Below are positions 1 through 64,000 of a stretch of 64,000 nt of DNA, in pieces. This stretch comes from Clostridia bacterium. GTDB taxonomy: Bacteria; Bacillota; DSM-521; Neomoorellales; Neomoorellaceae. Within the stretch, counting starts at the first letter, position 1; the number at the start of each line of letters is the position of its first letter. The stretch spans positions 1-64,000 of the forward strand of contig JASKKH010000007.1 in NCBI GenBank assembly GCA_030154265.1, written 5' to 3'. The notes below the pieces were generated by a model. The model had not been told where the DNA came from. It ran no database searches and saw nothing but the letters and a program-made list of their open reading frames with translations. A program made the translations under genes and the position numbers.

Positions 1-16
1 GTTATGCTTTTGTATA

Positions 17-89
17 AGAACCATAGCTGAAACCTCCGTATGTATTTGATTCGACACCAATATCATACTAGGTTTCACGCTGTGGTTCT
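17..89. repeat. Long imperfect inverted repeat (large hairpin)
   Basis: Bases 17-35 are almost the exact reverse complement of bases 70-89, and partial pairing continues inward (GTATG-TATT against AATATCATAC), leaving a loop of roughly 12 nt. A short T-run follows at about 92-96. It could be the terminator of a gene left of the window or a small structured repeat. The stem is longer than a usual intrinsic terminator. The rest of 1-198 shows only A+T-rich leader sequence before the first gene. Confidence 0.55.
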
Positions 90-198
90 ACTTTTTGGGT
101 TTGTTGCATTTCATTTTACAATTAACATAATTGAAAGTTATGCAGCAATAATATTTAACAAGAATTGTGTGAAATCAAAGAAGAGGTGAGTTCTTAAG

Positions 199-561
199 AT
201 GGAAGTTTATAATCTTGCCCATGAATTAGCTAGGAGCTTAGCTAAATCAGATCAATATAAAGAATTTAGGTTAGCTAAGGCTAAACTTGAAAGCGATAGT
301 AAAAATTTAGAGATGTTTCGTGATTTTCGTGGGCGTCAAATGGCATTGCAAATGGCAGTTTTAAGTGGAAAGGAACCAGATGAATCTGAAAAGAAGGCCT
401 TAGAAGAAAGCTATCGTGTCGTCAGTCTTAATCCTACCATCACTTCTTATTTAGCATCGGGACAAAGATTAGCTCAGTTAATGCAAGATATTCAAAAAAT
501 ACTAATTGATGCTATACCTGAGTGGGGTAAAGATATGTTTGGAGAGATTGACAAAAAATAA
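199..561 (+). CDS. YlbF/YmcA family protein (DUF964)
   Basis: This 120-residue, entirely alpha-helical, charged protein resembles the YlbF/YmcA (DUF964) family. In Bacillus, YlbF, YmcA and YaaT form a complex that affects RNase Y activity, competence, biofilm formation and sporulation. The family pattern is visible as an N-terminal helix with [15 protein letters not shown], a middle segment with FRDFRGRQM and a C-terminal helix with [12 protein letters not shown]. The ATG follows an AAGAGGTGAG ribosome binding site at about 180-190. No cysteine motif of the kind that binds a cluster is present. The exact member of the family cannot be fixed, and it stands next to a PerR-like regulator rather than a ylb cluster. 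Confidence 0.75.
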
Positions 562-608
562 AACATAGATAAAATAGTGGTAATACTTTAGTTTTTATGG
601 TGGTATTA

Positions 609-1016
609 ATGGAACTAGTTAATAAGAGGATGACAAAACAGAAAAGGGTTATATTAGATATTCTCCGTAATACCGATACCCATCCAACAGCAGATTGGAT
701 TTATGAGCAGGCACGGAAGGTTTTACCTGATATTAGCCTTGGTACTGTTTACCGCAACCTCGGGGTATTAACAGAAACCGGACAGATAATGGAATTGAAT
801 TATGGCAGTAGCTATAGCAGGTATGACGGTAATCCTAACAACCATTATCACAGTGTTTGTCTAAAGTGTGGTAGGGTAAAAGATTTAGAAATGCCTTTAC
901 ATAAAGAACTTGAGAAGGAGGTTGAAACGCTTAATTGTGATAAGGTACTCTATCATCGTCTTGAGTTTTATGTAATATGTCAGAGTTGCCAGCAAAAAGA
1001 GAAAGATAAGAAGTAA
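609..1016 (+). CDS. perR: Fur-family regulator, PerR-like
   Basis: This is a metal-dependent repressor of about 135 residues with the Fur-family winged helix (HPTADWIYEQAR, then ISLGTVYRNL). It is followed by a dimerisation domain with a regulatory-metal segment containing NHYH and two CxxC pairs (CLKCG, CQSCQ) that bind structural zinc. The spacing of SRYDG, NHYH and CLKCG resembles PerR, the peroxide sensor, more than Fur or Zur, so PerR is the likely assignment by inference. An upstream in-frame ATG at 597 exists, but the GGTGG at 599-603 is better placed to serve ATG 609. A terminator follows at 1027-1056. Confidence 0.8.
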   Translation: MELVNKRMTKQKRVILDILRNTDTHPTADWIYEQARKVLPDISLGTVYRNLGVLTETGQIMELNYGSSYSRYDGNPNNHYHSVCLKCGRVKDLEMPLHKELEKEVETLNCDKVLYHRLEFYVICQSCQQKEKDKK

Positions 1017-1026
1017 GAAGAATATA

Positions 1027-1056
1027 AGCCAGGTTTAAAATTGACCTGGCTTCTTA
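1027..1056 (+). terminator. Intrinsic terminator after the perR-like gene
   Basis: The 8-bp stem AGCCAGGT/ACCTGGCT with a 9-nt A+T-rich loop is followed by TTCTTAT. It lies 11 nt after the stop codon, so it ends the perR-like transcript before the next gene. Confidence 0.7.
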
Positions 1057-1090
1057 TATATGCACTTTTTATAAATAGGGGGAGTTAACA

Positions 1091-3058
1091 GTGGTTGGGG
1101 AATTTGGAAAAGAGGAAATAAAAGTTGAAGCACGGACTTATAATGAGGCGGTTCAAAAAGCAGTAAAATTATTAAAGTCCACACCCCAAGACCTAGAGAT
1201 AGAGGTTTTAGATAATGAAAAGAAAGGTTTTCTTGGTATTGGATATCGGCCAGTAGTGATAGTTGCTCGTTTAAAATATCCAAATGAAAGTCATCCACAT
1301 AAATCACGAACAGGGTATGCTCAAGTAAAAGCCGGGAAGATTTGTGTGGAAGGTGATGATCCTCCAGCTACGATAATAACTAACGAACACTTTGAATTGA
1401 TTTTAAATGGTAAACAGGTAGAGGGAGAGATAGAAGTTAAACCTGAAGATGTTATTGAAGTTCGGCCAAAGGTGGAAAAAGAGCTTGGATACAAAAATTT
1501 AAAGATAAGTAGTGATGGCTTAAAGGCAATTTTAAGTATCAAACCTGGATATCAAAAAATATGGAAGCTGAAAGACAGTGGCCCTTCAACTAAATTAAAA
1601 TTACAAGGTGAACCCGAAGTGGTCGTTTTGCCTTCAATTACAAGGGAAGAGTTGGAAAATGAATTAAAAAACCAAAAAATAGTTTATGGGATTGATGAAA
1701 AGGCCATTGAGAAGGCTTTAACAGCTTCAAAAGAAGAGGAGATAATTATTGCTGAGGGGGTACCGCCGGTTGCTGGTGTAGATGGAAGGGTAGAGTGTCT
1801 TTTCAGTGAGGAAGAGGTATCTCGAATTGAAGTAGACGAAAGAGAGAAGATTGATTATCGGGAAATGGTCATACGTCCCTCGGTTAAAGTGGGAGATGTT
1901 GTTGCGGTCAAGGTTCCACCTAAGCCTGGACAACCGGGGAAGGATGTTTTTGGCAATGAGCTTTTACCTGCTGAGCCCAAAGATTTTCAGTTAGTAGATG
2001 GTGAAGGGACTAAAGTCGATAATGGGCAATCCAGTGTAGCTTTAATTGAAGGACGACCTTATTTTAAACAACGCGGTCGTAAGATAATGATTGATATTTT
2101 ACCGGTTTTATTACATTCTGGTGATGTTAATCTAGAATCTGGTAATTTAAAATTTAAGGGAATTATTAATATTTCCGGTGATGTTACAGAAACAATGAAG
2201 GTTGATGCAACCCAGGATGTAGAAATTGGTGGTAGTATTAACCAAGCAGAAGTTTATTCTGGGGGATCTATTTTAGTTAATGGTAATTGTATAGGTTCTA
2301 GCTTAATAGCTGGGGGTTTAAACAGTGTCTATCAAAGTGCTAAGCCAATACTTCGAGATCTTTCTAAACAATTATCCTCATTAAAAGAAGCTATTCTTCA
2401 ACTTAAGAAAATTTTCAGATCTAAAAAACATAAGGGGGAGTTCAAAACAGGTTATTTAATTATGGTTCTGGTAAAAGAGAAGTTTTCAGGATTGCCCGTC
2501 TTAGTTAAAGAATTAAATAAGATAAAAGCCGGCATCAAGGAAGGGTTTGAGGAGCAATTAATTAAGCTATGCACAAGATTAAACCATGCTTTCATAGATC
2601 CGGTATCTGTGCAGGCATTAAATATAAAGGTTTTAGAGCAGTTACTAGATGATGTTCAAGAAACACTAAATTATTGTGAGCAAAAATCTAAAGACGGTGG
2701 AAATATTATCTGTGACTATGCATTGAACAGTAAATTAAATGCTAGTGGGTGGGTCAAAGTAAAAGGTAAAGGTTGTTACAACACCCACATTGTCGCAGGG
2801 GGTAGTGTTAACATTCAAGGCGTTTTTCGTGGGGGCAGCATTTATGCTGCAGATAATGTGTTTTTAAAGGAAATGGGTTCCAGGGGTGGTGTGAGGACCT
2901 CTGTTCGAGTAGATAAAGGTAAATATATTAAAGCAGGTAAGATATGGCCTAATTGTAAATTAGAAATAGATAATCAAATAATTAAGATTGGCGAAGAAAA
3001 GCATCAAATAATGGCTTATATAAATAAGGAGGGAAATTTAATAGTTAGTTCATATTAA
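1091..3058 (+). CDS. FapA-type DUF342 protein with N-terminal Jag_N domain
   Basis: This 655-residue protein has two parts. Residues 3-55 match a Jag_N/KH-associated domain (EARTYNEAVQKA, then EKKGFLGIG). Most of the remainder is a DUF342 (FapA, flagellar assembly protein A) region, with a central beta-helix-like part rich in glycine turns (ISGDV, VEIGGSINQAEV, GGSILVNGNCIG). A helical, probably coiled-coil insertion spans about residues 420-540, and more beta-helix follows (GGSVNIQGVFRGGSIYA). Proteins of this type occur in many Clostridia and often lie outside flagellar loci; no flagellar gene is nearby here. The GTG start follows AGGGGGAG. The cellular role is unknown: the domain content suggests a cytoplasmic polymerising or envelope-associated protein. 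Confidence 0.8.
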   Translation: MVGEFGKEEIKVEARTYNEAVQKAVKLLKSTPQDLEIEVLDNEKKGFLGIGYRPVVIVARLKYPNESHPHKSRTGYAQVKAGKICVEGDDPPATIITNEHFELILNGKQVEGEIEVKPEDVIEVRPKVEKELGYKNLKISSDGLKAILSIKPGYQKIWKLKDSGPSTKLKLQGEPEVVVLPSITREELENELKNQKIVYGIDEKAIEKALTASKEEEIIIAEGVPPVAGVDGRVECLFSEEEVSRIEVDEREKIDYREMVIRPSVKVGDVVAVKVPPKPGQPGKDVFGNELLPAEPKDFQLVDGEGTKVDNGQSSVALIEGRPYFKQRGRKIMIDILPVLLHSGDVNLESGNLKFKGIINISGDVTETMKVDATQDVEIGGSINQAEVYSGGSILVNGNCIGSSLIAGGLNSVYQSAKPILRDLSKQLSSLKEAILQLKKIFRSKKHKGEFKTGYLIMVLVKEKFSGLPVLVKELNKIKAGIKEGFEEQLIKLCTRLNHAFIDPVSVQALNIKVLEQLLDDVQETLNYCEQKSKDGGNIICDYALNSKLNASGWVKVKGKGCYNTHIVAGGSVNIQGVFRGGSIYAADNVFLKEMGSRGGVRTSVRVDKGKYIKAGKIWPNCKLEIDNQIIKIGEEKHQIMAYINKEGNLIVSSY

Positions 3059-3091
3059 AAAAAGTAATTTATAGAGGCAGTTAGAGGCAGT

Positions 3092-3119
3092 ATGTTAATT
3101 GGGTTAAATTAACATTTTT
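3092..3119 (+). terminator. A+T-rich intrinsic terminator
   Basis: The 7-bp stem ATGTTAA/TTAACAT with a loop around GGG precedes TTTTTC, directly ahead of the next promoter. The stem is weak but well placed after the DUF342 gene. Confidence 0.5.
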
Positions 3120-3121
3120 CA

Positions 3122-3150
3122 TTGACACTTAAATATAGTTTAGCTATGAT
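3122..3150 (+). promoter_or_regulatory. Sigma-A promoter for the TPR gene
   Basis: TTGACA at 3122-3127 and TATGAT at 3145-3150 are separated by exactly 17 nt. This is one of the best matches to the vegetative consensus in the window. Because the open frame extends back through this promoter, translation must start later, at ATG 3170. Confidence 0.75.
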
Positions 3151-3169
3151 GAAGCAGGGAGGGACAGCG

Positions 3170-3871
3170 ATGGGGATGATGACTTCCCTGCGACGGCTAA
3201 CTAAAACACGGCCAGTCTTAGGGATTATTTTTGTAATTGTTTTAGCTATAGGGCTGATAGGTAGTTACGCAATATTTGCTATGCCTCAAGTACCAAATGT
3301 AAATCAATATCAAGCAGGTCAAAATACTAACCCAAGTAAGCAAGAAAAAGAAATTCAAGAGGCTGTACAAGAGCAGATTAGTAAACTTCAAGGAGATATA
3401 AGTAGTTTAAAAAAAGAAGTTAAGGCTAAGCCTGATGCTGTTGATAAAGTTTTAGAACTTGCTCAAAATCAATACTATTTAGGGTCTCTGTATCATTTTT
3501 CTAATGACCATAAGAAGGCTGCAGAGTTTTTTGAGGCTTCAATAAGCAGTTATCAGAAAGTTTTAGAGCTAAATCCTGAAGAAAAAGGTATTAACTTACG
3601 CCTTGCTGAAATAGCCATGTATATTGGTAATAACAAGATGGCAGAGGAGAATTTTAAAGCAGCAATAAAAGCTGATCCCGATGATAACAATGCTCGCCTT
3701 ACCTATGGTATTTATCTTAGCTCATTAAAAGGAGACTATAAGGGAGCAATTAAGCAGTGGGAAGAAATTATGAAGTACAATCCTGATAAAAACATGGCAG
3801 AACAAGTTCAAGCAATGATTAAACAAGCCAAGGAAGTAATGGGTGAAACGCATAAAGGTAATCAAAAATAA
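3170..3871 (+). CDS. Membrane-anchored tetratricopeptide repeat protein
   Basis: This 233-residue protein has a short basic N-terminus (RRLTKTRP) and one hydrophobic segment, VLGIIFVIVLAIGLIGSYAI, at about residues 16-36. A charged coiled-coil-like stretch follows, then two to three TPR units (YYLGSLYHFSNDHKKAAEFF, LAEIAMYIGNNKMAEENFKA). The domain C-terminal to the membrane segment is probably outside the membrane as a protein-protein interaction scaffold. The start at 3170 is chosen because the AGGGAGGG site lies just upstream and the preceding sequence holds the promoter. The gene has its own promoter and terminator, so it is probably monocistronic. No specific partner can be named. Confidence 0.7.
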   Translation: MGMMTSLRRLTKTRPVLGIIFVIVLAIGLIGSYAIFAMPQVPNVNQYQAGQNTNPSKQEKEIQEAVQEQISKLQGDISSLKKEVKAKPDAVDKVLELAQNQYYLGSLYHFSNDHKKAAEFFEASISSYQKVLELNPEEKGINLRLAEIAMYIGNNKMAEENFKAAIKADPDDNNARLTYGIYLSSLKGDYKGAIKQWEEIMKYNPDKNMAEQVQAMIKQAKEVMGETHKGNQK

Positions 3872-3884
3872 TATTAAAGAGTAT

Positions 3885-3915
3885 GCGCCTTATCTTTTAT
3901 GGAAAAGGCGCTTTT
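3885..3915 (+). terminator. Intrinsic terminator after the TPR gene
   Basis: The stem GCGCCTT/AAGGCGC with a 13-nt loop is followed by TTTTC. It lies 13 nt after the stop codon. Confidence 0.8.
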
Positions 3916-3973
3916 CTTTGTTTTTAAGTGTTATATTAACAGATAAGCTATTTTAAAAGGGGGAATGATTTTA

Positions 3974-5170
3974 ATGATTTATAAATCTTCGTTTTTTTTA
4001 AGCGAAGCGGAAAAAATTAAATCCCAGATAATTACTTGGCGCCGCCAATTACATAGGTACCCGGAATTGAGTTTTAATGAGAAAAAGACAGCAGCTATGA
4101 TTACTGGGGTGTTAAAAAAACTGGGGTTAGAAGTTAGGACAGGCATTGGGGGGACCGGGGTTGTAGGTATATTAAGAGGCATGAAAGATAATAAGTCAGC
4201 TGTTGCCTTAAGGGCAGATATGGATGCTCTACCACTCCATGAAGATACAGGTGTAGATTATGCTTCAAGAAATTCGGGGAGGATGCATGCCTGTGGGCAT
4301 GATGCTCATATGTCCATGGTTTTGGGTACTGCAGCAATGTTAGCAAATTACCGTCAAAACCTTCCAGGTTCTGTTGTTTTTATTTTTCAACCCGGTGAAG
4401 AAAAGCCTCCCGGTGGAGCTCGTCTAATGATAGAAGAAGGTGTTTTAGAAAATCCTCCTGTTAAAGCAATCTTTGGCCTTCATGTAACCTCTTCTTTACC
4501 CACAGGTACGGTAGGGATAAGAGATGGAGCTGTAATGGCTTCAGCTGACAACTTTACTATAAAAATAAAAGGTCGTAGCAGTCATGGTGCTTCACCCCAT
4601 TTGGGGTCAGATGCAATTGTAGCTTCTGCCCAGGTAATTTTAATGTTGCAATCTATTGTGGCAAGGCGATTAGACCCAGTTGAACCTTGCGTCTTAACAA
4701 TTGGTACGGTTAATGGAGGAGAGAAAGAGAATATTGTAGCAAGTGAAGTAACTATGACAGGTACTGTCCGGGCAATTAATCCGAGTTTACGGCAACAGTT
4801 AGAAACGGAAATGCGTCAAGTATTAGAAGGAGCGGCTAAAGCTACTGATACCATTATCAAATTAGATTACTTACATGGTTATCCGGCATTATGGAATGAT
4901 TCTAATCTATTCAAAAAATTTCATTCAATAGCAACCCGGATGTTAGGAGCTGAAGGTGTAAAAGAATTAGATGTGCCTTCTATGGGTGCAGAAGATTTTG
5001 CTCGTTATGCCGAAAAAGTTCCAGCATTGTATTTTAATCTAGGAGCAGCAATACCAGGCGAAGAGTTCCGTCCCTGGCATCATCCTCGTTTTAATATAAA
5101 TGAGGACTGCCTCCCTATTGGAGTTGCGTTACTTTCGGCAGCGGTTATGGACACTTTAAATAATTTTTAA
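3974..5170 (+). CDS. M20 family metallopeptidase (amidohydrolase, carboxypeptidase-like)
   Basis: This zinc-dependent hydrolase of about 398 residues belongs to the M20D (IAA-amino acid hydrolase/hippurate hydrolase/N-acyl-amino acid deacylase) family. The metal-binding pattern is visible: RADMDALPL, then MHACGHDAHM, FQPGEEKPPGG, FGLHV and MGAEDFARY near the C-terminus. A lid/dimerisation domain (IKIKGRSSHGASPHLGSDAI) is inserted in the middle, as usual. ATG 3965 is also in frame, but the AGGGGG site ends 1-2 nt before it, so ATG 3974, about 10 nt downstream, is the better start. The natural substrate cannot be told from sequence; N-acetyl-diaminopimelate deacetylase is a related activity. 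Confidence 0.85.
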   Translation: MIYKSSFFLSEAEKIKSQIITWRRQLHRYPELSFNEKKTAAMITGVLKKLGLEVRTGIGGTGVVGILRGMKDNKSAVALRADMDALPLHEDTGVDYASRNSGRMHACGHDAHMSMVLGTAAMLANYRQNLPGSVVFIFQPGEEKPPGGARLMIEEGVLENPPVKAIFGLHVTSSLPTGTVGIRDGAVMASADNFTIKIKGRSSHGASPHLGSDAIVASAQVILMLQSIVARRLDPVEPCVLTIGTVNGGEKENIVASEVTMTGTVRAINPSLRQQLETEMRQVLEGAAKATDTIIKLDYLHGYPALWNDSNLFKKFHSIATRMLGAEGVKELDVPSMGAEDFARYAEKVPALYFNLGAAIPGEEFRPWHHPRFNINEDCLPIGVALLSAAVMDTLNNF

Positions 5171-5236
5171 CCCCCTTAGTACATTATAAATTTTTATTTG
5201 GTCTTTTTAACATAATAAAATTGTGGCCGGGCCCGT

Positions 5237-5265
5237 AAAAACCTTATCTAGTTATAGGGCTTTTT
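5237..5265 (+). terminator. Possible terminator between the amidohydrolase and larA-like genes
   Basis: AAAAACCTTAT can pair with ATAGGGCTTTTT, with one bulged C and a six-base loop, and the U-tract is part of the 3' arm. It is an imperfect stem, so this is a tentative call. Confidence 0.4.
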
Positions 5266-5278
5266 CGAGGGGGTAAAA

Positions 5279-6538
5279 ATGAACTCTGTTAAAGTTCCAT
5301 ACGGTAAGGGATTTCAGGTTGCGGAAATACCAGATGGATTAAGGTTATATAGGATAGAACCAAAAGATGTGGATGGTGTATCTGATCCGACAAGTGAAAT
5401 AATAAGAGCTTTAGAAAACCCTATTGGCAACAAAGGAATTGAAGAATTAAGGGGTATGCGGAAAATTGTTATTGTTGTTAGTGATCTGACACGACCAGTC
5501 CCTAATGAAATTATTTTAAAGGTATTGCTCGAAAAATTAAAGGGTATTGATATTGAGGAAAGCCAAATTACTGTTCTTATAGGAGCGGGTTTACACCAAC
5601 CGGTACCTAAAGAGGATTATCCCCGTGTTGTTGGTTCTGAGATTATCAAAAGAGTTAAAGTAATTAGCCACGATGCCCATGCGTTAGATATGTTACACCA
5701 GGTTGGCTCTTCATCCCTTGGAACACCGATATGGGTTAATAAGAATTATCTAGAAGCAGACGGCCGGATTCTTGTTGGGATGATTGACCCCCATCAGTTT
5801 GCCGGTTTTAGCGGTGGGGCTAAGGGTTTATCTGTGGGTTGTTGTGGTGAAGCCACCATTCGAGCTAATCATGCCCACTTATTGGATCCTGAAGCCAGGC
5901 TGGGACGGATTGAAGGTAATCCCGCTAGAGAAGATATTGATGAGATTGGCGGGATCGTAGGTATAAATTTAATTATTAATGTTGTTTTAAATAATCATAA
6001 AAAAATTGTTAAGGCCTTTGCGGGACATTATCTTAAAGCACATCGTGCCGGGGTTCAATTATCTCGACAATTGGCTGAGGTAAGAGTTAGAAAAAAGGCA
6101 GATATAGCTATCGTATCCTCTGGAGGTTACCCCAAAGATCTTAACTTATATCAGGCACAAAAAGGGCTTCGTAATGCCACTTTAACTATTAAAGAGGGTG
6201 GCATAATTATTTTATGTGTCGAATGCAAGAAAGGGGCTGGGGATAAACGTTTTGTAAAGGGGATGGAAGCTGGTAATAATCCTCAAGAAGTGGTTGAAGC
6301 TTTTAAAAGCCATGGGTTTAAGATGGGATTTCATAAAGCCTTTTTGTGGTGTCATTCTTTACTTCATGCACGTGTATTTTTAGTGAGTTCTGGAATAAAT
6401 GAAGAATTAGCAAAGATTTTACATGTTAAAAAAATGTCAGATTTACAAACAGCTATAAATTCAGCGTTAAATGAATTGCCACAGGCTAAAGTGATTTCAT
6501 TTTTACCTAAGGCAAATTCAGTTATTCCAATAAACTGA
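5279..6538 (+). CDS. larA: LarA-like nickel-dependent racemase family protein (DUF2088)
   Basis: This 419-residue protein belongs to the LarA family, whose founding member is lactate racemase with a nickel-pincer nucleotide covalently bound to a lysine. Family signatures are present: SDLTRPVPN (phosphate/pincer binding), [20 protein letters not shown] (catalytic His and the pincer-bearing Lys) and IRANHAHL. The family acts on several 2-hydroxy acids, so lactate is only one possible substrate. The pincer biosynthesis genes larB, larC and larE are not in the window and would have to be elsewhere for activity. The ATG is preceded by GAGGGGG. A terminator follows, separating it from the dcw cluster. 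Confidence 0.8.
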
Positions 6539-6555
6539 AGGAAAGCATAATGTTT

Positions 6556-6593
6556 AAAAGTCTTCCATTAATTAGGGGGCTTTTATTTTTTTC
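6556..6593 (+). terminator. Terminator after the larA-like gene
   Basis: AAAAGTCTTC pairs with GGGGGCTTTT (including G-U pairs) around a short A+T loop, followed by ATTTTTTTC. It lies just after larA and ahead of the mraZ operator, so dcw transcription starts anew. Confidence 0.6.
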
Positions 6594-6627
6594 TTTAGCA
6601 GGAAAATTTATTCCAATGGAGAATAGA

Positions 6628-6673
6628 AGTGGTATAAAGTGGAGTGTAGTGGCTCCAAGTGGAAGAAAAGTGG
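6628..6673 (+). promoter_or_regulatory. Probable MraZ operator: five AGTGG repeats
   Basis: AGTGG occurs at 6628, 6638, 6648, 6658 and 6669, with steps of 10, 10, 10 and 11 bases, so the copies lie on one face of the helix. MraZ (an AbrB-like ring protein) is known to bind tandem GTGG/TGGG repeats of about 10-bp period in front of its own gene. A TATAAA at 6633-6638, between the first two copies, could be the -10 element, so binding would block transcription. The array ends 12 nt before the mraZ start. Confidence 0.75.
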
Positions 6674-6684
6674 GAGATAGGCCC

Positions 6685-7116
6685 ATGTTTATGGGGGAAT
6701 ACCTACATACTATTGATAATAAAGGAAGATTTATTATCCCTGCCAAATTTCGTGACCAATTAGGGGAAAGCTTTGTAATTACGAAGGGCATGGATAATTG
6801 TCTTTTTGTGTACCCTATGAACGTCTGGGTAGAAATTGAACAAAAGTTAAGAAGTTTGCCTTTTACTCGTGCCGACGCCAGAGCTTTTGTTCGATTTTTC
6901 TTTTCTGGAGCCACAGAATGTGAACTAGACCGTCAAGGAAGAGTTCTTCTTCCTGTAAATTTGAGGGAATATGCCAAACTAGAGAAAGAAATTGTGGTTG
7001 TTGGTGTCTCAAATCGGATAGAAATATGGAGTCGCAAATTGTGGGATGAATATTGCCAGAAAACGGCTGAACAATATGAGGAACTGGCTGAGAAAATTGT
7101 TGATTTTGATATCTAG
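6685..7116 (+). CDS. mraZ: MraZ, transcriptional regulator of the dcw cluster
   Basis: This 143-residue protein is the usual length for MraZ, a nucleoid-associated AbrB-like DNA-binding protein that represses its own dcw operon. It carries two SpoVT/AbrB-type half-domains: [20 protein letters not shown] near the N-terminus and [19 protein letters not shown] in the second half. The open frame extends upstream to 6550, but that stretch contains a terminator and the AGTGG operator array. ATG 6685 gives the family's canonical N-terminus (MFMGEY) behind GTGGGAGATAG. It is the first gene of the dcw cluster, 12 nt ahead of rsmH. Confidence 0.92.
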
Positions 7117-7128
7117 AAGGTGGCTATT

Positions 7129-8085
7129 TTGCTTTTTGAACACAAGCCAGTATTATTGGCTGAAGTTATAGAGCTTTTAAATCCTCAACCTGGAGAATTA
7201 TTTGTTGACGCGACGGTAGGGGGCGGTGGCCATAGCATTGCAATTTTGCCGAGGTTGTATCCTGGAGGACGTTTACTGGGTTTAGACCGGGATGCAGAGG
7301 CTATTGCTGCGGCCCAGAAACGGTTGGTACATTTTGGCGAATCAGTGGAGTTAGTTCAAGCTAATTTTAAAGATATCCTATTGATTTTGAAAGAACGTAA
7401 TATTTCAGGTGTAGACGGCCTCCTATTGGACTTAGGTGTATCATCCTACCAATTAGATAATCCAAGGCGAGGCTTTAGTTATCAGACGGACGCACCTTTA
7501 GATATGAGAATGAATCAACAACAGCAAATGACAGCAGAAGATATTGTTAATTCTTGGTCTGAAGAAAAATTGGCTTCGATTATTTGGCAATACGGAGAAG
7601 AAAGATGGGCCAGTAGGATAGCTTCATTTATTGTAGAGGCTCGGAAAAAAAGAGTAATTAAAACAACTTCAGAATTAGTGGATATTATTAAAAAAGCAAT
7701 TCCGGCCGGGGCCAGAAGGGTTGGTTCCCATCCCGCCAAACGAACCTTTCAGGCTCTCCGGATTGCTTTAAATGGTGAATTGGATGCTCTAAGAACGGTT
7801 CTCGAGCAAGTAGAATTTATATTAACCCCCGGGGGGCGAATTGGTGTAATTTCCTTTCATTCCCTGGAAGATAGAATTGTAAAAGAATCATTTCGTACTT
7901 TAAGTGGTAAATGTACTTGCCCACCTGGATTACCGGTTTGTGTTTGTGGGAGTAAAAGAGTCTTAGATCTGATTACGCGAAAACCTGTAAAGCCAAAGGA
8001 AACCGAATTGGAAGTCAACCCTAGAGCACGTAGTGCTAAATTAAGAGTTGCGCAGCGAGTTCTAAAGGACAAGGAAGGTGAATAA
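7129..8085 (+). CDS. rsmH: RsmH, 16S rRNA m4C1402 methyltransferase
   Basis: RsmH (MraW) uses S-adenosylmethionine to N4-methylate C1402 of 16S rRNA in the ribosomal P site. Motifs are FEHKPVLL at the N-terminus, the SAM-binding glycine loop [23 protein letters not shown] with the following RGFSY, and [14 protein letters not shown] and [14 protein letters not shown] in the C-terminal half. The last part has two CxC-like cysteine clusters ([12 protein letters not shown]), common in Firmicute members. TTG 7129 is chosen because AGAAGGTGG lies 5 nt upstream and gives the usual [10 protein letters not shown] start. An in-frame GTG at 7120 overlaps the ribosome site. Second gene of the dcw operon. 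Confidence 0.93.
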
Positions 8086-8088
8086 GCT

Positions 8089-8616
8089 ATGATAGCAGCA
8101 CCTAAACAATATATATATGAAACAGTTAAAGAAAAAGACAAAGGAATAGAGCGGCGGATTTCTTCAAGAAGGGGAATTAACTCAAAACAAAAAGCTCAGC
8201 TTTTGGTATTAGTATTTCTAGCCTTTATAATTGGTATGAGTTTTACATACCTTAAGGTACAATTGATGATTGCTGGGTATAAGGTTGAGGACATTAAAGA
8301 AGATATTAGAACTTTGCAAAGAGAAAATGAAAATTTACAATTGGAAGTAGCCCGTCTAAAATCACCCGAACGTATTGCAATGGAAGCGGCTTCAAGATTA
8401 GATATGGTTGAAGCGCAAACAAATCAAATTTGCTACGTTCCAGGAAATTCCACCAATGATTTAACCCAGGGTTCTGAAACACTTCAGGTAGCTTCAGTAG
8501 AACAAAATAGCAAAATAACAACCTCAACAGAAGATAAAAAATCTTTACTTTCTTCCATTACACAAGTACTTTATCAATGGTTAGAACCGACATCGACTGA
8601 TAAATTAGAAGGGTGA
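8089..8616 (+). CDS. ftsL: FtsL-like cell division protein
   Basis: This bitopic division protein of 175 residues has a basic cytoplasmic N-terminus (RRISSRR), one transmembrane segment at about residues 38-58 (AQLLVLVFLAFIIGMSFTYL) and a coiled-coil/leucine-zipper stretch (IRTLQRENENLQLEVARLKSP). A family-typical turn, PERIAMEAASRLDMV, follows. The tail of about 60 residues is Ser/Thr/Gln-rich and probably disordered, and longer than in many FtsL proteins. FtsL forms a complex with FtsQ/DivIB and DivIC at midcell. The assignment rests mainly on position between rsmH and the PBP gene plus topology, since FtsL sequences diverge strongly. Confidence 0.8.
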   Translation: MIAAPKQYIYETVKEKDKGIERRISSRRGINSKQKAQLLVLVFLAFIIGMSFTYLKVQLMIAGYKVEDIKEDIRTLQRENENLQLEVARLKSPERIAMEAASRLDMVEAQTNQICYVPGNSTNDLTQGSETLQVASVEQNSKITTSTEDKKSLLSSITQVLYQWLEPTSTDKLEG

Positions 8617-8671
8617 TAATATAGGTATCTTTATGTTGATGTAATTGAGGTGTTTGTTAAGGGGCGACATT

Positions 8672-10795
8672 ATGGTTATTAACATTAATGCGCGAAAGAG
8701 GCTGGTATTTGTTTTTTTTCTTTTAGCCGCAGGGTTAACTACGGTTATCCTAAGATTAGCGTGGTTACAATTTGTTCGGGGTGCAGAACTACAAGAAAAA
8801 GCCCTTAATAATCGACTTAATGTTATGCCGGTTGCAGCCCAAAGGGGAGTGATTTACGATCGAAACCGGCATGAACTAGCTATAAGTATTGCTTCAGATT
8901 ATATAGGGGCTTTTCCTCAAGAGATAAAAGATTCTGGTCGTGCAGAGGAAATTGCTGCCACAATAGGTTCTATTTTAGATATTCCAGCCAAGGATGTTTT
9001 AGAAAAAATTACTCGCAATACTGGTTTTGAATTTATTGAACGTCAAGTTGAATTTGAAAAAGCTCAAAAAATAAAAAATTTGAAATTACCTGGTATTGAA
9101 GTTGTCCCGGAAAACAGGCGTTATTACCCTAATGGTCCCCTGGCAGCTCAAGTACTTGGTTTTGCAGGTGTTGATAACCAGGGGTTAGAAGGAATAGAGG
9201 CCATGTATGATAAACAATTGTCCGGAGAACCGGGTAAAATAGTTATTGAATTTGATGCCTTAGGTCATGAAATTCCTCGAGCTACTCACCGATATATTCC
9301 TCCCCAAAATGGTAACAGTATAGTCTTAACAATAGATCAGACAATTCAGTATATTGCTGAAAGAGAGTTAGAGAAGATAGTAAATAGTCCGACTGATCCC
9401 CTAAAAGCTAACATTATTATAATGGATTCTAAAACAGGGGAAATACTGGCTATGGCCAGTAGACCGGCTTTTGATCCGAATAATTTTGGTAAATATCCTA
9501 GCTCTGTGTGGGGTAACCCTTTGGTTAGGGATGTTTACGAGCCAGGTTCGTGTTTTAAGATTATTACAACTGCAGCGGCTTTAGAGGAAGGTATAGTAAG
9601 TCCAAACGACAGTTTTTATTGCCCGGGTTACATAAAAGTTGGTCCTGACACTATAAACTGTTGGGTTTCTCCAATGTCTCACGGCAGTGAAACTTTTGCT
9701 GAAGCTGTTAAAAATTCCTGTAATCCAGTTTTTGCGAAAGTTGCTCTTAAGCTAGAAGAAGAAAAACCGGGAAAATTTTATGACTATATCAAGGCTTTTG
9801 GTTTTGGTCATCCGACAGGTATTGATTTAACTGGTGAAGGTACTGGTTTATTAATACCTGAACAACAATTAAAACCTATTAATATTGCTACCATTGGAAT
9901 CGGGCAAGGTATTGCAGTAACACCTTTGCAGTTGGTAACAGCTGTTTCAGCAGTGGCCAATGGGGGGCGGCTGATGCGTCCCCATCTGGTAAAGGAAGTA
10001 CTTGATGAAGATGGTAATGTAATTAAGAAAATTAAACCCACCGAAATACGGCAAGTTATTTCCCCGGCAACGGCTCAGAAAGTTGCAGAATTACTTGAGA
10101 ATGTTGTTAGTAAGGGAACAGGGCGTAACGCTTACATTCCCGGATATCGGGTAGGTGGAAAGACGGGGACTGCTCAGAAGGCTGGCCCAGGTGGGTATAT
10201 GGATGGTAAATATGTAGCCTCTTTTGTTGGTTTTGCTCCGGTTAATAACCCAAGAATAGTTTGTTTAGTTACAATTGATGAACCTAAGGGATATCCTTAT
10301 TATGGTGGTACCTTGGCTGCCCCTGTTTTTAAACGGGTTGTATCTGATGTTCTTCATTATCTAAAGGTACCTGTTCAGTATGATGAGAATAAAAAAGATG
10401 AACAACCTCCCAAACCAGTAACTGTTCCTGAAGTTGTTGGTCGTGAATTATCCTCTGCTAAAGCCGAAATCGAAAAATTAGGTCTAAAGGTACGATTTGA
10501 AGGTCAAGGGGATAAGGTAATAGCACAGATACCGAAGTCAGGTGCAGTAGTACCAGCAGGGACTAAAATAATTCTTTATTTACAGAGTAATCCCAATAAA
10601 CCCAGAGTTCCTGATGTCTCAGGTCTTAGAGTAACCGAGGCAGCTCAGGTGTTGGAAGCTTATGGTTTAACTTTAGAACCACAGGGAACTGGTCAGGCGG
10701 CTGAACAAAATCCTGTTCCGGGAACGATTGTTTCTCCAGGAAATAAAGTTAGGATCAAGTTTTATGAGACGGCACGTGAGGTTTTAGGACCATAA
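8672..10795 (+). CDS. spoVD: Class B penicillin-binding protein, SpoVD/FtsI type, with two PASTA domains
   Basis: This 707-residue peptidoglycan transpeptidase begins with a single N-terminal membrane anchor (LVFVFFLLAAGLTTVILRLAW), followed by a PBP dimerisation domain (AQRGVIYDRN). The transpeptidase domain has the active serine in SCFK (about residue 293), the SCN triad in NSCNP and KTG in GGKTGTAQK (about residue 497). Two PASTA repeats follow (VPEVVGRELSSAKAEIEKLG and VPDVSGLRVTEAAQVLEAYG). PASTA-bearing SpoVD acts in spore cortex synthesis, whereas FtsI/PBP2B acts in septation. Only one such gene is present in this dcw cluster, so it may serve either or both roles. ATG 8672 follows AAGGGG; an upstream in-frame TTG lacks a site. 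Confidence 0.9.
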   Translation: MVININARKRLVFVFFLLAAGLTTVILRLAWLQFVRGAELQEKALNNRLNVMPVAAQRGVIYDRNRHELAISIASDYIGAFPQEIKDSGRAEEIAATIGSILDIPAKDVLEKITRNTGFEFIERQVEFEKAQKIKNLKLPGIEVVPENRRYYPNGPLAAQVLGFAGVDNQGLEGIEAMYDKQLSGEPGKIVIEFDALGHEIPRATHRYIPPQNGNSIVLTIDQTIQYIAERELEKIVNSPTDPLKANIIIMDSKTGEILAMASRPAFDPNNFGKYPSSVWGNPLVRDVYEPGSCFKIITTAAALEEGIVSPNDSFYCPGYIKVGPDTINCWVSPMSHGSETFAEAVKNSCNPVFAKVALKLEEEKPGKFYDYIKAFGFGHPTGIDLTGEGTGLLIPEQQLKPINIATIGIGQGIAVTPLQLVTAVSAVANGGRLMRPHLVKEVLDEDGNVIKKIKPTEIRQVISPATAQKVAELLENVVSKGTGRNAYIPGYRVGGKTGTAQKAGPGGYMDGKYVASFVGFAPVNNPRIVCLVTIDEPKGYPYYGGTLAAPVFKRVVSDVLHYLKVPVQYDENKKDEQPPKPVTVPEVVGRELSSAKAEIEKLGLKVRFEGQGDKVIAQIPKSGAVVPAGTKIILYLQSNPNKPRVPDVSGLRVTEAAQVLEAYGLTLEPQGTGQAAEQNPVPGTIVSPGNKVRIKFYETAREVLGP

Positions 10796-10798
10796 TAC

Positions 10799-10826
10799 AA
10801 CCCGGCGCTTTATTTTGCGCCGGGTT
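10799..10826 (+). terminator. G+C-rich hairpin after spoVD
   Basis: A perfect 10-bp stem AACCCGGCGC/GCGCCGGGTT with an 8-nt T-rich loop lies 3 nt past the stop codon. It lacks a downstream U-tract, so it may act as an mRNA-stabilising or processing hairpin, or as a weak terminator that lets part of the transcription reach murE. Confidence 0.6.
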
Positions 10827-10898
10827 AACCCGTTAAGACTTAAAGTGCCATTAGATGGTAAAAATACATAAATAAATACATATATATAGAAAAAATCT

Positions 10899-10928
10899 AC
10901 TACCCACAAATATTTAAAGGGTAGTTTT
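10899..10928 (+). terminator. Leader hairpin before murE
   Basis: ACTACCC at 10899-10905 pairs with GGGTAGT at 10919-10925 and is followed by TTT, immediately upstream of the AGGAGG site of murE. It could attenuate transcription or translation of murE. Evidence is structural only. Confidence 0.4.
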
Positions 10929-10944
10929 AGGAGGACTTTTAGAA

Positions 10945-12435
10945 GTGACCCTAGAGGAATTGATAGTGCCATTAAATGTAATTAATCGTGGTGGTAATCA
11001 ACAAATTTCCTTGTCTGGTCTTCATTATGATTCACGTCAGGTAAAGGAAGGGTATCTTTTCGTAGCTATAAAAGGGTACAAAACCGATGGCCATTTATTT
11101 ATCGATGATGCACTGAAAAGGGGAGCCGTGGCAGTAGTAATAGAACAAGAAGTTGATTTACCAGGGGGAACATCATGGGTACAGGTTAGTAATAGCCGCC
11201 GCGTTTTGGGGCATTTGGCGGCTCGTTTCTTTGGATATCCCGGTCAAGAGCTAAGGATAATTGGGGTTACAGGGACTAATGGAAAAACAACTACTACTAA
11301 TCTAATACAAACTGTACTTGAAGCAAGTGGTCGTTCAACAGGTTTGATAGGTACTATTGGTAATCGTTTGGGCGGTAAAACTTTACCTTCAGAACGCACA
11401 ACACCTGAGTCACTGGATTTACAGCTACTATTACGTCAAATAGTTGATCTTAAAGGGCAGGCAACAGTAATGGAAGTATCTTCACATGCCCTGGCTTTGC
11501 ATCGGCTTGAAGGAACTGAATTTGATGTAGCGGTTTTTACTAATTTAACACAAGACCATTTAGACTTCCATCAAAATATGGAAGACTATTTTAAGAGTAA
11601 AGCTTCTCTTTTTGAAAAATTAAATGAAGGGAAAAAAGAAGGAAAATATGCTATCATTAATGCTGACGATCCTTACGGTAAACGTTTGGTTGATTTGACC
11701 TCTGTACCAGTAGTCACTTATGGGTGTAGCCCTACCTGTCAGATTCATGCTACAGATATTGAGTTGAAAGCTGATGGAAGTTCCTGTAGGGTGATATGGC
11801 CCAAGGGCGAAATTAAACTTGAACTTAAACTAACAGGACGTTTTAATATATATAATGCCTTAGCAGCTTTTGCGGTGGCTTTACAAGAAGGTATTGACCC
11901 TATGAATGCGGCTAAAGCCCTTGAAAGCGTTAAGGGAGTACCCGGTCGATTAGAGCAAGTAAACCGTGGGCAACCTTTTACAGTATTAGTAGATTATGCT
12001 CATACTCCTGATGGACTGGAAAATGTTTTAGAAGTAGCTCGTCAGGTTAAGACCGGAAAATTGATATCCGTTTTCGGTTGTGGTGGTGACCGGGATAAGG
12101 GTAAACGTCCTTTAATGGGTCAAGTTGCGGCCAAGTTAAGCGATTTTAGTATCATTACTTCAGATAACCCTCGTAGTGAGGATCCTGAAGCAATTATTGA
12201 GGATATTATACCTGGGATTAAAGCAATAAATGGGGCCAAATATCAAATAGTGGTAGATAGGCGTCAAGCTATAGCTACTGCCTTGAATATAGCGAAGCCT
12301 GGGGATATAGTTGTTATTGCCGGAAAAGGACATGAAACTTATCAGATAGTTAAGAACAAGACCTTACCTTTTGATGATCGTAAAGTAGTGCGTGAAGAGT
12401 TAGAAAGATTGGGATATACCGGAGATGTTTTATAG
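10945..12435 (+). CDS. murE: MurE, UDP-MurNAc-tripeptide synthetase (meso-DAP type)
   Basis: MurE adds the third amino acid to UDP-MurNAc-L-Ala-D-Glu in the cytoplasm, using ATP. The P-loop [13 protein letters not shown] is at about residues 110-122. A carbamylated-lysine region follows, and DNPRSEDP near residue 410 is the DNPR motif that selects meso-diaminopimelate rather than lysine. That agrees with the dapF and dapL genes further right in the window. Length is normal at 496 residues. The GTG start is preceded by AGGAGG, and the gene overlaps murF by one base. Confidence 0.95.
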   Translation: MTLEELIVPLNVINRGGNQQISLSGLHYDSRQVKEGYLFVAIKGYKTDGHLFIDDALKRGAVAVVIEQEVDLPGGTSWVQVSNSRRVLGHLAARFFGYPGQELRIIGVTGTNGKTTTTNLIQTVLEASGRSTGLIGTIGNRLGGKTLPSERTTPESLDLQLLLRQIVDLKGQATVMEVSSHALALHRLEGTEFDVAVFTNLTQDHLDFHQNMEDYFKSKASLFEKLNEGKKEGKYAIINADDPYGKRLVDLTSVPVVTYGCSPTCQIHATDIELKADGSSCRVIWPKGEIKLELKLTGRFNIYNALAAFAVALQEGIDPMNAAKALESVKGVPGRLEQVNRGQPFTVLVDYAHTPDGLENVLEVARQVKTGKLISVFGCGGDRDKGKRPLMGQVAAKLSDFSIITSDNPRSEDPEAIIEDIIPGIKAINGAKYQIVVDRRQAIATALNIAKPGDIVVIAGKGHETYQIVKNKTLPFDDRKVVREELERLGYTGDVL

Positions 12436-13835
12436 TGTTTATAGCAACGGTTGGTGAGATATGTAATGCAGTGAAAGGTTGTTTGGTAGAGGGTATAGAG
12501 AGTACTAAAGTTACAGGGGTTAGTACTGATAGTCGTAATATTAAACCTGGGATGCTATTTATAGCGTTAAAGGGAGAACGTTTTGATGGTCATGATTTTA
12601 TAGCTGATGCATTAAAAAGTGGAGTAGTGGCAGTTATTGCTGAATATTTCCCTGATAATGTTAAGAAAACAATAGAGGGAAATCAGTCCTTAATAAAAGT
12701 GAAAGATACTCTCTTTGCCCTACAAAATTTAGCAACATATCATCGGAAAAAAATTCTTCAAGGTCCCTTGGTTGCTGTAACAGGCTCGAGTGGTAAAACA
12801 AGCACCAAAAATCTTGTGGCGTCTGTTTTAAGTACTAATTTTAAGGTTCTGAAAACAACGGGTAATCATAATAATGAAATTGGCCTTCCTCTTACCCTTT
12901 TAAACCTAACCCCTGAACATCAGGTAGCAGTTGTAGAAATGGCAATGCGGGGACCAGGGCAAATAGCTGCTTTAGCAGAAATAGCAGAACCTAACGTAGG
13001 TGTTATTACTAATATAGGAACATCTCACTTGGAACTTCTAGGGTCAATAAATAATATAGCCTCGGCTAAAGGAGAATTATTAACAAGTTTACCTCCTGAA
13101 GGTGTTGCAATTTTAAACGGTGATGATCAATGGTGCCGCCGATTAGCTAATAAATGTGGCTGTCGAGTTCTTTATTATGGTGTAAAAAATCCAGCAGATG
13201 TTAGTGCCAAAGATATTAAATATTTAGATTGGGAAGGTACTGAATTTAAGGTTGTTTTTCCGGATGAGGAGGAAGTAAAAATTAAAATACCGGTATTGGG
13301 TCTCCATAATGTTTATAATTCTCTTGCGGCCTTAACAGTTGGCTATCATCTGGGTTTAAAGCCTAAGAATATGATTAAAGGTTTTACTGAATGGCCTGTA
13401 GAGGGTATGCGCCAGGAATTAAAGGTTGGTCCGAAAGGCTCAATGGTTTTTAATGACGCTTATAATGCTAATCCTGAATCTATGAAGGCTGCCCTTAAAG
13501 TTCTTGAAACCCTTCCTGGACGTAAAATAGCTGTCCTTGGGGACATGCGTGAATTAGGTCATGAGGCAGTTAATCTTCATAAGGAATTAGGACGAGTTGT
13601 AGCTAAAGCAGGGATTTACCGCTTAATTACAGTAGGAAAGTTAGCTAAAAAGATTGCAACTGGTGCCATGGAGGCCGGAATGTCACCCAAACAAATTTTT
13701 ATTTGCTTTGCTCATCGAGAAGCTGCTAAATATTTAAAGGATCTTGGAAAAGGAGATATAGTTCTTTTTAAGGGGTCCCGTCTGATAGGTATGGAAAAAG
13801 TTTTAAAGGCCTGGGAGGAAATGTTCAATGGTTGA
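12435..13835 (+). CDS. murF: MurF, UDP-MurNAc-tripeptide-D-Ala-D-Ala ligase
   Basis: MurF adds D-Ala-D-Ala to the tripeptide, completing the UDP-MurNAc-pentapeptide. The N-terminal domain carries GVSTDSRNIKPGMLFIALKG, the ATP loop is VTGSSGKTSTKN, and FNDAYNANPESMKAAL is the family signature in the C-terminal ligase domain. The length of 466 residues is typical. The GTG start overlaps the murE stop (TAGTG) and the 3' end overlaps mraY by 8 nt, indicating translational coupling in the operon. Confidence 0.94.
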   Translation: MFIATVGEICNAVKGCLVEGIESTKVTGVSTDSRNIKPGMLFIALKGERFDGHDFIADALKSGVVAVIAEYFPDNVKKTIEGNQSLIKVKDTLFALQNLATYHRKKILQGPLVAVTGSSGKTSTKNLVASVLSTNFKVLKTTGNHNNEIGLPLTLLNLTPEHQVAVVEMAMRGPGQIAALAEIAEPNVGVITNIGTSHLELLGSINNIASAKGELLTSLPPEGVAILNGDDQWCRRLANKCGCRVLYYGVKNPADVSAKDIKYLDWEGTEFKVVFPDEEEVKIKIPVLGLHNVYNSLAALTVGYHLGLKPKNMIKGFTEWPVEGMRQELKVGPKGSMVFNDAYNANPESMKAALKVLETLPGRKIAVLGDMRELGHEAVNLHKELGRVVAKAGIYRLITVGKLAKKIATGAMEAGMSPKQIFICFAHREAAKYLKDLGKGDIVLFKGSRLIGMEKVLKAWEEMFNG

Positions 13836-14784
13836 AGCATTAAAAGCTCTCGGGCTGGCAACAGTTATCACTGTGGTTTTAGGGCCACCAGTTATCGGTT
13901 TTCTTAGGAGACTTAAAGCAGGTCAAACAGTTCGTGATGATGGACCTCGTAGTCATCTGGTTAAAACTGGAACCCCCACTATGGGTGGGATATTATTTTT
14001 AATTGGTTTTACGATAACTTCTTTAGTAATTTTACCAACTTCTCCAGTAATTTTATCAGCCTTATTAATTACATGGGGATATGCCCTAATTGGATTAGTT
14101 GATGATGGTTTAAAAGTAATTTTGCATCGGCCTTTGGGACTCATGGCCAGGCAAAAGCTTGGCGGTCAGATTTTTCTAGGTCTTGTTACTGGAGTAGTGG
14201 TGATGTATTGGTTGGGTAGAGGTAGTATTATTCAGGTTCCGATTATCGGTTGGAGCCTGGATATAGGATGGTACTATCCCTTTTTTGCAGCTTTACTTCT
14301 TGTTGCTACAACTAATGCTGTCAATTTAACTGACGGTCTAGATGGTTTGGCAACTGGTATCACAATCTGGGTTGCTTTAGCTTATGGTTTGTTTACCTAT
14401 GCTTTAGGACAGAACGATTTATTAATATTTACCATGTCCCTTGTGGGAGGATGTGTAGGCTTTTTAGTGTATAATATTTACCCGGCAAAAGTTTTTATGG
14501 GTGATACAGGTTCTTTGGGTTTAGGAGCTGCAATTGGCTTTTTAGCGATTATGACTCGCACCGAGTTGGTTTTACCTGTTTTAGGTGGAGTTTATGTTAT
14601 AGAAGCCTTATCTGTTATTCTTCAGGTGTTTTTCTTTCGTCTAACAGGAAAACGTTTATTACGGATGAGTCCCTTACACCATCATTTTGAGCTTTTGGGT
14701 TGGTCGGAAAAAAAAGTTGTAGCCTTTTTCTGGATAATGGGGTTAATTTTGGCTGTAGGTGGTCTTTGCATTTTAGCAATATAG
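13828..14784 (+). CDS. mraY: MraY, phospho-MurNAc-pentapeptide transferase
   Basis: MraY transfers phospho-MurNAc-pentapeptide to undecaprenyl phosphate, making lipid I at the inner face of the membrane. It is a polytopic protein of 318 residues with about ten transmembrane helices. Family motifs are GTPTMGGI, LVDDGLKV (catalytic aspartates), NAVNLTDGLDGLA, FMGDTGSLGLGA and SPLHHHFELLGW. The start overlaps the end of murF. The length is slightly below the E. coli protein but normal for Firmicutes. Confidence 0.95.
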   Translation: MVEALKALGLATVITVVLGPPVIGFLRRLKAGQTVRDDGPRSHLVKTGTPTMGGILFLIGFTITSLVILPTSPVILSALLITWGYALIGLVDDGLKVILHRPLGLMARQKLGGQIFLGLVTGVVVMYWLGRGSIIQVPIIGWSLDIGWYYPFFAALLLVATTNAVNLTDGLDGLATGITIWVALAYGLFTYALGQNDLLIFTMSLVGGCVGFLVYNIYPAKVFMGDTGSLGLGAAIGFLAIMTRTELVLPVLGGVYVIEALSVILQVFFFRLTGKRLLRMSPLHHHFELLGWSEKKVVAFFWIMGLILAVGGLCILAI

Positions 14785-14811
14785 AAAGGGAAAGTGGAAG
14801 AAGGTATAAAA

Positions 14812-16173
14812 ATGACTTGGACTGGAAAAAAAGTTTTGATTGTAGGTTTAGGAAAAAGCGGAAAAGCAGCAGCAGTAGAACTAGCTAGACTTGGGGCTGA
14901 AGTTATAGCTTGTGATAAGAAGTCTATTAATATGGCAGAACTAAAAGATTTGAGTGAGGCTGGAATTGAGCTTGTTTTAGGGAGGTATCCAGATTTAGAA
15001 AGCATTAAACCTGATTTGGTAATAACAAGTCCAGGTGTGCCTTCTGATGAAAGTCCTCTAGCTATTGCAAAAAAAATGGGTATTCCGGTATGGAGCGAGT
15101 TAGAGATGGCTTTCAGGTTTTTAGAACGACAAACAAAGGTAGCTGCTATTACTGGTACCAATGGAAAGACTACAACCACCAGCCTTTGTGGTTACATTCT
15201 TCAACGGGCTAATTTACCGGTGGTGGTGGGTGGTAATATAGGAACGCCCTTGGTTAAAGCTGTCAAAGATATACAGCCCAATAGCTATGTTGTTACTGAA
15301 GTAAGTAGTTTCATGCTTGAAAACATCGCCTCTTTTCATCCACGAGTTTCGGTGATTTTAAATATTACCCCGGATCACCTCGATCGGCACGGTAATATGG
15401 ACAATTACGTTAAAGCCAAAGAGAATATTATGGCTTTTCAAGATCCTCAAGATTTTGTGGTTTTAAATTATGATGATCCATTAACTCGTAATTTAGCTAA
15501 ACGTGCAAAACCACAGGTGTTATTTTTTAGTTTGAATGAAAAGCTGGATAAAGGAGCTTATTTAAAAGAGGGAGTTGTTTGTTGTAACTTAGGTAATGGT
15601 GAAATTAAGCTTTGTCATTATGAAGAACTATCTCTAAAAGGAAGCCATAACGTTCAAAATGTTATGGCTGCTTCCCTCGTTGCTTTAGCTTTGGGGGTCA
15701 ACCCCTCTGATTTAATTGAAGCTTTAAAAACTTTCCCCGGTGTTTCTCACCGTTTGGAACTGGTAGAAGATATAAATGGTGTGATTTACATTAATGACTC
15801 TAAGGGAACTAATCCTGAGGCGACAATAAAAGCTTTAGAGGCTTATGACAATCCTATAATACTTATAGCTGGGGGAAGGAACAAGGGAAGCGATTTTACT
15901 AAGCTGGCTCAAAAAATGGTTGGCCGTGTAAAATATCTTATCCTTATTGGAGAAGCTACTGGGGATTTGGAGCTTGCGGCCAAATCAGTTGGAATTAAAG
16001 ACATTTACAGAGCTCCTGATTTTAATTCTACGGTACTGAAAGCAGCCAAGGTGGCAGAACCTGGAGATGTGGTTATGCTTTCACCAGCTTGTGCTAGTTG
16101 GGATATGTTTAAAAGTTACGAAGAACGGGGCGATCTTTTTAAGAAGTTAGTTGCCCAGTTACCAAAAGATTAG
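14812..16173 (+). CDS. murD: MurD, UDP-MurNAc-L-Ala:D-Glu ligase
   Basis: MurD adds D-glutamate to UDP-MurNAc-L-alanine. The N-terminal nucleotide-sugar domain begins [17 protein letters not shown], the ATP loop is [12 protein letters not shown], and [13 protein letters not shown] and [13 protein letters not shown] are typical Mur ligase motifs. The product is 453 residues, normal for the family. ATG 14812 is preferred because AAGAAGG sits 8 nt upstream; an in-frame GTG at 14794 has a poorer context. It lies between mraY and ftsW, as in Bacillus. Confidence 0.94.
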
Positions 16174-16224
16174 ACGGTAGTTGAGCACAGGCTAAATCTC
16201 TCATACGTTTAGGGGGACTCTCTC

Positions 16225-17319
16225 ATGAGGCGACGGGCTGGTACTTTGGATTTTTGGATAGTGTTATCAACCTCAGTTTTATTAGGTATGGGAATAATTA
16301 TGGTTTTTAGTGCTAGTGCTCTCACTTCTTCTTATAATTTAGGGGATGCCTTTTTTTATCTAAAACGCCAATTGATTTGGGCTTTTTTGGGATTGATTGG
16401 AATGTCATTTATGTTAAAATTTGACTACCATTATTTGAAGCGTTTGGCTGCCCCTGTTTTAGGAATATCAATTATTTTGTTATTATTAGTTTTGATTATC
16501 GGTATTAGCTCACATGGGTCAGCCCGTTGGCTAGGTGTTGGTTCTCTTTCTTTTCAACCATCTGAAGTTATCAAATTAGCCATGGTAATTTTTTTAGCAG
16601 CCAGTTTGGCTGATAATCGGCACCGTCTTAAAAATTTTATTCAAGGTTTAGGTCCGTATCTTGCACTAATGGTTGTAGTTTGTGCTTTAATACTAGCCCA
16701 ACCTGACCTTGGTACTTCTGTGGCGGTGGCTGGTACGACCTATTTAATGTTAACTGTTGCTGGTGCTGATAGGCGGCATCTATTTATGTTAGCTTTGGCT
16801 GGGGTTGGGGCTGTGGTCCTGGCAATTATATTAGCACCCTACCGTATGGCACGATTTACGGCATTTTTAGATCCTTGGGCATATGCTCAAGGATACGGAT
16901 ATCAGACTATCCAATCCCTATTAGCTATTGGTTCTGGGGGGTTATTTGGAACTGGTCTGGGTCAAGGCCGTCAAAAGCTTTATTATGTTCCAGAGAAACA
17001 TACAGATTTTATTTTTGCTATCTTAAGTGAAGAATTAGGTTTTATTGGTGCTGCACTAGTTGTTATTTTCTTTTTAGTGCTTGTTTGGCGTGGCTTTAAT
17101 ACTGCATTCAAGGCTCCTGATACCTTTGGCAGTTTTTTAGCTGCTGGGTTAACAATTATGTTGGCTATTCAAGCACTTATTAATATGGGGGTTGTTACAG
17201 GGATGTTACCTGTAACAGGAATAACCCTTCCTTTGGTCAGTTATGGTGGTTCTTCGCTTATCTTTTCCTTAGTTGGTATTGGTATTTTACTCAATATATC
17301 CAGGTATGCCGGTAGTTAG
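16225..17319 (+). CDS. ftsW: FtsW/SpoVE family SEDS glycosyltransferase
   Basis: This polytopic SEDS (shape, elongation, division, sporulation) protein has 364 residues and about ten transmembrane helices. It polymerises lipid II into glycan strands together with a class B PBP, here probably the SpoVD-type protein encoded upstream. Diagnostic parts are GIIMVFSAS in the first helix, LGVGSLSFQPSEVIKLAMV, AQPDLGTS, YVPEKHTDFIFAILSEELGF and LPLVSYGGSSL near the end. Whether it serves division (FtsW), sporulation (SpoVE) or both cannot be decided from sequence. The ATG follows AGGGGGAC. Confidence 0.92.
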   Translation: MRRRAGTLDFWIVLSTSVLLGMGIIMVFSASALTSSYNLGDAFFYLKRQLIWAFLGLIGMSFMLKFDYHYLKRLAAPVLGISIILLLLVLIIGISSHGSARWLGVGSLSFQPSEVIKLAMVIFLAASLADNRHRLKNFIQGLGPYLALMVVVCALILAQPDLGTSVAVAGTTYLMLTVAGADRRHLFMLALAGVGAVVLAIILAPYRMARFTAFLDPWAYAQGYGYQTIQSLLAIGSGGLFGTGLGQGRQKLYYVPEKHTDFIFAILSEELGFIGAALVVIFFLVLVWRGFNTAFKAPDTFGSFLAAGLTIMLAIQALINMGVVTGMLPVTGITLPLVSYGGSSLIFSLVGIGILLNISRYAGS

Positions 17320-17332
17320 GGGGGACCGGAAT

Positions 17333-18442
17333 TTGCGGATTATAATTACCGGTGGTGGTACTGGTGGCCACGTCTACCCAGCATTGGCCATTGCTCGTGG
17401 ATTGCAAGAGGTTCGCCCAGATGTAGAAATTCAATACATTGGTACTTCAAGAGGGTTAGAAGCAGATGTAGTACCTCGAGCTGGGCTAAATTTTAAGACC
17501 GTTACCGTTAAAGGTTTAGAACGGAGAAAATTTTGGCGAAATATCCCTGCCTTGGCTAAGTTAAGTAAGGGATTTATAGAGGCCTGGTTTTTGGTAAGGC
17601 GTTTTAATCCAGACATTGTTGTAGGCAGTGGTGGCTATGTTTGTGCCCCAGTTTGTTTTGCTGCGGCTCTTCAGGGGATACCAGTTGTATTACATGAACA
17701 AAATGCTGTTCCGGGTATTACAAATCGATTACTATCAAACTTGGCTCGGCTTGTTTGTTTAACCTTTGAAGAGGCAGCTAACCATTTTTCTCGTCGTGCT
17801 AAGCTAATAACTACCGGTTTACCAGTACGCCCAGAGATTCTTAATGCTGATAGAGAGACTAACAGGGAAAGGCTGGGCCTTAATAAAAATCAGTTATTCA
17901 TAGTTGTTGTAGGAGGTAGTCAGGGGGCCAAAAGCATAAACCAAGCGATGTTGCCGATATTAAACGAAATGAAAACACGAAATGATATCAGTGTATTACA
18001 TGTAACAGGACGCCGTGACTATGAGGCCTATCTTGATAAGGTGCAGGCATTGGGAATAGATTTGGCTGAACATGGAAATATTACAATTAAGCCCTATGTA
18101 TATGACATGGAGAATGCCCTGGCTGCAGCCGATTTAGTTATAGGACGTGCAGGGGCTTCTTTTTTAGCAGAAATACTGGCTAGAGGTTTACCGTCAATTT
18201 TGATTCCTTATCCATATGCTGCAGCTAATCATCAGGAGTTTAATGCTCGTGCCGTTGCTAAGAAAGGAGCTGCTTTGTTGGTTTTAGACCGTGAATTAAA
18301 GGCAGGACGTCTATATAAAAGTTTATTAGAATTGTTAGATGATAAAAAGCGTTTGAAGTCCATGGGTATGGCGGCTTCAAAGTTAGGTCGTCCTGATGCT
18401 TTGAGTATAATTGTTGAGAAAATTTTATCCGAGGCGAAATAA
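17333..18442 (+). CDS. murG: MurG, lipid II-forming GlcNAc transferase
   Basis: MurG transfers GlcNAc from UDP-GlcNAc to lipid I on the cytoplasmic face. The N-terminal glycine loop ITGGGTGGHVYPALAIA, the HEQNAVPGITNRLL segment and the second-domain loop VVGGSQGAKSINQ are clear, and AGASFLAEILARGLPSILIPYP forms the donor-binding part. TTG 17333 is chosen since AGGGGGGACC is just upstream and the protein then starts at the first beta strand. The in-frame extension further upstream lies within ftsW. The product of 369 residues is normal. Confidence 0.94.
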   Translation: MRIIITGGGTGGHVYPALAIARGLQEVRPDVEIQYIGTSRGLEADVVPRAGLNFKTVTVKGLERRKFWRNIPALAKLSKGFIEAWFLVRRFNPDIVVGSGGYVCAPVCFAAALQGIPVVLHEQNAVPGITNRLLSNLARLVCLTFEEAANHFSRRAKLITTGLPVRPEILNADRETNRERLGLNKNQLFIVVVGGSQGAKSINQAMLPILNEMKTRNDISVLHVTGRRDYEAYLDKVQALGIDLAEHGNITIKPYVYDMENALAAADLVIGRAGASFLAEILARGLPSILIPYPYAAANHQEFNARAVAKKGAALLVLDRELKAGRLYKSLLELLDDKKRLKSMGMAASKLGRPDALSIIVEKILSEAK

Positions 18443-18557
18443 TTTATAAATCTTTAAGTAATTATTGACGGACAAGTCCTGTAACCCGGTTTAAAGGTTT
18501 TGCATATGATGCATATGTACCACTGGGGTGGGGCTCCGAAGGAAGGAGATGGTAGAC

Positions 18558-19952
18558 TTGGGAGCTGGGGGGTTGACCCACTTTGTAGGCATCGGCGGGG
18601 TAGGTATGAGTGGCTTAGCTCGCTTGTTGTTAGCTCAGGGTTATAAAGTATCAGGTTCAGATCAGAAGGAAAATAGATTTACTAAGGATTTAGAAGAAGC
18701 TGGAGCGATTGTTTACCATGGGCATGATGCTAAAAATTTAGCACCAGAAGTTAGCGAAATAATAGTATCTACTGCAATACCTCCTACAAATCCGGAGGTT
18801 ATGGCTGGTAAAGAACGTGGTCTACCTATAACTAAACGAGGGCAGTTGTTGGCACGCTTATTCAATAACAAAACCGGTATTGCTATAGCTGGAGCCCATG
18901 GCAAAACTACAACTTCTGCTATGGTGGCTCTTGTTCTTCACGAGGCTGGATTGAAGCCGTCTGCAGTCATTGGTGGCTATGTTCGTGAGTTTGGTGGAAA
19001 TGCTTTAGTAGGTCAAGGACCTTATATGGTAGCGGAAGCCGACGAAAGTGACGGTTCTTTTCTGCGGTTGAAGCCGCAAATGGCCCTTGTGACTAATATC
19101 GAGGCAGACCATCTTGATTACTATAATAGTTTTGATCGAATTATTAATGCTTTTATTACTTTTATTAATAATATCAGTTCAACTGGAAAAGCAGTTTTGT
19201 GTACAGATAACTCTCAGTTAGCAGCATTAGCTAGTAAGGTTTCTACCGATGTAATCTCATATGGGTTTAATGGAACTCCAGATTATCGAGTAGATAATCT
19301 TGAATTTTATGGAATAGGTAGTCGTGCCTCTGTTTACTATCATGACGAATATTTAGGAAAGCTGACTTTGAAGGTACCTGGGCGGCACAATATATTGAAT
19401 GCTCTGGGAACATTTGCTGTAGCCCATCAACTGGGCATACCGTTTAAAATTATAAATAATGCTTTAGGTAAATTTCGAGGTGTTGGCCGTCGTTTCGAAA
19501 TTTTATGGGATGAGGATACATGGGTTATTGATGACTATGCCCACCATCCGACTGAAATTAAGTCAACTCTTGAAGCCGCAAGTCAGCTTGGAGCAAGACG
19601 GATAATAGCAGTCTTCCAACCCCATCGTTATACTCGTACTCAGCATTTTTATAAGGAATTCGGGCAGGCTTTTCATAAAGCGGATGTGGTAGTCATTAAT
19701 GATATTTATGCTGCCGGGGAAGCTCCTATACCCGGAGTTTCTGCTGAATTAATAACTAGAGAAATGAGCAAAGCAGGTCACCCCGAAGTATATTATCTAC
19801 CTACATTAGATGAAACCCTGAATTTTTTAAAAAACAATTATATTAATGGAGATATAATTCTAACCTTGGGGGCTGGAGATGTTTGGCAAGTAGGAGTAAG
19901 TTTAGCACAATATCTCCAAAGTCAACAAGCTTTACCCGAGGTGGGAACTTAA
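18558..19952 (+). CDS. murC: MurC, UDP-MurNAc:L-alanine ligase
   Basis: MurC attaches L-alanine to UDP-MurNAc, the first peptide step. The Rossmann loop [17 protein letters not shown], the ATP loop [23 protein letters not shown] and [10 protein letters not shown] are family signatures. AAGGAG ends at 18548, so TTG 18558 is spaced well, while ATG 18549 is immediately adjacent to the site; either start is possible and differs by three residues. The 85-nt gap before it contains a doubled GCATATG. Its stop codon is directly followed by the murB ATG. Confidence 0.93.
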
Positions 19953-20864
19953 ATGTCGTCATTAACAACCTTGGCTAAAGAATTACAAAAAAATTTAACT
20001 TTTCCGGTTAAAACAAATGAACCTTTAAGCCGCTATACGACATGGAGGGTTGGAGGTCCAGCTGATTTATTTGTTCAGCCATTGAAACAGGAAGAGTTGT
20101 CATTCTGTTTAGATTTTGCCAATCGTAAAGGGTTACCCGTTTACATCATGGGTAACGGTTCAAACCTTCTAGTTAAAGATGGTGGTGTAAGAGGTTTAGT
20201 AATACAAACTAAGAACTTATGTAAAATTAATGTTGATGGTCAGAATATACAGGCTGATTGTGGAGTATTATTACCTCGATTATTACAAGTGGTAACAGAG
20301 AACGGACTTGGAGGGCTAGAATTTGCTGCAGGCATTCCTGCAACTATTGGTGGAGCAGTGGTAATGAATGCAGGAACACCTGCAGGTTGTTTAGGAGATG
20401 TTGTTAAGGGAGTAGAAGTACTTACGCTTGATGGCGAACGGAAGCTTCTAAACCGTAAAGATATAAACTTTTCCTATCGCAATAGTTCAATAAAACAGGA
20501 AGGCATAGTGGTGTCAGTTAATTTAGAATTGCCTTTTACAGATAGTGGGTTTAGCAGAGAAAAGATAAAGGAAATTTTAGCGCGTCGTCATTCAACCCAA
20601 CCAATTAAATGGTCAAATGCTGGTAGTATTTTCAAAAACCCCCCTGAACATTATGCAGGGCAATTAATTGAGAAAGTAGGAGCCAAGGGTTGGCGAGTAG
20701 GCGAGGCAGAAGTGTCTGAAAAGCATGCTAATTTTATTATTAATCGAGGTCAAGCCAAGGCTAGTGATGTTTTAGAGCTAATATCAAAAATTCAGGATGC
20801 CGTATATGACCAATTTGGAATTAAACTAGAACTTGAAATTGAAGTTTGGGGTGAAGGCCTATAG
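19953..20864 (+). CDS. murB: MurB, UDP-N-acetylenolpyruvoylglucosamine reductase
   Basis: MurB is the FAD-dependent reductase that converts the enolpyruvyl intermediate to UDP-MurNAc with NADPH. It has TTWRVGGPADLFVQP, the FAD-binding GNGSNLLVKDGG, AGIPATIGGAVVMNAG, SYRNSS and a C-terminal AGSIFKNP followed by GWRVGEAEVSEKHANFI. Absence of the extra loop makes it type II, as in most Firmicutes, and 303 residues fits. GAGGTGGG lies before the ATG, which abuts the murC stop. Confidence 0.94.
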   Translation: MSSLTTLAKELQKNLTFPVKTNEPLSRYTTWRVGGPADLFVQPLKQEELSFCLDFANRKGLPVYIMGNGSNLLVKDGGVRGLVIQTKNLCKINVDGQNIQADCGVLLPRLLQVVTENGLGGLEFAAGIPATIGGAVVMNAGTPAGCLGDVVKGVEVLTLDGERKLLNRKDINFSYRNSSIKQEGIVVSVNLELPFTDSGFSREKIKEILARRHSTQPIKWSNAGSIFKNPPEHYAGQLIEKVGAKGWRVGEAEVSEKHANFIINRGQAKASDVLELISKIQDAVYDQFGIKLELEIEVWGEGL

Positions 20865-20883
20865 CTTTGGGGAGGGATAGGCC

Positions 20884-22143
20884 TTGAAAAATATTATTGT
20901 TGCTACCGGAGGAAGAAGCCTTGAAGGTTCAATAGAAGTTCATGGGGCTAAAAATGCAGCTTTACCCATAATTGCAGCTACAATTCTAGCAACAGGAGAA
21001 TGTCACCTAGAAGGTGTTCCTTTACTACAAGACGTTGTTACAATGAGTAATGTTATCCGTTCCATTGGTTTAGGTGTAGAGGCCAATGGCCGTGAACTTG
21101 TAATAGTGCCAACACCGACGGTTAATCCCGAAGTACCTTCAGAATTAATGCGTAAATTAAGAGCTTCAAACTTGGTTATGGGTCCCCTATTAGGACGGTA
21201 TCATTATTTTCGGGTTCCCTATCCTGGAGGTTGTGCTATCGGCTCTCGTCCTATGAATATACACCTTAAGGGATTAGCAGCTATGGGGGCAGAAATTACT
21301 GAGAAACAGGGTTTTATTGAGGCTAAGACAAAAGGTCTTCGAGGTACAGATATATATTTAGATTTTCCTAGTGTTGGAGCTACTGAAAATTTAATGATGG
21401 CTGCCGTTCTAGCAGATGGTGTTACTAATCTTCATAACGCCGCCAGGGAACCGGAAATCATCGATTTGCAGAATTTTCTAAATAATATAGGTGCTTGCAT
21501 TAGTGGAGCTGGTGAGGGAACTATTGTAATTGAAGGGGTAAAGGAACTTGACGGAACAAGTTATAAAATTATACCTGATCGAATAGAAGCTGCTACATTT
21601 TTAGCAGCAGCAGTAGGTACAGGTGGTGACATATTAATAAAATCATGTTTGCCTCAACATTTTCTATCAGTTTTAGCTAAATTTAAAGAAATGGGTGCTA
21701 AAATATCAATTTACAAAGATGGAATTCGTGTTAAGGGTCCGCAACGGTTAAAGGCTGTTGATTGTAAGACTTTGCCCTATCCTGGTTTCCCTACCGATGT
21801 ACAGCCTCAACTTATGGCTTTGATGACTGTTGCTGAAGGGACTAGTGTTTTAGTTGAGAGTATTTTTGAAAATAGATTCAAACATGTAGCTGAATTAAGA
21901 CGACTTGGAGCCGATATAAAGGTAGAAGGACAGATAGCAGTTGTAAATGGTGTTCGGTCATTAAGCGGGAGTAATGTAGAGGCTTCTGATCTTAGGGCTG
22001 GGGCAGCTTTAGTTATAGCCGGTTTAATGGCCGAAGGTGAAACTATAATAGAAGGTATTAACCATATAGACCGCGGTTATGAGCAAATTGAAAAAAGCTT
22101 TCAAAAATTAGGAGCTCAAATTGAACGAAAAATTAAAAATTAA
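20884..22143 (+). CDS. murA: MurA, UDP-GlcNAc 1-carboxyvinyltransferase
   Basis: MurA transfers enolpyruvate from PEP to UDP-GlcNAc, the committed step of peptidoglycan synthesis. The catalytic cysteine loop PGGCAIGSRP, with Cys at about residue 117, is intact, so the enzyme would be expected to be fosfomycin-sensitive. KNAALPIIAATILA, EAATFLAAAVGTGGD and DLRAGAALVIAGLMAEG are further family motifs. The TTG start is served by GGGGAGGG. Length is normal at 419 residues. It is placed after murB within the dcw cluster, a Clostridia-like arrangement. Confidence 0.94.
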   Translation: MKNIIVATGGRSLEGSIEVHGAKNAALPIIAATILATGECHLEGVPLLQDVVTMSNVIRSIGLGVEANGRELVIVPTPTVNPEVPSELMRKLRASNLVMGPLLGRYHYFRVPYPGGCAIGSRPMNIHLKGLAAMGAEITEKQGFIEAKTKGLRGTDIYLDFPSVGATENLMMAAVLADGVTNLHNAAREPEIIDLQNFLNNIGACISGAGEGTIVIEGVKELDGTSYKIIPDRIEAATFLAAAVGTGGDILIKSCLPQHFLSVLAKFKEMGAKISIYKDGIRVKGPQRLKAVDCKTLPYPGFPTDVQPQLMALMTVAEGTSVLVESIFENRFKHVAELRRLGADIKVEGQIAVVNGVRSLSGSNVEASDLRAGAALVIAGLMAEGETIIEGINHIDRGYEQIEKSFQKLGAQIERKIKN

Positions 22144-22183
22144 GCCGGTGTTCTGTGAATACCGGTTCCTTATAGTTATTGGG

Positions 22184-22211
22184 TAGACAGGCTGTATCTT
22201 TCTGGTATAAT
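22184..22211 (+). promoter_or_regulatory. Extended -10 promoter before ftsQ
   Basis: TAGACA (22184-22189) and TATAAT (22206-22211) are 16 nt apart, with TGG directly before the -10 element giving an extended -10. It would give ftsQ-sbp-ftsA-ftsZ a promoter independent of the mur genes. Confidence 0.65.
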
Positions 22212-22232
22212 GGCATTAAATGGGGTTAAAAA

Positions 22233-22988
22233 ATGGCTGTTCAAAAATATTCACCTCGAGTTTATCGAAGGCGTAGGATTAATTTTCTTTTATTATTAAT
22301 TTTTTTATTTACAGTAACGGCTTTATTTTACTTTATTCATTCAGGTTTTTTTGGGTTTAAACATTTAGTAATAACTGGTAACAGACATATTGAAGCCAAA
22401 GAAGTAGAAAATTTAATGGCAGTTTCAAAAGGCACAAATCTTTGGCAATTAGATACATCAAATATTGAAAAGCGTCTAAAGACTCATCCCTTAATTGCTG
22501 ATGTAAAAATTAATAGACGGTGGCCAAATACTTTAACAGTAAATGTAAAGGAAAGAAATCCAAAGGCGATTATTTTTAATCAAGGCAATTTTTTCCTGGT
22601 CGACGGTGAAGGTGTAATTATGCAGCGTGTTGAAAAGGTAGGAAAGATAAATCTACCGCTTATTACAGGTTTAGATAAATTAAAGGATATAGGGCCAGGG
22701 AGTTTAGTTAATGATGAACGTCTCAAGGTTGCTTTAAATGTGGTAAAACAAATTTCCTCTGAAGATTTAAATCAGATTCGTGAAATAATAGCAACCTCAC
22801 CTAATTCTTTACAATTTATATGGGCTGGTAATATTATAATTAAATATGGTGATGAAAACGAAGTGGCAAATAAAATGGCGAAAATACATAAAGCGTTGAA
22901 CGGTCTTAATGGTACTGAAAATGTTGAATATATTGACGTTAGCTTTGAAGGGCCACCGGTAATTAAATTTAGCCAATCCTCTAACTAA
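22233..22988 (+). CDS. ftsQ: FtsQ/DivIB division protein with POTRA domain
   Basis: This 251-residue bitopic membrane protein has a basic N-terminus (YRRRRI), one transmembrane segment at about residues 18-36 (FLLLLIFLFTVTALFYFI), and a POTRA domain (FKHLVITGNRHIEAKEVENL). The FtsQ/DivIB beta domain follows, with NRRWPNTLTVNVKERNPKA and FFLVDGEGVIM. It bridges early and late divisome proteins together with FtsL and DivIC. It has its own likely promoter just upstream. The family is variable, but the domain order is clear. Confidence 0.9.
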   Translation: MAVQKYSPRVYRRRRINFLLLLIFLFTVTALFYFIHSGFFGFKHLVITGNRHIEAKEVENLMAVSKGTNLWQLDTSNIEKRLKTHPLIADVKINRRWPNTLTVNVKERNPKAIIFNQGNFFLVDGEGVIMQRVEKVGKINLPLITGLDKLKDIGPGSLVNDERLKVALNVVKQISSEDLNQIREIIATSPNSLQFIWAGNIIIKYGDENEVANKMAKIHKALNGLNGTENVEYIDVSFEGPPVIKFSQSSN

Positions 22989-23023
22989 CTAGGATTAGGT
23001 TAAAAAGGAGCGAGTAAAAAAAT

Positions 23024-23356
23024 ATGTGGATACCATTACTAGGTCTTATCCTTGGGGTTATAGTTGGCCTCCTTTTACCTGTAAAAATACCGGTAATATA
23101 CAGTAAGTATATGTCGGTGGCTGTACTTGCTGCTCTTGATTCTGTTTTTGGGGGATTAAGAGCTAATATGGAAGATAACTTTGATAATTCAATATTTTTA
23201 ACAGGATTTTTTTCTAATACTTTACTGGCAGCATTTCTTGCATATATAGGAGATCAATTGGGAGTTGAATTGTATTTAGCTGCTGTTGTAGCGTTTGGAG
23301 TAAGACTTTTTCAGAACTTTGCCAGTATTCGACGACATTTGCTAAAAAGGAAATAA
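23024..23356 (+). CDS. sbp: Small basic protein (DUF1290, Sbp)
   Basis: This integral membrane protein of 110 residues has three to four hydrophobic segments (LLGLILGVIVGLLLP; YMSVAVLAALDSVFGGLRA; GFFSNTLLAAFLAYIGDQLG). It matches the DUF1290 small basic protein found upstream of ftsA in many Firmicutes. Function is unknown; its constant neighbourhood suggests a role in division or the envelope. GGAG precedes the ATG. Confidence 0.88.
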   Translation: MWIPLLGLILGVIVGLLLPVKIPVIYSKYMSVAVLAALDSVFGGLRANMEDNFDNSIFLTGFFSNTLLAAFLAYIGDQLGVELYLAAVVAFGVRLFQNFASIRRHLLKRK

Positions 23357-23438
23357 AAAAGCGTTTTGTAAAAAAAGGGAAAGGCAAACTTATGTTGAAT
23401 TTTCATCCTTAGATAGGTGAACTTGGAGGTGCCGGAGT

Positions 23439-24671
23439 TTGCCCAGAGAAAGTCTAGTTTGTGGTCTAGATATTGGCACCACCAAGGTGGTCGCCGTGGT
23501 GGCAGAAATTACTCCTGAAAGCCGCCTGAATATCATTGGCCTTGGAGAAACCTCGTCTGGAGGCTTAAGAAAAGGAATTATTGTTGACATTGAACATACA
23601 ACTCGAGCTATTAAAGAAGCTGTTGAGCAGGCTGAACGTATGAGTGGTTGTCGTATCCAGTCTGCATATGTCAGTATTACAGGTCCTCATATAAGTTCCG
23701 TTAACAATAAAGGGGTAGTAGCTATATCTGGTGAAGACGGGGAGATTGGAACTGAAGATGTTGAACGAGTCCTTCAAGCAGCTCGGGTTATTCCATTATC
23801 GGCTGAAAGACGAATTATTCATGTATTACCGAGACAGTACATTGTTGATGGTTATGATGGTGTAATGGATCCAGTAGGTATGACTGGGTCTCGCCTAGAA
23901 GTAGAAACTCAGATTGTTACAGCAGCTGGGGCTGCTGTTCAAAACACAATGAAAAGTGTACAGCGATTAGGTTTATCAGTAGATGAATTGGTATTAAACC
24001 CTTTGGCTTCTGCTGAAGCGGTGCTACAACAGGCTGAAAAAGAACTTGGGGCTGTGGTAGTAGATATTGGTGGAGGTACTACGGAAATTGCCATTATAAT
24101 TCAGGGCTCTATGTGGTTTGCAAGTGTTTTGCCTGTTGGAAGTGAACATATAACCAGCGATTTAGCTGTGGGTTTACGTACACCTATAAAACAGGCTGAA
24201 AAAATAAAAAAGGAACACGGTTGTGTTTTAAAAGATTTAATGCCTGATAATGAATTTATTGAAATACAATCTATAGGAGGAAAAGAAAAGAGGGAAGTCT
24301 CTAAAAAAATACTGGCTTCTATAATTGAGCCAAGATTAGAAGAAATATTTGTTTTAATACGTCAAGAAATAGCTGCTTCTCAGTTTCAGGGTCTCCTTCC
24401 AGGGGGGGTTATTCTTACCGGCGGGGGAGCCCAACTTGAAGGGATAACCCAGTTGGGCACAGAGATTTTAGATATGCCAGTACGATTAGGCTTACCAGAA
24501 GGAACCAGGGGTCTATCAGATATGGTATCGTCACCAGCATATGCCACGGCTGTTGGTTTAGTTAAATATGGAGCTGAACGTTTGGCATATAGTCAAGTAT
24601 CTTCTACAAGAGAAACGGCGTGGGAAAATTTTTTAACTAGAATTAAAGACTGGTGGCGAGAACTTTTTTGA
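23439..24671 (+). CDS. ftsA: FtsA, actin-like division protein
   Basis: FtsA tethers FtsZ filaments to the membrane and recruits the later divisome. The actin-fold ATP motifs are [14 protein letters not shown] at the N-terminus, [13 protein letters not shown] in the middle and [13 protein letters not shown] near the C-terminus. The SHS2 insertion follows the first motif. The last helix, [15 protein letters not shown], is amphipathic and would be the membrane-targeting sequence. The TTG start has GGAGGT 8 nt upstream. The product of 410 residues is typical and lies 22 nt before ftsZ. Confidence 0.95.
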
Positions 24672-24693
24672 GTCTAAAAAGGAGGAGTTTCGG

Positions 24694-25758
24694 GTGCTGG
24701 AGTTTGAGGATGGCGATCTTAATCGATTTGCCACCATTAAAGTTGTTGGAGTAGGCGGAGGGGGAAATAACGCCGTTAACCGCATGATTGCTGCAGGGTT
24801 ACGGGGTGTAGAATTTATTAGTGTAAATACTGATGCTCAGGCTTTACGTTTATGTCAAGCAGAACAAAAAGTTCAGATTGGTACAAAGCTTACAAAAGGT
24901 TTGGGTGCTGGAGCTAATCCTGAAATTGGTCAAAAAGCAGCTGAAGAAAGCCGTGAAGAATTGGCCCAAAGGTTACAAGAGGCTGATATGGTTTTTGTTA
25001 CAGCAGGTATGGGCGGTGGAACAGGTACTGGTGCTGCCCCTGTTGTAGCTGAGATAGCTAAGGAAGCTGGGGCTCTTACGGTAGGTGTTGTTACTCGTCC
25101 CTTTAGTTTTGAAGGGAAAAAGAGAGCAACCCAGGCTGAAGCAGGTGTTACCGAATTAAAATCAAAGGTGGATACCCTGATTATCATTCCCAATGACCGT
25201 TTGTTGCAGGTAGCTGACAAACAAACCTCTATTATTGAAGCTTTCCGTATTGCTGATGATGTTTTACGTCAGGGTGTTCAAGGTATATCAGACCTTATTG
25301 CGGTACCAGGGTTGATTAACTTAGATTTTGCTGATGTTAAAACAATAATGACAGATGCTGGTTCGGCTCTTATGGGTATTGGTCGAGCCACAGGAGAACG
25401 CCGAGCAGCAGAAGCTGCAAAGATGGCAATTTCAAGTCCTTTATTAGAGACTTCCATTGATGGGGCCAAAGGGGTTCTTTTGAACATAACCGGTGGTAGT
25501 AATCTAGGTCTTTTAGAAGTTAATGAGGCAGCTGAAATTGTGGCTGCAGCTGCTGACCCAGATGCAAATATAATTTTCGGAGCAGTTATTGATGAAAGTT
25601 TAAAAGATGAAATTCGTGTAACAGTAATTGCCACTGGATTTGAAGCAAAAGCCGATATGGCAGAGGATCAAGTCGCTGCAACTAAGGATATAGATTTGAA
25701 CATAAAACCCTTTAATATCAATGAGTTAGATATTCCGGCTTTCCTCCGTCGAAGATAG
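24694..25758 (+). CDS. ftsZ: FtsZ, tubulin-like division GTPase
   Basis: FtsZ polymerises into the cytokinetic ring. [16 protein letters not shown] begins the GTPase domain, [10 protein letters not shown] is the tubulin signature loop near residue 105, and [11 protein letters not shown] lies in the activation region. The short linker ends with the conserved C-terminal peptide [12 protein letters not shown], which binds FtsA and SepF, both encoded in this window. The GTG start is behind AAGGAGG. The gene ends the dcw cluster and is followed by a strong terminator. Confidence 0.97.
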
Positions 25759-25794
25759 TTTCTCCGAACAAAATTTATTTATAATTATTTTATT

Positions 25795-25828
25795 AAACCT
25801 GTTGCTAAAAAATGCAACAGGTTTTTTA
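25795..25828 (+). terminator. Strong intrinsic terminator after ftsZ
   Basis: The perfect stem AAACCTGTTGC/GCAACAGGTTT with an 8-nt loop runs into TTTTTTATT. It closes the dcw transcription unit. Confidence 0.92.
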
Positions 25829-25838
25829 TTGCCAGTTT

Positions 25839-25871
25839 ATGACAAATTTTTGTTAATAAAAGTTATATAAT
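25839..25871 (+). promoter_or_regulatory. Candidate Spo0A-dependent spoIIG promoter with long spacer
   Basis: ATGACA at 25839-25844 and TATAAT at 25866-25871 are 21 nt apart. The Bacillus subtilis spoIIG promoter is known for an over-long spacer of about 22 nt, relying on Spo0A to help sigma-A. The resemblance is suggestive. No full Spo0A box was found; only the partial TTGTC on the reverse strand overlaps the -35 element. Confidence 0.4.
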
Positions 25872-25942
25872 AAAACCAGTTATTATATTGCCATATTGAA
25901 CATATCATGGTAATAATTACTGCTGTTGTGCCAGGGAGAGGG

Positions 25943-26869
25943 GTGGTCAATTCGAAGATTGTTTATCTTGACATAATATTTTTAATTAACTTAGCTTTAG
26001 ACTATCTCATCCTTTGGACAACAGCGAAATTGGGACAATTATATACTTCTTTTTGGCGATTGTTTTTTGGATCAGCCGTAGGTGCTCTTTACTCTTTATC
26101 TATATTATCTCCTTCCAAACACTTTATGTTATTAATGGCAGTTAAAATTATTTTCTCTGTTCTAATGGTTTTTATTTCATTTTATCCTTTAAACGTACGG
26201 CGGTTTTTACAAGTGCTGGCATATTTTTATCTAACTGCTTTTGTTATGGGAGGAGCCATGCTAGGGGCAATTTTCTTGGGTGGAGGGGAATTCGAGATCC
26301 CTGTAATGGGTACTGCCCTTACTTTTGTTTCTAATATTAGCTATAAATGGCTATTGGCAGCTATAATTGCAGCTTTGGTTATGGCATATTGGGGTACAGC
26401 ATGGATTAAAAAAAACTTTTGGCAGCATATTCTCCGTTTGCCAATAGTTATTAATTTTGCGGGGCAACGTAGAGTCGTCAAGGCATTGGTTGACACAGGA
26501 AACAGTTTACGGGACCCCCTTTCTCAAAAACCGGTAATTATTGTGGAATATAGTGCGTTAAAGGAAATTTTGCCTTCGGAAATTATTAAAGAATACACAA
26601 ATGATGAACCCGATTTAAATAGTTTAGTGAACTCTTTGACTACAACGCCGTGGGCAAGCAGGCTTCATCTTATTCCTTACCAATCTCTTGGTCAAAGCCA
26701 AGGATTGTTATTAGGTTTGCGTCCTGATGAGGTAGTTGTTGTAACTAATGAGAGAATGATTAAGGTCAATGAGGTTATTGTTGGCTTATACAAAAAACGG
26801 TTATCACCGGAAGGTAACTATAGGGCTTTATTACATCCAGATTTGTTAGATCTTAGTATGGGGCTTTAG
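25943..26869 (+). CDS. spoIIGA: SpoIIGA, pro-sigma-E processing protease
   Basis: SpoIIGA is the mother-cell membrane aspartic protease that cleaves the pro-sequence from sigma-E after receiving the SpoIIR signal. The N-terminal half has about five transmembrane helices ([19 protein letters not shown] and others). The cytoplasmic half has the protease motif [20 protein letters not shown] with its active-site Asp. The open frame reaches back to ATG 25907, but that codon has no ribosome site, while GTG 25943 follows AGGGAGAG and gives the family-like N-terminus; the start is uncertain. It lies directly upstream of sigE, as in Bacillus. Confidence 0.9.
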
Positions 26870-26880
26870 GGGGAATGCCC

Positions 26881-27606
26881 GTGAATTTTACAAACACAAT
26901 TAAATTTAAACTATATAGATTTTTCAATTATTTAATTGGTAGTTTTAAGTGGGCTGACGAAGTACATTATGTGGGTAGTAGTGAGGCCTTACCACCACCT
27001 CTTTCCAATGATGAAGAGTCTAGCTTGCTCTTGCGCCTTGAAAAAGGTGATGCTGCCGTTAAAAAGGTTTTGATAGAACGTAATCTTCGTTTGGTAGTAT
27101 ATATTGCTCGTAAATTTGAAAATACTGGAGTGGGTATAGAAGACCTGGTTTCTATTGGAACTATAGGTTTAATTAAGGCTGTTAATACCTTTAATCCCAA
27201 AAAAAGAATAAAGCTGGCTACTTATGCTTCACGATGTATAGAAAATGAGATTTTAATGCACTTACGGCGCAATAATAAAGTTAGGTCTGAAGTGTCTTTT
27301 GATGAACCTCTAAATATTGATTGGGATGGTAATGAACTTTTACTTTCTGATGTTTTGGGGACAGAAAATGATATTATATATAAATCAATAGAGGAAGAAG
27401 TTGATCGCAAACTTTTACAAATAGCTATGCGTAAATTATCTCCTCGTGAAAGGAAGATTATGCAATTCAGGTTTGGTCTTATGGATGGAATTGAAAAGAC
27501 TCAGAAGGAAGTAGCAGATATTCTTGGTATATCCCAATCCTATATTTCGCGGCTAGAAAAGCGAATAATTAAACGATTACGTAAGGAAATAAGCCGTATG
27601 GAATAA
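26881..27606 (+). CDS. sigE: Pro-sigma-E, early mother-cell sigma factor
   Basis: Sigma-E directs the first mother-cell transcription programme. The protein has an N-terminal pro-sequence ([16 protein letters not shown]) before [10 protein letters not shown], which fits the SpoIIGA cleavage region. Sigma-70 region 2 follows ([48 protein letters not shown]) and region 4 has the [22 protein letters not shown]. Near-identity of the core segments to Bacillus sigma-E makes the assignment safe. GTG 26881 is preferred to ATG 26875 because AGGGGG ends at 26873. It is 11 nt after spoIIGA and followed by a terminator. Confidence 0.95.
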
Positions 27607-27627
27607 GGGTTTAATGAATTTAACTAT

Positions 27628-27648
27628 GGAGCCATTTGGCTCCTTTTT
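27628..27648 (+). terminator. Intrinsic terminator after sigE
   Basis: A 6-bp stem GGAGCC/GGCTCC with a tight ATTT loop is followed by TTTTTATTTTT. It separates the spoIIGA-sigE transcript from sigG. Confidence 0.88.
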
Positions 27649-27668
27649 ATTTTTGCTTTTTTTAAACT

Positions 27669-27698
27669 GTATAAAAGCAGGTAGGCATGGTAATAATT
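27669..27698 (+). promoter_or_regulatory. Sigma-F-type promoter for sigG
   Basis: GTATA at 27669-27673, a 15-nt spacer and GGTAATAATT at 27689-27698 fit the published Bacillus sigma-F consensus (GywTA-N15-GgnrAnAnTw) at every defined position. Sigma-F-driven forespore expression of sigG is established in Bacillus, so the site fits the gene it precedes. Confidence 0.7.
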
Positions 27699-27733
27699 AT
27701 TCCAGAACAAAAATCTAGGAGGTATCTCGCCAG

Positions 27734-28513
27734 ATGATTATTAACAAAGTGGAAATCTGTGGTGTGAATACCTCCAAGTTACCTTTGTTGAAGAATGAAG
27801 AAATGCGTGAGCTTTTCCAACAGCTACAATCAGGGGAAACTAAAGCTCGTGAAAAGCTTATACAAGGTAACTTGCGTCTGGTATTAAGTGTTATCCAGCG
27901 TTTTACTAATCGCGGTGAATATGTTGATGATCTTTTTCAGGTAGGCTGTATAGGGCTAATTAAAGCCATAGATAATTTTGATTTAAGCCAAAATGTAAGA
28001 TTTTCAACATATGCTGTACCAATGATTATTGGTGAAATCAGAAGATATCTGAGAGACAACAACCCAATAAGAGTTAGTCGTTCCTTAAGAGATGTAGCAT
28101 ATAAAGCTTTGCAAATAAGAGACTCTTTAGTTAATAAATTATCTAGAGAGCCATCTGTAGGTGAAGTTGCTCGAGAACTAAATATACCTCAAGAAGAAGT
28201 CATTTTTGCCTTGGATGCAATCCAAGAACCTGTTTCACTCTTTGAACCTATTTACCATGATGGTGGTGATCCAATATTTGTAATGGACCAGATTGGTGAT
28301 GACAAAAACCAGGATGGTAGTTGGCTGGAAAATATAGCTATTAAAGAAGGCTTAAATAAATTAAATTCTCGGGAGAAATTGATTTTATCATTGAGGTTTT
28401 TTGAAGGTAAAACTCAAATGGAAGTCGCTGAAGAGATAGGTATATCTCAAGCGCAAGTTTCAAGGCTTGAAAAAGCTGCTTTACAACATATGCGCAAACA
28501 TATTGAGAAGTGA
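27734..28513 (+). CDS. sigG: Sigma-G, late forespore sigma factor
   Basis: Sigma-G drives late forespore genes. The diagnostic N-terminus NKVEICGVNTSKLPLLKNEEM is split by the core beginning NLRLVLSVIQRF. Region 2 continues with DLFQVGCIGLIKAIDNFD, region 3 is present (LSREPSVGEVARELNIPQEEV), and region 4 ends with VAEEIGISQAQVSRLEKAAL. The length of 259 residues is typical. The ATG is 12 nt past TAGGAGGT. It is downstream of a sigma-F-like promoter and followed after 15 nt by spoIIR. Confidence 0.96.
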   Translation: MIINKVEICGVNTSKLPLLKNEEMRELFQQLQSGETKAREKLIQGNLRLVLSVIQRFTNRGEYVDDLFQVGCIGLIKAIDNFDLSQNVRFSTYAVPMIIGEIRRYLRDNNPIRVSRSLRDVAYKALQIRDSLVNKLSREPSVGEVARELNIPQEEVIFALDAIQEPVSLFEPIYHDGGDPIFVMDQIGDDKNQDGSWLENIAIKEGLNKLNSREKLILSLRFFEGKTQMEVAEEIGISQAQVSRLEKAALQHMRKHIEK

Positions 28514-28528
28514 GGAGTGTATCAAGGA

Positions 28529-29143
28529 ATGTTTTTAACGAGGAAGAGCATCTTTTTATTTATTTTGCTGGGGGGATTTGTGTTAATTGGTTGGTCTACC
28601 AATTATAGCAAGGAAGTAGTTTCAGCTTATAATTCTAAGAATCTAATTAGGCTTCATGTTATTGCTAATAGTGATACTCCTTCAGATCAAGAATTAAAAC
28701 GTCATGTCCGTGATGCAGTTTTAGCTAGTGTTGGTCAACGCTTGGCAGAGGGAGACAATATTATTTCAGCACGTCAATGCGTTAGTTTTAATTTGGATGC
28801 AATAACCGCTGCCGCTGAGGCTCAGATAAGGTCTGAGGGTAAAGATTATGATGTCAAAACAGAGTTTGGAGATTTTTATTTTCCTACAAGGGCATATGGA
28901 GATATAGTTTTACCAGCAGGAGAATATGAATCTGTTAAATTGATTATTGGTAAAGGAGAAGGCCAAAACTGGTGGTGTGTCTTATTTCCTCCACTCTGTT
29001 TAGTAGATGTCGCAGGGAAATCAACAACGAAAGATGACATACCAGTAATAAAACATGAAACGGAAGAAACTGTACAGGTTAGATGGAAAATTGTTGAAGT
29101 TTTTAAGAAATCAAAAGAGAATTTGATAGCTTTATGGCATTAA
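28529..29143 (+). CDS. spoIIR: SpoIIR, forespore signal that activates SpoIIGA
   Basis: SpoIIR is made in the forespore under sigma-F and exported to trigger SpoIIGA. An N-terminal signal/anchor (SIFLFILLGGFVLIGWS) is followed by the family core RLHVIANSDTPSDQELKRHVRDAVL and a C-terminal region with WWCVLFPPLCLVD. ATG 28529 is preferred; an in-frame GTG at 28517 touches the GAGGAG site. With 15 nt between sigG and this gene and no terminator, it is probably read from the sigma-F promoter at 27669, which fits its role. A terminator overlaps the stop codon. Confidence 0.92.
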   Translation: MFLTRKSIFLFILLGGFVLIGWSTNYSKEVVSAYNSKNLIRLHVIANSDTPSDQELKRHVRDAVLASVGQRLAEGDNIISARQCVSFNLDAITAAAEAQIRSEGKDYDVKTEFGDFYFPTRAYGDIVLPAGEYESVKLIIGKGEGQNWWCVLFPPLCLVDVAGKSTTKDDIPVIKHETEETVQVRWKIVEVFKKSKENLIALWH

Positions 29144-29168
29144 ACCAGCAATAATGCTGGTTTTTTTA
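29142..29168 (+). terminator. Intrinsic terminator after spoIIR
   Basis: An 8-bp stem AACCAGCA/TGCTGGTT with an ATAA loop runs into TTTTTATT. The 5' arm overlaps the spoIIR stop codon. Confidence 0.88.
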
Positions 29169-29234
29169 TTTTTATCTACTTGTAAACATATAATTTATTG
29201 TACAAGGGGGGAGGTTTATTCGGAGGTGGAGGTA

Positions 29235-29504
29235 TTGATTAGGGTAATTGAACTACGCCAACGTGAAGTAATAAATGTAGTGGATGGGAAACGTTTAGGA
29301 ATGATTAAAGATATTGACCTGGATTTAGAGGCTGGAAAGGTTAGAGCTTTGATTCTCCCATCACAGGGGGGGAGGTTTAAGTTGTTTTTTGGAAGAGAAG
29401 AAGACTTAATTATACCTTGGGAAAATGTTATAAAAATTGGTGTTGATGTTATTTTGGTTAAAAGTCATAGTAGTACTGTTCCTTTGCATAAGCAAAAGTC
29501 TTAA
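29235..29504 (+). CDS. ylmC: YlmC/YmxH family PRC-barrel sporulation protein
   Basis: This 89-residue single PRC-barrel domain protein has IELRQREVINVVDGKRLGMIKDIDLD followed after a break by GKVRALILP and LIIPWENVIKIGVDVILV. The YlmC/YmxH family is widespread in spore formers and its function is poorly defined. The frame is open upstream to 29154, overlapping the spoIIR terminator, but GGAGGT 7 nt before TTG 29235 and the conserved domain edge favour the later start. It begins the ylm-type group that ends with divIVA. Confidence 0.82.
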   Translation: MIRVIELRQREVINVVDGKRLGMIKDIDLDLEAGKVRALILPSQGGRFKLFFGREEDLIIPWENVIKIGVDVILVKSHSSTVPLHKQKS

Positions 29505-29550
29505 GATTTAATAACTGAAATGTTATAATAAATTAAGAGAGGTGGTTATT

Positions 29551-30369
29551 TTGGCTTCTTTTACTAAAAAACAGACAAAGGAAATTGTTTTTTTTGAACT
29601 TGAATTTTTAGAAAAGCAAGCGCCGGTAAAGGCGGTTTATACCAGCCGGATTAAAGGAAACAGCCAACCACCTTATGATAGCTTAAATTTAGGACTTCAT
29701 GTAGGAGATAGTTCTGAGACTGTACTTGCCAATAGATCTTTATTGGCAGAGTTATTAGAGCTACCTTTGGAAAATTGGGTTATCGGGGAACAAATTCATA
29801 GTAATAAGGTTGCTTCAGTAAGACAAAAGGATGCCGGCCGAGGCGCTTATGATAAAGAAACGGTATTAAAGGGTATTGATGCTATAGTTACAAATGAACC
29901 TGGTCTAACTTTAGTAACATTTTATGCTGATTGTGTTCCCATTTTTATTGTTGATCCAATAAATCGAGCTATTGGATTGGCACATGCGGGTTGGCGGGGG
30001 ACTATTCTTCAAATTGGGCTACACACAGTTAAAAAAATGATTAAAGAATTTGGTAGTCAACCCGACGAGTTAATAGCAGCTATTGGTCCCGCAATAGGTC
30101 CTTGTTGTTATCAGATTGATAACAAGGTTGCCAAAGCGGTTAGGGAGCATTTGGCTTGGCACGATAGTGTACTTATGTCTGATGGAGATAATCACTATCG
30201 TCTTGATTTACCTAAGGCTAATTATCTTGGATTAAAAGCTGCAGGGTTAAAGTCTGAAAACATAAGTGCCGCTGATATATGTACCAGGTGTTCCAGTGAT
30301 ATTTTCTTTTCTTACAGGGCTGCCAACGGTGTTACCGGTCGTCAAGCAGCTTTATTATCTTTGAGGTAG
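29551..30369 (+). CDS. pgeF: PgeF/YlmD (LACC1-type multicopper-oxidase-fold protein)
   Basis: This 272-residue protein is of the YfiH/YlmD family, described as peptidoglycan editing factor and as purine nucleoside phosphorylase/adenosine deaminase (LACC1-like). Conserved parts are SLNLGLHVGD, GEQIHSNKV, the Cys/His active-site motif FYADCVPIFIVDPINRAIGL followed by AHAGWRGT, and GPAIGPCCYQID. FFSYRAANGVTGRQAAL closes the domain. TTG 29551 lies 6 nt after AGAGGTGG; an upstream in-frame GTG overlaps that site. It is in the usual place before yggS/ylmE, with an HlyD-like gene in between. Confidence 0.9.
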   Translation: MASFTKKQTKEIVFFELEFLEKQAPVKAVYTSRIKGNSQPPYDSLNLGLHVGDSSETVLANRSLLAELLELPLENWVIGEQIHSNKVASVRQKDAGRGAYDKETVLKGIDAIVTNEPGLTLVTFYADCVPIFIVDPINRAIGLAHAGWRGTILQIGLHTVKKMIKEFGSQPDELIAAIGPAIGPCCYQIDNKVAKAVREHLAWHDSVLMSDGDNHYRLDLPKANYLGLKAAGLKSENISAADICTRCSSDIFFSYRAANGVTGRQAALLSLR

Positions 30370-30375
30370 TTGGCC

Positions 30376-31341
30376 ATGAAAAGACCTTATGTTCCTAAAA
30401 GTTTTCATCAAAAAAAGCGCTCACCTAAACCCAGGATAATAATCCTACGTATTTTTTTCTTAATATTTTTAGGATTAGTCATTTGGCATGGTTTAGGGTG
30501 GGGTATTAAATCAATAAGCCAGATTTTTTTAAGAGTGGAAACAGTATATAGCGGTGTTCTAGAGGACAAGCTTGCTATAAAAGTCTATATTGCCAGAGAA
30601 GAAGAGGTTCTAGCTACCCCAGTAACTGGAACCCTGATTTCATTGGTTAAAGAAGGGGAACGAGTACCGATAGGTGCTACTATTGCTCGATTTTTGCCAG
30701 TTGCCAATCAATCGGGAGAGATAAAGTTTAAAGCTCCATTTTCAGGGCAAGTATCCTACCAGACTGATGGTTTAGAAAAATCTTTACAACCAAGTTCTTT
30801 AAGGAATCTTGGTTATAAAGAGATAAAACGACTAGTTAGTTTAGCAAAGCCTATAACAGCTAATGGCCAGGTAAAGGCGGGAACAGCGGTTATTCGTATT
30901 GTAAATAATTTAGCACCTATAAAATTATTTACTTCTATTGAAAATTTACCTTCTGGATTTAAGACAGGAAAAAGGCTAAAGCTGGAAATTCCCGACATTG
31001 GAAAAACATATAGAGCCCAAATTGAACATATTCAAAAACGTGGAAACAGCTATGATGTTATTATGGAAGTTGCTACATGGGATGATCTTTGGCTCGTACC
31101 GAGGGAAATGACCCTGACAGCAATAGTTGATTATTATTCAGGAATTATAGTTCCAGCTTCTGCAATCATTGAGGGAGCAAGCGGAGAAAAAGGCGTATAT
31201 ATTCTTGGTGTAAGTAACATTGAATGGAAACCTGTAACTGTAAAGGGTCAAATTGGGGAGCAAGTGGCTGTAGAGGGTCTTGAAACAGCAACGGAAGTAA
31301 TTTTAACCCCCCATTTGGCTCGGTGGATTATTAATAAATAA
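30376..31341 (+). CDS. HlyD-like membrane protein of the ylm cluster
   Basis: This 321-residue protein has a basic N-terminus (KRPYVPKSFHQKKR), one transmembrane helix (IILRIFFLIFLGLVIWHGLG) and a beta-rich extracytoplasmic part. It contains two lipoyl-like half motifs (ATPVTGTLISLVKEGERVPIG; KAPFSGQVSYQTDG), as in HlyD/membrane-fusion proteins, and a C-terminal barrel-like segment (IIVPASAIIEGASGEKGVYIL). No transporter subunit is encoded nearby, so an efflux role is not supported. Its location between pgeF and yggS suggests a division or envelope function. ATG 30376 follows GAGGTAG. Confidence 0.7.
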   Translation: MKRPYVPKSFHQKKRSPKPRIIILRIFFLIFLGLVIWHGLGWGIKSISQIFLRVETVYSGVLEDKLAIKVYIAREEEVLATPVTGTLISLVKEGERVPIGATIARFLPVANQSGEIKFKAPFSGQVSYQTDGLEKSLQPSSLRNLGYKEIKRLVSLAKPITANGQVKAGTAVIRIVNNLAPIKLFTSIENLPSGFKTGKRLKLEIPDIGKTYRAQIEHIQKRGNSYDVIMEVATWDDLWLVPREMTLTAIVDYYSGIIVPASAIIEGASGEKGVYILGVSNIEWKPVTVKGQIGEQVAVEGLETATEVILTPHLARWIINK

Positions 31342-31416
31342 GCTCTTTATTTCAAGAAAAAGGCAGGATTTATCAAAAAAATGTAGAAAGTATAAAAAAT
31401 TATGCGGAGGGAAAAA

Positions 31417-32112
31417 ATGACTAGCCTGACAGAAAATATTACCTTCGTTAAGGATAAAATAGAGGCGGCAGCTCGTCGGAGTGGACGTAAAGTTGAAGAC
31501 ATAACTTTAGTAGCGGTAACTAAAACGGTTCCAGTGGAACGTATTAAAGAAGCCGTTGATTTAGGTATTAGGGATTTGGGAGAAAATCGTGTACAGGAAC
31601 TTTTGAGTAAGCAACCGGCTATTGAAAACGTTAATTGGCATTTGATTGGTCATCTCCAACGAAATAAAGTTAAAAAGATATGGGATTCTGTTTCTTTAAT
31701 TCACTCGGTAGATAGTATTGAGTTAGCGAAAGAGTTAAACAAACGAGCAATGAGTGCAGAAAGTAAAGTAAATATCCTATTAGAGGTTAATGTCGCAGGA
31801 GAGGAAAGTAAGTATGGTATATCTCCTGAAGAAGTAGTTCCGATGGCAAGAGAGCTGTCTGGATGGACAGGTCTTACAGTATGTGGGCTTATGACAGTTG
31901 CTCCTTATGTAACAGATCCTGAAGAAGTTCGGCCTGTTTTTCGGAAAATGGCTTCTTTGAAACGAGAAGTTGAGTCTTTAAATCTTCCAAATGTACAAAT
32001 GAAATATCTTTCTATGGGTATGTCAAACGACTTTGAGATAGCTATAGAAGAAGGGTCTAACCTCGTACGAATAGGTTCGGCTATATTTGGAGAGCGGACA
32101 TATTTGAAATAG
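31417..32112 (+). CDS. ylmE: YggS/YlmE family PLP-binding protein
   Basis: This 231-residue alanine-racemase-fold protein binds pyridoxal phosphate through the lysine in LVAVTKTVP and is thought to keep PLP and amino acid pools in balance. Other conserved parts are LGENRVQELLSK, WHLIGHLQRNKVKKI, GLMTVAPY, LSMGMSNDFEIAI and GSNLVRIGSAIFGER. ATG 31417 has GGAGG 6 nt upstream, whereas in-frame ATG 31402 has no site. The stop is immediately followed by the sepF ribosome site. Confidence 0.92.
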   Translation: MTSLTENITFVKDKIEAAARRSGRKVEDITLVAVTKTVPVERIKEAVDLGIRDLGENRVQELLSKQPAIENVNWHLIGHLQRNKVKKIWDSVSLIHSVDSIELAKELNKRAMSAESKVNILLEVNVAGEESKYGISPEEVVPMARELSGWTGLTVCGLMTVAPYVTDPEEVRPVFRKMASLKREVESLNLPNVQMKYLSMGMSNDFEIAIEEGSNLVRIGSAIFGERTYLK

Positions 32113-32127
32113 TTGGGGGTGGTTGTA

Positions 32128-32577
32128 GTGGCTTTTTGGGATGGGTTGATGAATTGGCTGGGTTACGGTAATGAGGAAAGCTTAAAAGATGATGAATTAC
32201 AAACAGATAAAGAATCTCAATCAGTACCAATACCGCAAGGCGGTAAACTAAAAGTAGTTGGATTGCCGACAGCACGCAATGCTATGCGTTTGGTCGTTAC
32301 CCGACCAAAATCCTTTGATCAAGCTGCTACGTTAGCTGAAAATCTGAAAAATTATCGTCCATTAATTGTAAATGTAGAAGATATATCTATTGATGAGGCA
32401 AGGAGGATTATAGATTTTCTAAGTGGGGCCACATTTGCTTTAGGAGGCCGTGTACGTAAAGTAACTAATGGTATTTTTCTATTCACCTCAAGTAATGTTG
32501 ATTTAAGTGGTGATTTAGTCGAAGATAAAACTGAAGGTGCTAATTGGTTAAAGTTAGCTAGTCGGGCAGGTAAATAG
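32128..32577 (+). CDS. sepF: SepF, FtsZ membrane anchor
   Basis: SepF bundles FtsZ filaments and anchors them to the membrane. The N-terminal amphipathic helix [16 protein letters not shown] is the membrane-binding part. After an acidic linker, the dimerising core shows [20 protein letters not shown] and [20 protein letters not shown] with [20 protein letters not shown] 32128, after GGGGGTGG, gives the expected N-terminus; the earlier TTG is the start of the ribosome site. The length of 149 residues is typical. Confidence 0.93.
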
Positions 32578-32588
32578 GGGGTTTAGCA

Positions 32589-33389
32589 TTGGATTTATTT
32601 ATAGGGTTTATAGGCGCTGGTGCCATGGGAGAAGCGATAATTCAAGGTTTACTTAAAAACCAATTGGTTAAACCAGAGCAAATATTGGCTTATGATATAA
32701 GACCACAAAGGGTAGAGAAATTAAAAGGGACTTTTAATATAACGACAGCAAAAAATCGAGAAGAGTTGGTTGGGAAATCTGATATAATTATTATAGCGGT
32801 TAAACCCCAAAACCTTGACGACGCTTTAAGAGATATTAAGGTTGAAACAAATAAGTTGGTTATATCTATTGCTGCAGGGGTTACTTTAAATAAACTATCA
32901 GGTTACTTAGGGGAAGTACCGATAGTCAGGGCTATGCCTAATACACCTGCTCTGATTGGTGAGGGGATAGCGGTTCTCTCGCCAAATAAGTTGGTAAAAG
33001 AAGAGGTTTTAAATCAGGCATTATCTATTTTTCGTTCCATTGGTCAGGTTTTAGTATTACCAGAAGAACAATTAAATGCAGTTACTGCCCTTAGCGGTAG
33101 CGGACCTGCTTATATCTATTTAATTATCGAGGCTTTAGCAGATGGTGGTGTTAAACAGGGACTTGCCCGACCGATAGCGTTACAATTAGCGGCTCAAACT
33201 GTTGTTGGGGCAGCCAAAATGGTACAGACTACTAAGGAGCACCCTGGTATATTAAAGGATCGGGTTACATCTCCTGGAGGAACTACAATCGCAGGTTTAT
33301 CTGTTCTGGAGGACAGGGGTGTTCGTGGGGCAGTAATTCAGGCTGTCGAAGCGGCTGCAAATCGGGCTAAAAGTTTAAGTAAGGAGTAG
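32589..33389 (+). CDS. proC: ProC, pyrroline-5-carboxylate reductase
   Basis: ProC reduces pyrroline-5-carboxylate to L-proline with NAD(P)H. GFIGAGAMGEAIIQGLL is the nucleotide-binding loop, IIAVKPQNLDDAL follows, and VRAMPNTPALIGEG and ALSGSGPAYIYLIIEALADG with SPGGTTIAGLSVLE are the family signature. The TTG start is preceded by TAGGGGG. The product is 266 residues, the normal length. It lies between sepF and yggT; in many Firmicutes proC is close to this division group. Confidence 0.93.
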   Translation: MDLFIGFIGAGAMGEAIIQGLLKNQLVKPEQILAYDIRPQRVEKLKGTFNITTAKNREELVGKSDIIIIAVKPQNLDDALRDIKVETNKLVISIAAGVTLNKLSGYLGEVPIVRAMPNTPALIGEGIAVLSPNKLVKEEVLNQALSIFRSIGQVLVLPEEQLNAVTALSGSGPAYIYLIIEALADGGVKQGLARPIALQLAAQTVVGAAKMVQTTKEHPGILKDRVTSPGGTTIAGLSVLEDRGVRGAVIQAVEAAANRAKSLSKE

Positions 33390-33395
33390 AACCAA

Positions 33396-33662
33396 ATGCC
33401 AATGTTAGCAGTTGTAGTTCGTGTTGCATTTGAGGTATTGAATTGGTTGATTATTGCACGGATTTTTTTATCCTGGTTTCCCCATAATCCCTATCAGCCT
33501 ATAATTCGTTTTATCTACGAGATTACTGAACCTGTTTTGGCTCCTTTTCGTCGGCTTATGCCAAGGAGCAGTATTCCTGTAGATTTTTCTCCTGTTATTG
33601 CAGTTTTAGTTTTACAACTAATTGAACGTATGATTTTAAGTTTTATCCTGCATTTGTGGTAG
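33396..33662 (+). CDS. ylmG: YggT family membrane protein (YlmG)
   Basis: This 88-residue protein has two transmembrane helices flanking the conserved segment IARIFLSWFPHNPYQPIIRF with the following EPVLAPFRRLMP. YggT/YlmG proteins affect division and osmotic or nucleoid properties in bacteria and plastids, with no biochemical function settled. Six nucleotides separate it from proC and 12 from divIVA, so it is within the operon. Confidence 0.9.
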   Translation: MPMLAVVVRVAFEVLNWLIIARIFLSWFPHNPYQPIIRFIYEITEPVLAPFRRLMPRSSIPVDFSPVIAVLVLQLIERMILSFILHLW

Positions 33663-33674
33663 GAGGCAAACAAA

Positions 33675-34187
33675 ATGCTAACACCCCTCGATATTAATAA
33701 AAAAGAATTTCATCGTACTTTTCGTGGTTATAGCTGTGAAGAGGTTGATGAGTTTTTAGAACAATTATTAAAAGATTATGGACAAGTATATAGGGAACTT
33801 CAGGAACTCAGAGAAAAGAATAAAAGTTTAACTCAAGAATTACAACGATATGCTAATCTTGAACAAACTATAAAAGATGCTTTACTTATGGCGCAACAAT
33901 CTGCTGAAGAAATTCGTACAAATGCCCAGAGAGAAGCTAATCTTATTTTGCAGGAAGCAGAAAATCAGGCTAAGGAGATTTTAAACAAAGCAAAGCTTCA
34001 AGTAGAAAAGGCACAACGGTACCGAAGTGATCTTGAAGCCCAAACTGAGAGTTTTAAGATGCGTTTACGTTCATTTCTTGAGGCTCAATTAGATTTGTTA
34101 AATGGGGATATAGAAGCAGCTACTTCTGTCTTTATTGGGGAAAATAAAACCTATCAGGAGGAAACTGAAGCAAAACAAGCGTCATAA
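33675..34187 (+). CDS. divIVA: DivIVA-type polar/septal scaffold protein
   Basis: This 170-residue coiled-coil protein begins with the DivIVA membrane-binding domain (LTPLDINKKEFHRTFRGYS, then EEVDEFLEQLLKDYG), followed by a long coiled coil rich in E, K and Q. It senses negative membrane curvature and positions division and chromosome-anchoring proteins. AGGAGG is 8 nt before the ATG. YlmH, commonly between ylmG and divIVA, is absent here. Confidence 0.92.
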   Translation: MLTPLDINKKEFHRTFRGYSCEEVDEFLEQLLKDYGQVYRELQELREKNKSLTQELQRYANLEQTIKDALLMAQQSAEEIRTNAQREANLILQEAENQAKEILNKAKLQVEKAQRYRSDLEAQTESFKMRLRSFLEAQLDLLNGDIEAATSVFIGENKTYQEETEAKQAS

Positions 34188-34188
34188 C

Positions 34189-34218
34189 TTGACCCTATCC
34201 TATAAATATGGATATAAT
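34189..34218 (+). promoter_or_regulatory. Sigma-A promoter of ileS
   Basis: TTGACC at 34189-34194 and TATAAT at 34213-34218 are 18 nt apart, just after the divIVA stop codon. The leader from here to ileS would be about 105 nt. Confidence 0.7.
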
Positions 34219-34246
34219 CATACATAATAGGATTTCTATGGGAAAA

Positions 34247-34300
34247 GCTATTTAGATTATATTCTATAGCTCTTAATGATATGCCCCTATTATTAGGGGC
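34247..34300 (+). promoter_or_regulatory. Structured leader of ileS (two hairpins)
   Basis: An AGCTAT/ATAGCT stem (34247-34271) is followed by GCCCCT/AGGGGC (34283-34300) and TAGTTATTTT. The second hairpin resembles a weak terminator. The length and sequence do not support a T-box. Function is unknown. Confidence 0.4.
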
Positions 34301-34330
34301 TAGTTATTTTCAAGGGAGTGGCGTAGTAAC

Positions 34331-37111
34331 GTGGATTACAGTAAAACTTTAAATTTACCTAAGACTAAATTTCCTATGAGAGCCAATTTACCACAGCGCG
34401 AACCCGAAATTCTGAAATTCTGGGAAGAAAACAAAATTTATGATAAGGTTCAGGAGGCTAACAAAGAAAAACCTAAGTTTATTCTCCATGATGGACCTCC
34501 CTATGCTAATGGCCATTTACATTTGGGTCATACATTAAACAAAATCCTTAAGGATATTATTATTAAGTATCGTTCCATGAACGGTTATAACTCACCATAT
34601 GTACCAGGGTGGGATACTCATGGTCTACCTATTGAACAGCAGGCTATTAAGAATTTAGGCCTTGACCGTCATGCTATTGATACTGTTGAATTTAGAAACC
34701 GATGCCGTGATTATGCGCTTAAATATGTTGATATTCAGAGAGAAGAATTTAAGCGCTTAGGAGTTAGAGGTGACTGGGATCATCCTTATGTTACATTAGA
34801 TCCAGAATACGAGGCTATTCAAATTGGCGTTTTCGGTGAAATGGCCAAAAAAGGCTATATTTATAAAGGGTTAAAACCGGTGTATTGGTGTACTGATTGT
34901 GAGACTGCTTTAGCTGAGGCCGAAGTGGAATATGGGGAGAGACGTTCACCTTCAATCTATGTTAAATTCCCCGTCATCAATTCTAAAGGCCTTTTTAAGG
35001 AAGAGAACAGTTCAATTGTTATTTGGACTACCACTCCTTGGACTTTACCAGCTAATGTGGCTATAACTCTACACCCGGACTTTAAATATGTACTTGTTAA
35101 GACTGGAAATGAAAATCTTTTATTTGCTGAAAAATTATATAAACAGGTTTTTGAGCTTCTTGAAGTTGAAGATTATGAGGTAATAGAAACCTTTACAGGT
35201 AAAGACTTGGAGGGTATTATTTGTCGCAACCCTCTTTTTGATAGGGAATCTTTAGTTATTTTAGGGGAACATGTTACTCTGGAACAAGGTACTGGGTGTG
35301 TTCATACTGCACCTGGACATGGGCTTGAGGACTATGAAGTTGGTATGCGCTACCACTTACCAATATTATCTCCATTAGATAATCAAGGTAGGTTTACAGA
35401 AGAGGGGGGCCAGTTTGAGGGTCTGTTTATTGATGATGCCAATAAGGAAATCGTTAAAGAACTAGAAAAACGAGGCACATTGTTGTATTTTGGTTTCATT
35501 AAACACCAATACCCTCACTGCTGGCGTTGTAAGCATCCAGTAATTTTTAGGGCTACTGAACAGTGGTTTGCTTCCATTGATGGCTTCCGACAAGAAGCTT
35601 TAAATGCTATCAGAGAAGTTGAATGGATCCCATCTTGGGGTGAAGATAGGATTTATAACATGGTGGCTGACCGTAGTGACTGGTGTATTTCCCGTCAGCG
35701 TACCTGGGGAGTACCTATTCCTATTTTCTATTGTTCTGAATGTGGTAAGGAAATAATAAATGATGTTACAATTAGTCATTTACAAGAATTATTTAGAGAA
35801 CATGGTTCCAATGTATGGTTTGCCCGAGAAGCCAATGAATTACTACCTGAAGGGTTTAAATGTCCGGAATGCGGTTCTAACGATTTCCGTAAGGAAAAAG
35901 ATATAATGGATGTATGGTTTGATTCTGGGTCTAGTCACATGGCTGTATTAACTACCAGACCGGAACTTAGTTGGCCTGCTGACTTATATTTGGAAGGCAG
36001 TGATCAACATAGAGGATGGTTTAATTCCTCTCTTTCCACATCGGTAGCTGTTAAGGGACAGGCTCCCTATAAAAAGGTACTAACTCATGGCTTCTTGGTA
36101 GATGAAGAAGGACATAAGATGTCTAAGTCTAGGGGGAACGGTATTGACCCCCAAGATATTATTAAAGAGAAAGGCGCTGATATTTTAAGGTTATGGGTAG
36201 CGTCAGCAGATTATCGACGGGATGTTGCTGCTTCACCTGGTATTATGCGCCAAATTACGGAATCGTATCGAAAAATCCGTAATACTTGTCGTTTTCTATT
36301 AGCTAACTTATATGATTTTGACCCAGCAACTGATGCTGTATCGCGTGGAGATATGCTGGAATTAGATCGTTGGGCCATGGTTAAACTTCAGCGTTTAGTA
36401 GAAAAAATCACCAAAGCCTACGAGGATTATGAATTTCACGTTATCTACCATGCTATTCATAACTTCTGTGCTGTTGATTTGAGTTCTGTTTATCTTGATA
36501 TAATTAAAGACCGTCTCTATACCTGGTCTAATCAATCCTTAGGTCGTCGTTCTGCTCAGACAGTTATATACGAAACATTGAATGTTCTAGTTCGATTATT
36601 AGCTCCGGTACTGAGTTTTACTACTGAAGAAATATGGAAGTATTTACCCCAAGAGAATAAGGATTTAATCAGTGTACAACTTGCTGATTGGCCTCAGGTT
36701 AAAGAAGAATTTTTAGATGAGGAACTCGAAGAGAAATGGAACAAAATTTTAGAAGTACGAAATGCTGTTACTCAGTCCTTAGAACGAGCACGTAAAGAGC
36801 AAAATATAGGCAACTCTTTAAACGCTGCTGTTCATCTTTATCCAAATAATGATTTATATCAGTTCTTAAAACCTATTGAAACGGACCTTGCAACTATCTT
36901 GATAGTTTCTCATGCAGAATTACATTCTCCTGAAGAAGATAGTCCAGAAGAGGCCATTACAGTTGAGAATCTATCTGGTCTAAAAATTTATATTAATAAG
37001 GCGCACGGAGAAAAATGTGAGCGGTGTTGGATGGTCAGTGATACAGTAGGTAAGCATCATGAACATCCTACTCTTTGTGAACGTTGTGTAACCGTTTTAA
37101 ACGAAGGTTAA
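34331..37111 (+). CDS. ileS: Isoleucyl-tRNA synthetase
   Basis: IleRS is a class I synthetase charging tRNA-Ile, with an editing domain that clears Val-tRNA-Ile. HIGH is seen in GPPYANGHLHLGHTLNK and KMSKS in GHKMSKSRGNGIDP. The CP1 editing part has IVIWTTTPWTLPANVAI and GTGCVHTAPGHGLEDY. The C-terminal zinc-binding region has CERCW and CERC pairs, as in bacterial-type enzymes. Length is 926 residues. GTG 34331 follows AAGGGAGTGG at a rather long spacing. It has its own promoter and terminator. Confidence 0.96.
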   Translation: MDYSKTLNLPKTKFPMRANLPQREPEILKFWEENKIYDKVQEANKEKPKFILHDGPPYANGHLHLGHTLNKILKDIIIKYRSMNGYNSPYVPGWDTHGLPIEQQAIKNLGLDRHAIDTVEFRNRCRDYALKYVDIQREEFKRLGVRGDWDHPYVTLDPEYEAIQIGVFGEMAKKGYIYKGLKPVYWCTDCETALAEAEVEYGERRSPSIYVKFPVINSKGLFKEENSSIVIWTTTPWTLPANVAITLHPDFKYVLVKTGNENLLFAEKLYKQVFELLEVEDYEVIETFTGKDLEGIICRNPLFDRESLVILGEHVTLEQGTGCVHTAPGHGLEDYEVGMRYHLPILSPLDNQGRFTEEGGQFEGLFIDDANKEIVKELEKRGTLLYFGFIKHQYPHCWRCKHPVIFRATEQWFASIDGFRQEALNAIREVEWIPSWGEDRIYNMVADRSDWCISRQRTWGVPIPIFYCSECGKEIINDVTISHLQELFREHGSNVWFAREANELLPEGFKCPECGSNDFRKEKDIMDVWFDSGSSHMAVLTTRPELSWPADLYLEGSDQHRGWFNSSLSTSVAVKGQAPYKKVLTHGFLVDEEGHKMSKSRGNGIDPQDIIKEKGADILRLWVASADYRRDVAASPGIMRQITESYRKIRNTCRFLLANLYDFDPATDAVSRGDMLELDRWAMVKLQRLVEKITKAYEDYEFHVIYHAIHNFCAVDLSSVYLDIIKDRLYTWSNQSLGRRSAQTVIYETLNVLVRLLAPVLSFTTEEIWKYLPQENKDLISVQLADWPQVKEEFLDEELEEKWNKILEVRNAVTQSLERARKEQNIGNSLNAAVHLYPNNDLYQFLKPIETDLATILIVSHAELHSPEEDSPEEAITVENLSGLKIYINKAHGEKCERCWMVSDTVGKHHEHPTLCERCVTVLNEG

Positions 37112-37144
37112 GTTAATAAACAATTAGTTAAATATTAAAAAGAG

Positions 37145-37178
37145 AAATCCTACGTTTTAAATTAAACGTAGGATTTTT
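37145..37178 (+). terminator. Intrinsic terminator after ileS
   Basis: A perfect 13-bp stem AAATCCTACGTTT/AAACGTAGGATTT with a short loop leads into TTTGTTTT. Confidence 0.92.
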
Positions 37179-37270
37179 GTTTTAAGGTTTGATAAGCAGG
37201 GTAAGCTAGATACAACTTTTTATTACTTAAATTATCCTTAAATAATGAATATATGGGGGACTGCAAAGCT

Positions 37271-37561
37271 TTGAATGAAGTCAATCAAGCAACCAGGTTG
37301 TTAGCGGAAAAGGTACAAGAATTAATTACTGCTATAGAAAAAGCGAATGTTGCTGAATGGGTAGAACTATATCGGAGACCTGGACGACTTATTTACTTAA
37401 ATTTTATTGCTGGATTGGCTAGAGGTCTGGGAATTGCTATAGGCTTTACCATTTTAGGTGCAATTGTACTTTACATTATACAAAAATTAGCCTTATTAAA
37501 TTTACCTATTATTGGTAAGTTTATTGCTGAAATTGTACGTATGGTTCAACAGGAAATTTAA
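37271..37561 (+). CDS. DUF5665 small membrane protein
   Basis: This protein of about 96 residues has an N-terminal amphipathic helix (ATRLLAEKVQELITAIEKAN) and the motif NFIAGLARGLGIAIGFTILG leading into a transmembrane helix. It resembles the DUF5665 family of Clostridia, whose function is unknown. TTG 37271 is about 10 nt after GGGGGAC and is preferred to ATG 37253, which contains that site. It lies alone between the ileS terminator and thiD. Confidence 0.65.
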   Translation: MNEVNQATRLLAEKVQELITAIEKANVAEWVELYRRPGRLIYLNFIAGLARGLGIAIGFTILGAIVLYIIQKLALLNLPIIGKFIAEIVRMVQQEI

Positions 37562-37634
37562 CCATGCTATAATCCTCTTTGATTATCATGATATAATGGT
37601 AATTATTAGGATGATAAATGGGGGTATTGTGATA

Positions 37635-38429
37635 ATGTATAAAGCCTTAACTATTGCTGGTTCTGATTCCGGTGGAGGTGCTGGGATTCAAGCAGATTTA
37701 AAAACATTTGCTTCTTTAGAAGTTTATGGGACTTGTGCTATAACTTCTGTTACTGCCCAAAATACAACAGGTGTTCATGGTGCATATGATTTACCACCGG
37801 AATTCGTTGGTAGTCAGATAAAGGCTGTATTAAGTGATATTGGGGCAGATGCTGTTAAAACAGGTATGCTTGCTAACGCTGGTATTATTGAAATCGTAGC
37901 CTCATTAATAAAAGAATATAAAATAAAGAGATTAGTTATTGACCCGGTCATGGTTGCCAAAAGCGGTGATAACCTTTTAGCTCCTGAAGCCATTGAAGAT
38001 TTGAAGAAAAATTTATTACCTCTAGCAATGATAGTTACTCCTAACCTAGACGAAGCAGAAGTATTAACAGGGAGAAAAATTACTAATGATAAGGAAATGG
38101 TTGATGCAGCTAAAGAAATATTTGATCTGGGAATACCTTATGTAGTAGTTAAAGGAGGGCACTTAAAAGGTAAGGCTACAGATATCTTTTTTGATGGCCA
38201 AAAAGTTTATAGTTTTACAGCAGAACGGTTAGATAGTATTTGTACCCATGGGACTGGATGTACTTTTTCGGCGGCTTTAACTGCCTTTTTAGCTCATGGT
38301 TTAACGGTAAAAGAAGCGGTAGACAAAGCAAAAAAATATATTATAAATGCGATTAGTCATGGCCGACCAATTGGCGAAGGATATGGGCCAGTACACCATC
38401 TGGCATCATATTATCAGTGGAGGGATTAA
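37635..38429 (+). CDS. thiD: ThiD-type hydroxymethylpyrimidine (phosphate) kinase
   Basis: This ribokinase-fold kinase of 264 residues phosphorylates HMP/HMP-P in thiamin synthesis; some relatives act on pyridoxal. TIAGSDSGGGAGIQADLKTF, TSVTAQNTTGVHG, VIDPVMVAKSGD, TPNLDEAEVLTG and the anion-hole motif HGTGCTFSAALTAF are present. The frame is open back to 37512, but ATG 37635 has GGGGG 10 nt upstream and gives the family N-terminus; GTG 37629 is an alternative. No TPP riboswitch was seen and no other thi genes are near, so a salvage role is likely. Confidence 0.88.
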   Translation: MYKALTIAGSDSGGGAGIQADLKTFASLEVYGTCAITSVTAQNTTGVHGAYDLPPEFVGSQIKAVLSDIGADAVKTGMLANAGIIEIVASLIKEYKIKRLVIDPVMVAKSGDNLLAPEAIEDLKKNLLPLAMIVTPNLDEAEVLTGRKITNDKEMVDAAKEIFDLGIPYVVVKGGHLKGKATDIFFDGQKVYSFTAERLDSICTHGTGCTFSAALTAFLAHGLTVKEAVDKAKKYIINAISHGRPIGEGYGPVHHLASYYQWRD

Positions 38430-38431
38430 GT

Positions 38432-38878
38432 TTGCCATTTTTATTATTAGTCTTTTTAATATTGGGGATAGACCAATTAAGTAAGTATTTAATTCGTACT
38501 AATTTTCAACTCAATGAAAGTTTTCCAGTAATCAAATCCATATTTCATTTAACGTATGTACATAATCCAGGTGCCGCTTTTGGGTTATTAGCTAATAAAA
38601 CCCCTCTTTTTGTTGGTGTAACTTTAATAGTAATAATTAGTATAATATTTGCCTATTTTCGTTTTGAGCCTGATCGCTTAATTTTACGCTTAGCACTTGC
38701 CTTGATGCTTGGTGGCGCAGTGGGCAATTTAATTGATCGTATATTACTAGGATACGTTGTTGATTTTTTAGATTTCGTATTTTGGCCTGTATTTAATCTT
38801 GCTGATGTGGCAATTGTTACTGGTGTTACTCTTCTTGGCTGGGAAATTTTAAGACCGGTTAGTGATAGGGGAGACTAA
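38432..38878 (+). CDS. lspA: LspA, lipoprotein signal peptidase II
   Basis: This membrane aspartic protease of 148 residues cleaves prolipoprotein signal peptides after lipidation. It has four transmembrane helices, with DQLSKYLIR at the N-terminus, YVHNPGAAFGLLA, and the two catalytic aspartates in GNLIDRILLGYVVDFLDF and FNLADVAIV. TTG 38432 lies 7 nt after GTGGAGGGA and 3 nt after the thiD stop, indicating co-translation. It sits just upstream of the pseudouridine synthase gene, the common order in Firmicutes. Confidence 0.93.
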   Translation: MPFLLLVFLILGIDQLSKYLIRTNFQLNESFPVIKSIFHLTYVHNPGAAFGLLANKTPLFVGVTLIVIISIIFAYFRFEPDRLILRLALALMLGGAVGNLIDRILLGYVVDFLDFVFWPVFNLADVAIVTGVTLLGWEILRPVSDRGD

Positions 38879-38881
38879 TGA

Positions 38882-39820
38882 ATGACTAAAAAAATAGAAT
38901 ATGAAGTACCTGAGGATGCCAAAGGTATTCGACTTGATGTTTTACTAGCTAAGGAAATACCAGAAGTATCTCGTTCTCGTATTCAACAATTGCTAAATGA
39001 AGGCAAAATTGTCTTAGAAGGCTTGGAAAAAGTTAAGGCAAATTATCGAGTTAAAGGTAATGAGCGAATTCATATTAATTTGCCTGAACCTGCTTCTTTA
39101 GAGGTAAAGCCTGAACCTATAGATTTAGATATTCTTTATGAGGATAAAGACATAATTATAGTTAATAAACCGCAAGGGATGGTCGTACACCCAGCTCCAG
39201 GTAATAAAGAGGGAACCTTAGTTAATGCTCTACTCCATCATTGTCAAGACTTATCAGGAATTAATGGTCTTTTACGTCCGGGAATAGTTCATCGTTTAGA
39301 TAAAGATACTTCCGGGATTTTAGTGGCTGCTAAAAATGATTTAGCTCATCAGGGGCTGGCAGCTCAAATTAAGGATCGTACTATGAAGAGGGTATATTTG
39401 GCCCTTGTACATGGAGTTGTACCTGAACCCAAAGGGCGTATTGAGGCCCCAATTGGACGTCATCCAGTAGATAGGAAGAAAATGGCAGTAACATTAAAAA
39501 ATTCCCGTCATGCTATAACACATTATAGGGTATTAGAACGGTTTGAAAAATATACTTTATTAGAAGCCCGCCTTAGGACTGGACGTACCCATCAAATTAG
39601 GGTACATATGTCTTATTTAGGTTATCCAGTGGTAGGGGATCCAAAGTATGGTCCTCGCAGTTCTGACTTTAAGAATTTACCTGGGCAATTACTACACGCT
39701 GGTTTACTAGGTTTTTATCACCCGATCTCAGGTGAATATCTAGAGTTTACAACACCACCGCCGGAAGTTTTTTTAAAAATTCTAGAAGGCCTAAGGAAAG
39801 ATAAAGCAAGAAAGGGATAA
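38882..39820 (+). CDS. rluD: RluD-family 23S rRNA pseudouridine synthase
   Basis: This 312-residue enzyme has an N-terminal S4 RNA-binding domain (RLDVLLAKEIPEVSRSRIQQLL) and the RluA/RluD catalytic domain. The active Asp is in GIVHRLDKDTSGILVAAKN, and RLRTGRTHQIRVHMSYLGYP and VGDPKYG also match. It isomerises uridines in large-subunit rRNA; RluD is the closest guess, while YlyB is the Bacillus name for the gene beside lspA. It starts 3 nt after lspA ends. Confidence 0.9.
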   Translation: MTKKIEYEVPEDAKGIRLDVLLAKEIPEVSRSRIQQLLNEGKIVLEGLEKVKANYRVKGNERIHINLPEPASLEVKPEPIDLDILYEDKDIIIVNKPQGMVVHPAPGNKEGTLVNALLHHCQDLSGINGLLRPGIVHRLDKDTSGILVAAKNDLAHQGLAAQIKDRTMKRVYLALVHGVVPEPKGRIEAPIGRHPVDRKKMAVTLKNSRHAITHYRVLERFEKYTLLEARLRTGRTHQIRVHMSYLGYPVVGDPKYGPRSSDFKNLPGQLLHAGLLGFYHPISGEYLEFTTPPPEVFLKILEGLRKDKARKG

Positions 39821-39825
39821 CTAAT

Positions 39826-40047
39826 ATGTCTGATAAATGGGTGACTATTACCATTGAAGAAAGGTTAAATGCTTTGTTAATTCAAGGCTTGCTAGAAAGC
39901 AATGGTTTTTGGGTTCGGCTGCAGGGTGAGGCTTTAGGTACTATATATGGCTTAAAAACCGGCCCTTTAGGAATGGTCAAGGTTCAGGTACTTGAAACTG
40001 ATGTTGAGCAGGCTAAAAAACTTTTGAAAGAAGATAAAAAAGATTGA
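39826..40047 (+). CDS. DUF2007 domain protein
   Basis: This 73-residue protein resembles the DUF2007 (putative signal-transducing, GlnB-like fold) family: ITIEERLNALLIQGLLESNG at the start and GMVKVQVLETDVEQAKKLL at the end. No function is known. It begins 5 nt after the pseudouridine synthase gene and is followed by the methyltransferase after 15 nt, so it is likely cotranscribed. Confidence 0.7.
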   Translation: MSDKWVTITIEERLNALLIQGLLESNGFWVRLQGEALGTIYGLKTGPLGMVKVQVLETDVEQAKKLLKEDKKD

Positions 40048-40062
40048 GGGTGGGGTAGCTTT

Positions 40063-40905
40063 ATGGCTGGGAAAATTAAAAATCGTCTAAATGATTTGGA
40101 TGGACGTGAGTGGTTGTACTGGACAGACACTCTTTATATTACTTCCTATCCACTTGATGCTACTCACTCTTTACGTAAGCAGCATGGAGCAATGAAACCT
40201 CCAGAAGTTATGGCGGAGATTATTCGTTTTTTTACTAAAAAAAATGAACTGGTATTAGATCCCTTTGCTGGGGTAGGAGGAACTTTGTTAGGCGCAGCCT
40301 TGGAAGGAAGGCGTAGTTTAGGATTTGAGCTTAATCCTAAATGGGTAGATATTTATCATGCTATCCAAAGGGATTATGTACTTGTAGACAAAGTTTTTCG
40401 CCGTCGTGATTTAGAAACAAAAGGGGAAGAAATTAGTGGGGAAATGATAGAAGGGGATTGTCTGAAGCTCTTAAAAGATTTGCCCCAAGATTCTATCCAT
40501 GCTGTTATAACGGATCCTCCTTATGGCATTAATCACGGTGCTAAGGGTTTCAATAAAGAAACTAATTTTAATATGCAATCAAAATGGCAGGAAGATGATT
40601 TGGGACAGGCTCCTAATCTAAATGTTTTTTTATCGCGTATAAAGAATATAGGCAAGGAAATTAAACGGGTATTACTCCCAGGGCGTTATTTAGTGATGAT
40701 TATAGGGGATCGTTATCAAAATGGTGAGTATGTACCTATGGGATTTTTAGTTTCAGAGGTTTTGCGTGAAATTGGCTTTAAATTTAAAGGGGTTAAAATT
40801 TGGTCAAATAAAGCTACACGTCGCCGTCTAAAACCTTATGCAGTAAAATCCGTATTTGTACCAAACATTACCCATCAAAATATTCTGATTTTCCGAAAGG
40901 AATAA
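40063..40905 (+). CDS. Orphan N4/N6 DNA methyltransferase (beta-class)
   Basis: This SAM-dependent amino-methyltransferase has 280 residues. Motif I, VLDPFAGVGGTLLGAALEGR, is at about residues 65-85, and the catalytic motif IV, TDPPYGINHG, follows at about residues 150-160. The order (SAM region first, DPPY later) fits the beta class of DNA methyltransferases modifying adenine N6 or cytosine N4. No restriction endonuclease or specificity subunit lies nearby, so it is an orphan that might act in regulation or genome maintenance. The recognition site is unknown; an RNA substrate is not excluded. ATG 40063 follows GAGGGTGGGG. Confidence 0.85.
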   Translation: MAGKIKNRLNDLDGREWLYWTDTLYITSYPLDATHSLRKQHGAMKPPEVMAEIIRFFTKKNELVLDPFAGVGGTLLGAALEGRRSLGFELNPKWVDIYHAIQRDYVLVDKVFRRRDLETKGEEISGEMIEGDCLKLLKDLPQDSIHAVITDPPYGINHGAKGFNKETNFNMQSKWQEDDLGQAPNLNVFLSRIKNIGKEIKRVLLPGRYLVMIIGDRYQNGEYVPMGFLVSEVLREIGFKFKGVKIWSNKATRRRLKPYAVKSVFVPNITHQNILIFRKE

Positions 40906-40945
40906 TTATAACTAAAAAATTTAGACGATAAGGAATGAATTAGTT

Positions 40946-41884
40946 TTGATTCAGCTGTTAAATATAAGTGCTCAGGTTGGTGCACTTTTTTTCTATATTT
41001 TTCTGGGGTTTATAGGAAGAAATAAAAAAATCTTAAATAGCGAAGGTGATAAAGTTATATCGGATATTATTTTTTATTTTACGATGCCGGCTTTAACTAT
41101 CACTTCGATGAATTTTGAGGTTTCCAGTAAACAATTAACCAACGCATGGTTAATTCTAGCTGCTTCTTTATTACTAGTTATACTTTCCTATCTTATTACT
41201 ACCTTAACAGCAAGTTACTTAAGTTTGCCCCCAAAGGAGAATTATGCTTTTTGCTTTACTTCAACCTTTGGGAACGTAACCTATTTAGGTTTTCCGGTAG
41301 CTTATATACTATTTGGACGCTTGGGTGTTTTTTATGCAGCAATCTATTCTCTAGGCCATAATTTCCTTTTTTGGATTTTGGGGGTCAGGTTAATGCAGGG
41401 GCATAAACACAGTGGTTTGGATTGGCGTAAAGTTTTTAATATTAATGTAGTAGCAATCATTATTGGTTTTACATTAGCTTTATTACATTTACAGATACCC
41501 GAAGTTGTCTTTAATCCTATGAATACCCTTGGTCAAGCTACAATACCGTTAGCTTTAATTCTAGTAGGTTCTATGTTGGCTAAGTCAGATATTCGTTTAC
41601 TAACAAGTAAGAAGATTTTGTATCTAATTATTTTTGTCAAACTAATTTTTTTCCCTTTTTTAACCTTGGTTGCATTGTTATTTTTTTCAGGTTGGGATAA
41701 TATTACTCGTATTTTAATTGTAATGCAAACAGCAATGCCAGTTGCATCTATTGCTCCAGCTGTGGCTCGGAAATATGATGGCGATTTCAAATTGGTATCT
41801 GAAGGGGTGGTAGTAACAACCTTATTTTCTTTGTTAACTATACCTATATGGGTTTGGTGCCTTAAGTTCCATATTTTTACATAA
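40946..41884 (+). CDS. AEC family permease (auxin efflux carrier type)
   Basis: This polytopic protein of 312 residues has about ten transmembrane helices in two halves. FLGFIGRNKKILNSEGDKVISDIIFYFTMPA is broken by typical AEC features: the first-helix GFIGR and the helix-breaking proline in YFTMPAL. Later come STFGNVTYLGFPVAY and LALILVGSMLAKSDI. AEC members transport organic acids such as malate or other small anions. The TTG start lies 12 nt after AAGGA, a weak site. Substrate unknown. Confidence 0.82.
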   Translation: MIQLLNISAQVGALFFYIFLGFIGRNKKILNSEGDKVISDIIFYFTMPALTITSMNFEVSSKQLTNAWLILAASLLLVILSYLITTLTASYLSLPPKENYAFCFTSTFGNVTYLGFPVAYILFGRLGVFYAAIYSLGHNFLFWILGVRLMQGHKHSGLDWRKVFNINVVAIIIGFTLALLHLQIPEVVFNPMNTLGQATIPLALILVGSMLAKSDIRLLTSKKILYLIIFVKLIFFPFLTLVALLFFSGWDNITRILIVMQTAMPVASIAPAVARKYDGDFKLVSEGVVVTTLFSLLTIPIWVWCLKFHIFT

Positions 41885-41978
41885 TATACCAATATTTTGG
41901 AAGGAAAATAACTGATGGATGTCAAATATACCTGGTAATTAGTGGTAAAAACCTAAAAATCAGGAGAGGTGGACATCT

Positions 41979-43367
41979 ATGGCCAAAAAACATAAAAATT
42001 TACCGGCACCAAAAGTAGCTAAAGTTAAAGTTACAGGAAAGCTAGATTCCCTTACAGATTTTATTAAACTAAATTTATTCGAATATTCTCCGCAAAAAGC
42101 AGATCACTTGGTTAAGAAAGCACAAAAAGATTTATTGACTGACCAAGCAATAAATAAGGTACAAAAAAATGTTAATCGCTGTCTAACCAAAAATCCTTGT
42201 TTCCGAAGTGAAGGAAAGGGTCTTTGGTGCTTACGTCTTGATGGGCTAAAAGAGAATGATGCTGCTCATCGTATTCTCCAGGCGGAAGGCGGTGCTTTAA
42301 GAGTCGATGAGATAAATAAAGAATTAAAAGAGCTTGGTAAACCTGAGATAGCAGGAGAACGTAAGTTGGTTTCTGATGGCCGTTTTTTAAGGCTTAAAGA
42401 TGGTCGTTGGGGCCTAATCCATTGGGCCTATTTAGAACCTGAAATTAACATTAAAGGAAATACTGCAAAAGAAGCTAGTACAACTGCAAAATCTAGCTCA
42501 AAGGCTAAAGAAAATAAAACTAACAAAATCAATAGTTCTATTGAATCTGATAGTTCTTTTCAACTTCTACCATTAAGAACTAACAATAATAAAAAATCGG
42601 AGACACTATTAAAATCCTACTTAAAACCTATTCTACCCTTAGCAAACGATAAGAAAGAAAGTGATTTTTGGGATAAACTTCTACCCTTAAAAAAATCAAC
42701 ACCCTTGTCGATTTCTCCAAATGAATTAAAATCTAAGTCAAGTAATAACAAAAACCTTTCGGCTTGGGAAGAAGTAGCTGCAAGTGCTGAGGCAGCAATT
42801 TTGTCAATCGAAACTGATAAAAAAGGAAAAAGTTCAAAAGAATTTAGTTTAATAGCAGGAGGAAAAGTTGACCATTCTGGAAATCTGGATATACAAAAGG
42901 GAAACAAGCTAGCTACTCAAATAGAGGATTTACGTAAGGAAAATAAAAATCTTTTAAGTGATTTAGAAAAACTTCATCGACGTAAAGAAGAATTAAGACA
43001 AGAATTAAATCTGGCAGAAGAACAATTAGTAAACCTAAGGGTTGACAGGGATACACTTAAGAAAAGGGTAAGTCATCTTGAGACCCGCCTTATGCAGTTA
43101 CAAGGAACACTAAATAAAACAGTGAGCGATGCTCAAGCGGAACAGTCAAGGTTGAAACAACAATTAAGAGAGCAAGAATATCGTTTACAAACTACTATTA
43201 TTGCTAATGAAGATTTAGAGCGAACTGTCGCAGAATTACAAAAAGAACGCCAGAACTTAAAACGTCAATTATCCATTTGGCCTGTACGTTTGGCTTTGCG
43301 GTTTGCGTCATTTATTGGCTTTAGTTTTCCCCAGGAAAGACCAAGACCAAAGGTTTCCGAACGATAA
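41979..43367 (+). CDS. Tandem HARE-HTH-like winged helix/coiled-coil protein
   Basis: This 462-residue protein is not recognised as a named gene. Residues 22-88 and 94-149 look like two successive winged-helix modules of the HARE-HTH/RpoE-delta type: NRCLTKNPCFRSEGKGLWCL in the first and AAHRILQAEGGALRVDEINK then DGRFLRLKDGRWGLIHW in the second. Residues 155-300 are Ser/Lys/Asn-rich and probably disordered. Residues 305-430 are a heptad-like coiled coil (LRKENKNLLSDLEKLHRRK). The C-terminus has an amphipathic, possibly membrane-binding stretch, WPVRLALRFASFIGFSF. The architecture suggests nucleic-acid or polymerase binding plus oligomerisation; this is inference. It lies between the AEC permease and the pyr leader, with AGGAGAGGTGG before the ATG. 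Confidence 0.6.
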   Translation: MAKKHKNLPAPKVAKVKVTGKLDSLTDFIKLNLFEYSPQKADHLVKKAQKDLLTDQAINKVQKNVNRCLTKNPCFRSEGKGLWCLRLDGLKENDAAHRILQAEGGALRVDEINKELKELGKPEIAGERKLVSDGRFLRLKDGRWGLIHWAYLEPEINIKGNTAKEASTTAKSSSKAKENKTNKINSSIESDSSFQLLPLRTNNNKKSETLLKSYLKPILPLANDKKESDFWDKLLPLKKSTPLSISPNELKSKSSNNKNLSAWEEVAASAEAAILSIETDKKGKSSKEFSLIAGGKVDHSGNLDIQKGNKLATQIEDLRKENKNLLSDLEKLHRRKEELRQELNLAEEQLVNLRVDRDTLKKRVSHLETRLMQLQGTLNKTVSDAQAEQSRLKQQLREQEYRLQTTIIANEDLERTVAELQKERQNLKRQLSIWPVRLALRFASFIGFSFPQERPRPKVSER

Positions 43368-43426
43368 GTAAATTATCCCTTAGTGCATTACTCAAAATGT
43401 AATTTTTTTGTATACAAAATTATCTC

Positions 43427-43455
43427 TTGACATAATGGAAGATTCCAACTAAACT
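43427..43455 (+). promoter_or_regulatory. Sigma-A promoter of the pyr operon
   Basis: TTGACA at 43427-43432 and TAAACT at 43450-43455 are 17 nt apart. The predicted start lies about 30 nt before the first PyrR-binding loop. A weak hairpin ATTAC/GTAAT with T7 at 43387-43409 could terminate the previous gene. Confidence 0.7.
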
Positions 43456-43489
43456 GTCTATGAACAGATGAAAAGAATCCTTTTAAGTT

Positions 43490-44175
<686 letters not shown>

Positions 44176-44177
44176 AA

Positions 44178-44258
44178 TTAGTCCAGAGAGGCTAATAAGG
44201 ATTGAGGGTTTTTATTAAAATTCCTTATTAGCCAATCCTTGGCATAAGGATTTTTTTT
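44178..44258 (+). promoter_or_regulatory. PyrR attenuator 2, between pyrR and pyrC
   Basis: The loop AGTCCAGAGAGGCT (44180-44193) again fits the PyrR consensus exactly. GGCTAATAAGGA (44190-44201) is fully complementary to TCCTTATTAGCC (44222-44233), forming a 12-bp antiterminator. The competing terminator is CCTTAT-TA-GCCAA paired with TTGGC-ATAAGG (44223-44249), followed by T8. Confidence 0.9.
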
Positions 44259-44343
44259 ATGCTCTGAAAAGAGGTGTTGCATTGTTTAAAACTATAGCTT
44301 ATTCTTATAAAAATATGTAATTATTTTAAGGTGTGATTAACAG

Positions 44344-45630
44344 GTGATATTAGTTAAGAGAGGACGAGTAATCGATCCTAGTCAGGAATTGGATTTCCAA
44401 TGTGACATCTTGATAAAAGATGAAAAGGTAGTCTTAATTAAGGAAGAAATAGATATTCCTCCTGGAGCTAAAGTAATTGATGCAGAAGATAAAATTGTTA
44501 CTCCAGGACTAATTGATATGCACGTACATTTACGTGAACCAGGTTATGAGCATAAAGAGACGATTGCTACAGGTACTAGAGCTGCAGCTGCTGGGGGTTT
44601 TACAGCTGTAGCTTGTATGGCAAATACTAGCCCCGTTGCAGATAATGTTAAGATTATCAATTTTATAAAGGAGAAAGCAGAACGAGAGGGAATAGTTCGG
44701 GTTTATCCCATTGGTGCCATAACAAAAGGTTTGGAAGGTAAGGAAATAGTTAGAATAAATGAACTTGTAGAAGCTGGAGTAGTAGCTTTATCCGATGATG
44801 GTCATCCTGTAATGAATGCTCTAGTTATGCGTGATACTTTAGAAAGCGCAGCAGCTTTAAACTTACCGGTTATCAGTCATTGTGAGGATATTAATCTAGC
44901 AGCTGATGGCGTGATGAACGAAGGAAGTATATCAAGGATAATTGGCCTTCGGGGGATACCATCGGCTGCTGAGGATGTTATGGTAGCGAGGGATATTATC
45001 TTAGCAGAGATGACGGGGGCTAGATTACATCTAGCTCATGTAAGTACATCTGGTTCTGTCCGTCTTCTTAAGGAAGCCCGGAGGAGAGGTGTTAAGGTAA
45101 CGGCTGAAGTTACTCCCCATCATCTTTGTTTAACCGATAGTCTAGTAAAAAATTATGATACAAGTACTAAAGTTAACCCACCTTTACGAAGTATTAATGA
45201 TGTTAATGCTGTTACAGCAGCGTTGGCTGCTGGTGATATAGATGTTATCGCGTCTGACCATGCTCCACATTCTGATAATGAAAAACAGCAGGGATATGAT
45301 AAGGCCCCATTTGGCATTGTAGGCCTGGAAACTGCTGTTCCTTTAGTGGCAACTGAATTAATTAAACGCGGCAAGCTTACTTGGACACAGGCCATTAAGG
45401 CCTGGACAATTAGTCCTGCCAAAATTCTAAATATACCTGGGGGAAGTTTGGTACCAGGGAGCAATGCTGATTTGACTATAATAGATCCTGAACTAGAAAA
45501 GGAAGTAGATGTTCAAAAATTCTATTCAAAGGGGCATAATTCACCCGTACATGGACGCAAACTTAAGGGCTGGCCAGTGGCAACGATTGTAGGAGGCCGT
45601 TTAGTTATGGAAAATGGAAAAATAATATAG
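44344..45630 (+). CDS. pyrC: PyrC, dihydroorotase (class I)
   Basis: PyrC cyclises carbamoyl aspartate to dihydroorotate. It is a zinc amidohydrolase of 428 residues. DMHVHLREPGYEHKET holds the first metal histidines, AHVSTSGSV and TAEVTPHHLCLTD follow, and DVIASDHAPHSDNEK carries the catalytic Asp. The GTG start follows AAGGTG. It is the first gene after the second attenuator. pyrB, which supplies its substrate and usually precedes it, is absent here. A 12-codon frame with a ribosome site lies at 44282-44320 in the leader. Confidence 0.95.
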   Translation: MILVKRGRVIDPSQELDFQCDILIKDEKVVLIKEEIDIPPGAKVIDAEDKIVTPGLIDMHVHLREPGYEHKETIATGTRAAAAGGFTAVACMANTSPVADNVKIINFIKEKAEREGIVRVYPIGAITKGLEGKEIVRINELVEAGVVALSDDGHPVMNALVMRDTLESAAALNLPVISHCEDINLAADGVMNEGSISRIIGLRGIPSAAEDVMVARDIILAEMTGARLHLAHVSTSGSVRLLKEARRRGVKVTAEVTPHHLCLTDSLVKNYDTSTKVNPPLRSINDVNAVTAALAAGDIDVIASDHAPHSDNEKQQGYDKAPFGIVGLETAVPLVATELIKRGKLTWTQAIKAWTISPAKILNIPGGSLVPGSNADLTIIDPELEKEVDVQKFYSKGHNSPVHGRKLKGWPVATIVGGRLVMENGKII

Positions 45631-45703
45631 CAATTAATAACTTGCACTTATTTTCAGTTTATTTATATTTATTAAAAGTCTTGATATAGAGGAGTGATAG
45701 CTG

Positions 45704-46795
45704 GTGCGTGCTTATTTAGTACTGGCTGATGGTAAGGTTTTTGTTGGGGAAGCTTTCGGCTATAACGGTCGTTGTCATGGTGAAGTAGTCTTTAATACTA
45801 GTATGACTGGTTATCAAGAAATATTAACGGATCCTTCTTATTGTGGGCAGATTGTTATGTTAACCTATCCCTTAATAGGTAATTATGGAGTTAATGATGA
45901 AGATTTAGAATCAGAACGGCCACAAGTAGCTGGTTTTATTGTTCATGAAGCTTGCTCACTTCCTAGTAACTGGCGAGCCAAGAAAAAGATTGATAATTAT
46001 CTTAAAGAAAATAAAATACCTGCTATTCAAGGATTGGACACCAGAGCTCTGACCCGGCATTTACGCCGCCAGGGTACCATGCGAGGGATAATAGCCTCTG
46101 GGGAAAACGTTAATCTTGAAGAATTAAAGATATTGGCTACCAAAGAGCCTCCATTAAGTGGAGAGAAATTAGTTCCATATGTAACTAATAGCAAACCCTT
46201 TGTTATAGAGGGTGGTAAAAGACGGGTTATATTATATAACTTTGGCGTTAAAGAAAATATTATTCGGTGGCTACGTAGAGAAGATTGTACGGTAACAGTT
46301 ATGCCGCCGAAAAGTACGGCTGCTGAAATTTTAGCCCAAAATCCTCAAGGTTTAGTCATTTCTAATGGCCCTGGCGATCCTAAAGATGTTATGTATGGTG
46401 TTAAAACCATAAAGGAACTTATAGGGCAACTACCTATGATGGGCATTTGTTTAGGACACCAGCTTTTAGGTCTGGCCATGGGAGGAGATACTTACAAACT
46501 TCCATTTGGTCATCGTGGAGGCAACCATCCTGTCAAAGATTTAAGTACTGGCAGGGTTTATATTACTTCGCAAAATCATGGTTATGCGGTTAAAAAAGAA
46601 TCACTACCTAAAGAAGTGGTTGTATCACACGTTAATTTAAATGATGGTACTGTTGAAGGCTTGCGTCATCGTCTACTACCAATATTCTCTGTACAGTATC
46701 ATCCCGAGGCATCTCCCGGACCAACGGACTCTGAGTATCTGTTCCATGAATTTATCCAGTTAATAGATGACAGTCTAAAAAAGGAGGCCCTGTAA
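45704..46795 (+). CDS. carA: CarA, carbamoyl-phosphate synthase small subunit
   Basis: CarA is the glutaminase subunit delivering ammonia to CarB. The N-terminal domain has [20 protein letters not shown]. The class I amidotransferase part has the active Cys in [16 protein letters not shown] and the His-Glu pair in [11 protein letters not shown]. Its 363 residues are normal. The GTG start lies after AGAGGAGTGA. One nucleotide separates its stop from the carB ATG, so the subunits are translated together. Confidence 0.95.
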
Positions 46796-46796
46796 A

Positions 46797-49700
46797 ATGC
46801 CCATCAAATCGGGATTGAAAAAGATTATGGTTATTGGTTCGGGACCCATTATTATTGGTCAGGCGGCAGAGTTTGACTATGCTGGTGCCCAGGCTTGTCG
46901 TGCTTTAAGGGAAGAGGGTATGTCCGTTGTGTTGGTCAACTCGAATCCGGCAACGATAATGACTGATCGGGACATGGCTGATCGTGTATATTTGGAACCT
47001 TTAACTTTAGATTTCGTAGCTAAAATTGTTCGCCAAGAAAAACCCGATGGTCTAATTCCTACCCTGGGTGGCCAAATGGGTCTAAATTTGGCTTTAGAGT
47101 TAGCTAAAGCCGGTGTTTTAGAGGAAGTTGGTGTAAAACTTCTTGGTACACCATTAGAAGCCATTCAACGGGCAGAAGATAGAGAGCAATTTAAAAATAT
47201 GATGCAGGAAATAGGCGAACCTGTACCGGAAAGTAAAATTGTCACTTCTGTAGAGGAAGGATTGGAATTTGCTAGGGAGATTGGATATCCCCTTATTGTC
47301 CGCCCAGCCTATACCCTTGGTGGTACTGGTGGTGGAGTGGCCCACAACGATGACGAATTGAGGGATATTACCGTTAGGGGTTTAAAGCATAGTATTATTA
47401 AACAGGTACTTTTGGAGCGTTCAGTAGCTGGGTGGAAAGAAATAGAATATGAAGTTATTCGTGACAGTGCAGATAACTGTATTACCGTATGTAATATGGA
47501 AAACATTGATCCAGTGGGAATCCATACGGGTGACAGTATTGTTGTTGCTCCTTCTCAGACTTTATCCGATAAGGAATATCACTTATTACGACGTTCAGCT
47601 TTAAAAATAATTCGGGCTCTGGGAATTGAAGGCGGTTGCAATATTCAGTTTGCTTTGGATCCTGCTAGTATGCAATATTATGTTATCGAGGTTAACCCTA
47701 GGGTAAGCCGTTCTAGTGCTTTGGCTTCGAAAGCCACCGGATATCCTATTGCTCGGGTGGCTACCAAAATAGCTTTAGGTTTAACCCTTGATGAAATTCC
47801 AAATGCTGTAACTAAAGAAACAAAAGCTTGCTTTGAACCCGCCTTAGACTATGTTGTTGTTAAAATTCCACGGTTCCCATTCGATAAGTTTTCTTTAGCT
47901 GAGCGTTTGTTAGGAACTCAAATGAAAGCCACAGGAGAGGTTATGGCCATAGACCGAACCTTTAGTGGTGCATTACTAAAGGCTATTCGTTCTTTGGAAT
48001 TAAAGTTAGATGGTTTAAGGGTTCCTGTTTTTCAGCAGTTAAGTGATGTTGCCTTATGCAAAAAAATGGAAGAAACTGATGATGAACGCATATTTGTAGT
48101 GGCTGAAGCCTTACGCAGGGGATGGACCATTGCTAAAATTAATGAAATAACTGGCATCGATCCCTATTTCATTGGGGAATTGGAATCAATTGTTTCATTT
48201 GAAGAGAAATTGACTGCAATGGGTCCTGCCCTTGATGAAAATACGCTCAGACGGGCTAAAGCTATGGGCTTTAGTGATGCTGAAATTGCTCACTTTGCCG
48301 GTCTAGAAACGATAAAAATTACCAAGAAGCGCCAAGAAAAAGGTATATTACCTACCTTTAAGATGGTAGATACTTGTGCAGCTGAGTTTGAAGCTGCTAC
48401 ACCTTATTACTATTCTAGTTATGATGTTGAAGATGAAGTTTACCCCTTGGAAGGTAAAAAGGTTGTAGTCTTAGGGTCCGGACCTATTCGTATTGGTCAA
48501 GGTATTGAATTTGACTACTGTTCTGTTCATGCTGCCTGGGCCTTACGCCGTAACGGGGTTAATTCCATTATGATTAACAACAATCCCGAAACGGTAAGCA
48601 CCGATTTTGATACTTCAGACCGTCTTTATTTTGAACCCCTTACTCCAGAAAATGTGATAAATGTTCTAGAAAGAGAAAAGCCTGATGGAGTAATAGTTCA
48701 ATTTGGAGGTCAGACTGCCATAAATTTAGCTAAGGTAGTGGAACAGGCAGGTTTTAAAGTTTTGGGAACTACAGTAGCTGATATTGACCGGGCTGAAGAT
48801 CGAGAAAAATTTGATGCTGTATTAAATGAACTCCAAATTGATCGACCTGAAGGAGGTACTGCCACTTCCGTTGAGGGAGCGGCCAAAATTGCTAAGAGAC
48901 TTGGTTTTCCGGTGTTGTTGCGACCTTCTTATGTTTTAGGTGGACGTGCTATGGAAATAGTCCATAGTGAAGAAGAACTTTTGGAGTATGCAACTAGTGC
49001 TGTTAAAGTAGCTCCTGAACATCCCATCCTTGTAGATAAATATCTAAAAGGTATAGAGGTAGAAGTTGATGCCATAAGTGATGGGACTACAGTTCTCATT
49101 CCTGGTATTATGCAACACGTAGAACGAGCTGGGGTACATTCAGGTGACAGTATTGCTGTTTACCCTGCTCACGAATTACCGTCTAAGATTACTGAAAAAA
49201 TTGTTTACTATACTGAACAATTGGCTCGAGCCCTTAATGTTAAAGGTCTCCTTAATATACAGTTTGTTATTCATGAGGGAGAAGTTTATGTTCTTGAAGT
49301 TAATCCGCGTTCAAGTCGAACAGTACCTTATTTATCAAAAATAACAGGTGTGCCTATGGTAACTTTGGCTACTAACATTATGTTGGGCCAAAATTTAGCA
49401 GACCAAGGTTATGAAGGTGGATTATTACCACCACCTGATTTCACAGCCATAAAAGTACCGGTATTTTCCTTTGCCAAGCTATTAAAAGTAGATACTTCCT
49501 TAGGACCTGAAATGAAATCAACTGGTGAAGTTATGGGTATAGATTCCAATTATGAACGAGCCCTTTATAAAGGTTTAGTTGCTGCGGGTTGTTCTATTCC
49601 TCATCGGGGAACTTTATTGGCTACTATTGCTGATAAAGATAAAGAAGAAGCAATTGAAATCATTAAGGGTTTTGCTTCACTCGGATTTAAGGTTGTAGCT

Positions 49701-50006
49701 ACAACTGGTACTGCTAACGCTTTGGCTGCTAACGGGCTTGTTGTTGAAAAGGTAGGTAAAATACGTGATGGTTCTCCCCACATTCTCGATTATATTAGAG
49801 AAGGTAAGGTGCATTTCGTTATCAATACCTTAACAAAAGGGAAAGAGCCTAATCGCGATGGTTTTAAGATTCGTCGAGCGGCAGTTGAATTAGGTATTCC
49901 TTGCCTTACCTCTTTAGATACAGCCAATGCTTTGCTTAAAGTTGTCCAATCTTTGAAAGCCGGAGAAGGTTTTGAATTAAAGCCCTTACAGGAATTTGTA
50001 CGTTAG
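46797..50006 (+). CDS. carB: CarB, carbamoyl-phosphate synthase large subunit
   Basis: CarB makes carbamoyl phosphate from bicarbonate, ammonia and two ATP for pyrimidine and arginine synthesis. The 1069-residue protein has two homologous ATP-grasp halves: [20 protein letters not shown] with [20 protein letters not shown] in the first, and [20 protein letters not shown] with [17 protein letters not shown] in the second. The C-terminal allosteric MGS-like domain starts around [19 protein letters not shown]. It is complete and of normal length. Confidence 0.96.
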
Positions 50007-50018
50007 GGGGTAATTATT

Positions 50019-50744
50019 ATACCTGCAAAAGATAAAATAATTGTTGCCTTGGATGTACCAGATATGATTAAAGGAGAGAAGCTGGTACTTCAGCTTTCCC
50101 CTTATGTAGGTATGTTTAAGGTGGGTTTAGAATTTTATACTTCTAACGGACCTGATGCTATCCGTATGGTTAAAGAGCATGGAGGTCGGGTATTTGCTGA
50201 CCTAAAACTTCATGATATCCCCAATACTGTTGCTGGGGCAGCTCGTGCTTTAGTGCGATTGGGAGTGGATATGTTAAATGTCCATGCGGCTGGTGGTAGT
50301 TCTATGTTAAAAGCAGCTGTAGCAGCTGTTCGTGAAGAGGCTGAGGCTGCTCAATGTTCACCACCGATTTTATTGGCTGTTACCGTCCTAACGAGTTTAG
50401 ATGAGGAAGCTCTACGAAAAGAAGTAGGTATCGAACGGAAAGTGGAAGAGCAGGTTATTAATTGGGCACGGTTAGCCCAAGATTGTGGCTTGGATGGAGT
50501 TGTTGCCTCGCCTAAAGAGATTAAAGCTATCCGCCAGGCTTGCGGTCCGGAGTTTGTTATTGTAACCCCAGGAATACGTCCGCTAGGGTTCCAACAGGCT
50601 GATCAACGTCGTGTAATGACTCCGGCTGAAGCACTTAAAGAGGGAGCCTCTTATATGGTTATTGGTAGACCTATTACAGCTTCTCCAGACCCTGTTGCAG
50701 CTGCCCAAAATATTGAAAAAGAGCTTGAGGACGTTTTGGAGTAA
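50019..50744 (+). CDS. pyrF: PyrF, orotidine 5'-phosphate decarboxylase, with apparent AUA start
   Basis: PyrF decarboxylates OMP to UMP. The catalytic motif FADLKLHDIPNTVAG is intact, as are GMFKVGLEFYTSNGP and ASYMVIGRPITASPDPVAAA. The first canonical start, TTG 50049, would delete the first beta strand. In-frame codons upstream read x-PAKDKIIVALDVPD, as expected of the family N-terminus (M-x-A-K-D), with ATA 50019 at the methionine position and AGGGGGT 7-8 nt before it. ATT 50016 or 50013 are alternatives. It is the last gene of this pyr operon; pyrK, pyrD and pyrE are missing. Confidence 0.9.
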   Translation: MPAKDKIIVALDVPDMIKGEKLVLQLSPYVGMFKVGLEFYTSNGPDAIRMVKEHGGRVFADLKLHDIPNTVAGAARALVRLGVDMLNVHAAGGSSMLKAAVAAVREEAEAAQCSPPILLAVTVLTSLDEEALRKEVGIERKVEEQVINWARLAQDCGLDGVVASPKEIKAIRQACGPEFVIVTPGIRPLGFQQADQRRVMTPAEALKEGASYMVIGRPITASPDPVAAAQNIEKELEDVLE

Positions 50745-50794
50745 AAATTGACTAAATCTAAAATATTGTCTATCAAGAGGGGTTACCTTTTCTC

Positions 50795-50833
50795 AAAAAA
50801 GTATCCCGTATCACTATAAAAGTGGTACGGGAT
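50795..50833 (-). terminator. Intrinsic terminator of rqcH (minus strand)
   Basis: ATCCCGTATCAC (50803-50814) pairs with GTGGTACGGGAT (50822-50833) with one G-U. On the minus strand it is followed by a T6 run (plus-strand A6 at 50795-50800). On the plus strand there is no U-tract, though it may help end the pyr transcript. Bases 50834-50986 show nothing else recognisable. Confidence 0.75.
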
Positions 50834-50986
50834 TAACTATTTATGATTATGACGCGATTTATGAGATTTAAACTTTGTTGAACTTTTTTTAATTGTTAAG
50901 AAAAATTAATTTACCAAAGCAAGACCTGGCTGTTTTAAAACTTCGTAAAGAATTGAGGAAAAAGGGATTGTACAAAATCTTATTAA

Positions 50987-52744
50987 TTAATTTTCTTCAA
51001 TATCTAGGGGTTTTACATACACAGTGTTTTGATTATCGTAGATAACCATACCAGGTTTAGTACCATTAGGTTTTCGTACATGTTTTACTGATGTATAGTC
51101 AACTGGTACCTGACTTGATTGTTTTGCCTTACTATAATGAGCAGCTAGCCGGGCAGCCATTTCCAAAGTGGTAGCAGGTACTTCCCGATTTTCAGTTTTA
51201 ATTATTACATGAGATCCCGGAATGTCCTTGGTGTGAAGCCAGATATCATTGCTATTAGCGTGTTTCAATGTTAACCAATCATTCTGACGATTATTTTTAC
51301 CTACAAGAATTTTAAAATTGTCTGGTGAGACAAATTCTAAGGGTTTGGAAGTTTGCGAAGCCTTCTTTGCTTTTTTACCTGGTTTATTTTCTTTTTCTAC
51401 TGGGATGTAACCTGCCTGACGTAGTTCTTGTTGAATTTCCGATAAATCTTCCATGGTATTTGCTATGTTTAAAGCCTGGGCTATACTTTCAAGATAACTG
51501 ATTTCAGCTCTAGTTTGCTCTAGTTGTTCTTGAGCTAATTTTGCAGCCTTTTTAACCTTATTATAACGATTAAAATATAATTGAGCATTTTCTGATGGTG
51601 TTAACGATGGGTCTAGTTCTATGGTTATTGTTTTGCCAGATTCATCATAAAAATTTGTAGCTCTTAGTATTTTTTCACCTTTGGTAAGACGATAGATGTT
51701 AGCTGTGATTAATTCACCCTTCAAACGGTATTTTTCAGCACCTTTAGCTTTATCAACAGTTTCAGCCTGTATATTTTCTTTTTTGTAACACCTTTTTAAT
51801 TCACGATCGAGGGTATGCTCTAAACTCCGCCTTAAACCCTCCAAAATTTGCTGATGTCTTCTTAAACTATAAAAGTTATCACAGGCCTCCGAAGGTGTTG
51901 AAAATTTTATCATAGGTAATTGGTCATATTGCTTTAAATCAAATGCTGCAAATGCCAGGGGCCGTTCATTTGTATTTTTAATTACTACTGGATGCCAGTT
52001 ATTAGGTATAGTAGTATTTCGTATCTTGTTTAAAACCTGGTAGATACGGGAAAATTCATATTCACCACATTCTTCAAGAGTCATATTTTCCGACAAACCA
52101 CATTGATATATAACCTCACGAGCTGTTTCGGGTCCTATACCTTCCAATTTTTCAACTAAAAGCCGTCTAATAGGGGTATCCCAGTCACCAGAGAAAAGAA
52201 GACTTGTAAGACTTTCTTCATCAAGGTCACATATGTTTGCTTTTTTTTGTGCTGGAGGTGATATATAACTTTTTCCTGGCAAGACCTCTCTGTGACGACT
52301 GACGGCATGTGTGTAACGGCGAATTGCGTCAATAATCATTCCCTCTGTGTTAATCAAGATAATGTTTGAGTGTTTACTCATAATTTCAATAATTAAAATG
52401 CGTTTTGAGGGTCTACCGAGCTCATCAGTTGTATCAAAATGTAATTTCAAAATTCGTTCCAGTCCAGGTTGTACAATATCAGCTAAAATACTTCCTTCCA
52501 GGTGTTTTCGCAAAACCATACAAAAAAGTGGTGGATTAGAAGGATTTTTAAAATTTGCTGTAGTTAAATGAACACGAGCTTGATCAGCCAGGCTGCATAG
52601 GAGAAGTTTTTTAGTGTCTCGGCCTTTTCTTAAGTGGAGAATAAGGGTTTCTTTTTCAGGTTGAAATATTCTATCAACACGATTTCCTATTAAGTTACTT
52701 AGCTCTTGTTTAATTGCAGCCAAGAATATACCGTCAAATGCCAT
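50987..52744 (-). CDS. rqcH: RqcH, NFACT-family ribosome quality control protein
   Basis: RqcH (Rqc2/NEMF homologue, formerly FbpA-like) binds stalled 50S subunits and recruits tRNA-Ala to add alanine tails for degradation. The 585-residue protein has the NFACT-N domain (FDGIFLAAIKQELSNLIGNR), a helix-hairpin-helix part (LEGIGPETAREVIYQCG), a coiled coil around residues 395-440, and the NFACT-R domain (NDWLTLKHANSNDIWLHTKD, then IPGSHVII). ATG at 52744 has AGGAGCG upstream. It is the only confidently intact minus-strand gene in the window. Confidence 0.92.
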   Translation of the reverse strand: MAFDGIFLAAIKQELSNLIGNRVDRIFQPEKETLILHLRKGRDTKKLLLCSLADQARVHLTTANFKNPSNPPLFCMVLRKHLEGSILADIVQPGLERILKLHFDTTDELGRPSKRILIIEIMSKHSNIILINTEGMIIDAIRRYTHAVSRHREVLPGKSYISPPAQKKANICDLDEESLTSLLFSGDWDTPIRRLLVEKLEGIGPETAREVIYQCGLSENMTLEECGEYEFSRIYQVLNKIRNTTIPNNWHPVVIKNTNERPLAFAAFDLKQYDQLPMIKFSTPSEACDNFYSLRRHQQILEGLRRSLEHTLDRELKRCYKKENIQAETVDKAKGAEKYRLKGELITANIYRLTKGEKILRATNFYDESGKTITIELDPSLTPSENAQLYFNRYNKVKKAAKLAQEQLEQTRAEISYLESIAQALNIANTMEDLSEIQQELRQAGYIPVEKENKPGKKAKKASQTSKPLEFVSPDNFKILVGKNNRQNDWLTLKHANSNDIWLHTKDIPGSHVIIKTENREVPATTLEMAARLAAHYSKAKQSSQVPVDYTSVKHVRKPNGTKPGMVIYDNQNTVYVKPLDIEEN

Positions 52745-52820
52745 ATAAATCGCTCCTTTTTACTATTACTTAGTATAACATGTCATTTTGATTGTAGGAA
52801 ACAGACCTCAAAGATGTTCT

Positions 52821-52865
52821 TTTCTTCCAGGGACAGGCATAGAATGATCTTGATGCTGGAAGAAA
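52821..52865 (+). promoter_or_regulatory. Leader hairpin before the P-type ATPase gene
   Basis: TTTCTTCCAG (52821-52830) pairs perfectly with CTGGAAGAAA (52856-52865), closing a 25-nt loop just before the ribosome site. It has no U-tract. It may control translation of the ATPase. No known riboswitch class was recognised. Confidence 0.4.
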
Positions 52866-52878
52866 GAAGGGGCGAGGA

Positions 52879-55674
52879 ATGCAATCAAAACCATGGTATC
52901 AATTGACTTCTAAAGAAGCTTTAGAAATTTTAAATACTGATGCTAAGCAGGGTTTAAGTAGTGATGAGGCTAAACGTCGGCTAGAAAAAGTGGGTTTTAA
53001 TCTTCTCAAATCAAAAGCAAAGGTTTCACCATATCAAATTTTCCTGGCCCAATTCAAAGATTTTATGATTTTCGTCCTGTTGGCAGCTACAGCAGTTTCA
53101 GCTTTTTTAGGGGAAATAGCAGATGCAATAACTATCGTAGCTATTGTAGTAGTAAATGCAACTCTGGGTTTTATTCAGGAATACAAGGCTGAACGCTCAA
53201 TGGAAGTTCTAAAGGAAATGACAGCACCGGAGGCGGTGGTAAAACGTGATAATAAAATACAGAAGGTGTTGGCCAAAGATATAGTTCCTGGGGATATTTT
53301 AATATTAGAAAGTGGCGACAGAGTGGTAGCTGATGCATTGATACTGGAATCAAATAACCTTCAGGCTGAAGAAGCTGCCCTAACAGGTGAGTCGACACCG
53401 GTTGAAAAAAATCCAGGCCCTATCAAAGGGAAGGTCTCCATAGGGGATCGTCACAACATTGTCCACCAAGGTACGATAATTACTGGTGGTCGTGGGGTTG
53501 CTGTTGTAATTGCTACAGGTATGGCGACAGAGGTTGGTCGGATAGCTGACATGCTTCAGGAAGTTGGCATGGAAGAGACGCCTTTACAAAAGCGTTTAGC
53601 CCATTTAGGCAAGTGGTTGGTACTTGCTTGTCTTGCAATTTGTGTCGCAGTTGTTGTTATTGGTATCATTCGAGGAGAAGAACTTTACGGAATGTTTTTA
53701 GCAGGAGTAAGTTTAGCTGTAGCAGCTATACCTGAGGGTCTACCAGCAATTGTTACCGTTTGTTTGGCTATGGGAGTACAGAAGTTGGTCCAAAGAAATG
53801 CCATTATCCGTAAATTACCAGCAGTAGAAACTTTGGGTTGTGCCACTGTTATTTGTTCTGATAAAACTGGAACACTTACCCAAAATCAAATGACAGTTCG
53901 TGAAGGATGGGTAAATAATAAACGTTTTCAGGTTACCGGTACGGGTTATATTCCTCATGGGGATTATAAAGTAAATGGAAAGAAAATAGACGTTACTGAT
54001 GAATTGGAGGTTTTGTTAAAAACTGCTGCTCAATGCAATAATGCTTCTCTACAAAAGAAAGGCCTTAACATAGGTGGTTGGTTACGTGGCGGTAATCGTT
54101 CAGAACACGTAAAAAAAGACGTAAATGAAGGCTTCTTTAAAAAAATATTTAATCGAGGGGGTAGTAGTTGGGATATTAGCGGTGATCCTACTGAAGGTGC
54201 TTTATTAGTAGCGGCCGCCAAGGCAGGATTATGGCGGGAACACATAGAGCAAAAAGAACCGCGTATTTCAGAAATTCCCTTTGATTCTGATAGGAAGAGA
54301 ATGAGTGTTATTTGTAAAAAAGATAAGGGCTTAAGAGCGTATGTTAAAGGAGCCTCTGATGTATTACTCGATTTGTGTGATAGCATTCTTATGGATGGCC
54401 GTGTTATACCTTTGGATGAATCTTGGCGAGATTTAATTAAGGAACAAAATAAAGTCATGGCTAAGAAAGCTTTAAGGGTTTTGGCACTGGCCTATCGAGA
54501 TTTACCTGAAGGAATTGAGATAAAGACTGAAACTGTAGAGAAAAATCTTACCTTTGTTGGTTTATTAGGTATGTTAGATCCACCACGGCCAGAAGCAATG
54601 TCGGCCATTGAGGTCTGTAAACAAGCAGGAATAAAGGTAACAATGATTACTGGTGATCATGAAATAACGGCTGAAGCAGTTGCTAAAGAATTAGGTTTAC
54701 CAGTAGGCGATGGACGTGTTATTAATGGTAGAAAATTAGAGACATTGTCTGATGAGGAGCTAGTTAAATTAGTACCTGAAATAAGTGTTTACGCACGTGT
54801 ATCACCTCACCACAAGCTGCGCATTGTCAAAGCTTTAAAGGCTAATGGGCATGTTGTTGCTATGACAGGTGATGGGGTAAATGACGCTCCTGCTATAAAA
54901 GAAGCTGATATTGGTGTTTCAATGGGGCGTACAGGTACCGATGTTACTAAGGAAGCTTCTGCTATGGTATTGGCTGATGATAACTTTGCCACTATTGTAG
55001 CCGCAATAGAAGAAGGTCGGGGCATTTATGATAACATTAGAAAATTTATTCGTTACCTGTTATCTTGCAATATTGGTGAAGTTTTAACGATGTTTGCTGC
55101 CGTTATTAGTGGGTTACCCTTACCGTTATTGCCTATTCAGATTCTTTGGATGAACCTTGTTACAGATGGCCTACCAGCTATGGCTTTAGGAATAGATAAT
55201 AAAGAACCCATGATAATGAAGCGACCACCTTATCCTCCGGGAGAAAGTGTTTTTGCTCGTGGATTGGGTAAAGGTATGGTTGTTTTGGGTTCGCAAATTG
55301 GATTGTCTACTTTAGGTGTTTTTATTCTTGGGTTGAGTTTAGGTGAAGGGGATTTGCCTACTGCTCGTACATTATCTTTTACCACTTTAGTAATGTCACA
55401 GTTATTTGCAGTATTTGAATGCCGTTCGGATAAACTATCGCCTTTTAGTGTAGGTTATTTTTCTAATCCTTACTTAATTATGGGCGTTGCTTGTTCACTA
55501 ATAATGCAGCTTATGGTTATATATATTCCTTTTCTTCAAGGGGTTTTTAAGACTGTTCCCTTAAATTCCTTTCATTGGATTATAATTTTACTAGCCTCTG
55601 GATGGCGTACTTATTTTGAAGCTATTAAACAATTTATGGTACTGCCTTTTTGGCGTTTGGTTTGGCAGAAATGA
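52879..55674 (+). CDS. Calcium-type P-type ATPase (P2A, SERCA/PMCA-like)
   Basis: This 931-residue cation pump probably exports Ca2+ and possibly Mn2+. It starts with the cation ATPase N-terminal domain (WYQLTSKEALEIL). LTGESTPVEK is the actuator loop, VAAIPEGLPAIVTVCLAMG the ion-binding helix 4, CSDKTGTLTQNQM the phosphorylation site and MTGDGVNDAPAIKEADIG the hinge. Later helices include NIGEVLTMFAAVISGLPLPL and ILWMNLVTDGLPAMALGID with Asn/Asp ligands. About ten transmembrane segments are seen and no truncation. GGCGAGGA precedes the ATG. Divergent from rqcH. Confidence 0.92.
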   Translation: MQSKPWYQLTSKEALEILNTDAKQGLSSDEAKRRLEKVGFNLLKSKAKVSPYQIFLAQFKDFMIFVLLAATAVSAFLGEIADAITIVAIVVVNATLGFIQEYKAERSMEVLKEMTAPEAVVKRDNKIQKVLAKDIVPGDILILESGDRVVADALILESNNLQAEEAALTGESTPVEKNPGPIKGKVSIGDRHNIVHQGTIITGGRGVAVVIATGMATEVGRIADMLQEVGMEETPLQKRLAHLGKWLVLACLAICVAVVVIGIIRGEELYGMFLAGVSLAVAAIPEGLPAIVTVCLAMGVQKLVQRNAIIRKLPAVETLGCATVICSDKTGTLTQNQMTVREGWVNNKRFQVTGTGYIPHGDYKVNGKKIDVTDELEVLLKTAAQCNNASLQKKGLNIGGWLRGGNRSEHVKKDVNEGFFKKIFNRGGSSWDISGDPTEGALLVAAAKAGLWREHIEQKEPRISEIPFDSDRKRMSVICKKDKGLRAYVKGASDVLLDLCDSILMDGRVIPLDESWRDLIKEQNKVMAKKALRVLALAYRDLPEGIEIKTETVEKNLTFVGLLGMLDPPRPEAMSAIEVCKQAGIKVTMITGDHEITAEAVAKELGLPVGDGRVINGRKLETLSDEELVKLVPEISVYARVSPHHKLRIVKALKANGHVVAMTGDGVNDAPAIKEADIGVSMGRTGTDVTKEASAMVLADDNFATIVAAIEEGRGIYDNIRKFIRYLLSCNIGEVLTMFAAVISGLPLPLLPIQILWMNLVTDGLPAMALGIDNKEPMIMKRPPYPPGESVFARGLGKGMVVLGSQIGLSTLGVFILGLSLGEGDLPTARTLSFTTLVMSQLFAVFECRSDKLSPFSVGYFSNPYLIMGVACSLIMQLMVIYIPFLQGVFKTVPLNSFHWIIILLASGWRTYFEAIKQFMVLPFWRLVWQK

Positions 55675-55707
55675 AAAATTAAGTATAGTATTTATTCTTA
55701 CTTATAT

Positions 55708-55735
55708 TTGACAAATAGACAAGTAATGTTAAAAT
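55708..55735 (+). promoter_or_regulatory. Sigma-A promoter of dapF-dapL
   Basis: TTGACA at 55708-55713 and TAAAAT at 55730-55735 are 16 nt apart, about 35 nt ahead of dapF. Confidence 0.65.
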
Positions 55736-55771
55736 AATAGGCAAAATGTCATAAAAGTTGGGTGAATGTGG

Positions 55772-56611
55772 TTGCAGTTTGTTAAGATGCATGGTTTAGG
55801 AAATGATTTTGTTCTAGTTAATACCATGGAAGAAAAAAACCTTGGCGATCTATCTAAACTGGCTCAGAAAATATGCCACCGTCGTTTTGGGGTTGGTGCT
55901 GACGGTCTAATACTTGTTTTACCTTCAAGTAAGGCACATTTACGGATGCGAATTTTTAACCCTGATGGCAGTGAGCCAGAGATGTGTGGGAATGGAATTA
56001 GATGTTTTGCCCGCTTTGCCTATGAGGCAGGTCTAGTAAGTGAGAAGGAGTTTGAAGTAGAGACTTTAGCTGGTATTATTAAACCCCGACTAATCTTCGA
56101 TGCTAATGAAGTATCGGGTATCAGAGTAGATATGGGTGAGCCTCGCTTTAAACGGGAAGAAATCCCTGTAAGTGGGACAGGGGATTCGTTTGTAGTAAAT
56201 GAACCTGTATCAGTTGAAGACGAAACCTGGCATGGGACCTGTGTTTCCATGGGTAATCCCCATTGTGTATTTTTTGTTGAAGATGTAGGAAAAGCCCCGG
56301 TTACTGTGGTGGGGCCTAAAGTTGAAAAGCATTCTCTGTTCCCTCAACATACGAATGTAGAATTTATTGAGGTAGTTAACAAAGAAGAATTAAAGATGCG
56401 TGTTTGGGAACGTGGTGCTGGAGAGACCATGGCTTGTGGTACTGGTGCTTGTGCTTCAGCTGTTGCTGGGGTTTTGACTGGACGTACTAACCGAAAAGTA
56501 ACAGTACACCTGGCTGCTGGTGATCTACTAATTGAGTGGTCTGAAACTAATAATCATGTATATATGACAGGACCTGCAGTAGAAGTCTTTAAAGGTGATT
56601 ATCTTATATAA
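55772..56611 (+). CDS. dapF: DapF, diaminopimelate epimerase
   Basis: DapF converts LL- to meso-diaminopimelate, the substrate of MurE and precursor of lysine. The start FVKMHGLGNDFVLVN is conserved. The two catalytic cysteines lie in PEMCGNGIRCFARF and MACGTGACASAVAG. TTG 55772 after GGGTG gives the common short N-terminus; ATG 55766 is also possible. The length of about 279 residues is normal. It lies 16 nt before dapL, which makes the LL isomer. Confidence 0.95.
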   Translation: MQFVKMHGLGNDFVLVNTMEEKNLGDLSKLAQKICHRRFGVGADGLILVLPSSKAHLRMRIFNPDGSEPEMCGNGIRCFARFAYEAGLVSEKEFEVETLAGIIKPRLIFDANEVSGIRVDMGEPRFKREEIPVSGTGDSFVVNEPVSVEDETWHGTCVSMGNPHCVFFVEDVGKAPVTVVGPKVEKHSLFPQHTNVEFIEVVNKEELKMRVWERGAGETMACGTGACASAVAGVLTGRTNRKVTVHLAAGDLLIEWSETNNHVYMTGPAVEVFKGDYLI

Positions 56612-56627
56612 GAGGTGAAGAATACTA

Positions 56628-57800
56628 ATGCAAGAAGCTCAACGCATTCGTGAATTACCACCGTACTTATTTGCTCGTATTGAGAAAAAAATTGAAGAAG
56701 CCCGAGAAAAAGGAATTGACATAATTAGCTTAGGCATTGGTGACCCTGATTTACCAACTTCAGAACATATTATAGATAAATTAGTTGAACAGGCACATAA
56801 TCCTGAAAACCATCGTTATCCTACCTCGGTTGGCATGCTATCTTTCCGTGAGGCTGTTGCTAAGTGGTATAAAAATCTTTATGATGTTGAATTGGATCCT
56901 AAAAAAGAAGTTGTTTCTCTTATTGGTTCTAAAGAGGGTATTGGTCATATATCTTTCTGTTATGTTGATCCAGGTGATATTAACCTGGTACCTGATCCTG
57001 GTTACCCGGTTTATGGCATCGGTACATTGCTAGCTGGTGGTAAACCTTATACCATGCCGTTAACAAAGGAAAATGGTTTCTTACCAGATTTAAAGGCTAT
57101 ACCTGGCGATATTGCTAAAAAGGCCAAATTAATGTTCTTAAATTATCCTAATAATCCTACTGGGGCAGTAGCAGACTTAAACTTCTTCCAGGAAGTTGTT
57201 GAATTTGCCAAAAGCTATGATTTAATAGTTTGCCATGACGCAGCATATAGTGAAATAACTTTTGATGGATACCGTGCTCCTTCATTTTTACAAACCCCTG
57301 GAGCTAAAGAAGTAGGAATTGAATTTAACTCTGTATCTAAACCCTATAATATGACTGGTTGGAGAATAGGCTGGGCTTGTGGTAGACCAGATGTTATTGA
57401 AGCATTAGGTCGTATAAAGTCCAATCTTGACTCAGGTGCATTCCAGGCAGTTCAGTATGCTGCCATTGCTGCTTTAACAGGGCCACAGGATTGTTTGGAT
57501 GAGGTTCGTAAGATTTATGAAGAACGCCGGGACATTATTGTAGAAGGATTAAATTCATTGGGTTGGAATTTGGAAAAGCCTAAAGCAACCTTCTATATAT
57601 GGGCACCTGTACCCAAGGGATATACTTCAGCTGAGTTTGCTGAGTTGGTGTTAGACAAAGCCGGTGTAATTATTACACCAGGTAATGGTTATGGTGAATA
57701 TGGCGAGGGCTTCTTTAGAATCGCTCTGACTATTAGTAAAGAACGCATGCAAGAGGCTATTCAGCGTATGAAAGAAGCACTTGGAAAAGTAGAGTTTTAA
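56628..57800 (+). CDS. dapL: DapL, LL-diaminopimelate aminotransferase
   Basis: This PLP-dependent fold-type I aminotransferase of 390 residues converts tetrahydrodipicolinate directly to LL-diaminopimelate, bypassing the succinyl and acetyl branches. Motifs are [46 protein letters not shown] and the PLP lysine in [18 protein letters not shown]. The order dapF-dapL and the close similarity to known LL-DAP aminotransferases support the specific name over general aspartate aminotransferase. A terminator follows. Confidence 0.92.
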
Positions 57801-57811
57801 GAAATAACCTA

Positions 57812-57846
57812 AGGACGCACTTTTAAGCGTGCGTCCTTCCTTTTTG
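57812..57846 (+). terminator. Intrinsic terminator after dapL
   Basis: A perfect 10-bp stem AAGGACGCAC/GTGCGTCCTT with an 8-nt loop is followed by CCTTTTT. It lies directly ahead of the yicC ribosome site. Confidence 0.9.
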
Positions 57847-57860
57847 AAAGGAGGAGTAAA

Positions 57861-58739
57861 ATGCTTAATAGCATGACAGGTTATGGTAGGGGAGTAGCGA
57901 GCGGTACTGGTAAAGCTGTAACCGTTGAACTTAAAGCAGTTAATCAGCGGTTCTTAGATATAGTTGTTCGCATACCTCGATTATATATTTCTTTAGAAGA
58001 AAAGATACGCCGGGTTATTAAAAAGAGACTAAGTAGGGGCCGTATTGAAGTATTTTTGAGCATTAGCGAAGAAAATGAAGAAAACCGGTCAATAAACGTT
58101 GACATGGGTCTTGTAATGGCGTATTATAATGTTTTAAAGGAATTAGCTCAAAATCTTGATATTTCGGCAGATATTACGGCCTCAAGGCTGTTATCTATGC
58201 CAGACGTTTTCACAATAGCTGAACCGGAATGGGACGAAGATTCCTTTTGGCCAGTTGTAAATGAGGCACTTAATGAAGCCTTAGAGGGTTTACATAAAAT
58301 GAGACAGGCTGAAGGAGAAAATCTTCAGAATGATTTACTTAAACGGGCTAATCTTATTTTAAAACACGTAGAAGCAATAAAACAACGGGCACCCCAGGTT
58401 CCTATAGAATATGCTAAACGTTTAAAGGAAAAAATAGGGGAACTTACAGGGGAAATCAGTCTTGATCCTGGTCGCTTAGAAATGGAAGTTGCCATGATGG
58501 CTGAAAGATCTGATATAACAGAGGAAGTAGTACGTTTATTAAGTCATCTAGAACAAATAAACATAGTTATTGAAGGTCATGAGCCTCAAGGGCGACGATT
58601 GGATTTTATTCTACAGGAAATGTGGCGTGAGATAAATACAATAGGGTCTAAAGCTAATGATTTAACTATTAGTAATCTAGTAGTGGCAGTTAAAGGGGAA
58701 TTAGAAAAGATGCGTGAACAGGTACAAAATGTTGAATAG
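57861..58739 (+). CDS. yicC: YicC family protein (DUF1732 endoribonuclease)
   Basis: This 292-residue protein begins with the invariant MTGYGRGVASGTGKAVTVEL region and SVNQRFLD-like AVNQRFLDIVVRIP. It ends with the DUF1732 helix GRRLDFILQEMWREINTIGS followed by KANDLTISNLVVAVKGELEK. YicC proteins are described as endoribonucleases acting on small RNAs and mRNA in several bacteria. It heads the group yicC-remA-rpoZ-coaBC-metK; GAAAGGAGGAG precedes the ATG. Confidence 0.92.
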   Translation: MLNSMTGYGRGVASGTGKAVTVELKAVNQRFLDIVVRIPRLYISLEEKIRRVIKKRLSRGRIEVFLSISEENEENRSINVDMGLVMAYYNVLKELAQNLDISADITASRLLSMPDVFTIAEPEWDEDSFWPVVNEALNEALEGLHKMRQAEGENLQNDLLKRANLILKHVEAIKQRAPQVPIEYAKRLKEKIGELTGEISLDPGRLEMEVAMMAERSDITEEVVRLLSHLEQINIVIEGHEPQGRRLDFILQEMWREINTIGSKANDLTISNLVVAVKGELEKMREQVQNVE

Positions 58740-58754
58740 CTTAGGAGGGGGATC

Positions 58755-59030
58755 ATGGACATTAAGTTAATAAATATTGGCTTTGGAAATATTGTTTCAG
58801 CCAAACGTATAGTGGCTATTGTTAGTCCAGAGTCTGCACCTATAAAGAGGATTATTCAGGAAGCTCGTGACCAGGGAAGGCTGATTGATGCTACTTATGG
58901 TCGTAGAACCAGAGCGGTAATTATAACTGATAGCGATCACATTATTTTATCTGCAGTTCAACCTGAAACAGTGGCTCACCGTCTTTCTTCAAAGGAAAAT
59001 ATGAATAATGTTGAAGAAACACTTGAATAA
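58755..59030 (+). CDS. remA: RemA/DUF370 regulator
   Basis: RemA is a small LytTR-unrelated DNA-binding protein that activates biofilm matrix and osmoprotection genes in Bacillus. This 91-residue protein has [40 protein letters not shown] and [20 protein letters not shown], the whole family core. It is 15 nt after yicC. The guanylate kinase gene that usually follows is absent; the next 69 nt hold no gene and only the rpoZ ribosome site. Confidence 0.92.
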
Positions 59031-59099
59031 AAAGTTAGGAAAAAGCACTTGAAGACTTTAAAATATACAAAAATTCCAGTACACTTGGGGGGATAACCT

Positions 59100-59303
59100 A
59101 TGAAACGGCCAACAATTGATGAACTTCAAAAACAGGTTAGCAATAAATACGCATTGGCAGTTATAGCTGCTAGAAGGGCACGAATGCTGACTGAAGAGGG
59201 ATTTGCTACCCAATACCCCAAGGGGACCAAACCTGTAACTGTAGCCCTAATGGAAATTGCTAATGGTCAGGTTAAATATGAATGGGGCAAAAAGAAGGCA
59301 TGA
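59100..59303 (+). CDS. rpoZ: RNA polymerase omega subunit
   Basis: This 67-residue protein has the omega signature: RPTIDELQKQVSNKYALAV and the following ARRARMLTEEG, then KPVTVALMEIANGQVKYEW. Omega helps assembly of the beta-prime subunit. GGGGGGAT lies before the ATG. The last four bases overlap coaBC (ATGA), indicating coupled translation. Confidence 0.92.
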   Translation: MKRPTIDELQKQVSNKYALAVIAARRARMLTEEGFATQYPKGTKPVTVALMEIANGQVKYEWGKKKA

Positions 59304-60508
59304 AGGCATTAAAAGGAAAAACAGTAATTTTGGGTATTACTGGTGGTATTGCTGCCTATAAAGGAGCCGAACTCTGCCGACTTTTAATTCAAGAAGGAGC
59401 TACCGTTCAGGTTGTTATGACTCAAGCAGCTCAACAGTTTATTACCCCTTTAACCTTTAGTACCATAACTGGACAAGAGACGCTTACAGAAACTTTTGCT
59501 TCAGATAGTCAACCTTTAAAACATATTGAACTTGCCAATAAGGCTGACCTTTTTCTTGTAGCTCCGGCCACTGCTAATATTATAGCGAAATTTGCTATGG
59601 GGTTAGCTGACGATTTATTGAGTACGACAGCTTTGGTAATTAACTGCCCCGCATTGGTAGCTCCGGCTATGAATGTAAATATGTATGCAAAAACTGTTGT
59701 TCAGGAAAATCTCTCTATATTAAAAAGACGTGGTTGGAAGATTATTGAGCCTGAAGAAGGTTTTTTGGCATGTGGAACGTCGGGTAAGGGTCGGTTGGCC
59801 AATTTAGAAAGTATTGTTGCCGCTTGTCGACAAGCTCTTTTACCTAGTGATTTTGAAGGTCAAAAGGTGTTGGTTACTGCTGGGGGGACACGTGAACCCT
59901 TAGATCCGGTACGTTACATAGGCAACTATAGTTCTGGCAAAATGGGATACGCTCTAGCACAGGCAGCTAAAGAGCGAGGGGCAGAAGTAACACTTATAAG
60001 TACTAGCGAGTTACCTCCACCGCCAGAGATTGATATTGTTAGAGTCCAGACAGCAGCTGAGATGTTAGCTGCTATACAGGAACGCTTTTCAGAATGTGAT
60101 ATTGTAATCAAAGCTGCTGCTGTTGCGGATTTCCGACCTGGTAATATGGCTGAACAAAAAATAAAAAAAGGTGACCATAAAGAGTTAAATCTGAGCCTTG
60201 AACCAACACCGGATATTTTAGCCAATTTAAGCAAAGTAAAAGAGAAACAGTTACTGATAGGTTTTGCTGCAGAAACTCAAGATTTACTTCAAAATGCCAA
60301 GAAAAAGCTAGATGAAAAGAACTTGGACCTTATAGTAGCTAATGACGTTAACAGGAAAGACGCAGGTTTTGGTAGTGAAACTAACGTGGTAACTTTACTG
60401 TATCCTGATGGCCATAAAGAACAAGTTCCCAAGATGCCTAAACTAGAAGTAGCACACCGAATTCTAGATGCTATTAGAACCTTACCGGGCTTTAAAGAGA
60501 GAAATTAA
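59300..60508 (+). CDS. coaBC: CoaBC, bifunctional phosphopantothenoylcysteine synthetase/decarboxylase
   Basis: This 402-residue enzyme makes 4'-phosphopantetheine for coenzyme A. The N-terminal FMN flavoprotein decarboxylase half has LGITGGIAAYKGAELCRLL, the APATANIIAKFAMGLADDLL segment, PAMNVNMY and the catalytic Cys in ACGTSGKGRLA. The C-terminal synthetase half has VTAGGTREPLDPVRYIGNYS with SSGKMGYALAQ and KAAAVADFRP. ATG 59300 overlaps the rpoZ stop; an upstream in-frame ATG at 59282 lies inside rpoZ and has no site. Confidence 0.94.
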   Translation: MKALKGKTVILGITGGIAAYKGAELCRLLIQEGATVQVVMTQAAQQFITPLTFSTITGQETLTETFASDSQPLKHIELANKADLFLVAPATANIIAKFAMGLADDLLSTTALVINCPALVAPAMNVNMYAKTVVQENLSILKRRGWKIIEPEEGFLACGTSGKGRLANLESIVAACRQALLPSDFEGQKVLVTAGGTREPLDPVRYIGNYSSGKMGYALAQAAKERGAEVTLISTSELPPPPEIDIVRVQTAAEMLAAIQERFSECDIVIKAAAVADFRPGNMAEQKIKKGDHKELNLSLEPTPDILANLSKVKEKQLLIGFAAETQDLLQNAKKKLDEKNLDLIVANDVNRKDAGFGSETNVVTLLYPDGHKEQVPKMPKLEVAHRILDAIRTLPGFKERN

Positions 60509-60536
60509 TGACCGGGAAAGGGAGGTAAGATAAAAA

Positions 60537-61724
60537 GTGACACGTAGGTTATTTACTTCTGAATCTGTTACAGAAGGTCATCCCGATAAGATTGCAGACA
60601 GAATATCAGATGCAGTGCTAGACGCTATTTTTGAGAAAGATCCTATGGCAAGAATTGCCTGTGAATGTTTAGTAAGTACAGGTTTAGTTTTGGTTTCAGG
60701 AGAAATAACAACTGATTGTTATGTAGATATTCCCAAAATAGCAAGGGATACAATTCGCGAGATTGGCTATACCCGTGCCAAATATGGTTTTGACTGTGAT
60801 ACTTGTGCAGTTTTAACTTCTATAGATGAGCAATCCCAGGATATTGCCATGGGTGTTGATGAGGCTTGGGAAAAGAAGCAAGGGGAAGCAGCTGACGAGG
60901 TAGAAACTTTAGGTGCTGGTGACCAGGGTATGATGTTCGGTTATGCTACTAAGGAGACTCCGGAATTTATGCCAATGCCCATTGCACTAGCCCACAGATT
61001 GACACGTCGGTTATCGGTAGTAAGAAAACAGGAGATTTTGAATTACTTACGTCCCGACGGGAAATCTCAGGTAACTGTAGAGTATGAAAATGGACAACCC
61101 CAAAGGGTAGATACAGTCGTTATATCTACTCAGCATGCACCTGAGATTGATATGGAAACCTTACGCAAAGACATTCTGGAGAAAGTTATAAAGCCCGTAA
61201 TTCCAGAAGATATGTTAGATGAAAAAACAAAATACTACATAAATCCTACTGGGCGTTTTGTAATTGGTGGACCCCAAGGAGATGCTGGACTTACCGGTCG
61301 TAAAATAATTGTTGATACATACGGTGGTATGGCCCGTCATGGAGGAGGGGCCTTCTCAGGAAAGGATCCCACAAAGGTTGATAGGTCAGCTGCTTATGCT
61401 GCAAGGTATGTTGCTAAAAATGTTGTTGCTGCAGGTCTTGCGGAGCGTTGTGAGGTCCAATTGGCCTATGCCATAGGTGTAGCTCGTCCGGTTTCCATCA
61501 GTGTTGAAACTTATGGTACGGGAAAAGTAAGTGATATTAAACTTGTTGATTTAATAAAGGCTAATTTTGATTTGAGGCCAGGGGCTATTATTCGTGATCT
61601 TAATTTGCGTCGACCTATATATAAGGCAACAGCTGCTTATGGTCATTTTGGTCGAACTGATTTAGATCTTCCTTGGGAAAAGCTAGACAAAGTTGAAGCC
61701 TTAATGCGGGATGCAGGCATGTAA
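60537..61724 (+). CDS. metK: MetK, S-adenosylmethionine synthetase
   Basis: MetK makes SAM from methionine and ATP; SAM is used by rsmH and the methyltransferase in this window. [40 protein letters not shown], and the signature [20 protein letters not shown] are present. The 395-residue length is normal. The GTG start follows GGGAGGTAAG. No SAM riboswitch fits in the 28-nt gap after coaBC, so expression is probably tied to the operon. Confidence 0.96.
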
Positions 61725-61763
61725 GGGAAAAATAAAATTCATTTTAACCTAAAATGTAAAAAT

Positions 61764-61803
61764 AAGTGGTATGCTTTAAAAGTGGCATGCCACTTTTGCT
61801 TTA
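61764..61803 (+). terminator. Intrinsic terminator after metK
   Basis: AAGTGGTATGC pairs with GCATGCCACTT (one G-U) around a 10-nt loop, followed by TTGCTTT. It ends the yicC-metK transcript. Confidence 0.75.
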
Positions 61804-61884
61804 CAGTATTATCATCTATTAACAGATTTTATATAGTTTTAATATATTTGTAAGTAGAAATAATTATTCAGGGAGATTTTTGAA

Positions 61885-62856
61885 ATGATAAATGTTTTTG
61901 CTGCTTACAATGAATGGTTAGGGCGGCGTATGTTCTTTGTTGTATCAACAGCATTATTAGTCGGTTTTTTATTATCTAAGTATATAGCACCTTCTTTAAG
62001 TAACGTTGCTGTTGTTCTTTTTGGTTATATGACTTTTATAACGGCGTTAGATACAAGTTATAGGAATTTTTTTAATGTGCTCAAAAAGCCCGGTATTATA
62101 TTATGGATGCTATTATTAATCCATATAATTATGCCGGTAATCAGTTGGGTAATTGGTATGATTTTTTATCCTGCTGATTCATACGTACGTTTGGGTTTAA
62201 TAATTGGAGCTTTAATTCCAATAGCTGTAACCTCAATTATTTGGACTTCGGTTTTAAAGGGAGATATCGCCTTAACTCTTGTGGCAGTAACAATTGATAC
62301 GTTAGTTAGTCCTTTTTTACTTCCCCTGTTTATTTTTATAATAGTTGGGGAGACAGTTCAGATCGATTATATGGATATGTTTTTTGGACTTTTATGGATG
62401 GTTACTGTTCCAAGTATGTTAGGTATGGCCTTAAATGATTTAACTAAGGGAGGGTTAAAGAAGTTTGGACACTCTATAGGTGGTCTTACATCTAAAATTG
62501 CTTTGTTCTTTGTTGTTGTAATTAATGCTGGACTTGTTGCTCCGGAAGTAGATTGGGACATTTCCTTAGCAAAAATGCTTTTGGTTCTGTTACTGATAGC
62601 AGTTTGTGGATTTGGTCTAGGCTATTTAGGGTCTTACGTTTTAAAACATCGTAGCTGGGATTCAACAGTATCAATGATCTATATTGTTGGTATGCGTAAC
62701 ATTAGTTTTGGCTCAGTTTTAGCAGTAACTTATTTTCCACCAGCTGTAGCTGTGCCTGTGACTCTTGCTATGCTGTTCCAACAACCCTTAGCAGGTATAG
62801 TAGCATATTTATTAAATAGGAGCTTACACTCAAGATTAGTTAGAAAGCATTATTAA
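61885..62856 (+). CDS. Bile acid:sodium symporter (BASS) family transporter
   Basis: This polytopic protein of 323 residues has about nine to ten transmembrane helices. It resembles the BASS superfamily: GYMTFITALDTSYRNFFNVL in the first half, IPIAVTSIIWTSVLKGDIAL in the middle and VGMRNISFGSVLAVTYFPPA near the end, with the discontinuous-helix motifs typical of the fold. Bacterial members move organic anions such as pantoate or keto acids. The substrate cannot be inferred. AGGGAG precedes the ATG. It has a single-gene context. Confidence 0.75.
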   Translation: MINVFAAYNEWLGRRMFFVVSTALLVGFLLSKYIAPSLSNVAVVLFGYMTFITALDTSYRNFFNVLKKPGIILWMLLLIHIIMPVISWVIGMIFYPADSYVRLGLIIGALIPIAVTSIIWTSVLKGDIALTLVAVTIDTLVSPFLLPLFIFIIVGETVQIDYMDMFFGLLWMVTVPSMLGMALNDLTKGGLKKFGHSIGGLTSKIALFFVVVINAGLVAPEVDWDISLAKMLLVLLLIAVCGFGLGYLGSYVLKHRSWDSTVSMIYIVGMRNISFGSVLAVTYFPPAVAVPVTLAMLFQQPLAGIVAYLLNRSLHSRLVRKHY

Positions 62857-62946
62857 ACAGTTAAATATTCTTGCATTTATAGATCTTATACGGTAATTTT
62901 CATTTATTTCGTTTTAGCTCTAAAAAACAAATTATATTTTTATAAC

Positions 62947-62976
62947 TTGACAGTAAGGTATTATGTAAGTTAATAT
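62947..62976 (+). promoter_or_regulatory. Promoter of tRNA-Thr
   Basis: TTGACA at 62947-62952 and TAATAT at 62971-62976 are 18 nt apart, about 40 nt ahead of the tRNA gene. Confidence 0.65.
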
Positions 62977-63016
62977 ATTTAGTGCGTTTGAGTTAGGAAC
63001 TATAAAAAATAAATAC

Positions 63017-63091
63017 GCTGATGTGGCTCAGTGGTAGAGCAGCGCACTCGTAATGCGCAGGTCGCCGGTTCGAATCCGGCCATCAGCTCCA
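63017..63091 (+). tRNA. tRNA-Thr (anticodon CGT)
   Basis: The cloverleaf folds fully: acceptor GCTGATG/CATCAGC, D stem GCTC/GAGC, anticodon stem GCGCA/TGCGC with loop CTCGTAA giving anticodon CGT (reads ACG), T arm GCCGG-TTCGAAT-CCGGC. Discriminator T and CCA are encoded. Integrase fragments lie immediately downstream, so its 3' end is a likely attachment site. Confidence 0.97.
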
Positions 63092-63102
63092 GTAAAATCA
63101 AG

Positions 63103-63134
63103 GCCTCCGGGGTTTTTGCCCGGGGGCTGTTTTT
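63103..63134 (+). terminator. Intrinsic terminator after tRNA-Thr
   Basis: GCCTCCGGG pairs with CCCGGGGGC (one G-U) around a T-rich loop, followed by TGTTTTT. Confidence 0.85.
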
Positions 63135-63176
63135 GCAAATTGCCGCCCAAATGTCGCTATACATATTTTGGTAAGG

Positions 63177-63797
63177 CTATTTTCTAAAAAGTGCCTCTAG
63201 CTTATCCACTGCTTCTTTTTGCATTCCGGGCATGAGGTGAGAGTAGATGTCATAAGTTATTTTTATACTGCTATGACCCAGGCGTTCAGAAATTATTTTA
63301 ATATCTACCCCGGCTTTAAGAAGCAGGCTAGCATGGGTATGACGAAGGTAGTGGAAATTTAGCCGTGGAAGACCATTCCGTTCAAGGAATTTAGGGAACC
63401 AGCTACTGGGTGTGTCGGGGTGTAAGGGTTTGCCGTTGTCTTGACAGAATATCAAGCCAAAGTCCCCATACTCTTGACCAAAAAATAACTTAGCTTTTGC
63501 CTGTTTCTTTTTCTCATGTTTTAATACTTCAATAACCTCGTCGGATATATCTATTGTCCGCCGACCTTTTTTATTTTTGAGGGCTTGAAAAAGAAGGGGT
63601 ATAAGCAAGAGTTTGCTTAACCGAAAGGGTTTTGGCTTTAAAGTCTATATCTTTCCATCGCAACCCTAACAGTTTCCCACGTCTAAGGCCTGTCCTAACT
63701 GCCAGGAATAAAAGACTGTAATAAGGTGTTTTTTTAGATGCCTCTAGCATCTTTTTTATCTGGTAGGCATCCAAGACCATAATGTTTTCTCTTGACC
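63177..63797 (-). pseudogene. Broken tyrosine recombinase (integrase), catalytic domain
   Basis: The minus strand encodes most of a phage-type tyrosine recombinase catalytic domain in at least two frames. The first (63780-63571) has VLDAYQIKKMLEASKKTPYY and RTGLRRGKLLGLRW, with the first catalytic Arg. The second (to 63177) has GRRTIDISDEVIEVL, the HYLRHTHASLLL His-x-x-Arg motif and LGHSSIKITYDIYSH with the nucleophile Tyr. A frameshift lies near 63600, and another change near 63780 separates an upstream PKVKRK-like segment. The N-terminal arm and core-binding domains are missing from this strand. It points towards tRNA-Thr and is almost certainly inactive. Confidence 0.85.
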
Positions 63798-63908
63798 TTT
63801 GGTGAATATTTAGAGAACTGGCTAGAAGATTACGGTCGGACTAGACTAGCACCTACAACTTTCCGCCGATACAGCCAAATTATAAACTTACGCGTAATAC
63901 CCGACTAG
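63792..63908 (+). pseudogene. Integrase core-binding (SAM-like) domain fragment, inverted
   Basis: The plus strand reads TFGEYLENWLEDYGRTRLAP followed by TTFRRYSQIIN and a stop at 63906. This is the typical N-terminal core-binding domain of the same integrase family. It is oriented opposite to the catalytic part and ends where the domain would normally continue. The two fragments meet over a shared CCTTTGG at about 63796-63802, as expected of an inversion or two decayed elements. Confidence 0.65.
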
Positions 63909-63913
63909 TAGTA

Positions 63914-64000
63914 TCACTTACCACCACCGGAAAGCATTCCTTTTTTACCGTCTAACCTGCCTTCTTCGATTAATTCCCGGTAAAACCCCGTAGATGCATA
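63914..64000 (-). CDS. C-terminal end of an unrecognised protein, cut by the window edge
   Basis: A minus-strand frame is open from the window end to a TGA at 63914-63916. It gives 28 residues including GFYRELIEEGRLDGKK and ending SGGGK. The composition is protein-like, but no family is recognised. It could be a gene of the integrated element. Confidence 0.3.
   Translation of the reverse strand, partial: YASTGFYRELIEEGRLDGKKGMLSGGGK

What the first reader, a model, noticed from the sequence alone, without database searches (positions are those of the whole stretch)
6628..6673. Five phased AGTGG boxes form a probable MraZ operator
AGTGG recurs at 10-10-10-11 nt and overlaps a possible -10 element just before mraZ. 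Known MraZ operators usually have three or four repeats, so five is a large array. It also proves that the long upstream extension of the mraZ frame is not coding.
Basis: partly seen in the sequence, partly recalled or inferred. Interest (0 to 1): 0.5.

Follow-up and report, generated by a model that had tools for sequence, protein, structure and literature searches.

The report
SigmaH promoter with five-box MraZ operator
The repeats are almost certainly where the cell-division regulator MraZ binds to control its own operon, and they sit directly behind a promoter of the type read by the sporulation sigma factor SigH, an arrangement that recurs in many spore-forming bacteria and suggests that the division genes are wired to the start of sporulation.

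Summary
In detail: AGTGG at 6628, 6638, 6648, 6658 and 6669 (steps 10-10-10-11) just before mraZ (ATG 6685), the only such array in the genome. The MraZ-operator reading is well supported: a GTGG triple at 10-bp steps precedes mraZ in 101 of 111 non-redundant loci. A full set of five is rare (10 of 299 phylum genomes). A better promoter lies just upstream: a SigH-type site (6598-6626, 17 of 18 consensus positions) whose GAAT ends 3 nt before box 1. AGGA-N17/18-GAAT precedes mraZ in 64 of 111 loci (shuffles mean 1.2, maximum 6); promoter plus boxes occurs in 118 of 299 phylum genomes (reversed control 0). It tracks SigH: 28 of 31 SigH-positive named genomes against 2 of 18 others, at up to one mismatch. 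The operon runs mraZ...spoVD...ftsZ, then spoIIGA-sigE-sigG-spoIIR. Proposed mechanism: SigH polymerase starts dcw transcription and MraZ on the array blocks it. No binding or transcript data were available.

The parts
6598..6606 (+). SigH-type -35 element GCAGGAAAA (consensus RNAGGAWWW, 9 of 9)
   Evidence: consensus quoted in PMC8510167; AGGA-N17/18-GAAT conserved in 64 of 111 mraZ loci
6618..6626 (+). SigH-type -10 element GGAGAATAG (consensus RNNGAATWW, 8 of 9), 11 nt after the -35 element
6628..6632 (+). MraZ box 1 AGTGG, 3 nt after GAAT, probably at the transcription start (inferred)
6638..6642 (+). MraZ box 2 AGTGG (core slot)
6648..6652 (+). MraZ box 3 AGTGG (core slot)
6658..6662 (+). 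MraZ box 4 AGTGG (weakly conserved slot, degenerate in 4 of 16 family members)
6669..6673 (+). MraZ box 5 AGTGG, at +41 from box 1 (conserved distal slot); overlaps the ribosome-binding site
6672..6676 (+). likely ribosome-binding site GGGAG, 8 nt before the ATG
   Evidence: sequence
6685..7116 (+). mraZ (143 aa), true start at ATG 6685 rather than 6550
   Evidence: PF02381 164.4 bits; TIGR00242 184.8 bits, cut-off 98.35, residue 1 to profile position 1
7120..25758 (+). rest of the dcw cluster: rsmH/mraW, ftsL, spoVD, murE, murF, mraY, murD, ftsW/spoVE, murG, murC, murB, murA, ftsQ-like, ftsA, ftsZ (ftsL, mraY and mur names by recall from the translations; ftsQ match below cut-off)
   Evidence: ORFs; mraW; spoVD, ftsW/spoVE, ftsQ-like, ftsA, ftsZ
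25907..29143 (+). spoIIGA, sigE, sigG, spoIIR directly after ftsZ
   Evidence: all four over their curated cut-offs

Best explanation
[quoted passage not shown] RNA polymerase carrying SigH binds 6598-6626 and starts about 6-8 nt after GAAT, near 6631 (inferred). MraZ, the first gene's product, binds the five helically phased AGTGG boxes as a multi-subunit ring or arc, one box per DNA-binding face (inferred from recalled MraZ biology). Because the array covers the start site and the whole leader down to the ribosome-binding site, bound MraZ would block open-complex formation or promoter escape, so the operon represses itself. Boxes 1-3 form the core and box 5, 41 bp (about four turns) from box 1, is a conserved extra contact; box 4 fills the gap in the window's lineage and would make binding tighter or more cooperative. 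Shown: the sequence features, their spacing, their conservation and their tracking with the SigH gene. Inferred: use by SigH, the start site, MraZ binding and repression.
For: Boxes: exact array, unique in the genome; a 10-10 NGTGG triple in 101 of 111 non-redundant mraZ loci; all five NGTGG slots in 10 of 16 family members including the window (four of these ten are near-identical Moorella-type regions), and two more with one slot a single base off NGTGG. Distal slot: AGTGG at +41 from box 1 in 24 of 100 loci against 0.24 expected per offset (mononucleotide shuffle), kept while the distance to ATG varies from 11 to 24; preceded by AA in 17 of 24, like slots 2 (64 of 92) and 3 (53 of 77). Promoter: AGGA-N17/18-GAAT in 64 of 111 loci, the other tested spacings 5-31 in 0-5 loci each, shuffles mean 1.16, maximum 6; joint promoter plus triple in 118 of 299 phylum genomes, reversed control 0 of 299, and just upstream of mraZ in all 27 of these genomes whose mraZ place is known. 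SigH is encoded in the genome (TIGR02859, 373.9 bits, cut-off 294.8). Among 49 named genomes the promoter at up to 1 mismatch is present in 28 of 31 with SigH over cut-off (shuffles mean 3.2, maximum 9) and 2 of 18 without (shuffles mean 0.7, maximum 3) (Fisher p 3.7e-8, not corrected for kinship). The operon carries SpoVD and runs up to spoIIGA-sigE-sigG-spoIIR. MraZ as repressor of its own dcw cluster through upstream MraZ boxes in E. coli is described in a passage of PMC8475190.
Against: No binding, footprint or transcript data. With the exact motif only, the SigH link is weaker: 17 of 31 against 2 of 18 (p 0.0027). Two phylum relatives with the exact promoter (G025, 99% complete; G051, 95%) show no SigH at E 1e-40, and two named MAGs with it show none at E 1e-30 (L041, L067). 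Three SigH-positive Bacillaceae loci (L084, L086, L087) lack the motif, and the one-mismatch matches of other Bacillaceae may be partly chance. Slot 5 could be kept partly as a ribosome-binding site. MraZ overexpression in Mycoplasma gallisepticum was associated with more FtsZ (passage of PMC8475190), so the sign of regulation is not certain.
Confidence: 0.77

Rival explanations
1. MraZ operator read from an ordinary SigA promoter: TGGTATAAA (6630-6638) is an extended -10 overlapping boxes 1 and 2, and the SigH-like motif is incidental or secondary.
For: TATAA fills spacer 1 in 10 of 101 loci but spacer 2 in only 1 of 101; in some SigH-negative loci a SigA-like promoter precedes the boxes (L106 and L110 11 of 12, L101 10 of 12). 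The scan could not report TATAAA, as it requires a final T.
Against: The best -35 at 16-18 nt from TATAAA matches 3 of 6; 91 of 101 loci do not have TATAA there; the SigH motif has a sharp spacing peak and tracks SigH.
Confidence: 0.12
2. Only boxes 1-4 (or 1-3) are operator; box 5 is the ribosome-binding region and its AGTGG is kept for translation.
For: Box 5 overlaps GGGAG 6672-6676, and 13 of the 47 AGTGG boxes found downstream of box 3 start exactly 16 nt before ATG.
Against: The +41 offset stays while the distance to ATG varies from 11 to 24; AA precedes it as often as the core boxes (17 of 24).
Confidence: 0.2
3. The G-rich repeats act as a G-quadruplex in DNA or leader RNA, as claimed for the S. 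aureus mraZ promoter (PMC11796246, abstract and passages).
For: The array holds five GG tracts; a G4 has been reported in another mraZ promoter.
Against: A G4 does not need a fixed 10-bp step, which 101 of 111 loci keep, nor the T of GTGG; T in the core slots is fixed by the anchor of that call, but at the unanchored +41 slot it is also the commonest letter (54%). Loops of about 8 nt between two-G tracts are unfavourable (recalled rule). The leader RNA folds little better than shuffles (z -1.51).
Confidence: 0.03
4. The repeats are coding sequence of a longer MraZ starting at 6550.
For: The frame is open from 6550.
Against: Homology to relatives' MraZ begins at residue 1 of the 6685 start in 57 of 58 printed; TIGR00242 matches from that residue; the extension has no Pfam match; the predicted promoter lies inside it. 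I did not search relatives with the extended protein.
Confidence: 0.02

Closest known systems
MraZ boxes of Escherichia coli Pmra (Eraso 2014; details recalled, paper not held)
   Same: Direct repeats with a 10-bp period upstream of mraZ; repression of the own dcw cluster by MraZ (the latter also in a passage of PMC8475190)
   Different: E. coli has three TGGGN repeats behind an ordinary housekeeping promoter (both recalled); here five AGTGG boxes behind a SigH-type promoter
MraZ binding site of Mollicutes, series of AAAGTG[T/G] repeats (Fisunov 2016, as described in a passage of PMC8475190)
   Same: Same AAAGTGG-like box in a series before mraZ; in M. genitalium, as here, the only site of its kind in the chromosome
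   Different: Mollicute-like loci here lack the SigH-type promoter (3 of 3 non-redundant loci at 3-5 mismatches)
SigH (Spo0H) promoters of Bacillus, RNAGGAWWW / RNNGAATWW (passage of PMC8510167)
   Same: -35 and -10 sequences; SigH gene in the genome
   Different: SigH dependence of this promoter is untested, and I saw no list of published SigH targets, so whether mraZ is among them was checked only through

Membership tests
MraZ operator | Lies just upstream of mraZ at the head of a dcw cluster | tested here: met
MraZ operator | At least three direct repeats of a G-rich box at a 10-bp step | tested here: met
   five boxes at 10-10-10-11
MraZ operator | Conserved with mraZ in relatives | tested here: met
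   triple in 101 of 111 loci; family table of 16
MraZ operator | Cognate MraZ protein encoded | tested here: met
   TIGR00242 184.8 bits, cut-off 98.35
MraZ operator | Bound by MraZ and needed for regulation | not testable with these tools
   needs gel shift, footprint, reporter
SigH promoter | -35 RNAGGAWWW and -10 RNNGAATWW | tested here: met
   9 of 9 and 8 of 9 positions (consensus)
SigH promoter | Spacer of 11-12 nt (recalled) | tested here: met
   11 nt here; spacing peak at AGGA-N17 (54 loci) and N18 (10 loci) of 111
SigH promoter | SigH encoded in the same genome | tested here: met
SigH promoter | Presence tracks SigH across species | tested here: met
   28 of 31 against 2 of 18 at up to one mismatch, 17 of 31 against 2 of 18 exact; among 58 relatives 49 of 52 with full SigH had 0-1 mismatch, but so did 2 of 3 without a SigH hit and 2 of 3 below cut-off
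SigH promoter | Transcription lost without SigH | not testable with these tools
   needs a sigH mutant
SigA promoter at TATAAA | A TTGACA-like -35 at 16-18 nt | tested here: not met
   best hexamer 3 of 6; an extended -10 (TGG before TATAAA) remains possible

The most novel reading that the evidence does not exclude
A composite SigH promoter plus MraZ operator is the usual, possibly ancestral, head of the dcw operon in endospore-forming Bacillota. It puts division and cell-wall genes (including spoVD and spoVE) under the transition-state sigma factor with MraZ as brake, and it decays or is replaced by other promoters in lineages that lose SigH.
Probability: 0.55. Interest if true: 0.65.

Novelty: new variant of a known kind. 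Interest (0 to 1): 0.5.

Why it matters
MraZ is a widely conserved bacterial regulator, yet I found little in the papers I could see on what drives its operon outside a few models. A SigH-type promoter fused to the MraZ array would explain how spore-formers tie the dcw cluster, whose SEDS and bPBP genes serve sporulation in these bacteria (PMC10693644, abstract and passages), to sporulation entry. It gives one short DNA segment on which repression by MraZ and activation by SigH can both be tested. The slot register also gives a natural series (3, 4, 5 and 6 boxes) for asking how many boxes a MraZ ring uses.

Tried and rejected
SigA promoter scan around the array: nothing on the + strand of 6400-7200, with the limit that the scan demands a final T in the -10; a direct look at TATAAA gives at best 3 of 6 in the -35. 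RNA structure of the leader: not significant (z -1.51; 16 of 200 shuffles at least as good). Literature: ten searches showed no paper describing a SigH promoter at mraZ; some searches looked for it directly, and I saw only the listed rows (20 of 43, 20 of 191 and 3 of 3). The library lacks most subscription journals; the E. coli and B. subtilis MraZ papers are not held, so prior knowledge of this promoter is not excluded. A general SigA-for-SigH promoter swap in SigH-negative loci is clear for only 3 of 18 (best SigA score 10 or 11 of 12: L101, L106, L110), so I do not claim it as a rule. G-quadruplex and coding readings are rejected as given under rivals. One search looked only at the last 140 nt and scored G029 as lacking the promoter; one search finds it further upstream (four boxes are visible).

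Rows dropped: of 139 upstream regions (138 loci plus the window) one was too short (L104) and 27 were near-duplicates, leaving 111. The profile is anchored on GTGG triples, so the core G-T-G-G there is by construction. The four five-box genomes outside the window's family were not each checked to lie at mraZ (G025 is).

Full report
What is there. A triple of boxes at 10-bp steps occurs nowhere else in the 1.99-Mb draft genome at up to one mismatch, and from the window's own AGTGG frequency five such boxes would be expected about 8e-10 times in 64 kb. mraZ starts at 6685, not at the in-frame ATG 6550: the family models match from its first residue, and the alignment to relatives begins at residue 1 in 57 of the 58 relatives printed (residue 2 in L125).

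How general the array is. I compared the DNA upstream of mraZ in 80 named loci and 58 relatives' genomes, 111 non-redundant regions including the window. The longest chain of NGTGG boxes at 10 or 11 bp was 3 in 82, 4 in 11, 5 in 7, 6 in 1, 2 in 7 and 1 in 3. Anchored on the first 10-10 NGTGG triple (101 of 111 loci), the profile shows, besides the three anchor boxes, a preference for A before boxes 2 and 3 (91% and 76%), a weak slot at +30/31 and a clear further box at +41. AGTGG at +41 is found in 24 of 100 loci, where 0.24 is expected for any one offset; its distance to the ATG ranges from 11 to 24, so it follows the array rather than the start codon. The window's box 5 is this +41 box. In the window's own family, template slots 0-10-20-30-41 are all NGTGG in 10 of 16 genomes including the window (four of the ten, L015, L021, L022 and L023, are near-identical); box 4 is the slot that most often decays, in 4 of 16. 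Two family members (G004, G008) gave no MraZ hit at all. Across the phylum the complete exact pattern occurs in 10 of 299 genomes, six of them in this family. So five boxes is unusual but shared, and the slots look old.

The promoter. Directly upstream is GCAGGAAAA-N11-GGAGAATAG (6598-6626, checked), a 17 of 18 match to the SigH consensus RNAGGAWWW / RNNGAATWW as quoted in PMC8510167 (passage). Its GAAT ends 3 nt before box 1. AGGA-N17/18-GAAT precedes mraZ in 64 of 111 loci; each other spacing from 5 to 31 was found in at most 5, and 100 sets of dinucleotide shuffles gave a mean of 1.16, maximum 6. The combined element (AGGA-N17-GAAT, then three GTGG at 10-bp steps within 20 nt) is present in 118 of 299 phylum genomes and its reversed control in none. 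I did not check all 118 for mraZ, but in all 27 whose mraZ place is known the hit lies just upstream of mraZ. The strict N17 and exact 10-10 requirement will miss variants.

Does it go with SigH? The genome encodes SigH. Of 49 named genomes searched, 31 have SigH over the curated cut-off; the promoter at up to one mismatch is present in 28 of these (shuffles mean 3.2, maximum 9) and in 2 of the other 18 (shuffles mean 0.7, maximum 3), which include Lactobacillales, Mollicute-like, Nitrospirota and Peptoniphilales genomes, grouped by me from the record titles. With exact matches it is 17 of 31 against 2 of 18. Among the 58 relatives, 49 of 52 with full SigH have 0-1 mismatch, but so do 2 of 3 in which SigH was not found and 2 of 3 below cut-off; the first two (G025, G051) stand against a strict link unless the gene is missing from those assemblies. 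Species are related, so the p value of 3.7e-8 is not to be taken literally. In the own genome the stricter motif AGGAWWW-N11/12-RNNGAATA has 25 sites against 8 for the reversed pattern; in 5 of 25 the site lay inside an ORF of at least 100 aa on one strand or the other, one of them being the mraZ site itself inside the spurious 6550 extension. Some ORFs after these sites look like mbl/mreB, atpI, prs, radA and flgB (names by recall from the translations, not scanned).

TATAAA at 6633-6638 is spacer 1 plus the A of box 2. The exact form [TG]GNAA fills spacer 1 in 34 and spacer 2 in 39 of 101 loci; TATAA fills spacer 1 in 10 and spacer 2 in 1 of 101, so a secondary SigA start in some species is possible. 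Here the best -35 at 16-18 nt matches 3 of 6; the general scan found nothing on the + strand but could not have reported TATAAA.

Setting. The operon runs mraZ, mraW, ftsL, spoVD, murE, murF, mraY, murD, ftsW/spoVE, murG, murC, murB, murA, an ftsQ-like gene, ftsA and ftsZ, and is followed by spoIIGA, sigE, sigG and spoIIR (ORFs; family scans; the mur, mraY and ftsL names are recalled from the translations). SpoVD is over its cut-off (726.9 bits, cut-off 688); the SEDS protein is over the FtsW cut-off and just under that of SpoVE (431.8, cut-off 448.8); the ftsQ match is far below cut-off. PMC10693644 (abstract and passages) reports that dcw-encoded SEDS and bPBP genes of spore-formers likely serve sporulation, which fits SigH control.

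Mechanism. SigH polymerase would start near 6631; MraZ on the array would cover the start and the leader and block initiation or escape, giving autorepression. Solved MraZ structures exist (1n0e-1n0g, 9qlr, 9qlg/9r4j, 9sx6/9sz7, seen as a listing by sequence only); that MraZ forms rings is recalled. The 11-bp last step brings box 5 to 41 bp, close to four turns, so all boxes face one side of the helix (inference). The direction of control is taken from E. coli and M. genitalium as described in passages of PMC8475190; that passage also notes that MraZ overexpression in M. gallisepticum was associated with more FtsZ, so the sign is not settled.

Verdict. The boxes are a MraZ operator, a known kind of element with an unusually full set of sites. 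What is less ordinary is the conserved SigH-type promoter attached to it. I found no report of it in the library searched (with the limits stated), and cannot exclude one in journals not held.

Noticed in passing
window 25907-29143: spoIIGA, sigE, sigG and spoIIR follow ftsZ directly, joining the dcw cluster to the sporulation sigma cassette.
   Followed up: partly
window 6643-6647: An extra AGTGT lies half a turn out of phase between boxes 2 and 3.
   Followed up: no
L123 (G029): SigH-type promoter plus boxes lie well over 100 nt before mraZ, leaving a long GC-rich leader. G113 and G199 of the same family hold the combined element too, but their distance to mraZ was not checked.
   Followed up: no
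G025 (L006) and G051 (L005): Exact SigH-type promoter at mraZ although no SigH gene was found at E 1e-40; gene loss or assembly gap.
   Followed up: no
L006 (G025), also G071: L006 has six phased boxes before mraZ (10-10-10-11-11); G071 of the same genus shares the first five.
   Followed up: no
G008 (same genus label as most family members) and G004: No MraZ match at all although both genomes are 97-99% complete.
   Followed up: no
L151-L175 (own genome): 25 SigH-consensus sites, some before ORFs that look like mbl/mreB, atpI, prs, radA and flgB: a candidate SigH regulon (names recalled).
   Followed up: partly
L043, L056, L061 and similar Paenibacillus loci: The AGGATTTTT of the SigH -35 element appears to double as the second half and tail of the upstream gene's terminator hairpin (read by eye).
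   Followed up: no
S. aureus mraZ promoter, PMC11796246: The G-rich tract reported there as a G-quadruplex lies downstream of the mraZ promoter, where MraZ boxes would be expected; worth re-checking (passages).
   Followed up: no

Follow-up and report, generated by a model that had tools for sequence, protein, structure and literature searches.

The question raised by this locus is what a bacterial protein might do that joins two successive winged-helix modules, by way of a long disordered linker, to a coiled-coil rod and an amphipathic C-terminus. An earlier note on this DNA had read that layout from the open reading frame at 41979-43367 of the window (the whole stretch of 64,000 nucleotides that was analysed), and the overall architecture was seen again in an AlphaFold2 model, in alignments and in a test of the C-terminal tail. 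The features on which the discussion draws are these:

41962..41969, + strand: ribosome-binding site AGGAGAGG, 10-17 nt 5′ of the ATG (read directly from the sequence)
41979..43367, + strand: whole coding sequence, 462 amino acids (open reading frame; the product is conserved across the GTDB class of the window, 22 of 22 genomes)
41979..42041, + strand: basic N-terminal tail, residues 1-21, computed net charge +7
42042..42248, + strand: winged helix 1, residues 22-90 (predicted fold and structure matches; no delta match by hhalign)
42249..42443, + strand: winged helix 2, residues 91-155, homologue by profile of the HARE-HTH / RNA polymerase delta N-terminal domain (PDB profile search, hhalign, Pfam)
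42444..42893, + strand: disordered, fast-evolving linker, residues 156-305 (pLDDT mostly <50; 15-34% identity outside its motifs)
42663..42689, + strand: linker motif DFWDKLxPL, residues 229-237 (alignment A1; 67% identity in an 18% background)
42759..42809, + strand: linker motif around WEExAAxAEAA, residues 261-277 (alignment A1; 69% identity)
42894..43274, + strand: predicted coiled coil, residues 306-432, where conservation is highest (single predicted helix; heptads; 89% identity over 344-432)
43278..43364, + strand: residues 434-462, predicted amphipathic and cationic helix (WPVRLALRFASFIGF) with a basic tail (model helix at 434-445; family-wide amphipathicity)

The open reading frame is a real gene, because it is preceded by a ribosome-binding site and its product is conserved throughout the 22 genomes of the class; the ATG lies at 41979 and the stop codon occupies 43365-43367. 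The genome to which the window belongs (1.99 Mb, 99.9% complete) holds a single match to the protein, one copy per genome is usual in the class, and the relatives that bear names are Moorella and Thermanaeromonas. Two damaged copies were encountered, one interrupted by an in-frame TAG (L071:9396-10508, genome G014, Moorellaceae) and one whose frame is cut short (L105:7237-8205, genome G068); in both cases the relatives are intact, and these copies are either pseudogenes or assembly errors.

The earlier note had also asked how far the protein is spread, and the answer goes well beyond the 22 genomes of its own class. The tandem of winged helices is present in 104 of the 113 genomes of a second class (that of genome G103), including 78 of the 80 near-complete ones, with one copy each except in a genome flagged as 8% contaminated, and in all three genomes of a third, small class. 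Across the phylum, 47 of 398 sampled genomes carry it, with E values of at most 6e-38; the matches that follow, at 1e-8 or worse, cover essentially wing 2 alone and lie nearly all in open reading frames of about 90-260 amino acids, as expected of canonical delta. Tandem wings, coil and tail are common to the three length forms of the family. The short form has 409-561 amino acids and occurs in the Moorellaceae, the medium form has about 430-500 and a third wing-like segment ahead of the coil, and the long form, at 640-730, gains a third wing as well as a middle domain and one more wing-like segment. The middle domain, which lies between the winged helices and the coil and is conserved in four long forms (L069, L087, L091 and L094) as YILSSxDLxxGxLxxTKRLExLF...GLxxWFxxxGLEPGSKL, gave no profile match in the PDB or Pfam; its sequence may resemble that of B3-like DNA-binding domains. 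Other HARE/delta-like domains occur outside the family tandem, in open reading frames of about 600 amino acids (G076, G114, G248; family f54) and in one of 1052 amino acids with two copies (G059:C21). In agreement with what had been claimed, no named family with this domain order was found: in Pfam, NCBIfam, PHROGs and PADLOC none covers the protein beyond weak HARE/delta and coil matches (PHROGs gave no match at all), and the literature searched holds no description of it. The domains are thus of known kinds, and their combination and near-universality in these classes are new to the sources searched.

The N-terminal half offers the most specific clue to function. The earlier note had staked its proposal on a winged-helix fold at residues 22-149, and the AlphaFold2 model of the 462-residue protein, built from nine related sequences, predicts two such modules, with the order helix-helix-helix-strand-strand at 25-85 and helix-helix-strand-strand at 95-148; the pair folded by itself reached a pLDDT of 75 and a pTM of 0.60. 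Searching all PDB sequences with a tandem-wing profile of 32 sequences (A3) returned RNA polymerase delta as the only significant matches, six sequences at E values from 1.3e-5 (best) to 1.3e-4, and every one of them fell on wing 2. Likewise, hhalign related wing 2 to a delta locus set (27/30 sequences) at 97.9% probability and E 4.6e-13, with null reversed-profile controls, whereas wing 1 reached a probability of 18% and no profile match. The Pfam HARE-HTH model (PF05066) scores the window protein at 18.7 bits, below the gathering score of 25.9, and one relative (L095) at 26.3 bits. Judged by these profiles, wing 2 is a true homologue of the delta N-terminal domain, whereas for wing 1 the winged-helix fold is predicted and homology to delta could not be demonstrated; of the two HARE-HTH/RpoE-delta-like modules originally proposed, then, the second holds in full and the first holds as a predicted fold. 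Structure comparison of the N-terminal pair did retrieve winged-helix neighbours, namely FOX, Z-alpha and delta domains, including Staphylococcus aureus RNA polymerase delta superposed on wing 1 (Z 6.7), but the matches are only middling and every Z lies below 8. The N-terminal tail and wing 1 are basic (pI 10.8 and 9.2), and wing 2 is close to neutral (pI 6.2); this speaks against wing 2 as a DNA-binding domain, although it would be no proof that the domain binds RNA polymerase. Among Moorellaceae proteins, the identity of the winged helices is 77-78%.

The linker that follows is as disordered in the model as had been supposed, and it leads into the most conserved part of the protein. The coiled coil, put at about 125 residues from the sequence, extends over about 125-130 (308-432), in the model as part of one helix (300-432) with pLDDT mostly >90 and with heptads unbroken from 308 to about 384 and a single register shift near 385. 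Over residues 344-432 its identity, as a mean over Moorellaceae pairs, is 89%, compared with 72-76% for the window's IleS against its Moorellaceae relatives. Even at the exposed heptad positions b, c and f the coil keeps 82% identity, and therefore the outer surface of the rod is under selection, which suggests a fixed partner or a fixed assembly. Identity with SMC (TIGR02168), JetC or LmuB was considered and rejected, as the matches are far below cut-offs and confined to residues about 259-445, where they reflect coil composition.

The C-terminus bears out the amphipathic character that had been ascribed to it. The model places a short, separate helix at 434-445, and the sequence ends in the pattern (P/L)-V-(R/K)-hydrophobic, with rare variants, in every relative examined that has a complete C-terminus. 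The 27 family tails taken from the three architectures have a mean hydrophobic moment of 0.41, whereas shuffled tails average 0.28 and none of 500 shuffles is as high; basic residues outnumber acidic ones by 67 to 1. This composition is that of a membrane-interfacial cationic amphipathic helix, so far as sequence can tell, and the tail may bind the membrane; the idea of a bridge to the membrane is, in that sense, a plausible one.

It is worth considering how far the kinship of wing 2 with delta extends to the protein as a whole. By its sequence, the protein itself is not RNA polymerase delta: under the delta model TIGR04567 it scores 17.1 bits and its highest relative 32.4, below the curated cut-off of 42, and it has no strongly acidic disordered C-terminal region, the net charges being +8 for the linker, +3 for the coil and +4 for the tail, whereas canonical delta tails, by the same computation, consist of about 50-70% D/E in most long sequences. 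Since the acidic tail is missing, this protein cannot reproduce the activity for which delta is best known. Many delta-model matches in the phylum are, as a separate observation, only 85 amino acids long and carry no acidic tail (L135, L136, L138, L140-L144 and L146).

In the phylum sample the two proteins also do not occur together. Of the 398 genomes, 105 have delta above the TIGR04567 cut-off; none of these is among the 47 bearers of the tandem, where 12.4 would be expected under independence. In bearers, the only match to the delta model, if there is any, is the tandem-wing protein itself. The probability of zero overlap is 2e-7 if genomes are taken as independent and 0.004 at the level of families (16 bearer and 38 delta families), values that ignore deeper phylogeny and are not tree-corrected. 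For that reason, and because 293 of the 398 genomes have no delta anyway, the absence of delta from bearers is compatible with its replacement and does not prove it; it could be a plain phylogenetic partition. Firmicutes usually keep HelD or delta (PMC8655204). HelD exceeds its cut-off in none of the 22 class genomes, in 3 of the 47 bearers and in 72 of the 398 genomes overall, and as it is scarce in the phylum too, many sampled genomes having neither HelD nor delta, no conclusion on compensation by HelD is drawn.

We put forward, tentatively and at a probability of roughly 40%, that the protein serves as a core cytoplasmic tether, which anchors itself to the membrane and holds RNA polymerase and/or DNA there. 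The protein would pair through its coiled coil into a dimeric rod, with the C-terminal amphipathic helix fixing it to the cytoplasmic surface of the membrane, and the long flexible linker would hold out the two winged-helix heads. Of these, wing 2 would most likely dock on RNA polymerase as delta does, whose N-terminal domain binds the enzyme at a site between the shelf and the jaw of beta-prime (PMC7749165; PMC11156646), while the basic N-terminal tail and wing 1 probably touch DNA. RNA polymerase and/or the nucleoid would thereby stay in contact with the membrane in lineages that lack delta; a relative of delta's anchoring domain, carried on a rod with a probable membrane helix, may in this way tie the transcription machinery or the chromosome to the membrane. 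We count in favour of the tether the homology of wing 2 to delta, the near-universal and usually single-copy spread, the conservation of the coil, the amphipathic tail, the absence of delta from bearers and the basic N-terminal tail and wing 1; we count against it the near-neutral charge of wing 2, the missing acidic tail and the absence of delta from most of the phylum sample, and also that the C-terminal helix could instead be a protein-binding motif. The bolder form of the proposal, in which several anaerobic Bacillota classes have replaced delta with a membrane-anchored coiled-coil protein that physically holds transcription at the membrane as a dedicated core factor, we regard as unlikely. 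A usually single-copy protein that is near-universal in whole classes, the Moorella-group acetogens included, and that neither the papers nor the curated families searched describe, probably has a basic role; from a coil so extremely conserved a specific partner is to be expected. If the tether is real, it would be a dedicated device of a kind undescribed for these bacteria, and it would give a testable answer to the question of what, if anything, replaces delta where delta is absent.

Two other readings use much of the same evidence. The protein could resemble RacA or Noc in anchoring the nucleoid to the membrane or to the pole. Both wings would then bind DNA, with dimerisation through the coil and attachment of the tail to the membrane or to a polar protein, and RNA polymerase would play no part. 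The layout of a DNA-binding-type domain, a coiled coil and a terminal anchor fits this, as do the basic N-terminus and the resemblance of the N-terminal pair to the DNA-binding winged helices of FOX and Z-alpha proteins. However, those structural matches are middling (Z <8), wing 2 is near neutral and specifically related to a domain that binds RNA polymerase, and Pfam and NCBIfam reveal no homology to RacA or Noc; we consider such an anchor possible, if on the doubtful side. The protein might, on the other hand, be a soluble RNA polymerase accessory factor that replaces delta, its coil assembling or acting on the polymerase and its C-terminal helix binding a protein and not the membrane. The delta homology of wing 2, the lack of delta in bearers and the conserved coil surface would all be accounted for, but a tail so amphipathic, basic and nearly devoid of acidic residues sits poorly with a soluble factor, and there is no acidic region to displace nucleic acids (the linker alone has a net +8), so that this reading seems to us distinctly unlikely.

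The genes around the locus inspire two further explanations, both of which suffer from how variable those neighbours are. An orphan N4/N6 DNA methyltransferase (PF01555; 40063-40905), with no restriction enzyme seen beside it, lies upstream of the gene, and most Moorellaceae, as well as another class, have inherited it in that position. A role in reading modified bases has been proposed for HARE-HTH domains (PMC11037411), and the protein might read the marks that this enzyme makes. Yet four of the 22 class genomes keep the protein without the methyltransferase, which is also missing from the locus in the medium-form lineages, and a reader of DNA modification is for these reasons quite improbable. 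The PyrR leader (43476-43585; RF00515, 56 bits) adjoins the gene on the same strand in the window genome, ahead of the pyr operon, and the earlier note had pointed to this proximity; it is incidental. The pyr operon has its own promoter-like site (10/12) at 43427-43455, and the neighbours, named by reading their sequences, differ among relatives: the gene lies downstream of guaB at 13 medium-form loci, among leu genes or near cdaA and ybbR in two long-form lineages, and after an ileS/lspA/rluD block, often with the orphan methyltransferase between, in the Moorella group and two other lineages, with ABC transporters separating it from pyrR in Moorella itself. The gene thus acts as a core gene independent of its neighbours, a pyr-specific role is rejected on these variable neighbourhoods, and a regulator of pyrimidine synthesis acting through the PyrR leader is barely credible. 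Within the same block of the window, between ileS and thiD/lspA, there is also a small conserved membrane-type protein, DUF5665 (37253-37561).

Returning to the preferred reading of a membrane-anchored tether, it is informative to set the protein beside the known systems that it partly resembles. With RNA polymerase delta (RpoE; TIGR04567; PDB 2krc, 6zfb and 8x6g) it shares, in wing 2, homology over the length of the delta N-terminal domain, and each of the two occurs once per genome in Bacillota; it differs in its size (462 amino acids against about 85-190), in adding an N-terminal wing, a coiled coil and an amphipathic tail, and in lacking the acidic disordered C-terminus. Among HARE-HTH proteins (PF05066) it has the likeness that wing 2 aligns to the model, the one relative exceeding the gathering score, but it carries no nuclease or modification domain and possesses instead a second, non-HARE wing, the coil and the tail. 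The weak profile matches to SMC/MukB-like proteins (TIGR02168, JetC) touch the coil and adjoining linker only, and the ATPase head domains of those proteins are absent. RacA of Bacillus combines a DNA-binding domain with a coil, and Noc combines a DNA-binding domain with an amphipathic membrane helix. The window protein resembles each of them in layout, with a DNA-binding-type fold and coil as in RacA and an amphipathic tail comparable to the helix of Noc, although its DNA-binding-type domains are of other kinds, its tail is C-terminal and Pfam and NCBIfam give no sequence match between them.
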